Shown: positions 1-47,469 of the stretch, in pieces
How the letters are laid out: every line of letters begins with the position of its first letter
How positions within the stretch are numbered: the first letter of the stretch is position 1
Origin: Ruminococcus flavefaciens
Lineage (GTDB): Bacteria > Bacillota > Clostridia > Oscillospirales > Ruminococcaceae
Reading direction: 5' to 3'
DNA: 47,469 bases
NCBI GenBank assembly: GCA_902777125.1
Contig: CACYSQ010000004.1
Location: forward strand, 1 to 47,469
The notes under the pieces: generated by a model
What the model was told of the DNA's origin: nothing
The model's database searches: none
What the model saw: the letters and a program-made list of their open reading frames with translations, nothing else
Program-made: the position numbers and the translations under genes

Positions 1-161
1 CATTCATTCCAATCAACTCCAGTTAGACTTATTTAGTTATTTCTAGTTTAGTCTATTTAGACTTAATTGGATAGAGTGGTATGTTATTGGGCGGTTACTT
101 TCTGAGCGAAGGACTTCCCCGTTTGTATGTGTATTCATTTCAATGTGACGTTCGCTATGAA
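1..161. other. AT-rich left edge, no complete gene
   Basis: No complete gene is visible. The segment lies downstream of nrdG on the minus strand and shows no convincing terminator, only a small TTTAGTCTATTTAGACTTAA inverted repeat near positions 47-66. At the very edge the minus strand reads GGAG, nine bases, then ATG at 7-5, which could start a further minus-strand gene leaving the window. Confidence 0.3.
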
Positions 162-662
162 CTACAGCTCGATCTCTACGGGTCTCCCCTGTTCAAGGCT
201 TGCACGGCAGTCCAGACACCGCTGGTTCGTACTGCCGCGGAAGTGTATCTCCCAGTTCTTCTGCTCAAGAATAAACGGACCGTCAATGAGTATATCGGTC
301 ACTTCAAGGAGCTTCTGCCAGCCGTTCTCAGCCCTGCCTTTCCATAGTTGCTCAAAGGTATACCCGGTATAGGTAACGATGTTCATACCTAGCTCCTTTA
401 TCTGTCTGCCGATGAAAGCTAGAGCCTCCGCCTGACAGAAGGGCTCTCCACCGCTGAAGGTAACACCGTCGAGCAGCGGATTTCCGCTTATCTTCGCAAG
501 CAGCTCGTCCGTATCGACGACCGTTCCGCCGTTGAAGTCATGGGTCTGTGGATTGTGGCAGCCCTTGCAGTTATGGGGACAGCCCTGAGTAAAGATCGTA
601 AACCTTATTCCCGGTCCGTCAACTATCGAATCGTTGACCGTACCGGCGATCCTGAGTTCCAT
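162..662 (-). CDS. nrdG: Anaerobic ribonucleotide reductase activating protein (radical SAM)
   Basis: The 166-residue product is a radical S-adenosylmethionine enzyme that installs the glycyl radical on NrdD. The N-terminal half carries the 4Fe-4S motif C-x3-C-x2-C (CPHNCKGC), followed by the SAM-contacting FSGGEP segment. The length is normal for NrdG. The start is supported by AAGGTGATAGA ahead of the ATG, and this ribosome binding site overlaps the nrdD stop codon, so the two genes are translationally linked. It acts in the cytoplasm and only without oxygen. Confidence 0.96.
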   Translation of the reverse strand: MELRIAGTVNDSIVDGPGIRFTIFTQGCPHNCKGCHNPQTHDFNGGTVVDTDELLAKISGNPLLDGVTFSGGEPFCQAEALAFIGRQIKELGMNIVTYTGYTFEQLWKGRAENGWQKLLEVTDILIDGPFILEQKNWEIHFRGSTNQRCLDCRASLEQGRPVEIEL

Positions 663-671
663 TCTATCACC

Positions 672-2990
672 TTAAATACTGTGTTTTACTCTGTCGTGCT
701 CCTCGGAACGCTTGCCGTTGTTGAAGCGGTCGAGAGTTCCCACAAGGTAGCCTGTGATACGGCGGATCCTGTCGAAAGCAACATTATTTGTATGCTCCTT
801 GCGTCCGCAGCAAGGACAGGTCTCACCAATTATTCCGGTGTATCCGCAGATCGGGTCACGGTCAACCGGGTGGTTGATAGCGCCGTAGCCTATGCCGGAC
901 TCCTTCATGCAGCGGACGATCTTCTCAAAGGCTGCAAGGTTCTCGAGCGGGTCGCCGTCAAGCTCAATGTAGCTGATGTGACCTGCGTTCGTGAGCTCAT
1001 GGTAGGGAGCCTCGATCTTGATCTTCTCGAATGCGCTGATAGGATAATAAACCGGAACATGGAATGAATTGGTGTAGTAATCACGGTCTGTAACACCCTC
1101 GATGATGCCGTACTTCTTGGCGTCCATGCGGACAAAGCGTCCGGAAAGACCCTCTGCCGGAGTTGCAAGGAGGGAGAAGTTGAGACCGGTCCTGTTGGAC
1201 TCCTCATCGAGACGCTTTCTCATAGCGGTGATTATCTCGATACCGAGCTCACGGGCTTCCTCACTCTCGCCGTGGTGGGCGCCGATGAGAGCCTTGAGAG
1301 CCTCAGCAAGTCCAATGAAGCCGACGGAAAGTGTACCGTGCTTGAGTACCTCCTCGAGAGTATCGTCGGTCGAGAGCTTGTCGGAGTCTATCCATATGCC
1401 CTGTCCCATGAGGAACGGGAAGTTCCTCACTCTCTTCTGGCACTGTATCTTGAAACGATGCATGAGCTGATCTATGACAAGATCCATCATCTCGTCGAGC
1501 TTATCGAAGAACAGACCAACGTTATGGTCGGACTTTATCGCAAGTCTCGGGAGATTTATCGAGGTGAAGCTAAGGTTGCCTCTGCCGGTAACTATCTCGC
1601 GTGAGGGATCGTGCTTGTTACCGATAACACGGGTACGGCAGCCCATATAAGCTATCTCTGTATCGGGACAGCCCTCCTTGTAATACTGGAGGTTATACGG
1701 TGCGTCGATGAACGAGAAGTTCGGGAAAAGTCTCTTTGCCGAAACGCGGCAGGCAAGCTTGAACAGATCGTAGTTCGGGTCGGTAGGATTGTAGTTGATA
1801 CCGTCCTTGATCTTGAAAATGTGTATCGGGAAGATCGGAGTCTCACCGTTTCCGAGACCGGCTTCCTGAGCGAGGAGAACGTTCTTGATGACCATTCTGC
1901 CCTCGGGAGAGGTATCTGTACCGTAGTTTATGGAGCTGAAAGGCGTCTGTGCGCCGGCACGGCTGTTCATGGTGTTCAGGTTGTGGATAAGTGCCTCCAT
2001 AGCCTGATATGTAGCCCTGTCAGCCTCCTTCTCGGCGTTCTTCTTGGCGAAATCCTGAATCCTCTCGGCAGTCTCCTTATCGGTGTAATTGAGGAGAAGC
2101 TCGAGCTCCTTTTCCTGATAGCCGTTGTCGTTGGCAAGTACAGGGATAAGGCCGTACTTTTCAGAGATCTCGTTCTTTATGGACTTTGCAGCCTCGTCCT
2201 CGTTCTCAACTCCTGCGATGAGTGAGAGTGCTCTTGCGACGTTGCGGATATATCTTGCTGCATAGGTCTTCTTTACGCCCTCTGCCATAGCATAGTCAAA
2301 GGTAGGTATGCTCTGACCGCCGTGCTGGTCATTCTGGTTGGACTGTATTGCGATACAGGCAAGTGCAGAATAGCTGGAGATATCGTTAGGCTCACGGAGG
2401 TAACCATGTCCGGTCGAAAATCCGTTGTGGAAGAGCTTAGTAAGGTCTATCTGGCAGCAGGTAGTCGTCAGCGTATAGAAATCGAGGTCGTGGATATGGA
2501 TATCGCCCTCACGGTGAGCCTTTGCGTGTCTCGGCTCGAGGACGTACATCTCATAGTATTCCTTGGCAGATACCGAACCGTACTTCAGCATCGTGCCCAT
2601 AGCGGTATCGCCGTCGATATTCGCATTCTCGCGCTTGATATCGCTGTCCTTTGCGGGACTGAAAGTGAGCTCGTTGAGGACGCACATAAGGTTAGTCTTC
2701 ATCTCGCGTGAGCGTGTGCGCTCATAGCGGTAGAGGATATAAGCCTTAGCAGTTTTGGCGTGACCCTTTTCGATGAGGGTCTTTTCAACGAGGTCCTGAA
2801 TTTCTTCAACAGTAGGAGTTCCCCCGGGGTTCTGCTCCTCATAGAGACGGCAGACCTCAACGGCAACGTCCATTGCGGCGTTGAAATCGGTTCCTCCCTT
2901 CGCCTGAGCAGCCTTAAAGATAGCATTGGCGATCTTTTCTATATTGAAAGGGACCTTTCTTCCGTCTCTTTTGATGATATGGATTATCAT
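672..2990 (-). CDS. nrdD: Anaerobic ribonucleoside-triphosphate reductase (class III)
   Basis: This glycyl-radical enzyme of 772 residues reduces ribonucleoside triphosphates to dNTPs. Residues about 3-92 form an ATP-cone, the allosteric dATP/ATP sensor. The C-terminus has the zinc-site cysteines (CGYTGIIGETCPCC, about 715-728) and the radical motif RITGYLVGTLDRFN, with the radical glycine near residue 747. The length matches full-length family members with an ATP-cone. It is the first gene of an nrdD-nrdG operon, and its leader carries NrdR boxes. The GGAGG lies about 11 bases from the ATG, slightly far, but no better start exists. Confidence 0.97.
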   Translation of the reverse strand: MIIHIIKRDGRKVPFNIEKIANAIFKAAQAKGGTDFNAAMDVAVEVCRLYEEQNPGGTPTVEEIQDLVEKTLIEKGHAKTAKAYILYRYERTRSREMKTNLMCVLNELTFSPAKDSDIKRENANIDGDTAMGTMLKYGSVSAKEYYEMYVLEPRHAKAHREGDIHIHDLDFYTLTTTCCQIDLTKLFHNGFSTGHGYLREPNDISSYSALACIAIQSNQNDQHGGQSIPTFDYAMAEGVKKTYAARYIRNVARALSLIAGVENEDEAAKSIKNEISEKYGLIPVLANDNGYQEKELELLLNYTDKETAERIQDFAKKNAEKEADRATYQAMEALIHNLNTMNSRAGAQTPFSSINYGTDTSPEGRMVIKNVLLAQEAGLGNGETPIFPIHIFKIKDGINYNPTDPNYDLFKLACRVSAKRLFPNFSFIDAPYNLQYYKEGCPDTEIAYMGCRTRVIGNKHDPSREIVTGRGNLSFTSINLPRLAIKSDHNVGLFFDKLDEMMDLVIDQLMHRFKIQCQKRVRNFPFLMGQGIWIDSDKLSTDDTLEEVLKHGTLSVGFIGLAEALKALIGAHHGESEEARELGIEIITAMRKRLDEESNRTGLNFSLLATPAEGLSGRFVRMDAKKYGIIEGVTDRDYYTNSFHVPVYYPISAFEKIKIEAPYHELTNAGHISYIELDGDPLENLAAFEKIVRCMKESGIGYGAINHPVDRDPICGYTGIIGETCPCCGRKEHTNNVAFDRIRRITGYLVGTLDRFNNGKRSEEHDRVKHSI

Positions 2991-3009
2991 TCTATATTAA
3001 AACCTCCAA

Positions 3010-3077
3010 ACACAATATATAGTGTCTCGCTTTCTATGTTTCTATATAAGTATAGAACAAAAACGCGGCAAAGTCAA
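3010..3077 (-). promoter_or_regulatory. nrdDG promoter with tandem NrdR boxes
   Basis: On the minus strand TTGACT (3077-3072) and TATACT (3054-3049) are separated by 17 bp. Box 1, ACACAATATATAGTGT at 3010-3025, fits the NrdR consensus perfectly and lies between the transcription start and the ribosome binding site. Box 2 is a weaker inverted repeat (TTCTATA-4-TATAGAA, 3040-3057) covering the -10 hexamer. The box centres are 31 bp apart, three helical turns, as usual for NrdR pairs. Repression by NrdR is inferred; nrdR is not in the window. Confidence 0.85.
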
Positions 3078-3202
3078 TTGTGCATTTTACCAAATCTGAG
3101 AGTGGTTTTGCCGAGACTGTTGACGCATATGTTCAAAAATCATTTAAAAAAACGGAATTTGGCTTGTATTCGTTGTTTATACAAAGGGTAAACAAAAGCA
3201 CG

Positions 3203-3230
3203 AAAGCACCACTATATATAGTGGTGCTTT
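3203..3230. terminator. Terminator downstream of the SGNH-like gene
   Basis: Perfect 14-bp inverted repeat AAAGCACCACTATA / TATAGTGGTGCTTT just past the stop codon of the minus-strand gene at 3244. The U-tract is short on both strands. Confidence 0.7.
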
Positions 3231-3243
3231 TTGTATCGTAACA

Positions 3244-4110
3244 TTATGCTGTATGGGTGAGAATGTAGTCCGCGATAGCCTTGTATGCCTTTGATGTGAG
3301 CCAGCCGTCGTCCTCGGACCAGTATTCACCAGATATCGCACCGTCCGCACCGCGGAGAGCCGTATTCGTGTCAATACAGTACACTCCGAGGCTCTTAGCC
3401 ATATTGAGCAGCTTTGTATTGTAGCTGTTGATGATATCGTTGTTCATCGCGGAGGATTCCGGAGTAGTCGCCGGAACAGGCGGGAGCTGCATGATATAGA
3501 TATCGGTATTGGGCAGGAAGCTGTGAATGTTGCTGACAAGCGTAGTATAATTCGAGATCATATCCTCGGGAGTTGAAGTGCCGATGTCGTAGCCGAGCAT
3601 GATATAGAGCTTATTCGGCTTCTTGACCTTGATTATCTCATAGGGCTTGAGATTGCCGTATGATGAGGAAACGGTCATTGTATTGCAGTTTGCGGCACCG
3701 AGCTGTGAATTGCCGATTATGTCCTTCAGATCAGTGTTCTTGGACATATTCAGAAGCGTACCGTCCGTGATAAGGCAGCAGTCTTCAAAATAATCCTTGC
3801 CCTTAGCCTCTGACTGCGGCAGCGGATAAACGATGTCCTGATTTACGGCAGGAGCCTCCGAAACAGGCTCGGTCTGCTGCTGAACATCAGTGCCCTCCTG
3901 TACGTCAGAGGCAGTCACCGGCTGAGGGATATTTTCGTCATCGTCATCGTCAAGAGCGTTGCCCTTGACATTGGCGTTTATCATATAAAAAACAAAGCAT
4001 ATCGCAAAAACCAGCAGGCAGATTATCACGATTATCATGAAATTGAACCTTACCTTCGGCTTTCCGCGCTTTTTGTTTGAAATCCTCTGAATTGTATGTT
4101 TCTTATCCAT
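3244..4110 (-). CDS. Membrane-anchored SGNH-like protein with degenerate active site
   Basis: The product has 288 residues. A basic cytoplasmic tail (1-22) is followed by one transmembrane helix (about 23-44), an Asp/Glu/Gln/Pro-rich linker (50-100) and an extracellular domain (about 105-288). That domain follows the SGNH/GDSL pattern: an aligned block I, a strand YIMLGYD, a PNTDIYIMQLPPV strand and a C-terminal helix after DDGWLT. The usual catalytic signatures are altered. GDS appears as TDG (115-117) and the C-terminal DxxH appears as DDGWL, without His. I read it as a non-catalytic member that may bind cell-wall glycan. The family assignment rests on pattern and is moderate. Confidence 0.6.
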   Translation of the reverse strand: MDKKHTIQRISNKKRGKPKVRFNFMIIVIICLLVFAICFVFYMINANVKGNALDDDDDENIPQPVTASDVQEGTDVQQQTEPVSEAPAVNQDIVYPLPQSEAKGKDYFEDCCLITDGTLLNMSKNTDLKDIIGNSQLGAANCNTMTVSSSYGNLKPYEIIKVKKPNKLYIMLGYDIGTSTPEDMISNYTTLVSNIHSFLPNTDIYIMQLPPVPATTPESSAMNNDIINSYNTKLLNMAKSLGVYCIDTNTALRGADGAISGEYWSEDDGWLTSKAYKAIADYILTHTA

Positions 4111-4221
4111 ATTAACCTCATAAGCGATTTTTCAGGGCAGGACCCTATGTATTATTATAACCGGAATTTCCTCCTTTTGCAAGTGGTTTTCGGAATTTTG
4201 TGCAGATTTTTTCCGTGTGTG

Positions 4222-4286
4222 TTGCTTTTCATATTAATGTATGGTATAATGAATACATGGCATTCATCACGCTTGATATGAATGCC
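4222..4286 (+). promoter_or_regulatory. Promoter and leader hairpin of the zinc-ribbon/pyrE operon
   Basis: TTGCTT (4222-4227) and TATAAT (4245-4250) are 17 bp apart. The leader contains the hairpin GGCATTCAT / ATGAATGCC (4259-4286), upstream of the AAAGGAGG at 4315. No PyrR-type anti-antiterminator or U-tract was recognised. Confidence 0.65.
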
Positions 4287-4329
4287 GCTGCTAACAGCAT
4301 TACAATATCGTTTCAAAGGAGGAAACGGC

Positions 4330-4683
4330 ATGATCTGCGGACAGTGCGGGAGCAGAATGCTTCAGGGCGAGTTCAGAATGGAGCAGAGAAGCATAGACAG
4401 CGGTATATACCGTGCCTATCCGGTCGCTGCATGGTACGAAAACGGCGAGAAGATCTGCGAAACGCCCATAAACCGTACCCTCGGCTTCTACTGTGCCGAG
4501 TGCGGAGCTATGGTCGGCATATTCACGCGCACAAAGCCGGTCGGCTTTGCCGGACGCTACAAGGCTGACCTCGACGACAGCATCGACCGTCTCCCCTACA
4601 AGATATGTCCCGAATGCGGCTTAAAAATGGATATCGACTATCCTCGCTGCCCGGAATGCGGTCTTGTGTTTGAAGCAATATAA
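4330..4683 (+). CDS. Small zinc-ribbon protein of unknown function
   Basis: The 117-residue product starts at the ATG preceded by AAAGGAGG; the frame is open further upstream, but without a ribosome binding site. It has an N-terminal CxxC (ICGQCG), a middle CAECG, and a C-terminal pair CPECG...CPECG spaced like a rubredoxin-type zinc ribbon. At least two zinc sites are likely. The middle is ordinary globular sequence. It sits 18 bp ahead of pyrE and is probably cotranscribed with it. No function can be named from sequence. Confidence 0.75.
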   Translation: MICGQCGSRMLQGEFRMEQRSIDSGIYRAYPVAAWYENGEKICETPINRTLGFYCAECGAMVGIFTRTKPVGFAGRYKADLDDSIDRLPYKICPECGLKMDIDYPRCPECGLVFEAI

Positions 4684-4701
4684 ATTTTCGGAGGTATTAT
4701 T

Positions 4702-5358
4702 ATGACTTACAAGGAAAGCTTCATTAAATTCATGGTTGACTGCGGAGTTCTCACTTTTGGCGAGTTCACGCTTAAAAGCGGCAGAAAGGCTCCCTACTTC
4801 ATCAACTGCGGCAACTATAAGACAGGCGCACAGCTCGCTAAGCTCGGCGAATACTACGCTGAGTGCATACATGAGAACAATATCCCCGTTGAAACTCTAT
4901 TCGGTCCCGCTTACAAGGGCATTCCGCTCGCAGTTTCAGCCGTTGTAGCCCTCAGCAACAAGTTCGGTATCGACGTTTCCTACTGCTTCGACCGCAAAGA
5001 GGCTAAGGACCACGGCGAGGGCGGTATGTTCGTCGGAAAGACTCTCACAGACGGTGAAAAGGTCGTTATCATCGACGATGTTATGACCTCCGGAAAGGCT
5101 CTCCGCGAGTCCATGCCCAAGCTCAAGAGTGCCGCTGACGTTGACGTTACCGGTATGGTGATAACCGTTGACCGTATGGAAAAGGGTACCGGCGAGCTCT
5201 CGGCAGTTCAGGAGGTAAAGCGCGATTTCGGCGTTACCGTATACCCTATCGTCACTATGGAGGATATTATCGAGGCTATCAGGAACGATATCGTTCCCGG
5301 CAAGGAATACCTCGAAAAGATGCTCGAATACAGAGCGACCTATGGTATCGCCGGCTGA
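4702..5358 (+). CDS. pyrE: Orotate phosphoribosyltransferase
   Basis: It transfers phosphoribose from PRPP to orotate, giving orotidine 5'-monophosphate in pyrimidine synthesis. The 218 residues are full length. The PRPP-binding loop is VVIIDDVMTSGKA near residues 115-127, and the N-terminal FTLKSGRKAPYFINCG block is typical of the family. A ribosome binding site (CGGAGG) lies just upstream. The gene stands apart from other pyr genes, between a zinc-ribbon gene and a small membrane-protein gene. Confidence 0.95.
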   Translation: MTYKESFIKFMVDCGVLTFGEFTLKSGRKAPYFINCGNYKTGAQLAKLGEYYAECIHENNIPVETLFGPAYKGIPLAVSAVVALSNKFGIDVSYCFDRKEAKDHGEGGMFVGKTLTDGEKVVIIDDVMTSGKALRESMPKLKSAADVDVTGMVITVDRMEKGTGELSAVQEVKRDFGVTVYPIVTMEDIIEAIRNDIVPGKEYLEKMLEYRATYGIAG

Positions 5359-5372
5359 ACAGTCAAAGCATA

Positions 5373-5807
5373 ATGAAGAAAAAGTATTGCATTATCACAC
5401 AGCTCGTCCTGCTTTTCTGGTTCTTTCTTGATATGGTCGGAGTTTATTTCGGCGACCGCTATCTGGTCACACGCTCCTACAAGGACGACGGTCTGTTCTT
5501 CCTCATCTATCTGGCTGCCATGCTCATGTTCATATTCAGGGAAAAAGCCGGAAAATGGGCAGTTCTTGTATGGACCTCGATATGGTTCACGATACAGTTC
5601 CTCTGTCATGAATGGTATACCATTTTCGGCAAGGGCTTCATGGGTACTCTCGAAGGCAAGCAAAAATTCTTCTCCGGCTCAATTTACTGGCTCAGAATAG
5701 AAGGACGATACATACCTGACATTTACCATACTGTCCTGCACATTCTCATTCTGACAGTGATTATAACCTCGATACTCTATATAAAGCGTAAAAAAACAAC
5801 TGAATAA
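5373..5807 (+). CDS. Small four-helix membrane protein
   Basis: The 144-residue product has four hydrophobic stretches, at about residues 5-24, 38-54, 63-80 and 115-137. The loop before the last helix is polar and contains a KQKFFSGSIYWLR segment. No family was recognised. It begins 14 bp after pyrE, probably by read-through, and the operon ends at the palindromic terminator at 5819. The ribosome binding site is poor, so expression may depend on coupling. Confidence 0.7.
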   Translation: MKKKYCIITQLVLLFWFFLDMVGVYFGDRYLVTRSYKDDGLFFLIYLAAMLMFIFREKAGKWAVLVWTSIWFTIQFLCHEWYTIFGKGFMGTLEGKQKFFSGSIYWLRIEGRYIPDIYHTVLHILILTVIITSILYIKRKKTTE

Positions 5808-5818
5808 CTAACATAAAA

Positions 5819-5842
5819 ATCCCGGAAGATATCTTCCGGGAT
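5819..5842. terminator. Bidirectional terminator
   Basis: Perfect 24-bp palindrome with the arm ATCCCGGAAGAT, placed between the converging ends of the pyrE operon and the transporter gene. A-rich on the left and TTTAAT on the right, so it could serve both strands. The same stem core recurs at 31589-31614. Confidence 0.85.
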
Positions 5843-5848
5843 TTAATG

Positions 5849-7054
5849 TTATAGCAGCATTATTATGAATTGCTCCGTGAGGACTACTGATATCAGTGCG
5901 ACAGGATAAGTTGCAGCGTAGGCAGATGCAACGTCCTCTGTTCCGGCTGTGGAAATGAGCGTACCGAGTGCCGGTGTGGAGGTCATACCGCCTGTGATAG
6001 AGCCGAGGTTGTTGAGGAGGCTGAGCTTCAGCACATATTTCGCAAACAGGAAGCCGATTATCATGGGCACGATAGTCATTATCATACCGTATACGAAGTA
6101 TATCGGCTTGAAGTATTCAACGAACTTCGCGCCGCCCTTTACGCCTGAACCGATAAGGAACAGCATAAGTCCGAGCTCACGGAGGACCTTCAATGTGGTG
6201 TCCTTCGGCATGAGACTGATCTTTCCGCAGTGACCGAAATGTCCGAAGATAAGGCATACGAGCAGACAGCCGCCTGTGGTCGAGAGCGAGAAGTTCTCGA
6301 ACTTGAATGAGCCGATGACGATACCGATAACGGCTGCAAGTGCGAACGGCATAAGTCCGAAGCTGTCTATAGATATGAGCTTCTCCTGAGTGTTTTTCTT
6401 TGCGGACTCCTTGTTTGTGGATTTCAGCAGCTCGCGTTCCTTATTCATGTCCGCCTTAATCATCTTGGGAACGAGCTGTACAAAGAGCACAACGCCGATA
6501 ACGCCGAAGATATAGGCTATACCCGAGCCGACCGATACTGCGTCCTCAAGCTCCTTTCCGGCAGCCTCCTTAGCAGCTGAAAGTCCGGGGGTGCTTGTGA
6601 GCGAGCCGGAGAGTATACCTGACATAAGAGCCGTAAATTCGTCGTTTCCGAGACTTGTGAAGTTCCTGCCGACGAGTATGCAGCCCGCACAGGCAAGTCC
6701 GCCGCTGAGAATAATGATTATCGCAAGTGCAACGAAGGACTTGAAGTTTTTCTTGAAGTTGCTGAAAAAGTTCGGACCCGCAATGAAGCCTACCGCCGAT
6801 ACGAAAAGTACAAGTCCGAGAGTATCGACTATAGAAAGGGAATTTTTCACGAACGCATCGCCCATTTCCCTTTTGAGGTCGTCGTAGAAAACGCCGCCGT
6901 AGACGAGGGCGATGAGGAAAACTCCGGCAGTTCCGAGGGAAACGCCCTTGATCTTTATCCTGCCGAGGATATATCCTACTGCCGCGATAGCCATAACTGA
7001 TATGATGAGGAACGTTACTCCCTTTATAGAGAGTATACCGTCAAATAATTCCAT
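5849..7054 (-). CDS. AspT/YidE-type (AAE family) carboxylate transporter, candidate succinate exporter
   Basis: The membrane protein has about 401 residues and ten or more hydrophobic segments. Each half carries the repeat signature of the aspartate:alanine exchanger fold: SGSLTSTPGLSAAKE in the first half and GGMTSTPALGTL in the second. Canonical AspT, YidE and YbjL have about 540-560 residues with central TrkA-C domains. Here only a short basic hydrophilic loop stands in that place. This family includes the succinate exporter SucE of Corynebacterium. With fumarate reductase ending 57 bp upstream, succinate export is a reasonable inference. A GTG at 7063 is an alternative start. Confidence 0.75.
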   Translation of the reverse strand: MELFDGILSIKGVTFLIISVMAIAAVGYILGRIKIKGVSLGTAGVFLIALVYGGVFYDDLKREMGDAFVKNSLSIVDTLGLVLFVSAVGFIAGPNFFSNFKKNFKSFVALAIIIILSGGLACAGCILVGRNFTSLGNDEFTALMSGILSGSLTSTPGLSAAKEAAGKELEDAVSVGSGIAYIFGVIGVVLFVQLVPKMIKADMNKERELLKSTNKESAKKNTQEKLISIDSFGLMPFALAAVIGIVIGSFKFENFSLSTTGGCLLVCLIFGHFGHCGKISLMPKDTTLKVLRELGLMLFLIGSGVKGGAKFVEYFKPIYFVYGMIMTIVPMIIGFLFAKYVLKLSLLNNLGSITGGMTSTPALGTLISTAGTEDVASAYAATYPVALISVVLTEQFIIMLL

Positions 7055-7091
7055 ATTTACCACACAATCTTTCTTTTATTTAACGTAACAG

Positions 7092-7112
7092 CGGGACGCA
7101 GAAAGCGTCCCG
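7092..7112 (-). terminator. Hairpin between frdA and the transporter gene
   Basis: CGGGACGC-5-GCGTCCCG just after the frdA stop codon. On the minus strand no strong U-run follows, so it may only attenuate transcription into the transporter gene. Confidence 0.5.
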
Positions 7113-7119
7113 TTGGTTT

Positions 7120-8724
7120 TTACTTTGATTTTCTCGCATAGTGAGGGAGAAGCATGGGTGAAGGTGTCTCCCCTGCTGCACCGGCAGCCTCAAGCTCCTT
7201 GTGGAAGCTCTCGATGTGGTCGAGGTTAAGACCTGTCGGCTCGGCAGTCTCCTTAGCCTTGGCAGCAGCATAGATACCTGCGTTTCTGCCGAAAACGATA
7301 ACGTCGAGGAGGGAGTTGCCCATGAGACGGTTCCTTCCGTGGATACCGCCTGCGACCTCACCTGCAGCGTAAAGGTTCTCAACACCGGTAGAGCAGTCCT
7401 CAGCGATGTCAAGTCCGCCGTTCTGGTAGTGGAGGGTAGGATAAACGAGGATCGGCTCCTTGCGGATATCAATGCCGTACTTGCCGAACATACGCATCAT
7501 AGCAGGTATGCGCTTCTCGATAGTACCCTCACCGTGGATATACTCGATCATAGGAGTATCGAGCCATATGGACTTTCCGAGGCCTGTCTCGATGCCCTTG
7601 TTGCGGGCTGTACACTCGCGGATTATTGATGCAGCGGTAACGTCTCTGGTCTCGAGGGGGTGCATGAATACATCACCGTCGATATTGACGAGCTTTGCGC
7701 CGAGAGAACGCACCTTCTCGGTAACGAGAGCACCGAATATCTGCTCGGGATAGCCTGTACCTGTCGGGTGATACTGGAGCGTGTCAGCGTAGAGGAGCTT
7801 TGCACCGACTCTATAGCCGAGGATAAGTCCGTCAGCAGTAGCACCGTAGTGGTTCGATGTCGGGAAGCCCTGATAGTGCAGTCTGCCTGCACCGCCTGTT
7901 GCGATGATGACCGTCTTAGCCTTTGCAACGAGCAGCTCCTTTGTCTCCATATTCATGAGAACAGCACCGGCAGCCTTTCCGTTTTTGTCGAGGATAAGCT
8001 CAACTGCGGCTGTGAAGTCGATAACGGGTATCCCCCTGTTGAGCACCTCGTCACGGAGAGTACGCATGATCTCAGCACCGGAATAGTCCTTTGCAGCGTG
8101 CATACGCTTGCGGGAGGTACCGCCGCCGTGAGTTGTGACCATAGTACCGTCGGCTTCCTTATCAAACTCTACTCCGAGCTTGTTGAGCCAGAGAATAGCC
8201 TCGGGAGCCTTTGTAACGAGCTTTCTTACGAGCTCGGGCTTTGCAGCGAAATGTCCGCCTCCGAAAGCGTCAATAAAGTGGATAGCAGGCGAATCATTGG
8301 GCTTATCGGCAGCCTGAATACCGCCCTCCGCCATCATGGTGTTTGCATCACCGATACGGAGCTTTGTAACTATCATTGCCTTTGCACCGGCTTCGTCTGC
8401 CTCTATAGCTGCGGAAGCACCTGCTCCGCCGCCTCCGATTATGAGCACATCGGTCTCATAGTCGGGCTTGCTGAGGTCAACGTCAGCTGCACTGATACGG
8501 CTTTTTCCCTGTAGAAGTGCCGCAAGCTGAGTCGGCACCTTGTCGCCCTTGTTCACGCCGGCTGAAAGCACTGTGAACTCGTCCTGCTTGTAATCCGGGT
8601 GGAATTCAGCAAGGAGAGCATCCTTTTCCTCAGCGGTCATTCTTCTGGGTTCGAGTGCAGCGTTCGCAGCTCTCTTTTCAGCAACTACTTTTGCAAGCTC
8701 ATTGAGCTTTTCGATCTTGTACAT
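7120..8724 (-). CDS. frdA: Soluble fumarate reductase flavoprotein subunit
   Basis: The 534-residue FAD enzyme belongs to the succinate dehydrogenase/fumarate reductase family. The dinucleotide motif GGGGAG is at about 97-102, AEGGIQAA at 132-139, the substrate-site HPTG at 319-322, and the C-terminal RNRLMGNSLLD block near 475. The His that binds FAD covalently in membrane-bound Frd/Sdh is missing (DANTMMAEGG), so the flavin should be non-covalent, as in soluble enzymes such as methanogen TfrA. About 90 residues precede the FAD fold, an unusual extension. It is the last gene of the fumC-hdr-flx-frd operon. No membrane anchor subunit is present. Direction as fumarate reductase is inferred from context. 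Confidence 0.88.
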   Translation of the reverse strand: MYKIEKLNELAKVVAEKRAANAALEPRRMTAEEKDALLAEFHPDYKQDEFTVLSAGVNKGDKVPTQLAALLQGKSRISAADVDLSKPDYETDVLIIGGGGAGASAAIEADEAGAKAMIVTKLRIGDANTMMAEGGIQAADKPNDSPAIHFIDAFGGGHFAAKPELVRKLVTKAPEAILWLNKLGVEFDKEADGTMVTTHGGGTSRKRMHAAKDYSGAEIMRTLRDEVLNRGIPVIDFTAAVELILDKNGKAAGAVLMNMETKELLVAKAKTVIIATGGAGRLHYQGFPTSNHYGATADGLILGYRVGAKLLYADTLQYHPTGTGYPEQIFGALVTEKVRSLGAKLVNIDGDVFMHPLETRDVTAASIIRECTARNKGIETGLGKSIWLDTPMIEYIHGEGTIEKRIPAMMRMFGKYGIDIRKEPILVYPTLHYQNGGLDIAEDCSTGVENLYAAGEVAGGIHGRNRLMGNSLLDVIVFGRNAGIYAAAKAKETAEPTGLNLDHIESFHKELEAAGAAGETPSPMLLPHYARKSK

Positions 8725-8736
8725 ACTCTCTCCCCC

Positions 8737-9420
8737 TTATTTCTCGATCTCGCGGTTATTGTACATAGCCTTGATCTCGTCGATATTGTCTACCGCCTTG
8801 ACCATGAGCTCCTCGATCTTCTCATCGAAGATGCCCTCGTTGATCTCCTTGACGCGATCGCTGAGATGTCCGCACTCAGGCTCGATGTACTTGCCGTTGA
8901 GACGTCTTGCGAGCATAGCGACCTGCGGGTGCGAGATGCCTGCGGGACATCGTGAGGAGCATACTCCGCACATAACGCAGTCGAAGCTCTCCTCGGCGCA
9001 CTTGTCGTACTCACCGCGCTGTGCATAGGCGATGTACTGCATAACGTTGAGCTCCTGAGTGCAGGCCTTAGTGCAGGCGTTGCAGCCTATGCAGGCGTAA
9101 ATCTCGGGATAGAGCTGCATCATGACCTGCTGATCGGGGCGTATCTCCTCTATATTGTAGGTCCTTTTTTCGAGCGGGAAGAACGGCAGCGTTGCAACGT
9201 ACATATTCTCCTGGACCTCTGTCTGACAGGCAAGGCAGCCGTGGAGCTGTGATTCGCCCTTTATCCTGTAGATAGTTGCACAAGCACCGCAGAAGCCGTT
9301 TCGGCAGCCGCAGCCTCTTACAAGCTCATAGCCGGCATATTCCATAGCTGTCATTATCGTAAGACCTGACGGCACCTGATACTTCTTGCCGAACAGATAA
9401 ACATTTATCATATTATCCAT
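8737..9420 (-). CDS. frdB: Fumarate reductase iron-sulfur subunit (TfrB N-terminal-like)
   Basis: The 227-residue electron-transfer protein has a plant-type 2Fe-2S domain (CGCRNGFCGAC with the distal CLAC, about 37-70) and a ferredoxin-like domain with CIGCNACTKAC and CVMCGVCSSRCP. The order resembles FrdB/SdhB and the N-terminal half of thiol:fumarate reductase TfrB, but the C-terminal CCG (HdrB-like) half of TfrB is absent. It should pass electrons to the flavoprotein encoded 12 bp downstream. The start is the ATG behind AGGAGG; the frame extends seven codons further without a ribosome binding site. Confidence 0.86.
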   Translation of the reverse strand: MDNMINVYLFGKKYQVPSGLTIMTAMEYAGYELVRGCGCRNGFCGACATIYRIKGESQLHGCLACQTEVQENMYVATLPFFPLEKRTYNIEEIRPDQQVMMQLYPEIYACIGCNACTKACTQELNVMQYIAYAQRGEYDKCAEESFDCVMCGVCSSRCPAGISHPQVAMLARRLNGKYIEPECGHLSDRVKEINEGIFDEKIEELMVKAVDNIDEIKAMYNNREIEK

Positions 9421-9437
9421 TATTGTACCTCCTGAGA

Positions 9438-10265
9438 TCAATACTCGTCCGGCAGCTCGCCGAGCTGATCGAAACGGAATACGGGACCGTCCTTGCAGAC
9501 GTACTTATTGCCGATATTGCATCTTCCGCACTTGCCCACGCCGCACTTCATGCGAAGCTCCATAGTGGTGTAGACCTGTGTCTCCTTGAAGCCGAGCTCC
9601 TTGAGACCGGCAAGGGTGAACTTTATCATTATCGGAGGTCCGCAGATAAGAACTGTCTTGTTTATGGAAGGATCGAGCTCCTTGACATAGTTGGGAACGA
9701 AGCCCACATGGCCGTCCCAGCCCTCCTGAGCGTTGTCGATAGTGAGATCGACCTCAACGCCGTCATCAGTCATCCACTCATTGAGTATCTCCTGATAGTC
9801 AACGAGGTCGTCCTTTGAACGGGAGCCGTAAATGATCTGTATATCGCCGTAGTTCTCACGCTTGTCACGGACGTAGTTGATGACAGAACGGAGAGGTGCA
9901 AGACCGATACCGCCGGCAATAAAGAGAAGGTCCTTGCCCTTCAGCTCAGTTTCCACGGGGAAAGCGTTGCCGTAGGGACCTCTCACGGTTATCATCTGTC
10001 CTACCTCCATAGCGTGGAGCCATTCGGTGAGACAGCCGCACTTTTTTATGCTGAATTCCATGAATTCCTTGTTCGTGGGCGAGGAGGTTATCGAGAACAT
10101 CGCCTCGCCGACGCCGGGTATCGAGAGCATCGCGCACTGTCCGGGCATATGCTCGAAGAGCTTTCCGCCCTCGGGAGCTTCAACGCGGAAGGTCTTTACA
10201 TCGGGGGTATCAATGCGGATATCTGTGACAACGCCGACGTATGGTATCAATGTATCGTTATTCAT
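9438..10265 (-). CDS. flxA: FlxA-like FAD/NAD(H) oxidoreductase subunit
   Basis: The 275-residue protein has the ferredoxin-NADP reductase fold: FAD segment FSITSSP, nucleotide segment GGIGLAPLRS and CGPPIM. A C-terminal 2Fe-2S site (CGVGKCGRC and a later Cys) resembles that of PyrK, HydG and AsrB. In Flx-Hdr complexes this subunit takes the hydride from NADH. The ATG follows GGAGGACAAGTG and overlaps the flxB stop (TGATG), so translation is coupled. AsrB of sulfite reductase is the alternative, but no AsrC is present. Confidence 0.85.
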   Translation of the reverse strand: MNNDTLIPYVGVVTDIRIDTPDVKTFRVEAPEGGKLFEHMPGQCAMLSIPGVGEAMFSITSSPTNKEFMEFSIKKCGCLTEWLHAMEVGQMITVRGPYGNAFPVETELKGKDLLFIAGGIGLAPLRSVINYVRDKRENYGDIQIIYGSRSKDDLVDYQEILNEWMTDDGVEVDLTIDNAQEGWDGHVGFVPNYVKELDPSINKTVLICGPPIMIKFTLAGLKELGFKETQVYTTMELRMKCGVGKCGRCNIGNKYVCKDGPVFRFDQLGELPDEY

Positions 10266-11284
10266 CACTTGTCCTCCAATGCTTTCATTACCTTGACTAT
10301 ATTCATGGATATCGGACACTTCGACAGGCATCTGCCGCAGCCGACACAGCCGAATTCGCCGTTATTGTTTGCCGGGAAGTACACAAGCTTGTGCATGAAG
10401 CGCTGACGGAAACGTTCGAGCTGAGTAAGTCTCGGATTGCCGTGAGCCATTTTGGTGAAATCGGAATACATACACGAATCCCAGCAGCGGTAGCGCTTTA
10501 TGCCGTTTCCGGTATTGAAGTCCTTGATGTCGTAGCACTGGCAGGTGGGACATACAAAGGTACAGGTACCGCAGCCGAGACAGCTCTCTGAGAGCTCAGC
10601 CCACTTGTCGGAGTTGAAGTATTCGTTGAGCTTGTCACCGCCGAAATTCTCGGTGGAGAGGTTTGCAAGCGGGAGCTTCTTCATTATTTCCCTTGTCCTT
10701 GCGACGGTACTGTCGAGCTCAGCGGTATCGCCTTCTTCGAGGAGGCCAGCTATGCTGTCAATGAAAACCTGTCCCTTTTCGGTATTAGCCTTGAAATAGT
10801 AATAGTTACCGGCTTTCCAGCAGGCGCAGTCACCCTCGGGAGCAGTCGGGTCGATGCCGAATGTCTGGCAGAAGCAGGTCTCGGCAGGGCGGCTGCAAGC
10901 CATAGTAACAACCGTTCCGTGGTCGCGGCGGTTCTTGTAGAAGCTGTCAACAGGGTCAACAAGGTATACCTTATCGAGTATGGTGAAACTCCTCGCATCG
11001 CAGGCACGGACGCCGAATATCACGAAGTCCTCGCACTCTTTGCGGATATCGTTTACCTCTATCTTCTTGCCGTCCATTCTGAACTCAACGATGTCCTCAG
11101 TCTGGGGGAAGAAGAAGTCCTTGGCGCTGCGGAGGGTATTCAGACGGCTCGTGAGCTTCATGCCGGACACATACTTTTTGTACTCAGCCTCGCCGTCCTC
11201 GCGGTCAGCAGGGATATAGAGCGCCTGCTTTGCAGCTATCGCCTCAAACAGACTGTCTAACTTATCAGCAGATATTCTCAGCAT
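10265..11284 (-). CDS. flxB: FlxB-like 4Fe-4S dicluster subunit (AsrA/HydB family)
   Basis: The product has 339 residues. The N-terminal half is the AsrA/HydB-type domain, with GVRACDARSFTILDKV around 95-110 and a Cys-rich stretch CSRPAETCFC. The C-terminal half has two ferredoxin clusters, CLGCGTCTFVCP and CVGCGRCLSKCP. It should relay electrons between FlxA and FlxD/HdrA. Its start overlaps the flxC stop by one base (TAATG) and its stop overlaps the flxA start, typical of a stoichiometric complex. Confidence 0.82.
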   Translation of the reverse strand: MLRISADKLDSLFEAIAAKQALYIPADREDGEAEYKKYVSGMKLTSRLNTLRSAKDFFFPQTEDIVEFRMDGKKIEVNDIRKECEDFVIFGVRACDARSFTILDKVYLVDPVDSFYKNRRDHGTVVTMACSRPAETCFCQTFGIDPTAPEGDCACWKAGNYYYFKANTEKGQVFIDSIAGLLEEGDTAELDSTVARTREIMKKLPLANLSTENFGGDKLNEYFNSDKWAELSESCLGCGTCTFVCPTCQCYDIKDFNTGNGIKRYRCWDSCMYSDFTKMAHGNPRLTQLERFRQRFMHKLVYFPANNNGEFGCVGCGRCLSKCPISMNIVKVMKALEDK

Positions 11285-12255
11285 TACTCCACTCCCCTTT
11301 CGTGAACGATGCTTGCCTCGCAGTCGTCTGTAGTATATTCATTGAGCGGTGCCTTTGAGGTGGTATCGGCACCCGCCTGATATTCGCCGTAGAGAGAGTT
11401 GATGTCCTTGATGAACTTCCTGTTGAGAAGGTGGAGCGGAATGTGCTGGGGGCATACCCTTGAGCACTCGCCGCAGTCGGTACATCTTCCGGCAACGTGG
11501 AATGCGCGGATAATATGGAACATATTCTCCTCGAAGCTGTCGGCAGGAGCCTTGTTGTCGATACCGGACTTCGGGTTGTCAAATACGCAGTTCTCACAGG
11601 TGCAGGCAGGACAGACATTGCGGCAGGCATTGCACCTGATGCACTTGGAAAGCTCGCTTCTCCAGAAGTCATAGCGTTCCTGAGAGGTCATATTCTCGAG
11701 CTTTTCGACCATATCGAAACGGTTAGAATCGAGAACATCGCCCTCCTCACCCATGAGCTCGTCATAGGTAACGTGCTTCTTGCTCTTGCAGGAGGCGCAC
11801 TTGTCCATGATAGCCTCATAGAAGGGCAGCTCCTCGGTGCCGTAAATGGTCTCGACCTTTATGGTGTAGTTCTCGTTCCTCACGTTGGTGATACCGGTGA
11901 TGCCCTTAGCCTTTATCTTCTCGATATCGAGCTTGGGACCTCCGGGAACGCCAATAACGTAGATATTGTCACGGTCAACGCGGTGCTCCTTTGTGAGCTG
12001 GTTGAGGCTGTAGGTGTCGCAGGGCTTCAGGAACGCAAGCACCTTGCCCTCCTTACGGCTCTCCTTGACGAGATACTTTGAAACGTTCGCAGCTGTGAAA
12101 TCATCGAACACGAAGTCCCTGTCAAGCTCATCGGCAGTCTCAAATACAGCCGGAGTTATATCATAGGCGAATTCTCCCCTTTTCCAGCCGATAACGCGCT
12201 TGACGGTGCCGTCGGCGAGGAGCTGCTTCGCTCTTTCGATCATTGCTTTCTGCAT
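11284..12255 (-). CDS. flxC: FlxC-like 4Fe-4S subunit (FrhB/dicluster family)
   Basis: The 323-residue product has an N-terminal domain with KPCDTYSLNQLT and IGVPGG segments like F420-hydrogenase beta and formate dehydrogenase accessory proteins. A CASCKSKKH motif lies mid-protein. Two ferredoxin clusters follow, CIRCNACRNVCPACTC (with an extra downstream Cys) and CTDCGECSRVCP. The tail of about 50 residues is acidic and polar. GGAGG lies seven bases before the ATG. The gene overlaps flxD by 16 bp. Confidence 0.8.
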   Translation of the reverse strand: MQKAMIERAKQLLADGTVKRVIGWKRGEFAYDITPAVFETADELDRDFVFDDFTAANVSKYLVKESRKEGKVLAFLKPCDTYSLNQLTKEHRVDRDNIYVIGVPGGPKLDIEKIKAKGITGITNVRNENYTIKVETIYGTEELPFYEAIMDKCASCKSKKHVTYDELMGEEGDVLDSNRFDMVEKLENMTSQERYDFWRSELSKCIRCNACRNVCPACTCENCVFDNPKSGIDNKAPADSFEENMFHIIRAFHVAGRCTDCGECSRVCPQHIPLHLLNRKFIKDINSLYGEYQAGADTTSKAPLNEYTTDDCEASIVHERGVE

Positions 12256-12686
12256 CTGAGATCCTCCAATCTGCGGTTAGGACCGAGCTTTCTTACAGCC
12301 TCGGTGAACTCGTTCATCGTTGCGGCAAACTTTGCACCCTCAGCGGCAGATACCCATTCTACCCTTGTCCTGTCCCTCTCGATGCCGAGGAAATCAAGCA
12401 TACTGAACAGCAGGGTCATTCTTCTTCTCGTGAAGTAGTTGCCGGAGGTATAGTGGCAGTCTCCGGGGTGGCAGCCGCAGAGGATAACTCCGTCAGCGCC
12501 TCTCTGGAAAGCGCGGAGAATGAACATGGGGTTTACTCTGCATGAGCAGGGCACTCTTATTATCTTGACATTGGTCGGATAATTCAGTCTGTTCGTACCT
12601 GAGAGGTCAGCTCCCGCATACGAACACCAGTTGCAGCAGAACGCAACTATGAGCGGCTGAAAATCTTTGTTATCGTTTACTTGCAT
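12240..12686 (-). CDS. flxD: FlxD / MvhD-like 2Fe-2S subunit
   Basis: The 148-residue protein belongs to the MvhD family, which in methanogens docks electron donors onto HdrA. Conserved cysteines are CCNWC (17-21), VPCSC and LCGCHPGDC; the RRRMTLL segment is also family-typical. It connects the NADH-oxidising FlxABC part to HdrA. Its reading frame overlaps hdrA by 10 bp and flxC by 16 bp, so the genes are translationally coupled. Confidence 0.88.
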   Translation of the reverse strand: MQVNDNKDFQPLIVAFCCNWCSYAGADLSGTNRLNYPTNVKIIRVPCSCRVNPMFILRAFQRGADGVILCGCHPGDCHYTSGNYFTRRRMTLLFSMLDFLGIERDRTRVEWVSAAEGAKFAATMNEFTEAVRKLGPNRRLEDLRCRKQ

Positions 12687-14668
12687 ATCGCGTCTACCTC
12701 CGCCATGATCTGCCTGTTAGAGAATCCGTTGAGATCCATTGCACCGGACGGGCAGGCTACCGTGCAGGCGCCGCAGCCCTGACATACAGCAGGATTTACG
12801 CTTGCTACACGGCGAACCTTTGTGGTGCGGTCGGGCATTCTGAATTCCTTGTCGATGTAAGTGATAGCTCCGTAGGGACAAACCTTTTCGCAGGACGAGC
12901 AGCCGTTGCACATGAGCTCGTCCGAATGAGCAACGCAGGGATTGCAGGTGATGCTGTTCTTGCAGAGGAGCCCGATAGCCTTTGCAGCAGCGGCAGAAGC
13001 CTGTGCTACGGTCTCCGGGATATCCTTGGGTCCCTGACAGGCACCGGAGAGGAATATTCCGGCGGTAGCGCTCTCAACGGGACGGAGCTTCGGGTGAGCC
13101 TCTGTGAAGAAGTCGTTGGTGTCCATCTGAGTGGTGAGCATCGTCGCAAGCGGGCGGGCAGTCTTGTCCGGCTCGATAGCGGCAGCAAGAACGACCATGT
13201 CCGCATTTATGTGGAGCTGCTCGTTTGCGAGGAGGTCGGAAGCCTGAACGTCTATCTTGCCGTCGGACTTGGGCGTTACCTTGCCGACCATGCCCTTGAT
13301 GTAGTGAACATTGTACTGTTCAACTGCACGGCGGTAGAATTCGTCAAAGTTCTTGCCGGGAGTACGGACGTCGATGTAGAAGACGTAGACCTCGGTATCG
13401 GGATATTTCTCGCGTATGAGCATCGCGTGTTTAGCTGTGTACATACAGCATATCTTCGAGCAGTAGGGCTTGCCCTTGCTGTCATCGCATCTTGAACCTA
13501 CGCACTGTACGAAAACGATAGTGTGAGGGTGAGACTTGTCCGAGGGACGGAGAAGCGTTCCGCCGTTAGGACCGGCAGCGTTCATAAGTCTCTCGAGCTC
13601 GAGGGACGTAACAACGTCCGGACACTGATTATAGGCAAATTCATCGTACTGGTCAAGCTTTATCGGGTCAAAACCTGTCGCCACGACGATAGCACCGTAC
13701 TGCTGCTCAATGAACCTGTCCTGCTGCTTGTAGTCGATAGCGCCGACTGAGCAGACCTTTGAGCAGACGCCGCACTTGCCGCTTTTCAGCATCATGCAGT
13801 AGTTCGGGTCGATAGTTGCGACCTTCGGAACCGCCTGTGCGAACGGGATATAAACAGCGCTCCTGTTGTCAAGACCCATGTTGAACTCGTTGGGTACCTT
13901 CTTCATCGGACATTTCTCTGTGCAGAGTCCGCAGCCGGTACACTTAGTCTCGTCAACAAAACGAGCCTTCTTCTTTATCTTGACTGTGAAGTTTCCGACG
14001 AAGCCCTTGACCTCTGTGACCTCACTGAAAGAGTGTATCGTGATATGCTCGTTCTGCGAAGCCTCGACCATTTTAGGAGTGAGGATACAGGCGGCACAGT
14101 CGAGCGTCGGGAAGGTCTTGTCTATCTGAGCCATTTTGCCGCCGATAGTGGGCTTCTTCTCAACGATGTCAACATCGAAGCCTGCCTCAGCGATATCGAG
14201 GGCAGTCTGTATACCGGCAATGCCTCCGCCGATAACGAGGGCTCTCTTTACCACAGGGCTCTCACCGGCTGTGAGCGGTGCATTGAGGTGTACCTTTGCA
14301 ACAGCGGCTCTGCCGAGGATAACAGCCTTTTCGGTAGCTGTAGCGATATCCTTATGTATCCATGAGCACTGCTCGCGGATATTGGCTATCTCAACGAGAT
14401 AAGGATTAAGTCCGGCGGCAGCGGCAGCTTTTCTGAATGTATTCTCGTGCATACGCGGTGAGCACGAGCAGATAACGATACCTGTGAGCTTATGCTCCTT
14501 TATGGCGTTCTTGACGAGGTTCTGTCCGGATTCGGAGCACATATACTGGTAGTCCTGCGAGATAACAACGCCCGGCTCATGGCCGAGTGCCTCTGCAACA
14601 GCCTTTACATCGACGGTCGCAGCGATATTCGTACCGCAGTGACAGACAAACACACCTATTCTCTGCAT
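12677..14668 (-). CDS. hdrA: Heterodisulfide reductase subunit A-like, flavin bifurcation subunit
   Basis: The product has 663 residues. The N-terminal domain holds CHCG (9-12) and CSCSPRMHE. The FAD domain has GGGIAGIQTALD near 147-158 and the family motif CAACILTPKMVE. An inserted ferredoxin has CTGCGLCTEKCP and CGVCSKVC. The C-terminus has two further clusters, CNGCSSCEKVCP and CQGCGACTVACP. HdrA carries the FAD that splits electron pairs between a low-potential ferredoxin branch and the HdrBC branch. Its length and order match bacterial HdrA. AAGGAGG precedes the ATG. Confidence 0.9.
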   Translation of the reverse strand: MQRIGVFVCHCGTNIAATVDVKAVAEALGHEPGVVISQDYQYMCSESGQNLVKNAIKEHKLTGIVICSCSPRMHENTFRKAAAAAGLNPYLVEIANIREQCSWIHKDIATATEKAVILGRAAVAKVHLNAPLTAGESPVVKRALVIGGGIAGIQTALDIAEAGFDVDIVEKKPTIGGKMAQIDKTFPTLDCAACILTPKMVEASQNEHITIHSFSEVTEVKGFVGNFTVKIKKKARFVDETKCTGCGLCTEKCPMKKVPNEFNMGLDNRSAVYIPFAQAVPKVATIDPNYCMMLKSGKCGVCSKVCSVGAIDYKQQDRFIEQQYGAIVVATGFDPIKLDQYDEFAYNQCPDVVTSLELERLMNAAGPNGGTLLRPSDKSHPHTIVFVQCVGSRCDDSKGKPYCSKICCMYTAKHAMLIREKYPDTEVYVFYIDVRTPGKNFDEFYRRAVEQYNVHYIKGMVGKVTPKSDGKIDVQASDLLANEQLHINADMVVLAAAIEPDKTARPLATMLTTQMDTNDFFTEAHPKLRPVESATAGIFLSGACQGPKDIPETVAQASAAAAKAIGLLCKNSITCNPCVAHSDELMCNGCSSCEKVCPYGAITYIDKEFRMPDRTTKVRRVASVNPAVCQGCGACTVACPSGAMDLNGFSNRQIMAEVDAICK

Positions 14669-14682
14669 TCTTGCGCTCCTCC

Positions 14683-15066
14683 TTACTTAGCGTACTTCCT
14701 GAGAGCCGTAACGATAGCCTGCTGCGGCAGATCGTCATCGAGCATATCAGGTATCATGTCGGGGGTAAGACGGTTCCCGCCCTGCTGACGAACTGCCGCA
14801 AGACGTACAGCCTCGACTACCTTTGCAGGCTCGACGTTTCTCGGACACCTGTCAACGCAGGCAAAGCAGGTCAGGCACTTGTAAAGCGACTCCGACTTCA
14901 TCAGCTTTTCGATATCGCCCTTTTCCACCATGTAGACGAACTGGTGCGGGTGGTATTCCATTTCATCGTAGGAAGGACAGGTCGCTGAGCATTTGCCGCA
15001 GCGCATACATTTGAGGACGTTCACTCCGCTCGAACGGAGGACCTGTTCCTTGATATTCTTATTCAT
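14683..15066 (-). CDS. hdrC: Heterodisulfide reductase subunit C-like, 4Fe-4S dicluster
   Basis: The 127-residue protein has two classical clusters, CMRCGKCSATCP (about 20-31) and CLTCFACVDRCP, with helical sequence between. It is shorter than archaeal HdrC (near 190 residues), lacking part of the C-terminal tail. It should carry electrons from HdrA to HdrB. The start follows AAAGGAGG and the gene overlaps hdrB by 8 bp. Confidence 0.86.
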   Translation of the reverse strand: MNKNIKEQVLRSSGVNVLKCMRCGKCSATCPSYDEMEYHPHQFVYMVEKGDIEKLMKSESLYKCLTCFACVDRCPRNVEPAKVVEAVRLAAVRQQGGNRLTPDMIPDMLDDDLPQQAIVTALRKYAK

Positions 15067-15856
15067 TGCTTGCCTCCTTTAAGCCGAGAGCTTCAGCGAG
15101 CATCTCGGTGAAATAGAAGACCGGCAGCTCTGAGCCGGAATTTTTCTTCAGGTTGTAAAGGCACAACGGACAGGCAGTTATCACCATGTCGGCACCCTGA
15201 TCGGCTGCGGACTCCATGACCGCACTGCTCCTCTTCTGAGCCTGAGCCTTGTCCTCCATAGTGATGTAGCCGCCGCAGCACTCATTGCGCTGAGCGTAGA
15301 TGACGGGAATTCCGCCGATAGCCCTGATGAAATCCTCCATAATGGTGGGATTTTCGGGATCGTCCATAGCGAGAGCCTTTGAGGGACGTAGCAGCAGGCA
15401 GCCGTAGTAAGCGGCGATTTTCTTGCCCTTGAACGGGTTCACTACCTTTTCGCTGAGCTTGTCAAAGCCTATAACATCGCGGAGGAGTTCAAGGTAATGG
15501 TAAACTGTGGTCTCACCGGTATAAGCCTCGGGAAGCCGGAGGTAATTGTTCACCTTCGCAGCCATGTCCTCATCGCGGGAAATATCGTAATTAGTCTGCT
15601 TTATGACGTTGTGGCAGGCGGAACAGACGGTAACGAGAGGTCTGCCGAGCTCCTTTGCAGCGTTGAGCGTCCTTACGGCAGAAAGCTTCGTAGCTATCTC
15701 GTCCTTAGCGGTAGTGTAGGCACCGCCGCAGCACTGCCAGTCGGCAGGCTCCTCAAGAGCTATCCCCAGAGCCTCAGCCGATACTCTTGCATATGTATCG
15801 AGGTCCTTAGCCTTTGTGCGGAGCGTACAGCCGGGATAATATGTAAATGTTTCCAT
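15059..15856 (-). CDS. hdrB: Heterodisulfide reductase subunit B-like, two CCG domains
   Basis: The 265-residue protein has two CCG modules. The first is YPGC (7-10), CCGG (42-45) and CSAC. The second is YYGC, ECCGG and CPLC. In HdrB each module binds a non-cubane 4Fe-4S cluster that cleaves a disulfide. Here the terminal acceptor is unknown, and the neighbouring frdAB suggests fumarate. GAAAGGA precedes the ATG, 17 bp after the fumC stop. Confidence 0.88.
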   Translation of the reverse strand: METFTYYPGCTLRTKAKDLDTYARVSAEALGIALEEPADWQCCGGAYTTAKDEIATKLSAVRTLNAAKELGRPLVTVCSACHNVIKQTNYDISRDEDMAAKVNNYLRLPEAYTGETTVYHYLELLRDVIGFDKLSEKVVNPFKGKKIAAYYGCLLLRPSKALAMDDPENPTIMEDFIRAIGGIPVIYAQRNECCGGYITMEDKAQAQKRSSAVMESAADQGADMVITACPLCLYNLKKNSGSELPVFYFTEMLAEALGLKEASNE

Positions 15857-15873
15857 AGCACTTTCCTTTCATT

Positions 15874-17250
15874 TCAGCACATCTGCTCGGGGTGGAATAC
15901 CTCGTCGAACTTCTCGGCAGTGAGGAAGCCGAGCTCTACGCAGGCTTCCTTGAGGGAAATATTGTCCTTGAAAGCCTTCTTAGCGGTCTTTGCAGCGTTC
16001 TCATATCCGATGTACGGATTGAGAGCGGTAACGAGCATGAGCGAATTGTGGAGATTGTGGTGCATCTTCTCCCTGTTAGCCTTGATGCCGACTGCACAGT
16101 TCTTGTTGAAGCTGAGAATTGACTCGGCAAGCAGTCTTGCGGACTGGAGGAAGTTGTAAGCGCACACAGGCATGAACACGTTCAGCTCGAAGTTGCCCTG
16201 TGAGGCAGCCATTCCGACAGCAACGTCATTGCCCATGACCTGAACAGCGACCATAGTTACCTGCTCACACTGGGTGGGATTTACCTTGCCAGGCATGATA
16301 GACGAACCCGGTTCGTTCTCAGGAATGAATATCTCGCCGAGACCGTCTCTCGGTCCGGAAGCGAGCCATCTTACGTCGTTAGCGATCTTCATCATATCAG
16401 CGGCAAGAGCTTTGAGGGCGCCGTGTGCGAAAACTATCTCGTCCTTTGAAGTGAGGGAGTGGAACTTGTTGGGAGCTGTAACGAACCTCTTTCCTGTGAG
16501 GTTGCTGATAGCTTCGGCTGACTTCTCAGCAAATCCGGCAGGCGCATTGAGACCTGTTCCGACTGCTGTACCGCCGAGAGCAAGCTCCTTGAGCTCCTCG
16601 CATGAGCTGACGAGCATTTTTCTGTCCTTTTCGAGGGAGGCTTTCCAGCCGCTTATCTCCTGAGAGAACTTGATAGGAGTTGCGTCCTGCAAATGAGTTC
16701 TTCCGCTCTTGACGATACCCTCGTTCTCAGCTTCGAGACGTCTGAAGGTATCAACGAGCGTGTCTATAGCGGGGATAACCTTGTCCTCAACGGCAAGAAC
16801 CGCGGCAATGTGCATTGCAGTCGGGAAGGTATCGTTCGAGGACTGGCTCATATTTATATCATCGTTCGGGTGGAGGAGCTTCTCGCCAGCGATCTCGTTT
16901 CCGCGGTTGGCGATGACCTCGTTAGCGTTCATATTCGACTGTGTACCGCTTCCGGTCTGCCAAACGACAAGCGGGAAATGCTCATTGAGAGCACCGCTGA
17001 TGACCTCATCGCAAGCCTGTGAAATAGCGTCAAGCTTCCTGTCAGTCATTTTTTCGGGTTTGAGCTCGTTATTGGCGATAGCGGCAGCCTTTTTAAGGAT
17101 ACCGAAGGCGTGGGTTATCTCTCGCGGCATAGTCTCGATGCCTACGCCAATGAGGAAATTCTCATGGCTGCGCTCAGTCTGGGCAGCCCAGTACTTATCG
17201 GCAGGCACTTTGACCTCGCCCATAGAATCGTGTTCAATACGGTAATCCAT
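15874..17250 (-). CDS. fumC: Fumarate hydratase, class II
   Basis: It interconverts malate and fumarate. The 458-residue length and the signature GSSIMPGKVNP identify the fumarase/aspartase superfamily; the TGSGTQSNMNANEV and GRTHLQDATP blocks point to class II fumarase. I start at the ATG behind GGAGTGGATACT; the frame runs ten codons further upstream without a ribosome binding site. It heads the hdr-flx-frd operon and so supplies the substrate of the reductase encoded by the last genes. Aspartase is the alternative, but QSNMNANEV and context favour fumarase. Confidence 0.92.
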   Translation of the reverse strand: MDYRIEHDSMGEVKVPADKYWAAQTERSHENFLIGVGIETMPREITHAFGILKKAAAIANNELKPEKMTDRKLDAISQACDEVISGALNEHFPLVVWQTGSGTQSNMNANEVIANRGNEIAGEKLLHPNDDINMSQSSNDTFPTAMHIAAVLAVEDKVIPAIDTLVDTFRRLEAENEGIVKSGRTHLQDATPIKFSQEISGWKASLEKDRKMLVSSCEELKELALGGTAVGTGLNAPAGFAEKSAEAISNLTGKRFVTAPNKFHSLTSKDEIVFAHGALKALAADMMKIANDVRWLASGPRDGLGEIFIPENEPGSSIMPGKVNPTQCEQVTMVAVQVMGNDVAVGMAASQGNFELNVFMPVCAYNFLQSARLLAESILSFNKNCAVGIKANREKMHHNLHNSLMLVTALNPYIGYENAAKTAKKAFKDNISLKEACVELGFLTAEKFDEVFHPEQMC

Positions 17251-17288
17251 AGTATCCACTCCAGTAAAAATTTTGGGCACAGAGCCCC

Positions 17289-17318
17289 TTTATACTTATA
17301 ATATAAGTATATCAGCAA
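17289..17318 (-). promoter_or_regulatory. Candidate promoter of the fumC-hdr-flx-frd operon with internal palindrome
   Basis: On the minus strand TTGCTG (17318-17313) and TATAAA (17294-17289) are 18 bp apart, 40 bp before the fumC start. The spacer and -10 box contain an inverted repeat of 10-bp arms (TATACTTATA / TATAAGTATA) around one central base, 17291-17311. A protein bound there would block the promoter. The promoter match is moderate. Confidence 0.45.
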
Positions 17319-17364
17319 GCGCCGTGAAATTCAAATTCACAATAAGAATATTGCTATTCACATA

Positions 17365-17382
17365 TTGATATATTCTTAACAA
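17365..17382. promoter_or_regulatory. Rex-like operator upstream of fumC
   Basis: TTGATATATTCTTAACAA matches 12 of 14 defined positions of the clostridial Rex consensus TTGTTAA-N4-TTAACAA. It lies 115 bp upstream of the fumC ATG and about 47 bp from the candidate -35 box. The rex gene itself is the next gene upstream. Function is inferred. Confidence 0.5.
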
Positions 17383-17671
17383 TGCAGTTGACCTTGTCAC
17401 AGCTCGTCTCCAGCGGTATTCGCGACGATATATCCATAATTATATTTTTGACTGCATGAAAAGATATTTATTATGTGCAGCCAGAATGGCAGATCGCGTG
17501 ATGTTAGCCTAAGTTCACAGAACTTCTTGCCCTGCTTTTGCCAATATCAAAGCTGGCGGCGTACAGCACTCATTGCAAGCACATATAAATTCGGAATAGC
17601 ATTATTCCTGCTTTCACATAAAGCTGTGAAAACATCGTTATTTTTTTCACATACGATAAGCTGAATATCAC

Positions 17672-17693
17672 CGCGGATTTTCCTCCGCGGTGG
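17672..17693 (-). terminator. Hairpin downstream of rex
   Basis: ACCGCGGA-6-TCCGCGGT about 20 bp past the rex stop codon. No U-run follows on the minus strand, so termination may be partial. Confidence 0.5.
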
Positions 17694-17712
17694 TACTTAC
17701 AGCACTATCCTG

Positions 17713-18354
17713 TCATTTGTTTTCGTACATCGTATTCAGCCCGTAGGACAGCGTCGTAAGGCTGTCCCCGAGGTGAACGTTCTCAACTATGATGTCCTTG
17801 TGTCCGATGCGAAGATCGTAGTGCGTGAAGTTCCAGAAGGCCTTCACGCCGTAGCTTATAAGCATTTCGGCAGTACCCGAAGCAGCGCTCGTAGGAACGC
17901 AGAGTATCGCCGCGACCGGCTTTTTCTCCGCGCAGAACTCGGCAAGCCCGGAGGTGTCCATAACAGTGATGCCTGCTATGCTCTTCCCTATTATCTCAGG
18001 ATTTACGTCGAATGCACCGATAAGCGAAAAGCCCTTGCTGTTGAAGTCAAGATGCGTAGCGATCGCTTTTCCGAGGTTTCCGGCACCTATCAGTATCATC
18101 GGAGTCTGTCTGCTGAGACCGAGGATCTTGCCTATCTCCTCTCTGAGGTCACTGACATTGTAGCCGTAGCCCTGCTGTCCGAATTCGCCGAAGCAGTTGA
18201 AATCCTGCCTTATCTGTGAAGCGGTCAGCCCCATTTTCTCCGAGAGTTCACGCGAGGAAATGCGGACATAGCCGTTTGTCTCAAGCTCGCCGAGAAAGCG
18301 GTAATACCGCGGCAGTCTCCTTATGACAGAATTTGAGATAGTGTTTTTTGACAT
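17713..18354 (-). CDS. rex: Redox-sensing transcriptional repressor Rex
   Basis: The 213-residue protein has an N-terminal winged helix (about 1-80; RYYRFL, ISSRELSEKMGLTASQIRQD and GYNV are family hallmarks) and a Rossmann domain with GAGNLGKAI near residue 95. It ends in the domain-swapped helix (LSYGLNTMYE). Rex senses NADH/NAD+ and represses fermentation and fumarate-respiration genes when NAD+ dominates. It is the last gene of the acn-icd operon, 24 bp after icd, and its promoter carries a Rex-like site, suggesting autoregulation. Confidence 0.96.
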   Translation of the reverse strand: MSKNTISNSVIRRLPRYYRFLGELETNGYVRISSRELSEKMGLTASQIRQDFNCFGEFGQQGYGYNVSDLREEIGKILGLSRQTPMILIGAGNLGKAIATHLDFNSKGFSLIGAFDVNPEIIGKSIAGITVMDTSGLAEFCAEKKPVAAILCVPTSAASGTAEMLISYGVKAFWNFTHYDLRIGHKDIIVENVHLGDSLTTLSYGLNTMYENK

Positions 18355-18378
18355 TATTATCCCTCTTTCCGTGAGAGA

Positions 18379-19590
18379 TCACATCAGCTTGTCGAGCCTG
18401 AGCTTTATCTCGTCAAGGAAGGTCTTGGAATCGACCTTTTTCTTATTCTCAAGCTTGGATATGAGGTAAAGGTCGCCGGTCATAACGCCGTCCTCGATAG
18501 TCTGGATAGTAGCCTTTTCGAGCTTGTCAGCGAAAGCACAGAGCTCAGGTGTACCGTCGAGCTCTCCCCTCTTGCGGAGGGCACCGCTCCATGCGAAGAT
18601 AGTTGCAACGGAGTTTGTGGAGGTCTCCTCGCCCTTGAGGTACTTGTAGTAGTGGCGCTGAACTGTTCCGTGAGCAGCCTCGTACTCATAGATGCCGTCC
18701 GGAGAAACAAGCACGGAGGTCATCATAGCAAGGCTACCGTAAGCAGTTGATACCATATCGGACATAACATCGCCGTCATAGTTCTTGCAAGCCCAGATGT
18801 ATCCGCCGTTTGAACGGATAACACGCGCTACAGCGTCGTCGATGAGGGTGTAGAAATACTCTATCCCGGCAGCCTCGTACTTCTCCTTGTACTCCTTCTC
18901 GAATATCTCAGCGAAGATATCCTTGAAGCGGTGGTCGTACTTCTTGGAGATGGTGTCCTTTGAAGCGAACCAAACGTCCTGCTTGAGGTCGAGACCGTAG
19001 TTGAGGCAGGCTCTTGCGAAGCCGGCGATAGAATCGTCAAGGTTGTGAAGTCCCTGAATGATACCGTCACACTTCTTGAAATCATGGATAAGCTCGCGCG
19101 TCTCGTTGCCGTTCTCATCGGTAACGACAAGCTCAGCCTTGCAGCCCTTGTTCACGCGCATCTCGGTGTTCTTGTAAACGTCGCCGTAAGCGTGACGGGC
19201 AATGGTGATAGGCTTGGTCCATGTGGGGATATAGGGCTCGATGCCCTTAACGATGATAGGTGTACGGAAAACAGTTCCGTCGAGAGCCGCACGGATAGTA
19301 CCGTTAGGCGACTTCCACATCTGTGTAAGGTTGTACTCAGGCATTCTTGCGGCATTAGGAGTGATAGTAGCGCACTTTACAGCTACGCCGTACTTCTTTG
19401 TAGCCTCAGCGGAATCGAGAGTTACCTGGTCCTTGGTCTCCTCACGGTGAGCAAGACCGAGGTCGTAATATTCAGTATTGAGCTCAACATAGGGCTCAAG
19501 AAGAGTTTCCTTAATCCACTTCCAGAGGATTCGGGTCATCTCATCGCCGTCCATTTCGACAAGCGGAGTTTTCATAGTAATTTTAGCCAT
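18379..19590 (-). CDS. icd: NADP-dependent isocitrate dehydrogenase
   Basis: It converts isocitrate to 2-oxoglutarate and CO2 with reduction of NADP+. The 403 residues match the eukaryote-like type II subfamily: [16 protein letters not shown] at the N-terminus, the substrate block [17 protein letters not shown], and the Asp-rich metal site [23 protein letters not shown] precedes the ATG. With aconitase in the same operon it forms the oxidative arm that feeds glutamate synthesis; citrate synthase is not in the window. Confidence 0.95.
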
Positions 19591-19609
19591 TGGGATAACC
19601 TCCTTTTAT

Positions 19610-19723
19610 TCAGACCGTCAGCACCAGCAGTGCTATAACAGTAAAAATCACACTCATGGTCTCAACTTTTTTGCTGCTCCAGCTTTTTATACGAAATCCA
19701 TGCCTTCTGAGCATCTGAAACAT
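19610..19723 (-). CDS. 37-residue membrane microprotein in the acn-icd operon
   Basis: The short frame starts at an ATG seven bases behind a perfect AAGGAGG and ends 19 bp before the icd start. The N-terminal half is basic (MFQMLRRHGFRIKSWSSKK) and the C-terminus is one hydrophobic helix (MSVIFTVIALLVLTV). This is the shape of a single-pass inner-membrane microprotein. The ribosome binding site overlaps the stop codon of the preceding small gene, so the two are coupled. Function unknown. Confidence 0.6.
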   Translation of the reverse strand: MFQMLRRHGFRIKSWSSKKVETMSVIFTVIALLVLTV

Positions 19724-19735
19724 TTCAGTGCCTCC

Positions 19736-19951
19736 TTATCTGAAAAGCGGTATAAGGAGAAGTATGACAAGCCCGAGCAGGAGCAGCGTCCCGACCGTGT
19801 CAAAGACCTTCTGACCGGTGCTGAGCTTGCCGTACTGCATGGATTTGTATATTTTCAGCACCCACACGGCAAGGAGCAGGACCGCAAGGAACAAGAGAAA
19901 TCCGAGTCCGCCCTTTGCCGAAGCTGTGCTGCCTTTTATTATGAGAGACAT
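19736..19951 (-). CDS. 71-residue two-helix membrane protein in the acn-icd operon
   Basis: The product has two hydrophobic helices (about 16-34 and 52-70) joined by a basic loop (KIYKSMQYGKLSTGQK). The ATG is one base past the aconitase stop codon (TAATATG), so translation probably depends on termination-reinitiation; only a weak GAGAG lies upstream. No family recognised. Its position between aconitase and isocitrate dehydrogenase is curious. Confidence 0.6.
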   Translation of the reverse strand: MSLIIKGSTASAKGGLGFLLFLAVLLLAVWVLKIYKSMQYGKLSTGQKVFDTVGTLLLLGLVILLLIPLFR

Positions 19952-19952
19952 A

Positions 19953-21890
19953 TTACTTCATGGACTCTCTTGTGTAGTCGAGAAGTCCGCCTGCGAGCAT
20001 GATATCCTTTGTACGTCCGGAAAGCTCGCAGAGTACAGGTATAGACTTTCCGTTTGTCTTGTTGAGGACTGTGAGCTCAGACCTGCCCTCAGCAACAGCC
20101 TTTCTTACATCAGCAAGAACAAGCTCGTCACCCTGTGAAATGCTGTCGTAGTCAGCCTCGTTGACGAATGTGAGGGGAAGGATACCTGCGTTTATGAGGT
20201 TAGCTCTGTGGATACGGGCAAACGACTTCACCAGAACTGCCTTTACGCCGAGGTAAAGCGGTGCAAGTGCAGCGTGTTCACGGGACGAGCCCTGTCCGTA
20301 GTTGGAACCGCCCACGATAATGCTCTTTCCGAGAGCCTTTGCTCTCTCGGGGAAGCTCTCATCACAGACTGCAAAGCAGTGCTGCGAGATCTTCGGGATA
20401 TTTGAACGGAGAGGAAGGATCTTTGCACCGGCAGGCATGATGTGGTCTGTGGTGATGTTGTCGCCGACCTTCAGCGAAACAGGTGCGTCGATAGTCTCCA
20501 TGAGAGGGCTTGTCTCAGGATAAGGCTTTATGTTGGGTCCGCGGAGTATCTCAACGCTGTCCATTTCAGCCTCGGAAGCCGGAGGAACTATCATATTATC
20601 GTTGACTGTGAATATCTCGGGAAGCTTGAACTCAGGCATATCGCCAAGCTCACGCGGATCGGTTAGATAGCCTGTGAGAGCAGAAACTGCTGCCATTTCA
20701 GGAGAAACGAGGTATATCTGACCGTCCTTTGTTCCGGAGCGTCCCTCGAAGTTTCTGTTGAAGGTACGGAGAGAGATACCCTTAGAGTTAGGTGACTGTC
20801 CCATACCGATGCAGGGACCGCAGGCGCTTTCAAGGATTCTTGCACCAGCCTCGATGAGGTCGGAAAGCGCACCGTTCTGAGCAAGCATATTGAGTACCTG
20901 CTTTGAACCGGGAGCAATAGCAAGAGAAACGCTCGGGTCAACGGTCTTGCCCTTGAGGATATAAGCTACCTTGAGCATATCAAGGAGCGATGAGTTCGTA
21001 CATGAGCCGATACATACCTGATCTACCTTGAGTCTGCCGATCTCCTCGACACTCTTAACGTTGTCGGGAGAGTGAGGACAGGCTGCAAGCGGAACGAGCT
21101 CGCTGAGATTTATGGTGAGCTCCTCGTCGTAAACAGCATCAGGATCAGCTGCAAGAGGTGTCCATACCTCCTCACGCTGCTGTGCCTTGAGGAACTGCTT
21201 TGTGATCTCGTCGGACGGGAAAATCGAAGTTGTAGCGCCAAGCTCAGCGCCCATATTTGTAATGGTAGCTCTCTCGGGAACTGAAAGCGTCTTAACGCCC
21301 TCGCCGACATACTCGATGACCTTGCCAACGCCGCCCTTTACGGAAAGTCTGCGGAGAACTTCAAGGATAACGTCCTTTGCAGCTACCCACGGACGAAGCT
21401 TTCCGGTAAGCTCAACCTTTACGACCTTCGGGCAGGTTATGTAGTAAGCGCCGCCGCCCATAGCAACAGCAACGTCAAGTCCGCCTGCACCGATAGCGAT
21501 CATACCGATACCGCCGCCTGTGGGAGTATGGCTGTCCGAACCGATTAGGGTCTTTCCGGGGATACCGAATCTTTCAAGGTGAACCTGGTGGCAGATACCA
21601 TTGCCGGGACGTGAAAAATAAATGCCGTGCTTCTTGGCAACAGAGCCGATGAAGCGGTGGTCGTCGGCGTTCTCAAAGCCGTTCTGGAGGGTATTATGGT
21701 CGATGTAGGCAACAGAGCGCTCTGTTTTTACGCGCGGAACGCCGATAGCCTCAAATTCGAGATAAGCCATAGTACCAGTAGCGTCCTGAGTGAGGGTCTG
21801 ATCGATACGGATACCGATCTCCTGTCCCTTGACATACTCGCCATCAACGAGATGTGCTCTCAGGATCTTTTCGGTTAAAGTTGAACCCAT
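19953..21890 (-). CDS. acnA: Aconitate hydratase
   Basis: The 645-residue 4Fe-4S enzyme isomerises citrate to isocitrate. Cluster ligands lie in CIGSCTN and ACGPCIGMG, with NRNFEGRSG following; the C-terminal swivel domain has GGSNYGQGSSREHAAL. The length is that of the compact clostridial aconitase/homoaconitase group, shorter than E. coli AcnA (about 890). Homoaconitase or isopropylmalate isomerase are alternatives, but the icd partner supports aconitase. It is the first gene of acn-orf71-orf37-icd-rex. Confidence 0.92.
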   Translation of the reverse strand: MGSTLTEKILRAHLVDGEYVKGQEIGIRIDQTLTQDATGTMAYLEFEAIGVPRVKTERSVAYIDHNTLQNGFENADDHRFIGSVAKKHGIYFSRPGNGICHQVHLERFGIPGKTLIGSDSHTPTGGGIGMIAIGAGGLDVAVAMGGGAYYITCPKVVKVELTGKLRPWVAAKDVILEVLRRLSVKGGVGKVIEYVGEGVKTLSVPERATITNMGAELGATTSIFPSDEITKQFLKAQQREEVWTPLAADPDAVYDEELTINLSELVPLAACPHSPDNVKSVEEIGRLKVDQVCIGSCTNSSLLDMLKVAYILKGKTVDPSVSLAIAPGSKQVLNMLAQNGALSDLIEAGARILESACGPCIGMGQSPNSKGISLRTFNRNFEGRSGTKDGQIYLVSPEMAAVSALTGYLTDPRELGDMPEFKLPEIFTVNDNMIVPPASEAEMDSVEILRGPNIKPYPETSPLMETIDAPVSLKVGDNITTDHIMPAGAKILPLRSNIPKISQHCFAVCDESFPERAKALGKSIIVGGSNYGQGSSREHAALAPLYLGVKAVLVKSFARIHRANLINAGILPLTFVNEADYDSISQGDELVLADVRKAVAEGRSELTVLNKTNGKSIPVLCELSGRTKDIMLAGGLLDYTRESMK

Positions 21891-21927
21891 TTAGAGATCA
21901 TTCCTTTCAACATAAGAATACATCTTA

Positions 21928-21967
21928 ATTGTACTACATTCGAGCAAGTTTGTCAAGAAATAAACAA
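21928..21967 (-). promoter_or_regulatory. acn-icd-rex promoter with overlapping Rex-like operator
   Basis: On the minus strand TTGACA (21956-21951) and TACAAT (21933-21928) are 17 bp apart. TTGTCAAGAAATAAACAA at 21950-21967 (plus-strand reading) fits TTGTTAA-N4-TTAACAA with one mismatch per half and covers the -35 hexamer, an ideal place for repression. Since rex is the last gene, this suggests autoregulation. Confidence 0.65.
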
Positions 21968-22037
21968 ACATTTTTATAGCAAAGCGGAGATTTATAAGGT
22001 TAAAATATAAAATTTATTTATTTTTCATCTTTACCCC

Positions 22038-22066
22038 TTGACTTTGCCGCATTTTTGTAGTATAAT
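22038..22066 (+). promoter_or_regulatory. tRNA-Pro(CGG) promoter
   Basis: TTGACT (22038-22043) and TATAAT (22061-22066), 17-bp spacer, 12 bp before the tRNA. Confidence 0.85.
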
Positions 22067-22078
22067 AATTTCTGTTAT

Positions 22079-22155
22079 CGAGGTGTGGCTCAGTTTGGTA
22101 GAGTACTACGTTCGGGACGTAGGGGCCGCAGGTTCAAATCCTGTCACCTCGACCA
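22079..22155 (+). tRNA. tRNA-Pro, anticodon CGG
   Basis: The cloverleaf is complete: acceptor CGAGGTG/CACCTCG, anticodon stem CTACG/CGTAG with loop TTCGGGA, T-loop GGTTCAAATCC and an encoded CCA end. The anticodon CGG reads CCG proline codons. A second proline tRNA (GGG) is at 43536. Confidence 0.97.
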
Positions 22156-22161
22156 CATAAC

Positions 22162-22187
22162 CCCCGCTAAAAAATCAGCGGGGCTTT
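22162..22187 (+). terminator. Terminator of tRNA-Pro(CGG)
   Basis: CCCCGCT-8-AGCGGGG followed by CTTT, seven bases past the CCA end. Confidence 0.85.
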
Positions 22188-22291
22188 ATTTATATGTAAG
22201 AATAAATAATAAAGGATAATACTGTCAGTAAGCTGTTGTATTCTTTCTTATTTATTCTTTTTTTACATCTGAAACTCTACAGTGACGAAAA

Positions 22292-22315
22292 AACAGGCAA
22301 CCGAAGCTGCCTGTT
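22292..22315 (-). terminator. Terminator of the 30-residue peptide gene
   Basis: AACAGGCA-8-TGCCTGTT, followed on the minus strand by a U-run, ten bases past the peptide stop codon. A longer imperfect AT-rich inverted repeat (about 22199-22260) lies between it and the tRNA terminator. Confidence 0.75.
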
Positions 22316-22324
22316 TCTGTTTAT

Positions 22325-22417
22325 TTAAGACTGACGGTCCAGTTCACTTGTCGTGATAATATCTTCCGCATCAAATTCAAATATCGTCAGTTCAGGTTCT
22401 GTATAGACCTCTTTCAT
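22325..22417 (-). CDS. 30-residue peptide gene downstream of an LRR surface gene
   Basis: The frame starts behind AAAAGGAG and is followed by a good terminator. The peptide begins MKEVYTEPELTIFEFDAEDI and ends in a Thr/Ser-rich acidic tail. It resembles, from general knowledge, a diffuse class of short clostridial peptides with a (K/P)-E-(L/M)-x-I-x-x-F-x-x-E-D-(I/V)-I-T-T-S core often seen beside secreted proteins. No signal peptide or helix. Function unknown; a peptide precursor is possible but unsupported. Confidence 0.55.
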   Translation of the reverse strand: MKEVYTEPELTIFEFDAEDIITTSELDRQS

Positions 22418-22438
22418 ATCCGTGATCTCCTTTTCTTA

Positions 22439-23672
22439 TTAAAGCGTATTCTTATATGCAGCTGCATTGGTGTAATACTCATACAGCATATCTGCCATGA
22501 CCTGATTTCTTCCGCCTGCGTTGTTCTTGCTGACAAGATAGCACCACGACAGCGGCTTGAAGACATACTCCTTCTCGTTATACTTAATAACGATATCATC
22601 TGCAAGCTCAGTTGGGTCAATGCCTTTGACCTCGAAGTAATACTCACCGCTGGCAGACTTCTTGGCTTTCAGCGTATCTGAACCGCAGACCGCAGTACCG
22701 GTAGCTGTCAGACCGTCAACATACAGACGGGCTGCAAGTTTTGAATCAAGCACGAGCGAGATCATATCGCTGCTGTCCTTCTTCGGCTCGAATTCAGCGG
22801 TGGAATACTTTTCCGAGTAATCGCTGACCGCAGGCATACTATCCGGCGTATTGAAATATGCTTTTGAAACCGAACCGTATGTTTTCACGGTATTGACGAG
22901 AGCTGCAAGCTCATCATTGCCGTATGTACTCACACTGTCAAGATACTCTTTCACTTTATAGGAATAAGAACCGATCACCTTGCCGTCTTTTTTGAGTGTG
23001 GCAACGATAAGCTCGTCCATGTGGTCGGCAGAAACGTTCGCTGTCGCACAGAACTTTCCGTTCTTCTTGGTGAGCTGTACTGTTTTGCCGTTTTCATCGC
23101 ATTTGCCAGAGAAAGTAACGCTGTACTTTGCCGCATCGGAACTTGCCGAAATACCGTCCATATAGAAATTCAGACCGAGGTCGTTTCCAGTGACGCACAG
23201 CTTGCAAAGGCATATGAACCGATACTTGTGACTTTATCCGGCAGTTTGACTTCTGTCAGACCGGTTTGACAGAACGCACCGCTGCCAATTGTGGTGAGCT
23301 CTGCCGGCATATTGATCTCCTGAAGATTGATAAGAAGGTTGAACGCGTTGTTTCCGATGCTCGTCACGGTATCCGGGAGATTGATGCTGATAATGTATTT
23401 TTATCGAAGAATGCTCAGCTTCCGATCTCGGTTACCGGCATATCGTTGATCTCGTCAGGGACGACAACAGCAGTGTCAGAACCGGTATATTGGGTGATAA
23501 TAACCCCCTCTCCGTCACTCGTTAATTCATATTTGAAGTCGTCTAACGAGATATCCGCAGCGCTTACAGTAAGTGCAGGACGCAGCGGAAGCGGTGAATT
23601 CTGCGGAATTCCGCCTGATAAAAGTGTGATTGCCGCAATAATGCTAAGGACTTGTTTGTACGATCATTTCAT
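22439..23672 (-). pseudogene. Decayed BspA-type leucine-rich-repeat surface protein
   Basis: Reading the minus strand from ATG at 23672 (GGAGG upstream) gives a secretion signal, an N-terminal segment with a DEINDMPVTEIG repeat start, LRR_5 repeats (VTSIGNNAF, LTTIGSGAF, VTSIGSYAF) and a C-terminal extracellular domain (GLNFYMDG, then ATLKKDGKVIGSYSYKVKEYL). The frame is broken by TGA at codon 3 (23664-23666), a second TGA before the first AFF, a frameshift near 23395 and another near 23170. The C-terminal 240 codons are still open. Four lesions argue for a real pseudogene rather than one sequencing error. Confidence 0.82.
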
Positions 23673-23768
23673 TTTACGTTTTCCTCCCTAAATCAAATGC
23701 AATATATTTTATCTGCCGTTCAGGCAGACTAATTCTGACCTGCCAATGCTGAAAAAAACTAAACATTT

Positions 23769-23797
23769 ATTATACATTATTCTTCCGGAAATGTCAA
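23769..23797 (-). promoter_or_regulatory. Intact promoter of the decayed LRR gene
   Basis: On the minus strand TTGACA (23797-23792) and TATAAT (23774-23769) with a 17-bp spacer: a perfect consensus promoter, about 97 bp before the dead start codon. Confidence 0.8.
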
Positions 23798-23859
23798 TCA
23801 CAAATATTGAAGCAGCACTCTCAGGCTCGTCCTTTTCAATAGGAAAGCTGAAAAATATA

Positions 23860-23887
23860 CCTCCCGTACGCAAAAGAGTACGGGAGG
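23860..23887. terminator. Terminator of the LRAT-domain gene
   Basis: CCTCCCGTAC-8-GTACGGGAGG followed by TTTTT on the plus strand and by an AT-rich TATATTTTTC on the minus strand. Confidence 0.8.
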
Positions 23888-23917
23888 TTTTTCAAGCAGA
23901 TAAAGCATATTCTGGCA

Positions 23918-24562
23918 TTACCTGATAGCTCCGGCTCCACGCCTAACGACCCTTAGCGCCAAGGGCTCGACCCTATTGAGCGCATTCTGTACCTGATAGG
24001 ATTTATGCGCTCCGGTTTTACACCATATCGCAAAATGCTCGCAGTTATTGCCAAAAAGATTATAATCGCTCGTTCCGATCTTGCTTTTCGCACGGGCAAC
24101 GGTTTCACGCGGGGAATATATTTTCTCTATATCCTTGTCCGGAAGCTTGCTCACTGCCTTATCGGCAGCCTTTTTTATAAGTGCGCCTCCTAGACCGTAC
24201 TTCAAAACCTTCAATGGAGCATAACCCTTATCATGCTTTTCCGGACGCCTTCCGGCTTTGGAAAAATCAAGCACAAAAAAGGTGCTCTGCCCGTCAAGAA
24301 AATCCTCGATCGGAGCTTCATGGATAGTCGCATTGCCGAAATCGCCGCTCTCAGCAGCAAAGTGTATGACCTTGTTTTTCCCGATATATACCGCATAATG
24401 CTCATAAACACCGCCGTATCTTTTTATGCCTATTATATCACCGGCGTTGAGCTCATGCTGAGGTGCATCTTTATCGAGCAAGCCCTCATAGATATTCTCG
24501 GCAGCTTTATCCAGCACCTTTCCTGCCACATTTTGTTTAAGTAAAAAAAATACAAGTCCCAT
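23918..24562 (-). CDS. LRAT-domain (NlpC/P60-like) protein
   Basis: The 214-residue product carries an LRAT-type papain-like fold: EHYAVYIG with the catalytic His (about residue 59), VIHFAAESG, and the Cys motif NNCEHFAIWCKTG near 180. An 80-residue spacer rich in Lys/Asp separates them. Family members are acyltransferases or thiol hydrolases. The N-terminus (MGLVFFLLKQ) is slightly hydrophobic but is not a convincing signal peptide. The start is set by GGGGAGG; the upstream extension of the frame has no ribosome binding site. It has no operon partner. Confidence 0.8.
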   Translation of the reverse strand: MGLVFFLLKQNVAGKVLDKAAENIYEGLLDKDAPQHELNAGDIIGIKRYGGVYEHYAVYIGKNKVIHFAAESGDFGNATIHEAPIEDFLDGQSTFFVLDFSKAGRRPEKHDKGYAPLKVLKYGLGGALIKKAADKAVSKLPDKDIEKIYSPRETVARAKSKIGTSDYNLFGNNCEHFAIWCKTGAHKSYQVQNALNRVEPLALRVVRRGAGAIR

Positions 24563-24696
24563 AGAAGTCCTCCCCTGTTCTGATATATTAATTATAACAC
24601 ATTTCTGATTTCCAGTCAATAAATAAAGTTCAAATACCTGAGATCCGGCAGCCGCCAGCCGTCTGATAAAAAAATCAAGTTTTTTCAGAAAAGGTA

Positions 24697-24744
24697 TTGA
24701 CAAGTGTGTATATACTTGGTATAATGTGTATATCAAGTATATAC
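24697..24744 (+). promoter_or_regulatory. Promoter and GntR operator of the ytr-like operon
   Basis: TTGACA (24697-24702) and TATAAT (24720-24725), 17-bp spacer. A perfect 11-bp inverted repeat, GTATATACTTG (24708-24718) and CAAGTATATAC (24734-24744), flanks the -10 box. This is the expected place for autorepression by the GntR protein encoded next. Confidence 0.8.
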
Positions 24745-24759
24745 AATATGGTGATCACT

Positions 24760-25134
24760 ATGGATATTATTATTTCAAATTCGTCCGGCGAGGCTATCTA
24801 CGAACAGATAGTTTCTCAGATAAAATCGCAGATCATGAGCGGCGAGCTTGCGGAGGGGGACGCCCTTCCGTCAATGCGGGCACTTGCTCAATCACTGCGT
24901 GTCAGCGTCATTACCACAAAACGCGCCTACGAGGAGCTCGAACGCGATGGCTTCATCGTTTCGCAGACGGGCAGAGGCAGCTTCGTAAAGGGACAGAACC
25001 GTGAGTTTGTCCGTGAAGCATACCTCCGTCAGGCAGAACAGCTCATATCTCAGGCGTGTGAAAAGGCTAAGACTGGCGGTATAAGTGCAGCCGAACTGCA
25101 CGAGCTTATCGACATCTTTTTCAGCGATAACTGA
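24760..25134 (+). CDS. GntR-family regulator, YtrA subfamily
   Basis: The 124-residue protein has the N-terminal winged helix (AIYEQIVSQIKSQIMSGELA, then LRVSVITTKRAYEELERDGF and QTGRGSFV) and only a short helical C-terminal dimerisation arm, the size and shape of YtrA regulators. These repress adjacent ABC transporter operons and often respond to envelope stress or cell-wall antibiotics. I choose the ATG at 24760, preceded by GGTGATCACT, because it begins with the conserved MDIIIS segment. Confidence 0.9.
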   Translation: MDIIISNSSGEAIYEQIVSQIKSQIMSGELAEGDALPSMRALAQSLRVSVITTKRAYEELERDGFIVSQTGRGSFVKGQNREFVREAYLRQAEQLISQACEKAKTGGISAAELHELIDIFFSDN

Positions 25135-25164
25135 CGCTGTACTCAGTTTCAGGAGGGATCTACA

Positions 25165-26043
25165 ATGGCAGATTACGAAAATGCAATAGAGATAAATGGA
25201 CTGACCAAGCACTACGACGGCTTCACTCTCGATAATGTGAGCTTTAGCGTCCCGAAAGGCAGCATCATGGGCTTCATAGGACAGAACGGCGCCGGAAAAT
25301 CCACAACTATCAACGCGCTTCTCGGTATCATAAAGCCGGATTCCGGCGATATGAAAATGCTCGGTCTGGACGCCCGGAAAGACGAAAAAGCTGTCAAGCG
25401 GGACATAGCTGCGGTCTTTGACGAGCTCCCCTTCCACGAACAGCTCAATGCAAAAATGCTCGACAAGATCATGAAGCACATCTTCACCACATGGGACAGC
25501 GAGACCTTTTTCGGCTATCTGGAACGCTTTGCACTTCCGTCAAAGAAAAAGTTCGGCAAGTTCTCAAAGGGCATGAAGATGAAGCTGCAAATAGCGGCTG
25601 CCCTCTCCCACGGCGCAAAGCTCCTCATCATGGACGAGGCTACGACCGGTCTTGACCCCGTTGTCCGCAACGAGATACTCGACATTTTCATGGAGTATCT
25701 TCAGGACGAGAACAACTCTATCCTCATGTCCTCGCATATAACCTCCGACCTCGAAAAGATAGCGGACAGCGTTACCTTTATCGACAAGGGAAAGATACTC
25801 CTTTCCGGCTACAAGGACGATATTCTCGCCTCCCACTGCATAATGAAGTGCGGAATGGACGACTACAGCAGCATCGACCGCGGGGACTTCATCTCAGCGC
25901 GTGTCACCGATTTCGGTGCAGAGCTGCTTTTCAGCGACAGGAAGTTATGCGAGAAGAAATACTCCGGCGCTGTCATCGACCCGGCAACTCTTGACGATAT
26001 CATGATATATTACGTCAACCGGGATAAGAAGGAGTGGAGCTGA
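25165..26043 (+). CDS. ABC transporter ATP-binding protein (YtrB-like)
   Basis: The 292-residue nucleotide-binding protein has Walker A GQNGAGKST (about 38-46), the signature FSKGMKMKL in place of LSGGQ, as common in YtrB/BcrA types, Walker B LLIMDEATTGLDP, and the switch His in SSHITSDL. About 80 residues after the core form a regulatory tail. AGGAGG precedes the ATG. It pairs with the two permeases that follow without gaps. Confidence 0.92.
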   Translation: MADYENAIEINGLTKHYDGFTLDNVSFSVPKGSIMGFIGQNGAGKSTTINALLGIIKPDSGDMKMLGLDARKDEKAVKRDIAAVFDELPFHEQLNAKMLDKIMKHIFTTWDSETFFGYLERFALPSKKKFGKFSKGMKMKLQIAAALSHGAKLLIMDEATTGLDPVVRNEILDIFMEYLQDENNSILMSSHITSDLEKIADSVTFIDKGKILLSGYKDDILASHCIMKCGMDDYSSIDRGDFISARVTDFGAELLFSDRKLCEKKYSGAVIDPATLDDIMIYYVNRDKKEWS

Positions 26044-26829
26044 ATGAAAGGTCTTATCATCAAGGAGTTCTGGCTGTCACTGAAATACCGCATCATCGTG
26101 ATAAGCGTATACGCCCTCCTGCTGCTGCTGTGTATACTTGTTAGGCTCTCAGCACTGTACGGCAACATCGCTGATATGGAAGGAAAGGATATGCTCACAA
26201 ACAGCATTTTTCTTGTAATGGCTCTCGGACTTCCGGCTGTGCTTTACCTCGCCTCATTCTCACATCAGATCTACAACGACGAGAAGTGCCGGTTCCGGCA
26301 GTTTTCGCTGACGCTTCCGCTCACCCCGGAGGAGATCGTCCGTGCGGAGTTCATAAGCTACCTGATATCATTCGGCGCTGCAACAGTGATAAGCTGGCTC
26401 AACTACTTCATTGCCTGTGCGGTCTACAGCAAGGGAACTGACCTGAAATATCTGCTGTATATCGTCATTATCGGTGCTGTACTCTATGTTTTTGCCTGCT
26501 TTAATCTCACACTCGCCTATCGTTTCAGAAATCCGAAAAAAGCGACTGCAATACAGATATCAATATGTCTTGTCCTGTACTTCGGAGGTGCTTTCGGATT
26601 TATCGCACTCATGGACAGCTACTTCAAAAAGCGCGGCTATGATATGTTTTCGGACCATGAAGATGAAGCTGTTCCGGATTCGCTTATGGCTGAATTCATG
26701 CAGGATATGGCAGATAAGCTCAAATGGGTCTGCGAGGCCTTCTGGTGGCTGTTCATCATAGTCTGCGTATCGCTGATATATCTGTCATACCGCCGCAGTG
26801 TACGTTCTCTTGAAAGGAGGGGCAGCTGA
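26044..26829 (+). CDS. ABC-2 type permease, first subunit
   Basis: The 261-residue membrane protein has about six hydrophobic helices and starts MKGLIIKEFWLSLKYR, the amphipathic elbow helix typical of ABC-2 permeases. It begins directly after the ATPase stop codon and overlaps the second permease by one base (TGATG). The substrate cannot be read from sequence. Confidence 0.85.
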   Translation: MKGLIIKEFWLSLKYRIIVISVYALLLLLCILVRLSALYGNIADMEGKDMLTNSIFLVMALGLPAVLYLASFSHQIYNDEKCRFRQFSLTLPLTPEEIVRAEFISYLISFGAATVISWLNYFIACAVYSKGTDLKYLLYIVIIGAVLYVFACFNLTLAYRFRNPKKATAIQISICLVLYFGGAFGFIALMDSYFKKRGYDMFSDHEDEAVPDSLMAEFMQDMADKLKWVCEAFWWLFIIVCVSLIYLSYRRSVRSLERRGS

Positions 26830-27542
26830 TGCTCGGACTTATTTACAAGGACTTCCGCGTAAACCTGAAATGGCTTTGTCTTGCAGGCGGATTGATGCTA
26901 TTCTTCAATATCGTCATCGGAGCTGCTGACTCCGGCAGTCACGATATCGACTTCATCGGCATGAAGGCTGTATACTACCTCCTCTACGCCTCAGTGTTCT
27001 TCATGTTATCTGCATTTTCGATGAATTACGTTCAGACCGATGAACGCAAGAAATGGGGATATTTCATCACTTCCCTGCCCGGCGGCATCGCTAAGCAGGT
27101 AGTTTCAAAGTATATCTTCGTAGCTCTTACCATTGCATTCGACTTCGGGATATGCTGGTCACAGAATTTTATAGTTCAACAGATAAACGATGAAGTCGGA
27201 AGCATAACCGGTATTCTCCTTATCCTTTCATGTATCACTCTCCTGATAGTGTCGGTCGAACTGCCGTGCGCGATAGCATTCGGCACCAAAAGCGGCGCAT
27301 ACGTCAAGTCCGGTATATTCGTTGCGCTTGTGCTCATAGCTGCGGTATACCTGATGTTCGGCGATATTTCGTGGCTCGGAAGCGAGGAGAAATTCACTGA
27401 AAAATTCCTCGACAAGCTCAGTCACCTCGACCTCAGCAGCACCGCCGGAAAGATACTTCTCAGCGCGATACCGCTTTACTGTGTCTCATGCTTCATCTCC
27501 ACCAAGCTCTACCTCGGCGGTATCGAACGAATGGAAAAATAA
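26829..27542 (+). CDS. ABC-2 type permease, second subunit
   Basis: The product has 237 residues and about six helices, beginning MLGLIYKDFRVNLKWLCL, again an ABC-2 elbow helix. It resembles YtrC/D-like partners and the ABC-2_2 group by the YVQTDERKKWGYFITSLP cytoplasmic loop. With the preceding permease it would form a heterodimer. AAAGGAGG lies inside the preceding gene. Confidence 0.83.
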   Translation: MLGLIYKDFRVNLKWLCLAGGLMLFFNIVIGAADSGSHDIDFIGMKAVYYLLYASVFFMLSAFSMNYVQTDERKKWGYFITSLPGGIAKQVVSKYIFVALTIAFDFGICWSQNFIVQQINDEVGSITGILLILSCITLLIVSVELPCAIAFGTKSGAYVKSGIFVALVLIAAVYLMFGDISWLGSEEKFTEKFLDKLSHLDLSSTAGKILLSAIPLYCVSCFISTKLYLGGIERMEK

Positions 27543-27545
27543 GAA

Positions 27546-27567
27546 AAGGGCGCTGTCCGGCGCCCTT
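27546..27567 (+). terminator. Terminator of the ytr-like operon
   Basis: AAGGGCGC-6-GCGCCCTT four bases past the last permease stop codon; only ATT follows, so moderate strength. Confidence 0.7.
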
Positions 27568-27583
27568 ATTCGTTCAAATGGTA

Positions 27584-27612
27584 TTGACTTTACAGTGATT
27601 TTTTGCTATAAT
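27584..27612 (+). promoter_or_regulatory. Promoter of the Thr/Pro-rich protein gene
   Basis: TTGACT (27584-27589) and TATAAT (27607-27612), 17-bp spacer, 21 bp before the start codon. Confidence 0.8.
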
Positions 27613-27633
27613 ACATTAAAAGGGGGAATTATT

Positions 27634-28155
27634 ATGAAATCAAAGAAAATCGCAATAGCCTTTGCAGGCTTAGCCTGTGTATTGGGTATAGTTATATTTT
27701 GTGCTGTTTCATGTGCTAATAGAAGTGAATCTGAAAACTCGGATGCAAAGACACCAACCACAACTGCTGTAACTACATCAGACATCACGACAACGGCTGA
27801 AACTACATCTGCCACAACTTCTGCAACCACAAGCAAAGCGACAACCACTTCGACCGTAACCGAATCAGTCGAGACGACAGCCCCAACAACAACAGAGGCA
27901 CCTACAGAAGCTCCAACACAGGCACCTCAGGACAACGGAAATAGTGGTAACAATAACAACGGCGGTGGCGGAACACCTCAGTATGTAGAGCCTCCACAGC
28001 AGCAGACACAGCCGGTTTATGTACCACCAGTTGAAACTCCAACACAGCCTCCAGTAGTTCAGCAGCCAACAAATCCTCCATCAGGCGGTGATGATTGGGC
28101 ACCAGTTTATGACGATGATGACGGCTGGAACTCAGATCTGACACTAAATCTGTAA
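27634..28155 (+). CDS. Secreted Thr/Pro-rich low-complexity protein
   Basis: The 173-residue product has a signal (residues 1-27) ending in AVSC, a possible lipobox. A Thr-rich stretch (about 40-95), an Asn/Gly run, a Pro/Gln-rich stretch and an acidic tail (DDDDGWNSDL) follow. There is no globular domain. The composition suggests an extended, possibly O-glycosylated surface spacer or wall-crossing stalk. It has its own promoter and a GGGGG ribosome binding site. The frame is open upstream, but the signal peptide fixes this start. Confidence 0.75.
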   Translation: MKSKKIAIAFAGLACVLGIVIFCAVSCANRSESENSDAKTPTTTAVTTSDITTTAETTSATTSATTSKATTTSTVTESVETTAPTTTEAPTEAPTQAPQDNGNSGNNNNGGGGTPQYVEPPQQQTQPVYVPPVETPTQPPVVQQPTNPPSGGDDWAPVYDDDDGWNSDLTLNL

Positions 28156-28170
28156 TCAGACAACAGACAA

Positions 28171-28204
28171 GAGAGACACCCCAAATTTACGGGTGTCTCT
28201 TTTC
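28171..28204 (+). terminator. Terminator of the Thr/Pro-rich protein gene
   Basis: GAGAGACACCC-9-GGGTGTCTC followed by TTTT. A second hairpin, AAGGGCTATG-8-CATAGCCTTT, follows at about 28227-28254 with AT-rich flanks. Confidence 0.85.
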
Positions 28205-28338
28205 ATTTATCAATTATACTTAACTTAAGGGCTATGTTAAAAAGCATAGCCTTTAATTTTTATATTTCATACATTTTCACATACATTCATTCCAATAGAG
28301 AATATAAATTTTTATTTAAAAGAGAGGCTTCCACTGTC

Positions 28339-28977
28339 TTATGAAATGCGGGTGTAATTCTCTGTAATACCGTTAGTGGTCTCCTTCAATGTATCACCGT
28401 CGATCTCAACAGTCAAAAACTGATTTTCTCCGCCTTCATACCTATAGGTAATGATCTTTCTGTCATCATGATACTCATATTCAGCGACCCTGTGCCGGAT
28501 AATCAGGCCAACACCGGAGCTTTCAAAATCATAGATGTAATCATTAGAATTATCCGCTCTTTTGTATCTGCCGTACAGAGAGCTTGCTTCAACCGTATCA
28601 ACACGTTCTAAGATCAGATCGCCTACTGTAAGTGTCTTTCCGTTATATGTATATTGATCAGCCTTGCGTCCTTTAATATATATACCGTCATCTTTTATAC
28701 AGAGCAAATCGGAGCTGTCAGTTTCCGAATCAACAATATACTTTCCGTCCTCGGTAAACTCTAAAATACATTTTTTTACAGAAACAGCCTTGCCCTCACT
28801 TGCATTTCTGAGTGTTTCATCATCGGCTTCCCACCTGCCGATAATGCTGCTGCTCTCGGAGGCATTTTCCTGTATGGCTTTCGCGGGATCACCGCCGTAG
28901 GACGAGCCGCTCCCGCATGAAGCCGCCGCACATAAAAACATGGTACAGACAGTAAGAACTGCCAAAAGCTTCTTCAT
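28339..28977 (-). CDS. Lipoprotein of unknown function
   Basis: The 212-residue product has a clear lipoprotein signal (MKKLLAVLTVCTMFLCAAASC, with Cys at about 21) and then a Ser/Gly linker. The mature part contains two similar beta-rich halves: IIGRWEADDETL...LEFTEDGKYIVDSE and LYGRYKRADNSNDYIYDFES. These look like repeated lipocalin-like strands found in Ruminococcus secreted proteins. The start is only 27 bp past the pta terminator with no promoter, so it may depend on read-through. Confidence 0.75.
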   Translation of the reverse strand: MKKLLAVLTVCTMFLCAAASCGSGSSYGGDPAKAIQENASESSSIIGRWEADDETLRNASEGKAVSVKKCILEFTEDGKYIVDSETDSSDLLCIKDDGIYIKGRKADQYTYNGKTLTVGDLILERVDTVEASSLYGRYKRADNSNDYIYDFESSGVGLIIRHRVAEYEYHDDRKIITYRYEGGENQFLTVEIDGDTLKETTNGITENYTRIS

Positions 28978-29003
28978 AGTGATTTCTCATTTTGTATTAT
29001 ACA

Positions 29004-29027
29004 AAGTCCCCGGAAAACCGGGGACTT
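29004..29027 (-). terminator. Terminator downstream of pta
   Basis: AAGTCCCCGG-4-CCGGGGACTT, 17 bp past the pta stop codon; TTGTAT follows on the minus strand. Confidence 0.7.
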
Positions 29028-29043
29028 AGCATTTGTTATCACA

Positions 29044-30060
29044 TCAAGCCATGCCAGCTGTGATGATAGCCATTTTGTAGACCTCATCAGCTGTGCAGCC
29101 TCTTGAAAGGTCGTTGATAGGTGCATTAAGGCCCTGGAGGATAGGACCGTATGCCTCAAAGCCGCCAAGTCTCTGAGCAATCTTGTAGCCGATGTTTCCA
29201 GCCTCGATAAGCGGGAAGATGAAGGTGTTAGCCTGTCCGGCAACCTTTGAATCAGGGCACTTTGTCTTTGCTACCTCTGCCGAAACAGCAGCGTCGAACT
29301 GGAATTCGCCGTCGATAACGAGCTCGGGATCAAGTGCGCGAGCCTCTGCAACAGCGTCATGGCTGAGCTGGACAGTGCCGCCCTTGCCTGAGCCATATGT
29401 GGAGAAACTGAGAACTGCAACCTTGGGGTCGATGCCGAAGAAAGCGGCTGTTCTTGCGGTCTCAACAGCTACCTCAGCGAGCTGTCTTGCAGCGCTGAGA
29501 ACAACGTTGCCGTCCTTGTCGAGCCTGTCGGAGTAGCTGAGGTTGATAGCGCAGTCGCCCATAGCGATCTTCTCCTCAGCGCCGTCCTTCTCTCTGAAAA
29601 GAATGAACGAGGAGCTTACGAGGTTTGAGCCCTTCTTGGTCTTGATTATCTGGAGAGCCGGACGTACTGTATCAGCTGTGGAATATGTAGCGCCTCCGAG
29701 GAGAGCGTCAGCCTTTCCTGCCTTAACGAGCATAGTTCCGAAGTAGTTGGACTTAGCGAGTGCTGCACGGCACTCCTCCTCAGTCATCTTGCCCTTGCGG
29801 AGCTCGAACATCTGAGCAACGAGAGCTTCCATTTCCGGATATGTTGCAGGGTCAACGATCTCGGCACCGTCGATATTGAAGCCGCCAGCAGCAGCAGCAG
29901 CCTTTACCTCGTCGAGGTTTCCGCAGAGCACAACGCCCATGAGACCCTCCTTGAGGAGTCTGTCTGTAGCTGAGAGGATCCTGTTGTCGCTGCCCTCAGT
30001 GAAGACTATAGTTTTCTTGCTTGCTTTAAGATTTGCGATAAGCTTGTCAAACATTCCCAT
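29044..30060 (-). CDS. pta: Phosphate acetyltransferase
   Basis: It converts acetyl-CoA and phosphate to acetyl phosphate, the first step of acetate fermentation. The 338-residue length is that of the short Pta class. Typical blocks are FTEGSDNRILSA, GGATYSTADTVRPALQI, SFSTYGSGKG and the C-terminal GPILQGLNAPINDLSRG. GGAGG precedes the ATG by nine bases. No acetate kinase gene is next to it. Confidence 0.95.
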   Translation of the reverse strand: MGMFDKLIANLKASKKTIVFTEGSDNRILSATDRLLKEGLMGVVLCGNLDEVKAAAAAGGFNIDGAEIVDPATYPEMEALVAQMFELRKGKMTEEECRAALAKSNYFGTMLVKAGKADALLGGATYSTADTVRPALQIIKTKKGSNLVSSSFILFREKDGAEEKIAMGDCAINLSYSDRLDKDGNVVLSAARQLAEVAVETARTAAFFGIDPKVAVLSFSTYGSGKGGTVQLSHDAVAEARALDPELVIDGEFQFDAAVSAEVAKTKCPDSKVAGQANTFIFPLIEAGNIGYKIAQRLGGFEAYGPILQGLNAPINDLSRGCTADEVYKMAIITAGMA

Positions 30061-30120
30061 AATATTTAACCTCCATAATATGTTGGATATGTCCCCTGCC
30101 CAGCCGGCAGGTACATATAC

Positions 30121-30149
30121 AGTATACCACTTTCTGTAAAATTTTTCAA
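30121..30149 (-). promoter_or_regulatory. pta promoter
   Basis: On the minus strand TTGAAA (30149-30144) and TATACT (30126-30121), 17-bp spacer. The leader holds a short GC hairpin CCTGCC-5-GGCAGG (about 30097-30113). Confidence 0.75.
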
Positions 30150-30162
30150 TACCTGTTCTGAA

Positions 30163-30633
30163 TTATTCGATAGTTACCTTTTTCATGATCTGCGGCTTTA
30201 CAGGCTTGTCGCTGTAGTCGGTCTGAGTCTCAGCTATCTCGTCAACGACCTCGATGCCCTCTACTACCTTGCCGAAAGCGGCATAGTTGCCGTCGAGGTA
30301 GGGAGCGTCCTCGTGCATGATGAAGAACTGAGAGCCGGCAGAATCAGGCATACTGGAACGTGCCATGGAAATAACGCCTCTTGTGTGCTTGAGGTCGTTC
30401 TTGACGCCGTTGGACGAGAATTCGCCCTTGATGTTCCAGCCGGGACCGCCTGTACCGGTACCCTTCGGGCAGCCGCCCTGTATCATAAAGCCGGAAATTA
30501 CCCTGTGGAAGGTAAGTCCGTCATAAAATCCGCTTTTAACGAGCTTTTCAAAGTTCGCACAGGTTATCGGTGCGATATCGGGATAAAGCTCAAGCTTTAT
30601 CTTCTTGCCGTTCTCCATTTCGATGATTAACAT
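30163..30633 (-). CDS. Peptidyl-prolyl cis-trans isomerase, cyclophilin type
   Basis: The 156-residue cytoplasmic cyclophilin has the core [24 protein letters not shown] and [16 protein letters not shown] blocks (each quoted in part here), and FGKVVEG near the C-terminus. There is no signal peptide. It follows the repeat protein gene by 12 bp with an AGGAGG-like site and is probably in the same operon. It assists protein folding. Confidence 0.93.
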
Positions 30634-30645
30634 AGTATACCTCCG

Positions 30646-31164
30646 TTAGCCTATTGTTATTTGCAGCGTTGAGGGAGCTGTATAGCCCTGTTCCTCGATA
30701 TCGTGATCGCGTGAAGCGGGAGCTGTTGAATGCTGCTCCTGATATTCCTGCAAAGGATTTTTCCTTTCCTTTTTCACAGTAGTGGTCTCGACAGCCTCAG
30801 TTGTCGGCTCGATGATCTTCACTACCCTGCCGAGGATATCGGTTACGTATTCTGTCTGCGGAACAGTTGTCGGTTCGGTAGCCTCTGTGGTATGCTCAAC
30901 AGTGCCTACCACCCTGCCGAGGATATCGGTGATATACTCGATCTGCGGCTGACCGGGATCAGTAGCGGGAACGGTTACGACTGCACGGGAACGTGTCGTT
31001 TCCGCATAGGTCTCCTGCGAGGGACGGCTAGCGATCGTATTTCCGGAAGCCGTATTCTTCTGCCTCTCGCGCTTGATATTCTCCGCGCACGATTTTCCGG
31101 CAAGCATTACCAGTATCGCAGCAAACATCGCAATGATGATCGCAGCGGATTTACGTTCGCCCAT
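30646..31164 (-). CDS. Membrane-anchored protein with duplicated TDILGRVV motif
   Basis: The 172-residue product has a short basic start, one transmembrane helix (about 7-24) and an extracellular Thr/Glu/Pro-rich region. Two near-identical units, EYITDILGRVV and EYVTDILGRVV, are each followed by a Thr-Glu-rich spacer. The tail is polar. The start is fixed by CGGAGG before ATG at 31164. Function unknown; the repeats may be short beta-hairpins or binding motifs. Confidence 0.7.
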   Translation of the reverse strand: MGERKSAAIIIAMFAAILVMLAGKSCAENIKRERQKNTASGNTIASRPSQETYAETTRSRAVVTVPATDPGQPQIEYITDILGRVVGTVEHTTEATEPTTVPQTEYVTDILGRVVKIIEPTTEAVETTTVKKERKNPLQEYQEQHSTAPASRDHDIEEQGYTAPSTLQITIG

Positions 31165-31257
31165 ACAATACCTCCGTTCCGGCGAAAGCCTCAACTCTAC
31201 ATATAAATTATACCTGTTCGGACGGAAAAAGTCAAGATTTTTTTCGGTATGACAGAC

Positions 31258-31286
31258 TTGACAGACGGGCAAAATAATGTTATTAT
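31258..31286 (+). promoter_or_regulatory. Promoter of the DUF1858 gene
   Basis: TTGACA (31258-31263) and TATTAT (31281-31286), 17-bp spacer. Confidence 0.75.
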
Positions 31287-31342
31287 ATTATCAAGGACTG
31301 GCGCAGCCGCGTCAGACAAGCAAAAAATCAGGAGGTCAAAAC

Positions 31343-31543
31343 ATGGCACAGATCACAAAGGATACAAAGATCGGCGAGCTTTTACAGCTCGATAAGGACG
31401 TTTCACCCATACTTTTCAGTATCGGTATGCACTGCCTCGGCTGTCCCGCTTCTCAGATGGAGACTATCGAGGAAGCCGCTGCGGTTCACGGCGTAAGTGC
31501 TGATGAGCTCGTAAAGGCTATCAACGACAAGCTTGCAGAATGA
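31343..31543 (+). CDS. DUF1858-type small protein with CxxC motif
   Basis: The 66-residue protein matches the DUF1858 pattern: ITKDTKIGELLQLDKDVSPIL, GMHCLGCPAS and a helical tail EAAAVHGVSADELVKAIN. The paired cysteines suggest thiol redox or metal binding. The domain also forms the N-terminus of ScdA-type di-iron repair proteins and hybrid-cluster neighbours. Here it stands alone, with its own promoter, AGGAGG ribosome binding site and terminator. Confidence 0.88.
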   Translation: MAQITKDTKIGELLQLDKDVSPILFSIGMHCLGCPASQMETIEEAAAVHGVSADELVKAINDKLAE

Positions 31544-31550
31544 AACGAAA

Positions 31551-31577
31551 CGGCAGGTCATTGACCTGCCGCTTTTT
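31551..31577 (+). terminator. Terminator of the DUF1858 gene
   Basis: CGGCAGGTC-3-GACCTGCCG followed by CTTTTTT, eight bases past the stop codon. Confidence 0.9.
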
Positions 31578-31588
31578 TGTATCAAAAA

Positions 31589-31614
31589 ATCCCGGAAGCG
31601 AAAACTTCCGGGAT
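31589..31614 (-). terminator. Terminator of the U32-like gene
   Basis: ATCCCGGAAG-6-CTTCCGGGAT, followed on the minus strand by TTTTTTGAT. Shares its stem with the 5819 terminator. Confidence 0.85.
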
Positions 31615-31621
31615 AATTTTA

Positions 31622-33049
31622 TCAGTCGTGGTAAATAGAGCCGTCCTCGATGCCTCTGAGGATACTTCCGGCAACTTCCTTCCACTGAGCGACCTCAGCC
31701 TCGTCGTAGCTAACGACCTTCTTAGCCCATACTGAGCAGTGAGTACACATATTCTCAGCAGTCTGTCCGGGCTCGACCATGTTGTTTGCACAAAGGGTCT
31801 TGTCGCAGTTGTTAGCCTTGATGAAGTGCTCGATAAAGCCATCGAGCTTGGTGTTGTCAACGTAAAGCTTAGGAAAGCTCATGGTTCTGCCGTAAGCCAT
31901 CATAGCCTCGGGCTTGAGTCTCTCCATAAATCTCATCTTAGGAGTTCCGGGAGGAGGTCCCATAGGAGGACCACCAGCAGGCATTCCGGCAGGAGGACCG
32001 CCAGCGCCCATGAATCCGGGAGGAGGTCCGCCGGCAGGCATTCCGGCAGGAGGACCGCCGGCGCCCATGAATCCGGGAGGAGGTCCGCCAGCAGGCATTC
32101 CGGCAGGGGGCCCTCCGGCAGGTGCGCCTGCACCGGCAAGTGCACTGATGTTCTTGGTCTCAGGCCAGTTTACGATGTCGAGGAGGTTGCCCTCGTACTT
32201 CTCAGCCATATATGCCTTGATGACCCTCTCGATGAAGGTAGTAGGTCTTGTACGGTCAACGAGCTTGATGCAGAGGTGACGGTTGCCGGTCTCCTCAGCG
32301 AGCTCACGGTAATAGTGGATATCCTCGGGACGGATCCACTCGGAAGAAATGATAGCAGAGGGAGTTGTTACCTTCCTGTAGATGCAGTTTACGAGGGTAT
32401 AGTCCATGGATACGCACTCAGGCTCGGTATGACCTGTGAAGCAGGCATGAGCGAGCTTATAGGGACATTCTCTGATACAGAGATTGTTTGCGATAAGTCT
32501 GAGGTGGAGGTCAGTGTCCTTGTACTGAGTGAGGACCTTGCGGAGAAGGTCGAACTTACGGTTGAAGGAGTGATCGAGAGTGATCTCGTCAACGCCCCAT
32601 GAACGCCAGTATTCGAGGTGCTGGATATTTGTGGGATAAGCGTAGAGACCGAGTGTAACGAAAACATCGGGGAAGGTACGCTTTACATACTTGATGAGTA
32701 TCGGGGAATTGAGAGTGAAGGCTCTTACGCCGATATCATAACACTTATGTATGAAATCTCTGAGCTTCTTGCCCTCAACAGGGTCGAGCTCGTTCTGGTC
32801 AAGACCAATGGGGTTGATGAGGTAATTGAACTGGATATCGCGCTTATTGCACTCTGCAACATAAGCAGCGAACTCATCGAATGTGAGATTGGGAACGATA
32901 GCAGCGGCTCTTCCGCCCGGAAGTCCGTCGTATCTCAGCTTTCCGTAGAAGCTGGTAATGCTGTGCTTGGGGTCACACTGCTCAACGATGTCGAACAGCT
33001 TGTAATCGAAATTAGTGCCAACGTCAAAAGATATAGTATCTTTATTCAA
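31622..33049 (-). CDS. U32-peptidase-like barrel protein with Gly/Pro/Met repeat linker
   Basis: The product has 475 residues. Residues about 1-315 resemble a TIM-barrel protein of the U32 peptidase-like group, with FNYLINPIG, WGVDEITLDHSFNR, NNLCIRECPYKLAHACF and WIRPEDIHYY. The spaced cysteines may hold an iron-sulfur cluster. Residues about 320-375 are a Gly/Pro/Met/Ala repeat linker. The C-terminal 85 residues have CDKTLC and CTHC, a second possible metal site. It starts at TTG, eight bases behind AGGAGAGG, with a consensus promoter. The gene is monocistronic. Function unknown; the family call is from pattern memory only. Confidence 0.6.
   Translation of the reverse strand: MNKDTISFDVGTNFDYKLFDIVEQCDPKHSITSFYGKLRYDGLPGGRAAAIVPNLTFDEFAAYVAECNKRDIQFNYLINPIGLDQNELDPVEGKKLRDFIHKCYDIGVRAFTLNSPILIKYVKRTFPDVFVTLGLYAYPTNIQHLEYWRSWGVDEITLDHSFNRKFDLLRKVLTQYKDTDLHLRLIANNLCIRECPYKLAHACFTGHTEPECVSMDYTLVNCIYRKVTTPSAIISSEWIRPEDIHYYRELAEETGNRHLCIKLVDRTRPTTFIERVIKAYMAEKYEGNLLDIVNWPETKNISALAGAGAPAGGPPAGMPAGGPPPGFMGAGGPPAGMPAGGPPPGFMGAGGPPAGMPAGGPPMGPPPGTPKMRFMERLKPEAMMAYGRTMSFPKLYVDNTKLDGFIEHFIKANNCDKTLCANNMVEPGQTAENMCTHCSVWAKKVVSYDEAEVAQWKEVAGSILRGIEDGSIYHD
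31980..32120. repeat. 57-bp in-frame tandem repeats
   Basis: Two full units (31980-32036, 32037-32093) plus a partial third, nearly identical in DNA. Each encodes 19 residues of GGPPAGMPAGGPPPGFMGA type. The near-identity at synonymous sites shows recent expansion or gene conversion. Confidence 0.9.
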
Positions 33050-33082
33050 TGATTACACCTCTCCTTTTATAATGATACTATA

Positions 33083-33111
33083 ATTATAGCATTACAGCGC
33101 ATCCGCGTCAA
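33083..33111 (-). promoter_or_regulatory. Promoter of the U32-like gene
   Basis: On the minus strand TTGACG (33111-33106) and TATAAT (33088-33083), 17-bp spacer. Confidence 0.8.
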
Positions 33112-33216
33112 TTCGATGAATAAACGGATTAAGCGCGGAATTTCTTCATTTTTTGTTCACATTATACAAGATGTTATTTCAGACTAATATTATACACATA
33201 TTTTAAACATAAAGAA

Positions 33217-33241
33217 CCGCCGTCCCAATGCGGAACGGCGG
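33217..33241 (-). terminator. Terminator of the envelope-glycan operon
   Basis: CCGCCGT-11-ACGGCGG followed on the minus strand by TTCTTTATG, seven bases past the GtrA stop codon. Confidence 0.75.
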
Positions 33242-33247
33242 CTATTA

Positions 33248-33742
33248 TCATTGTTCAGTTTCCTTTTTGTTGAACAGGAGGAACTTCCTCGCGAAGAAAT
33301 TCCAGAAGAATGCAGCTCCGGTGGAGACTATCTTTGCAAGTATCTGGAACAGGCTCGTCTTATCGGCAAGCCATATCTCGAAAAGCTTCGTGATGCCTAT
33401 TGTCATTGCCAGTCCAACAAGTCCGATAGCCGCAAATGCAAGGAACTCCACAAGTCTCGATTCGACCTTTGAGTTCTTGAATATCCAGAACGTGCTTATC
33501 ACATAGTTCACGACAAGTCCGGCTACGAACGATATCGAATTCGCTGCGACCGCATAGTGCTCATTGAAGGCGTACTCGAAAAGAAGGAAGGATATCCCCC
33601 AGTCAACGGCCGTTGCAAGTCCGCCGACAAAGAGATAGCGGAAGAACTGTATCAGGGTATTGTCCGTATCGCCGGAAAAGAGCTTACCGAACTTCCGGGT
33701 GCGGATTATCTCCCTGACCTCCTGCATATCGCTGCTCGCCAT
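33248..33742 (-). CDS. GtrA-family membrane protein
   Basis: The 164-residue protein has four transmembrane helices and the GtrA pattern: FFRYLFVGGLATAVDWGISF at the first helix and FVAGLVVNYVISTFWIF at the second. GtrA proteins are thought to flip or present polyprenyl-linked sugars for glycan decoration. It overlaps the flavoprotein stop by one base and is the last gene of a three-gene operon. Confidence 0.9.
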   Translation of the reverse strand: MASSDMQEVREIIRTRKFGKLFSGDTDNTLIQFFRYLFVGGLATAVDWGISFLLFEYAFNEHYAVAANSISFVAGLVVNYVISTFWIFKNSKVESRLVEFLAFAAIGLVGLAMTIGITKLFEIWLADKTSLFQILAKIVSTGAAFFWNFFARKFLLFNKKETEQ

Positions 33743-35298
33743 TACTTCTTCTCCTCGTGGTATTCCTGCTCGGTATTGACGCTCCAGATGTTCTTCTTGT
33801 CAGTGATGCCGTTCTTGATGTTCTTGACAGCCTCAAAGGAAGTAACCATGGAGTGGTCGATGTTGTTGTAGCGGTGCTGACCGTTTCTGCCGACGCAGTA
33901 GAGGTTGGGAATGCTGCTGAGGTAAGCAACGAGCTTGTCCATTTCGTCGTAGGTGTCGAAGTAAGCCGGATAAGCCTTCTTGACCTTTTCCATGTGGGTG
34001 TCGATGACCTCGGAGGGACTGCTGATGAGTCCGAGCTTGACCATTTCCTTAACGCAGAAATCTGAGAACTGCTTCTCGGTCATTACCCAGAACTTGTCGC
34101 CCTCTGAAACGAAGTATTCAAGACCTACCCAAACGGTATTCTTGAGGTCCTTTACCATGTAGGGAGACCAGTTGTTGTAGATCTGGAAGCGTCCCATTTT
34201 AACACGCCTGTCCTGAACATATACCCAGCAGTCAGGAACGATGTTTCCGACTGTACGCATCTTGGTCTTGTTGACGAGATTGAGCTTGGGAACGAGCACG
34301 CCGAGTGTCATGTAGTCACGGTAAGGAAGACCTGCGGCTATCCTTGCAGCTTCCTCGGGAACGTCGTTCATACCGCCGACAAGGTCCTTGACCGGCATGG
34401 ACGAGATGATGTAGTCACCGCTGAGTGACACTTCCCTGCCGTCCTTTATATAGGTGATGCCCGTGAGCTTGTTTTCGTCATTCTTGATGATCTTCTTTAC
34501 GCAGGCCTCCATGATGATCTCGCCGCCGAGCTTTCTTACCTCATCGGCAGTTACCTCCCAGAGCTGTCCGGGACCGAGCTTGGGATACTTGAACTCCTCG
34601 ATGAGCGAGGTGTTGACCTTGCGGTTCTTGACCTTGAAGGTCTTGCCTGCGAAGTCCTTGATGATGCCGACGATAGAGAGTCCCTTTGTACGCTGAGCTC
34701 CCCATGAAGCGTCTATCTCGCTGGGGTGTCTGCCCCAGAGGTTCTCGGTATAGTTCTCGAAGAACATCTCATAGAGCTTTCTGCCGAAGCAGTTGATGTA
34801 GAAGTTCTCGAGGTTGTCCTCGGGAAGCTTGTGAACTGCGGCACTGAGATAGCTCGCGCCGACCTTGACTGTCGTGAAGAAGCCGAAATTCTTGATAGTT
34901 TCCGGTTTGAGGGAAACAGGGTAATCGTAGAACTTGTCGTTGAAGAGAATGCGTGAAACTCTGCGGCGTCTGAGCATTACGCGGTCGACCTTCTGCGGGT
35001 CAGGACCGCCCTCAACGACCTTGACCTTTCTCCTGAGAAGTCTGTCGTCATAGGAAGGAAGTCCCTGTGAGGGGAGCATATTCTCCCACCACTCGTTTAC
35101 CTCGGGCATTTTCGAGAAGAAGCGGTGGCCGCCCATATCCATGCGGTTGCCCTTGTAGTTTACGGTCCTTGAGATACCGCCGATAGCATTTGTTTCCTCA
35201 AGAACGGTGACATCGTACTTGTCAGCGCCGTCCTTGAGCAGCTCGTAAGCGGCAGTAAGTCCGGCAGGACCTGCGCCGATGATAATTACCTTTTCCAT
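33742..35298 (-). CDS. FAD-dependent oxidoreductase, amine-oxidase/UDP-galactopyranose-mutase-like
   Basis: The 518-residue flavoprotein has an N-terminal dinucleotide motif [13 protein letters not shown] (8-20), the family segment [20 protein letters not shown] and a C-terminal FAD closure ([20 protein letters not shown]). This group includes UDP-galactopyranose mutase and protoporphyrinogen-oxidase-like enzymes. Between a GtrA gene and a large membrane protein gene, a role in nucleotide-sugar or lipid-linked sugar modification is more likely than heme synthesis. AAGGAGG lies before the ATG. Confidence 0.8.
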
Positions 35299-35319
35299 TA
35301 TGTTCCTCCTTGTGTTGGA

Positions 35320-37740
35320 TTATCTCCAGAATATTATCATATCTTCAAGCTTTTCCTGTAATCCGGGATTGTGAAGATGAATGTTTCCGAGGCGGTGCGA
35401 TATCGCAAGCAGCCAGTTGAGCACGAAAGTCGTACAGATGCAGATAACGGTCATGTTATAGAGGTATCTGCGCTTTGCGGGCTTGACGTTCACCCTGAGG
35501 ATAGCCGGTACAGCAACTAATGTCATGAGCGGCATAACGTCGATGACGTATCTCTGGATAACGCCGCCGAGACAGAAGTCCTCCCACGCGATGAACAGAG
35601 CCATACATATCGCAAGAACGTAGTAGGCGTTGCGCTGGAGCACGGTCGTGCCCTTGCAGCAGCAGGTATTCTTCTTTTTGAAGCACATCGGCAGCAGCAG
35701 GAAACCGAGCGCGATGAGCGGCAGAGTGAATACCGGTATCGAATAGTCGATATAGGCGTAGGAACCGTAGTTGTTGAGTCCCCAAGACTGCTGCTCAAAG
35801 AATGGGAATACTCCGCGGGGTCTGAGCGGCATGAAGAAGTAGTGGTATATCGCTGCCGGAAGTCCGGAAGCAGATACCGAGTTTGCGTGTATATCGCTTA
35901 CGGTGAGCTGATATGCCGCACCGAAATCCAGCGGTGAACCAAATCTCACGTTATTGTACCACATCAGGAGTGCTGCGCCTATGAAGAGCGGCACTGTGAA
36001 GCAGGAAGCCTCACCGATGCGGAACGAGAGCTTTTCCTTCTTGTCGAGAAGGAGCTTTAAGAAGAACGGAACAAGTACCACGGAGCCAAGCGCCATTCCG
36101 GGACGCGAGCCGACTGCAAGTGCAAGTGCGATGCCGCTGAACGTCAGCATAACGAGACGGCGTCCCTTTTTATGTGTGAGGTAAGCAGAAAAACCAAGCC
36201 ACAGGCTCAGGGCAAGGTACATCAGTCCGCAGGCAAGCGGTACGCAGTACATATCCGCATAATTCAGTATATAATAGTAGCCGACCGAGCCTATTGCTGT
36301 CGGCATCGAAAGCATCAGCAGGAGCAGATTTGCCCTCGGTGCAAGAAGCTTGACCGCCGCTATGATAGTCTGACATAAGAAGAACATTCCGAATATGCTG
36401 AAAATGAATATAGCCTTCGGTATAGGAAGTACCTTATGCTTGATATGGAGCACAGGATAGAACAGCGTTATCGTGGGTGAAACGCCGAAATAGCAGTAAT
36501 ATTTGCCGTCCTTATAGGCGTAGTCCCAGAGGTAGCTCACTCCGGAGGCAGATCTCGTGTCATTGGAGTAGATGTTCTCGACGTTCGCCATGTTGGGATC
36601 CGCATTGTAGAGGAGACTTACCTGTCCCTCCTCAAAAGCCGCAGCCTGAACGGCATAGGGGTTCCCAAGGGGCTGGAGCTCCTTGACGTACTTCTCGCTC
36701 TTCATCTCAGGCTTGTAGAAGAATATCGCCGTACAAGCGCAGAGTATCGACATGATATCGAGAGCAATGCGGTGCGAACGCTTCCTTGTGCTGTAGGTTA
36801 TCCTGTGAAGACCGAACACCCTCACTGCGGATATCAGTGTGAGAACGAACAGCAGTGCAAAAAATCTTGCCTGTATGAAAGAAAACGGTATTGCGCTCAG
36901 TACCCTGATCTCGTGGATAGTTACAGGATTGGAGAGCCAGTTGACGTGTATCTTTACAGAACGAAGCTTGCCGTAGGGCTTGAGTGAGAAATCACATTCG
37001 CCGTCAAAAGTAGTTACATATTTCGACTGTGCCGGTATATAAGTCTGGGTGAAGTTGTCGTCCTGAAAAAGCAGCTCGCAGATATACGGACGGCTCTCAT
37101 GGTACACATCATAGCGTTCTTCCTGTTCCATTTTAACAATGACTGCCTTTACGCCGTCCGGAAGATCATCTATGATAACAGATCCCTCATTAATAAAGAT
37201 AGGATCTGAAACTCCGTCGTCCGAAATGCCCTCTGTACGGAAGCTGTCACGCTTGAAAACGGTGTCGGTAGTTCCCTGAGTAAGGCTCTTGCCGTTGAAA
37301 ATAACGACTTCAAGTGCCATGAGAACGGCTGCAAAAACCGCTGCTGATCTCAGGAGCTTGTATACGCGGCTCTCCTTTCCGTTATCGAAGCGGAAGAAGC
37401 AGCAGGCTGCTGCAAACGGAAGTGCCGAGGTAACGACAAGAGGCAGGATCGGAAGCTTCGAGCCGTTGAATATGAAAGCCTTGATAACTGCCGTCAGAAG
37501 CAGGAAAAAGCTTACTTCGGCAAGGAGTATGACAAGAAGGGCCTTAAAAGGCTCAGAGCCTTTTTCCTTATTTTTTTTGGAAGCTGCCGCAGATTTCTTT
37601 TCCGTCTTAGGCTTGCCTGCCTTATCAGAAGCCGCCTGTTTTTCGGCTTTAGCCTTGTCAGAAAAGAAAACGCTGAGATAAAATGCTGAAGCTGCATAGA
37701 AGATCAGCGGAATTATAAGTGTTAGCGTAACAGAAAGCAT
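35320..37740 (-). CDS. Large polytopic membrane protein, possible GT-C glycosyltransferase
   Basis: The 806-residue protein opens with a helix (about 3-25), a Lys/Ala-rich cytoplasmic loop (30-65) and three helices (about 68-150). A beta-rich extracellular domain of about 140 residues follows (about 155-290), then some nine or more helices to the C-terminus. A central motif (LWDYAYKDGKYYCYFGVSP) precedes the second helix bundle. This layout resembles membrane glycosyltransferases of the GT-C fold, but I see no diagnostic DxD-type motif. It heads the operon with the flavoprotein and GtrA. Confidence 0.65.
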   Translation of the reverse strand: MLSVTLTLIIPLIFYAASAFYLSVFFSDKAKAEKQAASDKAGKPKTEKKSAAASKKNKEKGSEPFKALLVILLAEVSFFLLLTAVIKAFIFNGSKLPILPLVVTSALPFAAACCFFRFDNGKESRVYKLLRSAAVFAAVLMALEVVIFNGKSLTQGTTDTVFKRDSFRTEGISDDGVSDPIFINEGSVIIDDLPDGVKAVIVKMEQEERYDVYHESRPYICELLFQDDNFTQTYIPAQSKYVTTFDGECDFSLKPYGKLRSVKIHVNWLSNPVTIHEIRVLSAIPFSFIQARFFALLFVLTLISAVRVFGLHRITYSTRKRSHRIALDIMSILCACTAIFFYKPEMKSEKYVKELQPLGNPYAVQAAAFEEGQVSLLYNADPNMANVENIYSNDTRSASGVSYLWDYAYKDGKYYCYFGVSPTITLFYPVLHIKHKVLPIPKAIFIFSIFGMFFLCQTIIAAVKLLAPRANLLLLMLSMPTAIGSVGYYYILNYADMYCVPLACGLMYLALSLWLGFSAYLTHKKGRRLVMLTFSGIALALAVGSRPGMALGSVVLVPFFLKLLLDKKEKLSFRIGEASCFTVPLFIGAALLMWYNNVRFGSPLDFGAAYQLTVSDIHANSVSASGLPAAIYHYFFMPLRPRGVFPFFEQQSWGLNNYGSYAYIDYSIPVFTLPLIALGFLLLPMCFKKKNTCCCKGTTVLQRNAYYVLAICMALFIAWEDFCLGGVIQRYVIDVMPLMTLVAVPAILRVNVKPAKRRYLYNMTVICICTTFVLNWLLAISHRLGNIHLHNPGLQEKLEDMIIFWR

Positions 37741-37803
37741 AATACCTCCAGATATATTCAGATGATGCGGCAGAAAAGCCGGTCATGTATTAGTCGCATT
37801 AAA

Positions 37804-37825
37804 AGGCAGGAACTCTCACCTGCCT
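37804..37825 (-). terminator. Terminator of tRNA-Gln
   Basis: AGGCAGG-8-CCTGCCT followed by TTT on the minus strand, about 78 bp past the tRNA. Confidence 0.8.
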
Positions 37826-37902
37826 CCCGGAAACTTGTCCGATGTTATCTGCCTAAGCGAGTGAAACGAGCGTCCCCGTGGAAGGGCGCGGCACCTCGCC
37901 GC

Positions 37903-37978
37903 TGGTTGGGGCAGCGGGATTTGAACCCACGAGATGACAGAGTCAAAGTCTGTTGCCTTACCGCTTGGCTATGCCCCA
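37903..37978 (-). tRNA. tRNA-Gln, anticodon TTG
   Basis: Acceptor TGGGGCA/TGCCCCA, anticodon stem ACAGA/TCTGT with loop CTTTGAC, T-loop GGTTCAAATCC and an encoded CCA. The anticodon TTG reads CAA and CAG. Confidence 0.96.
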
Positions 37979-37991
37979 TTACATAAATAAA

Positions 37992-38020
37992 ATTATAACA
38001 TAATGAGACATATAAGTCAA
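37992..38020 (-). promoter_or_regulatory. tRNA-Gln promoter
   Basis: On the minus strand TTGACT (38020-38015) and TATAAT (37997-37992), 17-bp spacer. Confidence 0.85.
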
Positions 38021-38049
38021 TAGCTGATATTGGTTTTTTTATTTAAGTT

Positions 38050-39456
38050 TTATTTTTCCGCCGCTTCAGACTTTTCCTTGCCTTCAAGACGGTTCATCAG
38101 CGAAAATTCGTGCGCTGCCATGATTATCGCTATCACTGCGGAAAGAAGATCGGCTATCGGTCCGGTGTAAAGTATACCGTTCAGTCCCATGAACACCGGA
38201 AGTATCAGAAGTATCGGTATGAAGAATATTATCTGCCTCGTCAGCGAGAGGAATACGCCCTTGATGGACTTTCCTATCGAGGTAAAGAACGTCGAGCATA
38301 TCGGCTGGAGACAGTTTATCCATGTGAAGAACAGGAACGTCCTGAAAAACTTCGTGCCGAACTCGAAGTAGCCGTCGCTTGCGGATTCATTCGCGAATAT
38401 AGCGAGGATCTGCCGCGGGAACACCTGAAACAGCACAAACGCGAATATCGAGATAGCTGCACCGAGCTTCACGGCAAGTCCGAGCGCCTGCTTTACACGC
38501 TTGTAATTCCCTGCGCCGTAATTGTAGCTCTCAATCGGCTGAGTTCCCTGTGCAAGACCGATAACTATAGCGAAAACGATCATGTGGACCTTCATGATGA
38601 TACCGGCACAGGCTATGGGATCATCCGCGCCGTACACAGAGCTCTCGCCGTAGCTTTTGAGTGAGTTGTTCAGCACTATCTGGACTATGGCTATTGCGAC
38701 CTGATTGAAAAATGAAGCCATTCCTATCTGAGCGACCCTTTTTGTATGCGAAAAAGCCGGGATGAAATGTGCTTTTTCAAGCTTGACCGTTTTGAACCTC
38801 CGGAAATAGGCTATAGCAACAGCAGCCGATACCGTCTCGCCGATGACAGTCGCCCACGCGGCGCCCTTCATTCCCCAGTCGAAGCCGAGAACGAATATCG
38901 CGTCGAGAATGGTGTTGATAACAGCACCGCTGATGTTGCATATCATGGTCATTTTCGGACTGCCGTCCGCTCTGATAAGATGTCCGCCTCCGGCTGTCAG
39001 CACAAGAAACGGAAAGCCTATCGCGGTTATGCCGACATAGTCCTTCGCGTAAGGCATAACGTTAGATGTAGCACCAAATATACTCAGCAGCGGCTTTAAA
39101 AATGCAAGCGTGATCGCCATGAGAACAAGTCCGCACAAAGCGAGCATCGTCATTGCGTTGCCGACATAGTAGCCTGCCTTTTTCTTCTGTCCCATGCCCA
39201 TTGCAAGGTTAAAGCACGAAGCTCCGCCTATGCCGAACAGCAGTGCAAGTGCCATGCAAGCCGTCGTGAACGGGAACGCGACCGAAGTAGCGGTATTTCC
39301 GAGTGTGCCTACCTTCTGCCCGATAAAGAGCTGATCGACGATGTTATACAGTGCACTTACAAGCATACCAATGATGCTCGGCACTGCAAATTTCCTCATA
39401 AGGACGCCGACAGGTTCTGTTCCAAGCGGATTATCATTTGTTTTGTCTGTTTTCAA
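38050..39456 (-). CDS. MATE-family multidrug efflux transporter
   Basis: The 468-residue membrane protein has twelve predicted helices in two related halves. It begins with the MATE pattern NPLGTEPVGVLMRKFAVPSI and SALYNIVDQLFIGQ, and has GGASCFNLAMGMG in the first half and GLAQGTQPIESYNYGAG in the second. It would export cationic compounds by Na+ or H+ antiport. The start is a TTG behind GAGAGAAT; a later in-frame ATG would cut conserved residues. Divergent from the ACT-hom operon. Confidence 0.92.
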   Translation of the reverse strand: MKTDKTNDNPLGTEPVGVLMRKFAVPSIIGMLVSALYNIVDQLFIGQKVGTLGNTATSVAFPFTTACMALALLFGIGGASCFNLAMGMGQKKKAGYYVGNAMTMLALCGLVLMAITLAFLKPLLSIFGATSNVMPYAKDYVGITAIGFPFLVLTAGGGHLIRADGSPKMTMICNISGAVINTILDAIFVLGFDWGMKGAAWATVIGETVSAAVAIAYFRRFKTVKLEKAHFIPAFSHTKRVAQIGMASFFNQVAIAIVQIVLNNSLKSYGESSVYGADDPIACAGIIMKVHMIVFAIVIGLAQGTQPIESYNYGAGNYKRVKQALGLAVKLGAAISIFAFVLFQVFPRQILAIFANESASDGYFEFGTKFFRTFLFFTWINCLQPICSTFFTSIGKSIKGVFLSLTRQIIFFIPILLILPVFMGLNGILYTGPIADLLSAVIAIIMAAHEFSLMNRLEGKEKSEAAEK

Positions 39457-39589
39457 ATTCTCTCAATCCTTTACAAAATAACTTCTGTTTTTCATCATAA
39501 CTTTTTAATTATACAATATTCTTGATTATTTTGCAAGACCTTTAATTGATAAATACTTTTTATTTTTTCAAAAATCTTTCCGACAGCTA

Positions 39590-39660
39590 TTGACAAATTG
39601 CAAAAAAAATGTTATAGTAGGTATACAGTGTACAATTGTTCGCCGCTGGCGGACACAACA
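39590..39660 (+). promoter_or_regulatory. Promoter and leader hairpin of the ACT-hom operon
   Basis: TTGACA (39590-39595) and TATAGT (39613-39618), 17-bp spacer. The leader has TTGTTCGCC-3-GGCGGACACAA (39638-39660), a hairpin without U-tract directly before the ribosome binding site. Confidence 0.7.
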
Positions 39661-39672
39661 AGGTGGTTCGGT

Positions 39673-40113
39673 ATGGACAAGAGTTCACAGCTTATCGTCG
39701 CAGACGCTAAAATTCTCCCGGAGGTTTTCACTAAGGTCCTCGAGGTCAAGAAGCTCATCGCTCAGAAGGGCGAGAAAAGCTCCGCCTCAGCCTGCAAAAG
39801 GGTCGGGATATCAAGAAGCGCTTACTACAAGTACAAGGACTGCGTTTTCTCCTACGAGGAGCTCTTCACAAGAAGGATCGTAAATCTCTACCTTCTCCTG
39901 AATGACAGACCCGGTGTGCTTTCAAGCGCCCTCGCTTTCCTGCACAGCCTTAATGCCAATATCCTCACGGTGAATCAGAGCATTCCCGTTGACGGTGCCG
40001 CTGCTGTGAACATCTCGCTGAGAATGTCGAGCGACTCGGACGAGCCTGCTTCCCTCAGCTCTATATCTGAACTCGACGGCGTGTTAGAGGTCAAGATCCT
40101 CTCCGCCGAATAG
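39673..40113 (+). CDS. ACT-domain protein, UPF0735/PheB type
   Basis: The 146-residue product has an N-terminal helix-turn-helix-like part (LEVKKLIAQKGEKSSASACK, then GISRSAYYKYKDCVF) and a C-terminal ACT domain (NLYLLLNDRPGVLSSALAFL). This matches the UPF0735/PheB group, one member of which in Bacillus controls threonine-pathway genes. The ATG follows AAGGTGG. It is 18 bp upstream of hom, so it probably senses an amino acid and regulates or binds the pathway. Confidence 0.88.
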   Translation: MDKSSQLIVADAKILPEVFTKVLEVKKLIAQKGEKSSASACKRVGISRSAYYKYKDCVFSYEELFTRRIVNLYLLLNDRPGVLSSALAFLHSLNANILTVNQSIPVDGAAAVNISLRMSSDSDEPASLSSISELDGVLEVKILSAE

Positions 40114-40131
40114 ATTTCCGGAGGTTTCTTT

Positions 40132-41322
40132 ATGTCAGTTAAATTTGCAGTTTTAGGTCACGGTGTTGTAGGCTCCGGCGTTGTCGAGCTTTTCTACAAG
40201 AACAAGAAAAGTATCGAAAAACGTGCCGGAACAGAAATGGATATCAAGTATATCCTCGATTTGAGAGATTTTCCGGATTCTCCCTATAAGGACAAGTTCA
40301 CCAAGGATTTCAATGATATACTCAATGACGACGAGGTAACGTCCGTTGCGGAGTGCATGGGAGGCGTCGAGCCTGCTTTCACTTTCGTCAAGTCCTGCCT
40401 CGAAAAGGGTAAGAGCGTTTCGACCTCGAACAAGGAGCTCGTCGCCGAAAAAGGCGATATCCTCCTCAGAGCAGCTAAGGAGCACAACTGCAACTTCTTC
40501 TTTGAGGCAAGCGTCGGCGGTGCGATACCGATAATACGTCCCCTCCACAAGTGCCTCGCTGCCAACGATATCGAAAAGGTAGCAGGTATCCTCAACGGTA
40601 CTACTAATTTCATTCTCACGAAAATGTACAATGAGAATATGCCCTTCTCAGAAGCTCTCAGCCTTGCACAGAAGCTCGGCTACGCTGAAAAAGACCCCAC
40701 TGCTGATATCGAGGGCCATGATGCCTGCCGCAAGATCTGCATCATCTCCTCCCTTGTATTCGGCAAGCACGTTTATCCCAAGGACGTTTACACAAAGGGC
40801 ATCTCTCAGATCGAGCTCTGCGATGTTGCAGCCGCCGATGTTCTCGGCTATACTATCAAGCTCCTCGCCTCCGTCAGAAAGACTGCCGGCGGAAAGATAC
40901 TCCCCGCTGTTATGCCCACTCTCCTCCCCTACGAAAGCATCATGTCCGGCGTCAACGACGTCTTCAATGCGGTCCTCGTTTACGGCGACGGTATAGATCA
41001 GGCGATGTTCTACGGCAGAGGTGCAGGCAAGCTCCCGACTGCAAGTGCGGTCATGGGCGACGTTATCGAAGCCGTAAAGCACAAGGTAACGGTATTCTCG
41101 CAGTCGTGGGATTCCTCCGAGGACAACAGCTTCATCGACAGCATCGACAACCTCTCAGCAAGGTGGTATTTCCGCGTACCGCTCGGCACGGCTTCTCCCG
41201 AGGGCTCATATGAGCACGAAAACGGTATCTCCTATATCACAGAGAACTCCCTCACATTCAAGGAAGCCTCCGAAAAGGCAGCCGCCCTCAACGCAGCAGC
41301 CTTCATGCCTGTTTTTGAATAA
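40132..41322 (+). CDS. hom: Homoserine dehydrogenase
   Basis: It reduces aspartate semialdehyde to homoserine. The 396-residue product has the nucleotide motif GHGVVGSGV (8-16), the VSTSNKELVAEKG block, the catalytic-domain signature ASVGGAIPIIRPL and GILNGTTNFILTKM, followed by AEKDPTADIEGHDACRK. Gram-positive Hom usually has about 430 residues with a C-terminal ACT domain. Here the C-terminus stops short of a full ACT fold, while a separate ACT protein is encoded just upstream. CGGAGG precedes the ATG. Confidence 0.94.
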   Translation: MSVKFAVLGHGVVGSGVVELFYKNKKSIEKRAGTEMDIKYILDLRDFPDSPYKDKFTKDFNDILNDDEVTSVAECMGGVEPAFTFVKSCLEKGKSVSTSNKELVAEKGDILLRAAKEHNCNFFFEASVGGAIPIIRPLHKCLAANDIEKVAGILNGTTNFILTKMYNENMPFSEALSLAQKLGYAEKDPTADIEGHDACRKICIISSLVFGKHVYPKDVYTKGISQIELCDVAAADVLGYTIKLLASVRKTAGGKILPAVMPTLLPYESIMSGVNDVFNAVLVYGDGIDQAMFYGRGAGKLPTASAVMGDVIEAVKHKVTVFSQSWDSSEDNSFIDSIDNLSARWYFRVPLGTASPEGSYEHENGISYITENSLTFKEASEKAAALNAAAFMPVFE

Positions 41323-41328
41323 AAAGTT

Positions 41329-41357
41329 CCGGGAACGGTCAGCGTTCCCGGTTTTTT
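41329..41357 (+). terminator. Terminator of hom
   Basis: CCGGGAACG-5-CGTTCCCGG followed by TTTTTT, six bases past the stop codon. Confidence 0.92.
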
Positions 41358-41364
41358 CACAGCA

Positions 41365-41394
41365 GAAAGCGCCCTGCGTATGCAGGGCGCTTTC
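41365..41394 (-). terminator. Hairpin downstream of the dockerin gene
   Basis: GAAAGCGCCCTGC-4-GCAGGGCGCTTTC, a long stem between the converging hom and dockerin genes. Confidence 0.75.
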
Positions 41395-41432
41395 CCTCTC
41401 ATGTATCTGATCATATCCCCTAAAAGACTGGT

Positions 41433-42377
41433 TTATCTCTTCATTGCAGCAATGAAATCCTCAAGAGTCAGTGTCTCGTCTTCCGCGAGGTTCGCACAGT
41501 AAGCGAGAACCATAGAAGCGTCAACTGAAGTTATTTTTCCGTCGCCGTCGATGTCGTACATAGCGATCATTTCAGGTGTTATCTCAACTGTACCGGAAGC
41601 CAGCTCTGCGAAGGTCATGAGTATCTTGGAGGCATCAACAGGATTTATACGACCGTCACCGTTGATATCGCCGGGCTTAGCCGTATTAGCATCGGTATTA
41701 GTTGTTGCGGCGGTAGTTGTTGTAACGTCCTCAACGACCTTGATGTAGCCGTTGGTAATGCCCTTTGTGAAGAGCCAAGCCTGCATAAGCTTGCTTTCGT
41801 CGTTGCCCAAAGCATTAGTGAAGCAGTCCTCAGTCATAAGGTGCGTTCTGTACTCGATACCTATCGGGAAGAGGTCGCCGGGCTTAGCGTTTTCAGGAAG
41901 TCTGAATGTTATCTGGTATACAGCATCTCCGTCCTTGCCGTAGCTGGAACCGTCGTTTGTTCCGAAAAGCTCGCCGTCTCCGAGATCGCTGCACTCAAAG
42001 CCGAGTCTTCCGTTATAGGTGATGCACTGACCGTCTTCGTTGTAAACGACCTCAAGGCGTGTATCGTACAAGAAGTGGATACCGACGCTGTTGTACTTTC
42101 TCTGTGAATCCTTAATGGAAACATTAACGGTCTGGGTCTCATTGATATTGCTCATGTAAACGGTCTTCTGCTCGATAGTGAGCATCGGCTTTATGTTAGC
42201 CTTCGAGAGATCGAGCTCGGTAACGTAAGCTGAACCGTCATATCCGACCTCGGTGTTGTTATGACCGTGCTTTATATTTTCGGCATAATCAGAGGCGAAA
42301 GCAGAAATTGCAGAAGCAGAAGCTGCAACTGTAGCTGCCATAATTATAGAAATCATTCTCATAGCGAAACGTTTCAT
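41433..42377 (-). CDS. Secreted cohesin-like and dockerin protein
   Basis: The 314-residue product has a signal peptide (about 1-30), a linker, a beta-rich domain with cohesin-like pattern (about 65-210; VYMSNINETQTVNVSIKD, GIHFLYDTRLEVVYN, DAVYQITFRLPENAKPGDLF), a Thr-rich linker and a type I dockerin (about 235-305). The dockerin has two calcium loops, GDINGDGRINPVDASK and YDIDGDGKITSVDAS. A cohesin-dockerin order is that of cellulosomal adaptor scaffoldins such as R. flavefaciens ScaC, but the cohesin call is only by pattern. GGAGG lies eight bases before the ATG. Confidence 0.75.
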   Translation of the reverse strand: MKRFAMRMISIIMAATVAASASAISAFASDYAENIKHGHNNTEVGYDGSAYVTELDLSKANIKPMLTIEQKTVYMSNINETQTVNVSIKDSQRKYNSVGIHFLYDTRLEVVYNEDGQCITYNGRLGFECSDLGDGELFGTNDGSSYGKDGDAVYQITFRLPENAKPGDLFPIGIEYRTHLMTEDCFTNALGNDESKLMQAWLFTKGITNGYIKVVEDVTTTTAATTNTDANTAKPGDINGDGRINPVDASKILMTFAELASGTVEITPEMIAMYDIDGDGKITSVDASMVLAYCANLAEDETLTLEDFIAAMKR

Positions 42378-42533
42378 ATAATTCACCTCCATGATTTATT
42401 TTCTAATTCTATTATACACTTAAATTATGAACAAATATAGTACATTATGTAAAAAATTGGTAGATTTTCGAGTAGTTTCGGCAATATTTCTGTACTATTT
42501 GTAATATAGACAGCAAATATTGTTATATGACAA

Positions 42534-42565
42534 AAAAGGAACGCTCACAACGTTCCCTTTTTTTA
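42534..42565. terminator. Orphan bidirectional terminator
   Basis: GGAACG-7-CGTTCC flanked by AAAAAA on the left and CTTTTTTT on the right. It sits between two divergent promoters, so a short transcript may end here. Confidence 0.75.
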
Positions 42566-42620
42566 TAGTAACTCCCCTGCTCTCACCGTTCGATTTTTCC
42601 CGAAAATGCCTCCGGAAATA

Positions 42621-42649
42621 TTGACAAAGGATTAATTGAGTGATATAAT
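42621..42649 (+). promoter_or_regulatory. Aquaporin promoter
   Basis: TTGACA (42621-42626) and TATAAT (42644-42649), 17-bp spacer: a consensus promoter. Confidence 0.85.
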
Positions 42650-42682
42650 AATCAATGAAATTTTATGACGGAGGTTTTATCT

Positions 42683-43405
42683 ATGTCAATTGCAACAATC
42701 AGAAAATATGTAGCTGAATTCTTCGGCACATTCACACTGGTATTCCTCGGCTGCGGAACTGCTATGCTTCTCGGCTGCGGTACTCCCGGAGGCTACGTTG
42801 CCGTAGCTATGGCATTCGGTCTCGTAATCGTGGGAATGGCTTACTGTGTCGGAAACGTTTCCGGCTGCCACATCAATCCTGCGGTATCACTTGCCGTATT
42901 CATCAACGGCGGTATGTCTGCCGGAGACTTCTGCGGCTACGCTGTTTCACAGTGTGCAGGCTCGCTTTTCGGTACCGTTATGCTGAGAGTTATCTTCGGT
43001 GTAAGCGATATCGTTGATGCAACTGCTGCCGAAGGAAAGGACTGGGGCATGGGCGCAAACACTCTTGCCGGCGTAGACAACAGCATCATTGCCGGACTTC
43101 TCGTTGAGATCATTCTCACATTCATCTTTGTGCTCGTTATCCTCGGCGTTACCTCGAAGAAGGCTAACCACGGCTCATTCGGCGGACTTATCATCGGTCT
43201 TACGCTTATTCTCGTCCACCTCTTCGGTATCGGTCTTACAGGCACTTCTGTAAACCCTGCAAGAAGCCTCTTCCCTGCTGTCTTCGCACTCGGCGATGCT
43301 ATCAAGTACCTCTGGGTATTCATCGTCGGCCCCTTCGTTGGAGCATTCCTTGCAGCAGTTCTGCATAAGTTCCTCGAAGCTGATCTACCCGAAGCAAAGA
43401 AATAA
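42683..43405 (+). CDS. MIP-family channel, aquaporin Z-like
   Basis: The 240-residue channel has six transmembrane helices and two half-helices with intact NPA motifs: CHINPAVSLAVF (near 63-74) and SVNPARSLFPAVF (near 193-205). The Arg directly after the second NPA and a small residue pattern favour water over glycerol. The opening AEFFGTFTLVFLGCGTAML is typical AqpZ. GGAGG lies eight bases before the chosen ATG; the frame opens six codons earlier without a site. Confidence 0.93.
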   Translation: MSIATIRKYVAEFFGTFTLVFLGCGTAMLLGCGTPGGYVAVAMAFGLVIVGMAYCVGNVSGCHINPAVSLAVFINGGMSAGDFCGYAVSQCAGSLFGTVMLRVIFGVSDIVDATAAEGKDWGMGANTLAGVDNSIIAGLLVEIILTFIFVLVILGVTSKKANHGSFGGLIIGLTLILVHLFGIGLTGTSVNPARSLFPAVFALGDAIKYLWVFIVGPFVGAFLAAVLHKFLEADLPEAKK

Positions 43406-43420
43406 TGCGGTATATCGCGG

Positions 43421-43446
43421 TGCGTCCCTTCGGGGACGCATTTTTT
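43421..43446 (+). terminator. Terminator of the aquaporin gene
   Basis: TGCGTCCC-3-GGGGACGCA followed by TTTTTT. Confidence 0.9.
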
Positions 43447-43477
43447 CAAAAAAACTGAAATTTTTTTCAAAAAAGGC

Positions 43478-43506
43478 TTGACAAACCTGTTTTTGCATGA
43501 TATAAT
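43478..43506 (+). promoter_or_regulatory. tRNA-Pro(GGG) promoter
   Basis: TTGACA (43478-43483) and TATAAT (43501-43506), 17-bp spacer: full consensus. Confidence 0.9.
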
Positions 43507-43535
43507 ATATATCGTTGATTGCGATGGTTAACTGT

Positions 43536-43611
43536 CTGGGTGTGGCGCAGTTGGTAGCGCGCTACCTTGGGGTGGTAGAGGCCGTGGGTTCAAGTCCCGT
43601 CACTCAGACCA
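43536..43611 (+). tRNA. tRNA-Pro, anticodon GGG
   Basis: Acceptor CTGGGTG/CACTCAG (one G-U pair), anticodon stem CTACC/GGTAG with loop TTGGGGT, T-loop GGTTCAAGTCC, encoded CCA. The anticodon GGG reads CCC and CCU. Confidence 0.96.
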
Positions 43612-43636
43612 GTACGCGATCAGCGTACCCCTGTGG

Positions 43637-43666
43637 GCTCCGGTGCAATAGTGCCGGAGCTTTTTT
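43637..43666 (+). terminator. Terminator of tRNA-Pro(GGG)
   Basis: GCTCCGG-10-CCGGAGC followed by TTTTTT. A small GTACGC-5-GCGTAC hairpin lies just before it (43612-43628). Confidence 0.88.
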
Positions 43667-43700
43667 CTGATTACTGACGTTTTTATTCATCGGAGGCATA

Positions 43701-45434
43701 ATGAAAAAACTGCTGAAATATCTAAGGAATTACAAAAAGGAGCTATTCTTCGGACCGCTTTTCAAGCTCCTCGAAGCTATCTTCGAGCTGCTCGTCCCAA
43801 TGGTCATGGCTAAGATCATCGACAAGGGCATCGCTAACGGCGACAATGCTTACATATTTAAAATGAGCGGACTGATAGTCCTGCTCGGAGTCTGCGGTCT
43901 CGGATTTGCACTGACCTGCCAGTACCTTGCGGCGAGGTGCGCCTACGGCTTTGGCACTGAGCTGCGTGAGGCGATGTACAGGCACATCAATTCGCTTTCA
44001 TATTCCGGCATTGATAAAATAGGTGCATCGTCCCTCGTCAACAGGCTCACGAACGACACCAATACCGTGCAGAACGGCGTGAATATGTTCATACGCCTTG
44101 CCGTAAGAGCGCCGTTCCTCGTCATAGGTGCAGCGACAATGGCAGTCATGATAGACGTCCGGCTCTCGCTCATATTCTTCGTTGTTGCACCGCTGATATC
44201 AATTGTGATATTCCTCATCATGCGCCGGACCATTCCTATGTACAGAAAGGCTCAGAAAAAGCTCGACCGTGCCGCTATGCTAACGAGGGAAAACATCGAG
44301 GGAACGCGTGTTATCAGGGCTTTTTCCCGTCAGGAGACCGAGACTGAGGAGTTCCGCGGGGCGGTTGACGATATCGCTGACTGTTCCATTGCAGTCGGCA
44401 GGATATCCGCGATACTCAACCCGGTAGCCTTTGCCGTCATGAACCTCGGCATCGTTGCGATACTCTGGTTCGGAGGCGTCCGCATTGACGGAGGAAGCCT
44501 CTCTCAGGGCGAACTGACGGCTTTCACGAACTACATGACACAGATACTCCTTGCACTTGTGGTACTCGCGAACCTCATCGTGACCTTCACAAAGGCTTTC
44601 GCGGCTGCATCGAGAGTGAGCGAGGTGTTCGATATCATGCCCGAGGAGAGCGGCGAGGGACTTCCCGCGAACGTCTCCGACAGCAATATCATAGACTTCC
44701 GCAGCGTTTCGTTCACCTACGAGGACGCCGGTGACAGCTCTGTCAAGAACATCAGCTTCTCCCTCAAAAGGGGACAGACTCTCGGTATCATAGGCGGTAC
44801 AGGCTGCGGTAAATCCACACTTTCGAGCCTTATACCGGGATTTTACCGTCCCACAGAGGGCGAGGTGCTCGTTCAGGGACTCAGTACCGCTGAATGGCGG
44901 CTCGACAGCCTCCGCCGCAGAATAGGCTATGTTCCACAGAAAGCCGTACTTTTTTCGGGAACGGTCCGGGACAACCTCAAATGGCGCAAGGCTGACGCTT
45001 CTGACGATGAACTCATTGCCGCCCTCAAAATAGCGCAGGCTTGGGACTTCGTATCAAAGCTCCCGGGAGGTCTTGATTTTACCGTATCACAGGGCGGAAG
45101 GAACTTTTCCGGCGGTCAGAAGCAGCGTCTCTGTATCGCAAGGGCATTGATCGGTGAGCCTGATATCCTCATTCTCGACGATTCGACGAGCGCTCTCGAC
45201 TACGCGACTGACCTTGCACTTAGAAGGGCTCTCCGGACCGAAATGTCCGGTACAGCCGTTGTGATGATATCTCAGCGGACGACCTCGCTTGCCGACGCTG
45301 ACCTCATAATCGTAATGGAGGACGGTGAGGCTGTCGGCATCGGTACTCATACAGACCTTATCGCAGATTGTCCTGTTTACGCGGAAATATACCGTTCGCA
45401 GATGAACGAGAGGGAGGGCGGAAGCAATGCTTAA
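43701..45434 (+). CDS. ABC exporter half-transporter with degenerate ATPase site
   Basis: The 577-residue product fuses six transmembrane helices (about 1-310) to a nucleotide-binding domain. Walker A is GGTGCGKST and the signature is FSGGQ. The Walker B end reads ILILDDSTSALD, with Asp where the catalytic Glu belongs, and the switch reads MISQRT, with Gln for His. This is the pattern of the non-catalytic half of heterodimeric exporters such as TM287 or BmrC. CGGAGG precedes the ATG; the gene overlaps the partner by 8 bp. Confidence 0.92.
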   Translation: MKKLLKYLRNYKKELFFGPLFKLLEAIFELLVPMVMAKIIDKGIANGDNAYIFKMSGLIVLLGVCGLGFALTCQYLAARCAYGFGTELREAMYRHINSLSYSGIDKIGASSLVNRLTNDTNTVQNGVNMFIRLAVRAPFLVIGAATMAVMIDVRLSLIFFVVAPLISIVIFLIMRRTIPMYRKAQKKLDRAAMLTRENIEGTRVIRAFSRQETETEEFRGAVDDIADCSIAVGRISAILNPVAFAVMNLGIVAILWFGGVRIDGGSLSQGELTAFTNYMTQILLALVVLANLIVTFTKAFAAASRVSEVFDIMPEESGEGLPANVSDSNIIDFRSVSFTYEDAGDSSVKNISFSLKRGQTLGIIGGTGCGKSTLSSLIPGFYRPTEGEVLVQGLSTAEWRLDSLRRRIGYVPQKAVLFSGTVRDNLKWRKADASDDELIAALKIAQAWDFVSKLPGGLDFTVSQGGRNFSGGQKQRLCIARALIGEPDILILDDSTSALDYATDLALRRALRTEMSGTAVVMISQRTTSLADADLIIVMEDGEAVGIGTHTDLIADCPVYAEIYRSQMNEREGGSNA

Positions 45435-47166
45435 AGACCTGAAACGTGTATTTTCCTACGCCAAGCCCTACCGGAAGTATTTCGTGCTCACGGTACTATT
45501 CGCCCTGGCCGGAGTTTCGCTCTCACTTGCGATACCGGTTTTCATAGGCGAGGCTGTTGACTGCTGCATCGGTGCCGGAAATGTTGATTTTGAACGTCTG
45601 CGGAATATCGTGCTTATCCTCGCAGGAATGGTCGCGGCGAGCGCACTTTTCCAGTGGCTCATGAGCCTTTGCACGAACAAGCTCGCCTTTCTCACAGTCA
45701 GAGACCTCCGGGCTGATGCTTTCGCAAAGCTTGAACGCGTTCCTCTCCGGTACATCGACCGGCGCACAAAGGGTGAACTGACGAGCCGTGTCATAAACGA
45801 CGTTGAGATCGTATCGGACGGTCTCCTGCAAGGCTTCACGCAGTTTTTCAGCGGTGTGATAACCATACTCGGCACCCTCATATTCATGATGACTATAAAT
45901 TACCGTATCGCCCTTGTCGTGGTCGTAATGACCCCGCTTTCATTCCTTGCGGCTTCGAAGATAACTAAGGCAACACATGATTCCTATGTGAAGCAATCGA
46001 AGCTTCGCGGCGACATGGTCGCGATCGCGGAGGAAAGTGCCGGCAACCAGAAACTCGTGAACGCCTTTGTTTACGGTGAACGTGCAGAGGCACGTTTCGC
46101 AGAGATAAACCGCGAATACGGCAGTGCAGGCATGAAGGCAACGTTCTTCAGCTCCATGACCAATCCGACGACCCGCTTCGTGAACGGTCTTATCTACGCT
46201 GCGGTAGGACTTCTCGGTGCGCTCGGAGTTACCGGCTATTCTAAGTTTATCGGTAAAATGTCCGTGGGAAGACTTTCGAGCTTCCTTGCCTACGCCAATC
46301 AGTACACTAAGCCCTTCAACGAGATTTCGGGCGTTTTTGCGGAATTGCAGAACGCCGTTGCCTCAGCCGGAAGAATATTCGACCTGCTCGACGAGGAGGA
46401 GGTCAGCGACGATTCCGACAAGGAACCTCTTGCCGTCCGCAGCGGTGACCTTCGTTTCCGGGACGTCTGCTTCTCCTATCTTCCCGACCGCAAGCTCATA
46501 CAGAACTTCAACCTTGATGTATCTCCCGGTGAGCGCGTAGCGATCGTGGGTCCCACAGGCTGTGGAAAATCCACTATTATCAACCTGCTTCTCCGTTTTT
46601 ACGACATCGACAGCGGCAGCATCGAGGTATGCGGAAGAAACATCAGCGATATCACGCGCGACAGTCTCCGCAGCAGCTTCGGCATGGTTTTGCAGGAGAC
46701 ATGGGTATTCACCGGAACGGTCGCTGAGAACATCGCCTACGGTCTGCCGGGAGCTTCGCGCGAGAGCGTTATCGAGGCGGCAAAGGCTGTTCACGCCCAC
46801 GGCTTCATCAAGCGTCTCCCGAACGGCTACGATACCGTTATCAGCGAGGACAGCGGTCTTTCTCAGGGACAGAAGCAGCTCATATGCATCGCAAGGATAA
46901 TGCTCATGGATCCACCTATGCTCATACTCGACGAGGCAACGAGCTCTATCGACCTCCGCACTGAGCAGAGGGTACAGAGGGCGTTTGCAAAGCTCATGGA
47001 GGGCAGAACGAGCTTCGTTATCGCGCACCGCCTTTCCACGATAAAGAATTCAGACATGATACTCGTCATGAAGAGCGGAAACATCATCGAACAGGGAAGC
47101 CACGAACAGCTCATGGCTCAGAACGGCTTCTACGCCTCGCTCTATAACAGTCAGTTCGCATCATAG
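45427..47166 (+). CDS. ABC exporter half-transporter with canonical Walker B
   Basis: The 579-residue partner has the same layout. Walker A is GPTGCGKST, Walker B MLILDEATSSID and the switch His IAHRLST, all intact, while the signature is LSQGQ instead of LSGGQ. It is thus the catalytic half, like TM288 or BmrD, complementing the preceding gene. The pair likely exports a drug, lipid or peptide; the substrate is not visible. Its last six bases overlap the converging yunB-like gene. Confidence 0.93.
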   Translation: MLKDLKRVFSYAKPYRKYFVLTVLFALAGVSLSLAIPVFIGEAVDCCIGAGNVDFERLRNIVLILAGMVAASALFQWLMSLCTNKLAFLTVRDLRADAFAKLERVPLRYIDRRTKGELTSRVINDVEIVSDGLLQGFTQFFSGVITILGTLIFMMTINYRIALVVVVMTPLSFLAASKITKATHDSYVKQSKLRGDMVAIAEESAGNQKLVNAFVYGERAEARFAEINREYGSAGMKATFFSSMTNPTTRFVNGLIYAAVGLLGALGVTGYSKFIGKMSVGRLSSFLAYANQYTKPFNEISGVFAELQNAVASAGRIFDLLDEEEVSDDSDKEPLAVRSGDLRFRDVCFSYLPDRKLIQNFNLDVSPGERVAIVGPTGCGKSTIINLLLRFYDIDSGSIEVCGRNISDITRDSLRSSFGMVLQETWVFTGTVAENIAYGLPGASRESVIEAAKAVHAHGFIKRLPNGYDTVISEDSGLSQGQKQLICIARIMLMDPPMLILDEATSSIDLRTEQRVQRAFAKLMEGRTSFVIAHRLSTIKNSDMILVMKSGNIIEQGSHEQLMAQNGFYASLYNSQFAS

Positions 47167-47469
47167 CTCGCTCCAAGCGTACCGGCTGACCGCGGGGACG
47201 TTACCGACAATGATATTCTCGGCAAGCAGAAACTCAAAGCTGACCTCGGTATCGAATGAATATAACGGCACCGAAGAACGCAGCTCTGCCGTTATGACAG
47301 CGGAGATGCTGTGACGGGTCTGATTAAGTCCGGCGGACGTGAAATCGCTCCTGAGAGTGACCTGTGCGGAACCCATGGGACATATCTTCACCCTGAAAGA
47401 GGGGCCTTTCCCGATAAGCAGAGCCGAACCCGTCAGTGAACCTATTGGAATGCGCTCAGTACCTGAACT
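47161..47469 (-). CDS. yunB: YunB-like sporulation protein, 3' part
   Basis: The frame is open to the right edge, so the 5' part lies outside the window. The visible 102 residues carry the YunB C-terminal pattern: IPIGSLTGSALLIGKGPSF, SDFTSAGLNQTRHSI and LLAENIIVGNVP. YunB is a secreted sporulation protein of Firmicutes, produced in the mother cell. Its stop codon overlaps the converging ABC exporter stop. Confidence 0.82.
   Translation of the reverse strand, partial: SSGTERIPIGSLTGSALLIGKGPSFRVKICPMGSAQVTLRSDFTSAGLNQTRHSISAVITAELRSSVPLYSFDTEVSFEFLLAENIIVGNVPAVSRYAWSEL

Follow-up and report, generated by a model that had tools for sequence, protein, structure and literature searches.

The window analysed here, a stretch of 47,469 nt from Ruminococcus flavefaciens (GCA_902777125.1, contig CACYSQ010000004.1, positions 1-47,469, forward strand), contains ten genes arranged head-to-tail on the minus strand between 7120 and 17280, in the order fumC-hdrB-hdrC-hdrA-flxD-flxC-flxB-flxA-frdB-frdA (Table 1). 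The gaps between them range from -16 to +17 bp, and purine-rich stretches resembling ribosome-binding sites can be seen by eye at the gene start regions. The layout of the open reading frames and profile searches bear out the ten genes and the positions given for them in a preliminary description of this DNA, with the domains expected. Three starts were slightly corrected, the probable ones being 10265 for flxA, the ATG at 9420 for frdB and the ATG at 17250 or the GTG at 17280 for fumC. The downstream neighbour of frdA, at 56 bp, is an AspT/YbjL-type permease that may be part of the operon, and the upstream neighbour of fumC is rex.

Table 1. Features of the fumarate reductase operon and its flanks
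Feature	Position	Strand	Evidence
Permease, AspT/YidE/YbjL-type	5849..7063	-	PF06826 203 bits; TIGR01625 138.9 (cut-off 71.95)
frdA, soluble fumarate reductase flavoprotein with N-terminal extension of ~88 residues	7120..8724	-	PF00890 (FAD_binding_2)
frdB, 2Fe-2S and two 4Fe-4S clusters	8737..9420	-	Domain matches and ligand cysteines
flxA, NAD(P)H/FAD/2Fe-2S electron input (probable start)	9438..10265	-	PF00175, PF10418 (NAD-binding/DHODB Fe-S)
flxB, 4Fe-4S protein, sulfhydrogenase/AsrA beta type	10265..11284	-	PF17179; NF040829 169.9 bits, below cut-off 690
flxC, 4Fe-4S protein	11284..12255	-	Domain matches; no specific model
flxD, MvhD/FlpD-type link to HdrA	12240..12686	-	PF02662 186.5 bits
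hdrA, putative bifurcating FAD/4Fe-4S subunit	12677..14668	-	NF040770 802 bits, below cut-off 1100
hdrC, two 4Fe-4S	14683..15066	-	Best match heterodisulfide reductase model, below cut-off
hdrB, two CCG domains	15059..15856	-	PF02754
fumC, class II fumarase	15874..17280	-	TIGR00979 705.4 (equivalog cut-off 664.75)
Rex-box-like inverted repeat upstream of fumC	17365..17382		2 mismatches to a clostridial Rex-box consensus
rex, NADH/NAD-sensing repressor, possible regulator	17713..18354	-	NF003990 280 (cut-off 233)

Subunits and their conserved residues

The Flx-Hdr assignment follows from domain content and gene order, the equivalog cut-offs of the methanogen NCBIfam models not being reached. 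HdrA is best matched by a heterodisulfide reductase model, NF040770, which also spans a FlxD-like part that is matched here by FlxD. In every locus where the contig extends to it, HdrA is retained and has almost all of its cysteines. The best NCBIfam matches of HdrB, both below cut-off, are SdhE of 8-methylmenaquinol:fumarate reductase (146 bits) and then HdrB (135). Ten cysteines are found in all rows covering them (110-111 rows), so that HdrB keeps both cluster-ligand sets and a thiol or disulfide substrate is possible. Conservation is likewise complete for eight cysteines of HdrC (112 of 112 rows) and fourteen of FlxC (122 of 122).

With regard to the reductase itself, alignment to E. coli SdhA (1nek) indicates that the fumarate-site residues of FrdA are intact: H319, R339, H432 and R466, the two histidines and two arginines of the dicarboxylate site, are invariant in 41 rows. 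The position of the covalent-FAD histidine is occupied by Asn128, also invariant in the 41 rows. TfrA is the best NCBIfam match of FrdA, its 343 bits lying below the equivalog cut-off of 718. An identity as L-aspartate oxidase was rejected, since the nadB model gives FrdA 269 bits against 435 for another homologue in the genome (cut-off 453). All 132 rows of FrdB contain twelve cysteines that are candidate ligands. FrdB has no CCG domain, and thus is not a TfrB-like fusion of FrdB and HdrB; among the 135 loci scanned, it was not found fused to any Flx or Hdr subunit.

Occurrence of the gene set

The sample of the class (Clostridia) comprised 391 genomes, of which 54, namely this one and 53 others, carry this FrdA. 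In these 53, frdBA is found together with flxABCD-hdrABC wherever the contig reaches, with one case of reordering. A locus that had seemed to lack Flx (L163) was dismissed as an exception, its extended form (L166) holding every gene in a different order. Within the class, FlxC is present in all 54 FrdA genomes. FlxC without FrdA was seen in four further genomes of the class, one of them a 62%-complete bin with a contig that breaks off within flxA, the other three being distant partial matches (30-34%). Among the best 80 of the 582 named relatives found, frdB is present in all 80, and hdrB and fumC in 68 and 66, respectively, of the 68 loci reached by the contig. Since the gene set is kept across relatives and class genomes, the block is not a product of chance.

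The gene supplying fumarate is less uniform. In the 53 class genomes the neighbour is FumC in 20 and a class I fumarase in 18, neither being seen in 15, and in Ilyobacter polytropus an aspartase-type lyase stands at the head of the same nine-gene order. That the adjacent fumarate-forming gene varies yet recurs points to fumarate as the acceptor.

Outside the class the association is not general: at 15 of the 30 places with FrdA, the surroundings show no clear Hdr genes, and in 3 of 29 genomes no FlxC is found at E <= 1e-10. The idea that FrdBA always accompanies Flx-Hdr is thereby ruled out there, and the earlier suggestion that fumarate replaces DsrC does not hold as a fixed property of FrdAB. 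Five of the 15 Hdr-less places have membrane genes adjacent, as read by eye, and most of the genomes with such loci hold a Flx-Hdr set elsewhere. Two loci (L260 and L265) carry hdrC-hdrB-frdB-frdA units without adjacent HdrA or Flx, with a separate Flx-Hdr set in the same genomes. Reading by eye also placed a related FrdBA beside an apparent NuoF-like protein in Cupriavidus, and FrdBA-Hdr units beside 2-oxoglutarate:ferredoxin oxidoreductase-like or sucCD-like genes at L248 and L262. Furthermore, the FrdBA-linked Flx-Hdr sets occur in three gene orders and a single clade for them is rejected (AU p 2.3e-6). A broader reading, put forward tentatively and with its chances a little short of even, sees in FrdBA an exchangeable output head for fumarate reduction. 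This head would have been joined more than once to NADH-bifurcating Flx-Hdr, as the three orders and the lack of a single clade suggest. Elsewhere it would be combined with Hdr sets devoid of FlxAB, with HdrBC only, with membrane redox proteins and possibly with a NuoF-like protein. The Flx-HdrABC-FrdBA complex would then represent a convergently assembled, soluble form of fumarate respiration that needs no quinone and by which gut cellulose degraders charge ferredoxin.

Proposed electron flow from NADH to fumarate and ferredoxin

The operon product is probably a cytoplasmic, NADH-dependent and ferredoxin-reducing fumarate reductase, for which we infer the complex, electron path, bifurcation, stoichiometry, export and regulation that follow. 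A hydride from NADH would enter at FlxA, and FlxB, FlxC and FlxD would relay electrons to the flavin of HdrA. There the electron pair would be split, one electron passing to ferredoxin (low branch) and the other to HdrC and HdrB (high branch), from which FrdB would carry it to the FAD of FrdA. Two high-branch electrons would reduce the fumarate made by FumC, with a predicted net reaction of 2 NADH + fumarate + 2 ferredoxin (oxidised, one-electron) giving 2 NAD+ + succinate + 2 ferredoxin (reduced). Succinate is most likely made without membranes or quinones, the energy drop being used to charge ferredoxin. For ferredoxin potentials of -0.50 to -0.42 V, the computed standard free energy of the coupled reaction is -33 to -49 kJ/mol.

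Among the 54 class FrdA genomes, DsrC is not found over the cut-off (one weak match falls below it; the E. coli control was positive). A UbiA-type prenyltransferase exceeds the cut-off in 5 of the 54 and was not found in the R. flavefaciens genome itself, and the operon genes include no membrane anchor gene and no visible carrier gene. RnfC exceeds the cut-off in 27 of the 54 genomes, R. flavefaciens included, and a [FeFe]-hydrogenase-type protein is found in the latter; both offer possible uses for the reduced ferredoxin. GTP-PEPCK is also present. Of the NADH/ferredoxin/fumarate coupling put forward in the preliminary description, the composition stands, and the coupling is the best-supported reading in view of the lack of DsrC over the cut-off, of any UbiA-type prenyltransferase found in the genome itself, the complete cluster ligands, the intact fumarate site and the fumarase or aspartase-type neighbours; the physical complex and the bifurcation are presumed. 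Against this reading stand the 135 loci without a fusion of FrdB to a Flx or Hdr subunit, the FrdA places outside the class that have no Hdr genes near them, and the HdrB ligand sets, which could suit a thiol or disulfide.

The succinate formed could leave through the permease, a possible exporter with succinate as its presumed cargo, and the operon would be tuned to NADH by Rex. A scan allowing up to 3 mismatches to the clostridial Rex-box consensus returned 32 of 85 loci, against 6.05 expected from base shuffles; two loci (L017 and L027) were scanned over a far longer stretch, and without both the count is 30 of 83, and the expected number would be lower too. Only 18 of the 85 loci have a Rex-box-like repeat at a comparable place, at a distance of 92-163 bp from fumC on its upstream side. 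As these are all Ruminococcus-type near copies, the support for Rex control is limited to that lineage.

Flx-Hdr and FrdAB might instead be two enzymes sharing an operon, as in a split thiol:fumarate reductase, which we regard as unlikely. Flx-Hdr would then pass electrons from NADH to ferredoxin and to a small disulfide or redox protein, and the resulting reduced thiol or carrier would feed FrdAB. The match of FrdA to methanogen TfrA, albeit below cut-off, the full ligand sets of HdrB and the L260 and L265 units are consistent with such a division. However, the HdrB-like domain that TfrB has is missing from FrdB, so a split FrdAB would still need HdrB; moreover, no DsrC passes the cut-off in the 54 genomes and no carrier gene is seen in the operon.

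The Hdr-less FrdBA loci and the Cupriavidus arrangement would also fit a FrdAB fed directly by NADH via FlxABCD, or by ferredoxin, without bifurcation and with HdrABC as a relay only. This seems improbable, given that HdrA is retained with almost all of its cysteines and that seven further subunits would presumably be superfluous for a pure NADH-fumarate path. Even less credence can be given to reverse operation in vivo, from succinate and reduced ferredoxin to NADH, or to the reduction of a different acid by FrdA. The L248 and L262 neighbourhoods outside the class hint at such roles, but most judgeable loci have a fumarase or aspartase-type neighbour, the fumarate-site residues are intact and R. 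flavefaciens is known to produce succinate.

If the coupled fumarate reductase is real, cellulose degraders of the R. flavefaciens type would do more than get rid of NADH when they form succinate: they would gain reduced ferredoxin, which could drive ion pumping by Rnf or H2 production. As FrdA occurs in 54 of the 391 class genomes sampled, the accounting of ATP and hydrogen would change for a considerable part of the gut Clostridia, and quinone-free energy conservation from fumarate could be tested in named carriers, R. flavefaciens FD-1 and Ilyobacter polytropus DSM 2926.

Relation to known systems

FrdA shares its catalytic residues with quinol:fumarate reductase FrdABCD, from which the R. 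flavefaciens system differs in the lack of a membrane anchor gene in the operon, of the covalent-FAD histidine in FrdA and in the clusters of FrdB, with two four-Cys 4Fe-4S motifs instead of one 4Fe-4S and one 3Fe-4S. The methanogen thiol:fumarate reductase TfrAB is similar in combining a soluble flavoprotein fumarate reductase with an HdrB-type partner. However, TfrB is one fused chain and the enzyme uses CoM-SH and CoB-SH, whereas HdrB and FrdB are separate in R. flavefaciens. All seven Flx and Hdr subunits are shared with the Desulfovibrio FlxABCD-HdrABC, said to have been reported by Ramos in 2015, whose output is thought to be DsrC; in R. flavefaciens no DsrC passes the cut-off and FrdAB is present instead.

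In tubeworm symbionts and Thioflavicoccus, tfrAB is interspersed with korABCD and flxABCD-hdrABC, and PMC6315080 suggests one complex of Flx-Hdr and a Tfr-like fumarate reductase. That system belongs to a reductive TCA cycle with 2-oxoglutarate:ferredoxin oxidoreductase, a gene for which is not found in the R. flavefaciens operon.

The closest parallel overturns the preliminary view that no enzyme of this composition had been described, since an operon of this kind, with this coupling, had already been proposed for Pseudoclostridium thermosuccinogenes. As far as the published description in PMC7282089 allows a comparison, its 'succinate operon' lists fumarate hydratase, Flx-Hdr, fumarate reductase and a putative succinate transporter in the same order. 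There, Flx-Hdr-linked fumarate/ferredoxin coupling is assumed, with a 2019 preprint (10.20944/preprints201912.0288) cited for ferredoxin-coupled fumarate reduction and a redox argument drawn from H2 inhibition, and the operon is given as ~4-fold upregulated under CO2 limitation, not significantly for all subunits. P. thermosuccinogenes, for which PMC9044749 reports genetic access, differs in being a thermophile, and rex adjoins the operon in the R. flavefaciens window. To this earlier proposal the present analysis adds the breadth of the operon within the class, the three gene orders of FrdBA-linked Flx-Hdr sets, which do not make up a single clade, and the view that FrdBA is portable, a module frequently located away from Hdr genes in organisms outside the class.

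Layout and conservation of the operon

As the preliminary description had it, the ten genes lie on the minus strand in head-to-tail order, with intergenic gaps of -16 to +17 bp, and domain searches bear out their names. FumC passes its NCBIfam cut-off; the operon proteins mostly miss the curated cut-offs, which are set for methanogen or quinone enzymes. The NADP-isocitrate dehydrogenase and aconitase genes beside rex form a partial TCA neighbourhood.

Coordinates of the operon, its neighbours and related units (L-numbers are relatives' loci fetched around frdA, FlxC or FrdBA matches)
Feature	Location	Basis or context
fumC-hdrB-hdrC-hdrA-flxD-flxC-flxB-flxA-frdB-frdA	window 7120-17280	minus strand
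AspT/YbjL-family permease	56 bp downstream of frdA	family models
Rex repressor gene	upstream of fumC	family model
Rex-box-like repeat	window 17365-17382	repeat scan
NADP-isocitrate dehydrogenase and aconitase genes	window 18379-21890	directly upstream of rex
Nine-gene order of the window's operon	L291 3861-14602	Ilyobacter polytropus pILYOP01 megaplasmid; aspartase-type gene replacing fumarase
hdrC-hdrB-frdB-frdA	L260 6595-10224	no HdrA or Flx adjoining
hdrC-hdrB-frdB-frdA	L265 8461-12069	no HdrA or Flx adjoining
Homologues of FrdB (31%) and FrdA (48%)	L292 5315-8887	Cupriavidus metallidurans megaplasmid

The operon is real and widely conserved. In the best 80 loci of at least 582 relatives in the named genome collection, frdB is kept in 80/80, and wherever the contig reaches, so are flxA (78/78), flxB (77/77), flxC (76/76), flxD (75/75), hdrA (74/74), hdrC (69/69) and hdrB (68/68), with fumC in 66/68. 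Among the matches listed, the closest named relatives are Ruminococcus flavefaciens and Ruminococcus bins (FrdA identity up to 95%), and most of the closest come from rumen or gut. The operon also occurs in a bin titled Treponema (L076; FrdA identity 79%), by transfer or mis-binning.

In the class sample, which may share species with the named collection and is not independent of it, the operon's FrdA type is present in 54 of 391 genomes, the window's own included (E <= 1e-60; identity 60-100%). The surroundings of FrdA in all 53 others (54 loci) hold, where the contig reaches, frdB in 52/52, flxA in 51/52, hdrA in 46/47 and hdrB in 41/42. Every miss stems from L163, rejected as a gene-lacking exception since its extended locus, L166, carries all the genes, reordered (class I fumarase, frdB, frdA, hdrB, hdrC, hdrA, flxD, flxC, flxB, flxA). 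FlxC was matched in all 54 FrdA genomes and four others, of which one is a bin of 62% completeness, its contig of 5,340 bases ending within flxA, and three have distant, partial matches only. Every row that covers them retains the full set of candidate ligand cysteines in HdrB (ten), HdrC (eight), FlxC (fourteen) and FrdB (twelve); in HdrA, a few vary. HdrB is therefore not vestigial, and its complete ligands fit either an electron conduit or a thiol-disulfide site.

Substrate and electron partners

Of the 53 other class genomes with FrdA, 20 have a class II fumC upstream and 18 a class I fumarase within the sequence fetched. In the remaining 15, no fumarase of either class was seen near the operon: in ten the contig stops short of the fumC position and the other flank is only partly covered, and in five (L147, L150, L153, L158, L159) longer inspection revealed no fumarase. 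In the named fusobacterial strain Ilyobacter polytropus, the nine genes other than fumC recur in unchanged order at 43-68% identity, preceded by an aspartate ammonia-lyase-type gene, whose product scores 681.5 bits against one aspartase subfamily cut-off of 510, just below the aspA equivalog cut-off and far below that of fumC. FumC and aspartase are related lyases, the TIGR00979 and aspA models matching both, and class I fumarase is unrelated to them. The interchange of these three types beside the operon argues for fumarate as the substrate of its FrdA. The recurrence of this gene order in L291, on a megaplasmid of another phylum, suggests cross-phylum transfer. Aligned to E. coli SdhA, FrdA keeps the four catalytic-site residues, and Asn occupies the position of covalent FAD attachment.

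DsrC, which fumarate was proposed to replace, is over the cut-off in none of the 54 FrdA genomes, with one match below threshold. UbiA-type prenyltransferases, a proxy only for quinones, are over it in 5 of 54, with any match in 8 and none in the window's genome; RnfC is over it in 27, including that genome. The latter further encodes a GTP-PEPCK over the cut-off, with no match to ATP-PEPCK, a [FeFe]-hydrogenase-type protein over the Pfam and under the NCBIfam cut-off, one lactate/malate-dehydrogenase-family protein over the cut-off for both lactate- and malate-named models, and a NadB-like protein as the only further FrdA homologue (E <= 1e-3). Judged from sequence, the operon probably encodes an NADH-dependent, ferredoxin-coupled soluble fumarate reductase.

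FrdBA and Flx-Hdr outside the class

FrdA is matched in 52 of 299 phylum genomes; besides the window's own, 29 carry the type with an N-terminal extension (49-65% identity, 30 places), and the other 22 have only 34-41% matches without it. Within the class, frdAB and hdr-flx are linked wherever the contig reaches. Outside it, with neighbourhoods classed partly by eye, 15 of the 30 places have no clear Hdr genes nearby (the L264 stretch being incomplete). Full Flx-Hdr is found at 5 and HdrC-HdrB only at 2. At another 8 (L245-L249, L251, L252, L262; hdrCBA partly cut in L249), HdrABC is joined by FlxD and a FlxC-like gene, with no FlxAB adjoining. The gene frdB adjoins frdA at 28 of 30 places, being absent at L263, and the sequence ends at L264. 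Of the 29 genomes, 26 have a FlxC match at any position (E <= 1e-10), and 17 FlxC places distant from frdBA have their own Flx-Hdr sets, some with two HdrA genes. The modules are therefore separable, which speaks against an obligate tie and makes the unbroken linkage within the class more telling.

Several arrangements lack a full Flx-Hdr neighbour. The hdrC-hdrB-frdB-frdA unit in L260 and L265 may be a split thiol:fumarate reductase, and each of the two genomes has a separate Flx-Hdr set (L281, L286). Among the 15 places, L259, L268 and L269 show a weak HdrC-like ferredoxin match (23-27%), and at five (L257, L259, L267, L268, L269) membrane redox proteins, read by eye as FMN-binding, cytochrome c or b, or ferredoxin-type, adjoin FrdBA, which may represent quinone-linked versions of this head. 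In L292, an unannotated record, the FrdB and FrdA homologues are followed by apparent NuoF-like and dicarboxylate-carrier-like genes, both read by eye. In the three genomes without a FlxC match (L240, L241, L254), FrdA sits on unusually long branches of the FrdA tree, as if freed from a partner.

On that tree (83 rows: 51 class, 30 phylum, the window and a NadB outgroup; quick method, some long branches), 5 changes are needed to explain the Flx-Hdr label, and well-supported branches force at least 4 of them. A concatenated HdrA, FlxB and FlxC tree comprised 48 rows: 36 linked rows selected from full-set loci and 12 unlinked ones. The other five of the 17 unlinked places were omitted as cut short or having two HdrA sets. 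With labels derived from synteny, the linked sets of this tree form three groups that match three gene orders, the third being one long-branched row. A single linked clade is rejected (p-AU 2.3e-6), also without three long rows, L266 included (p-AU 4.7e-6). These trees support the view that FrdBA was joined to Flx-Hdr repeatedly, and an early joining followed by splits and rearrangements might also have produced the pattern.

Comparison with described systems

The available text of PMC7282089 describes a 'succinate operon' in which fumarate hydratase and Flx-Hdr accompany a fumarate reductase and a possible transporter of succinate. It was about 4-fold up under CO2 limitation, although the rise did not reach significance for every subunit, and coupling to ferredoxin is assumed there with reference to a preprint of 2019. 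The earlier statement that no enzyme of this composition had been described thus has to be withdrawn: the enzyme kind is already proposed in print, and the window's operon adds another member. The fumarate reductase of Blautia luti was measured with methyl viologen (PMC12773636, the accessible parts of which make no mention of Flx or heterodisulfide), and no such complex or assay is described in the accessible parts of PMC9044749, PMC6776011, PMC10579422, PMC5861303, PMC13014828, PMC11736642 and PMC6037941. Within this partial, mainly non-subscription literature no biochemical demonstration was found, and an assay elsewhere is possible.

The available text of PMC6315080 suggests that Flx-Hdr, Kor and Tfr form a complex in tubeworm symbionts. 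Among the eight phylum loci with FrdBA, hdrCBA, FlxD and a FlxC-like gene, L248 encodes a second HdrA/QmoB-like protein alongside 2-oxoglutarate:ferredoxin oxidoreductase-like genes, and L262 has sucCD-like genes beside the unit (both read by eye); neighbourhoods of this type resemble the tubeworm-symbiont arrangement.
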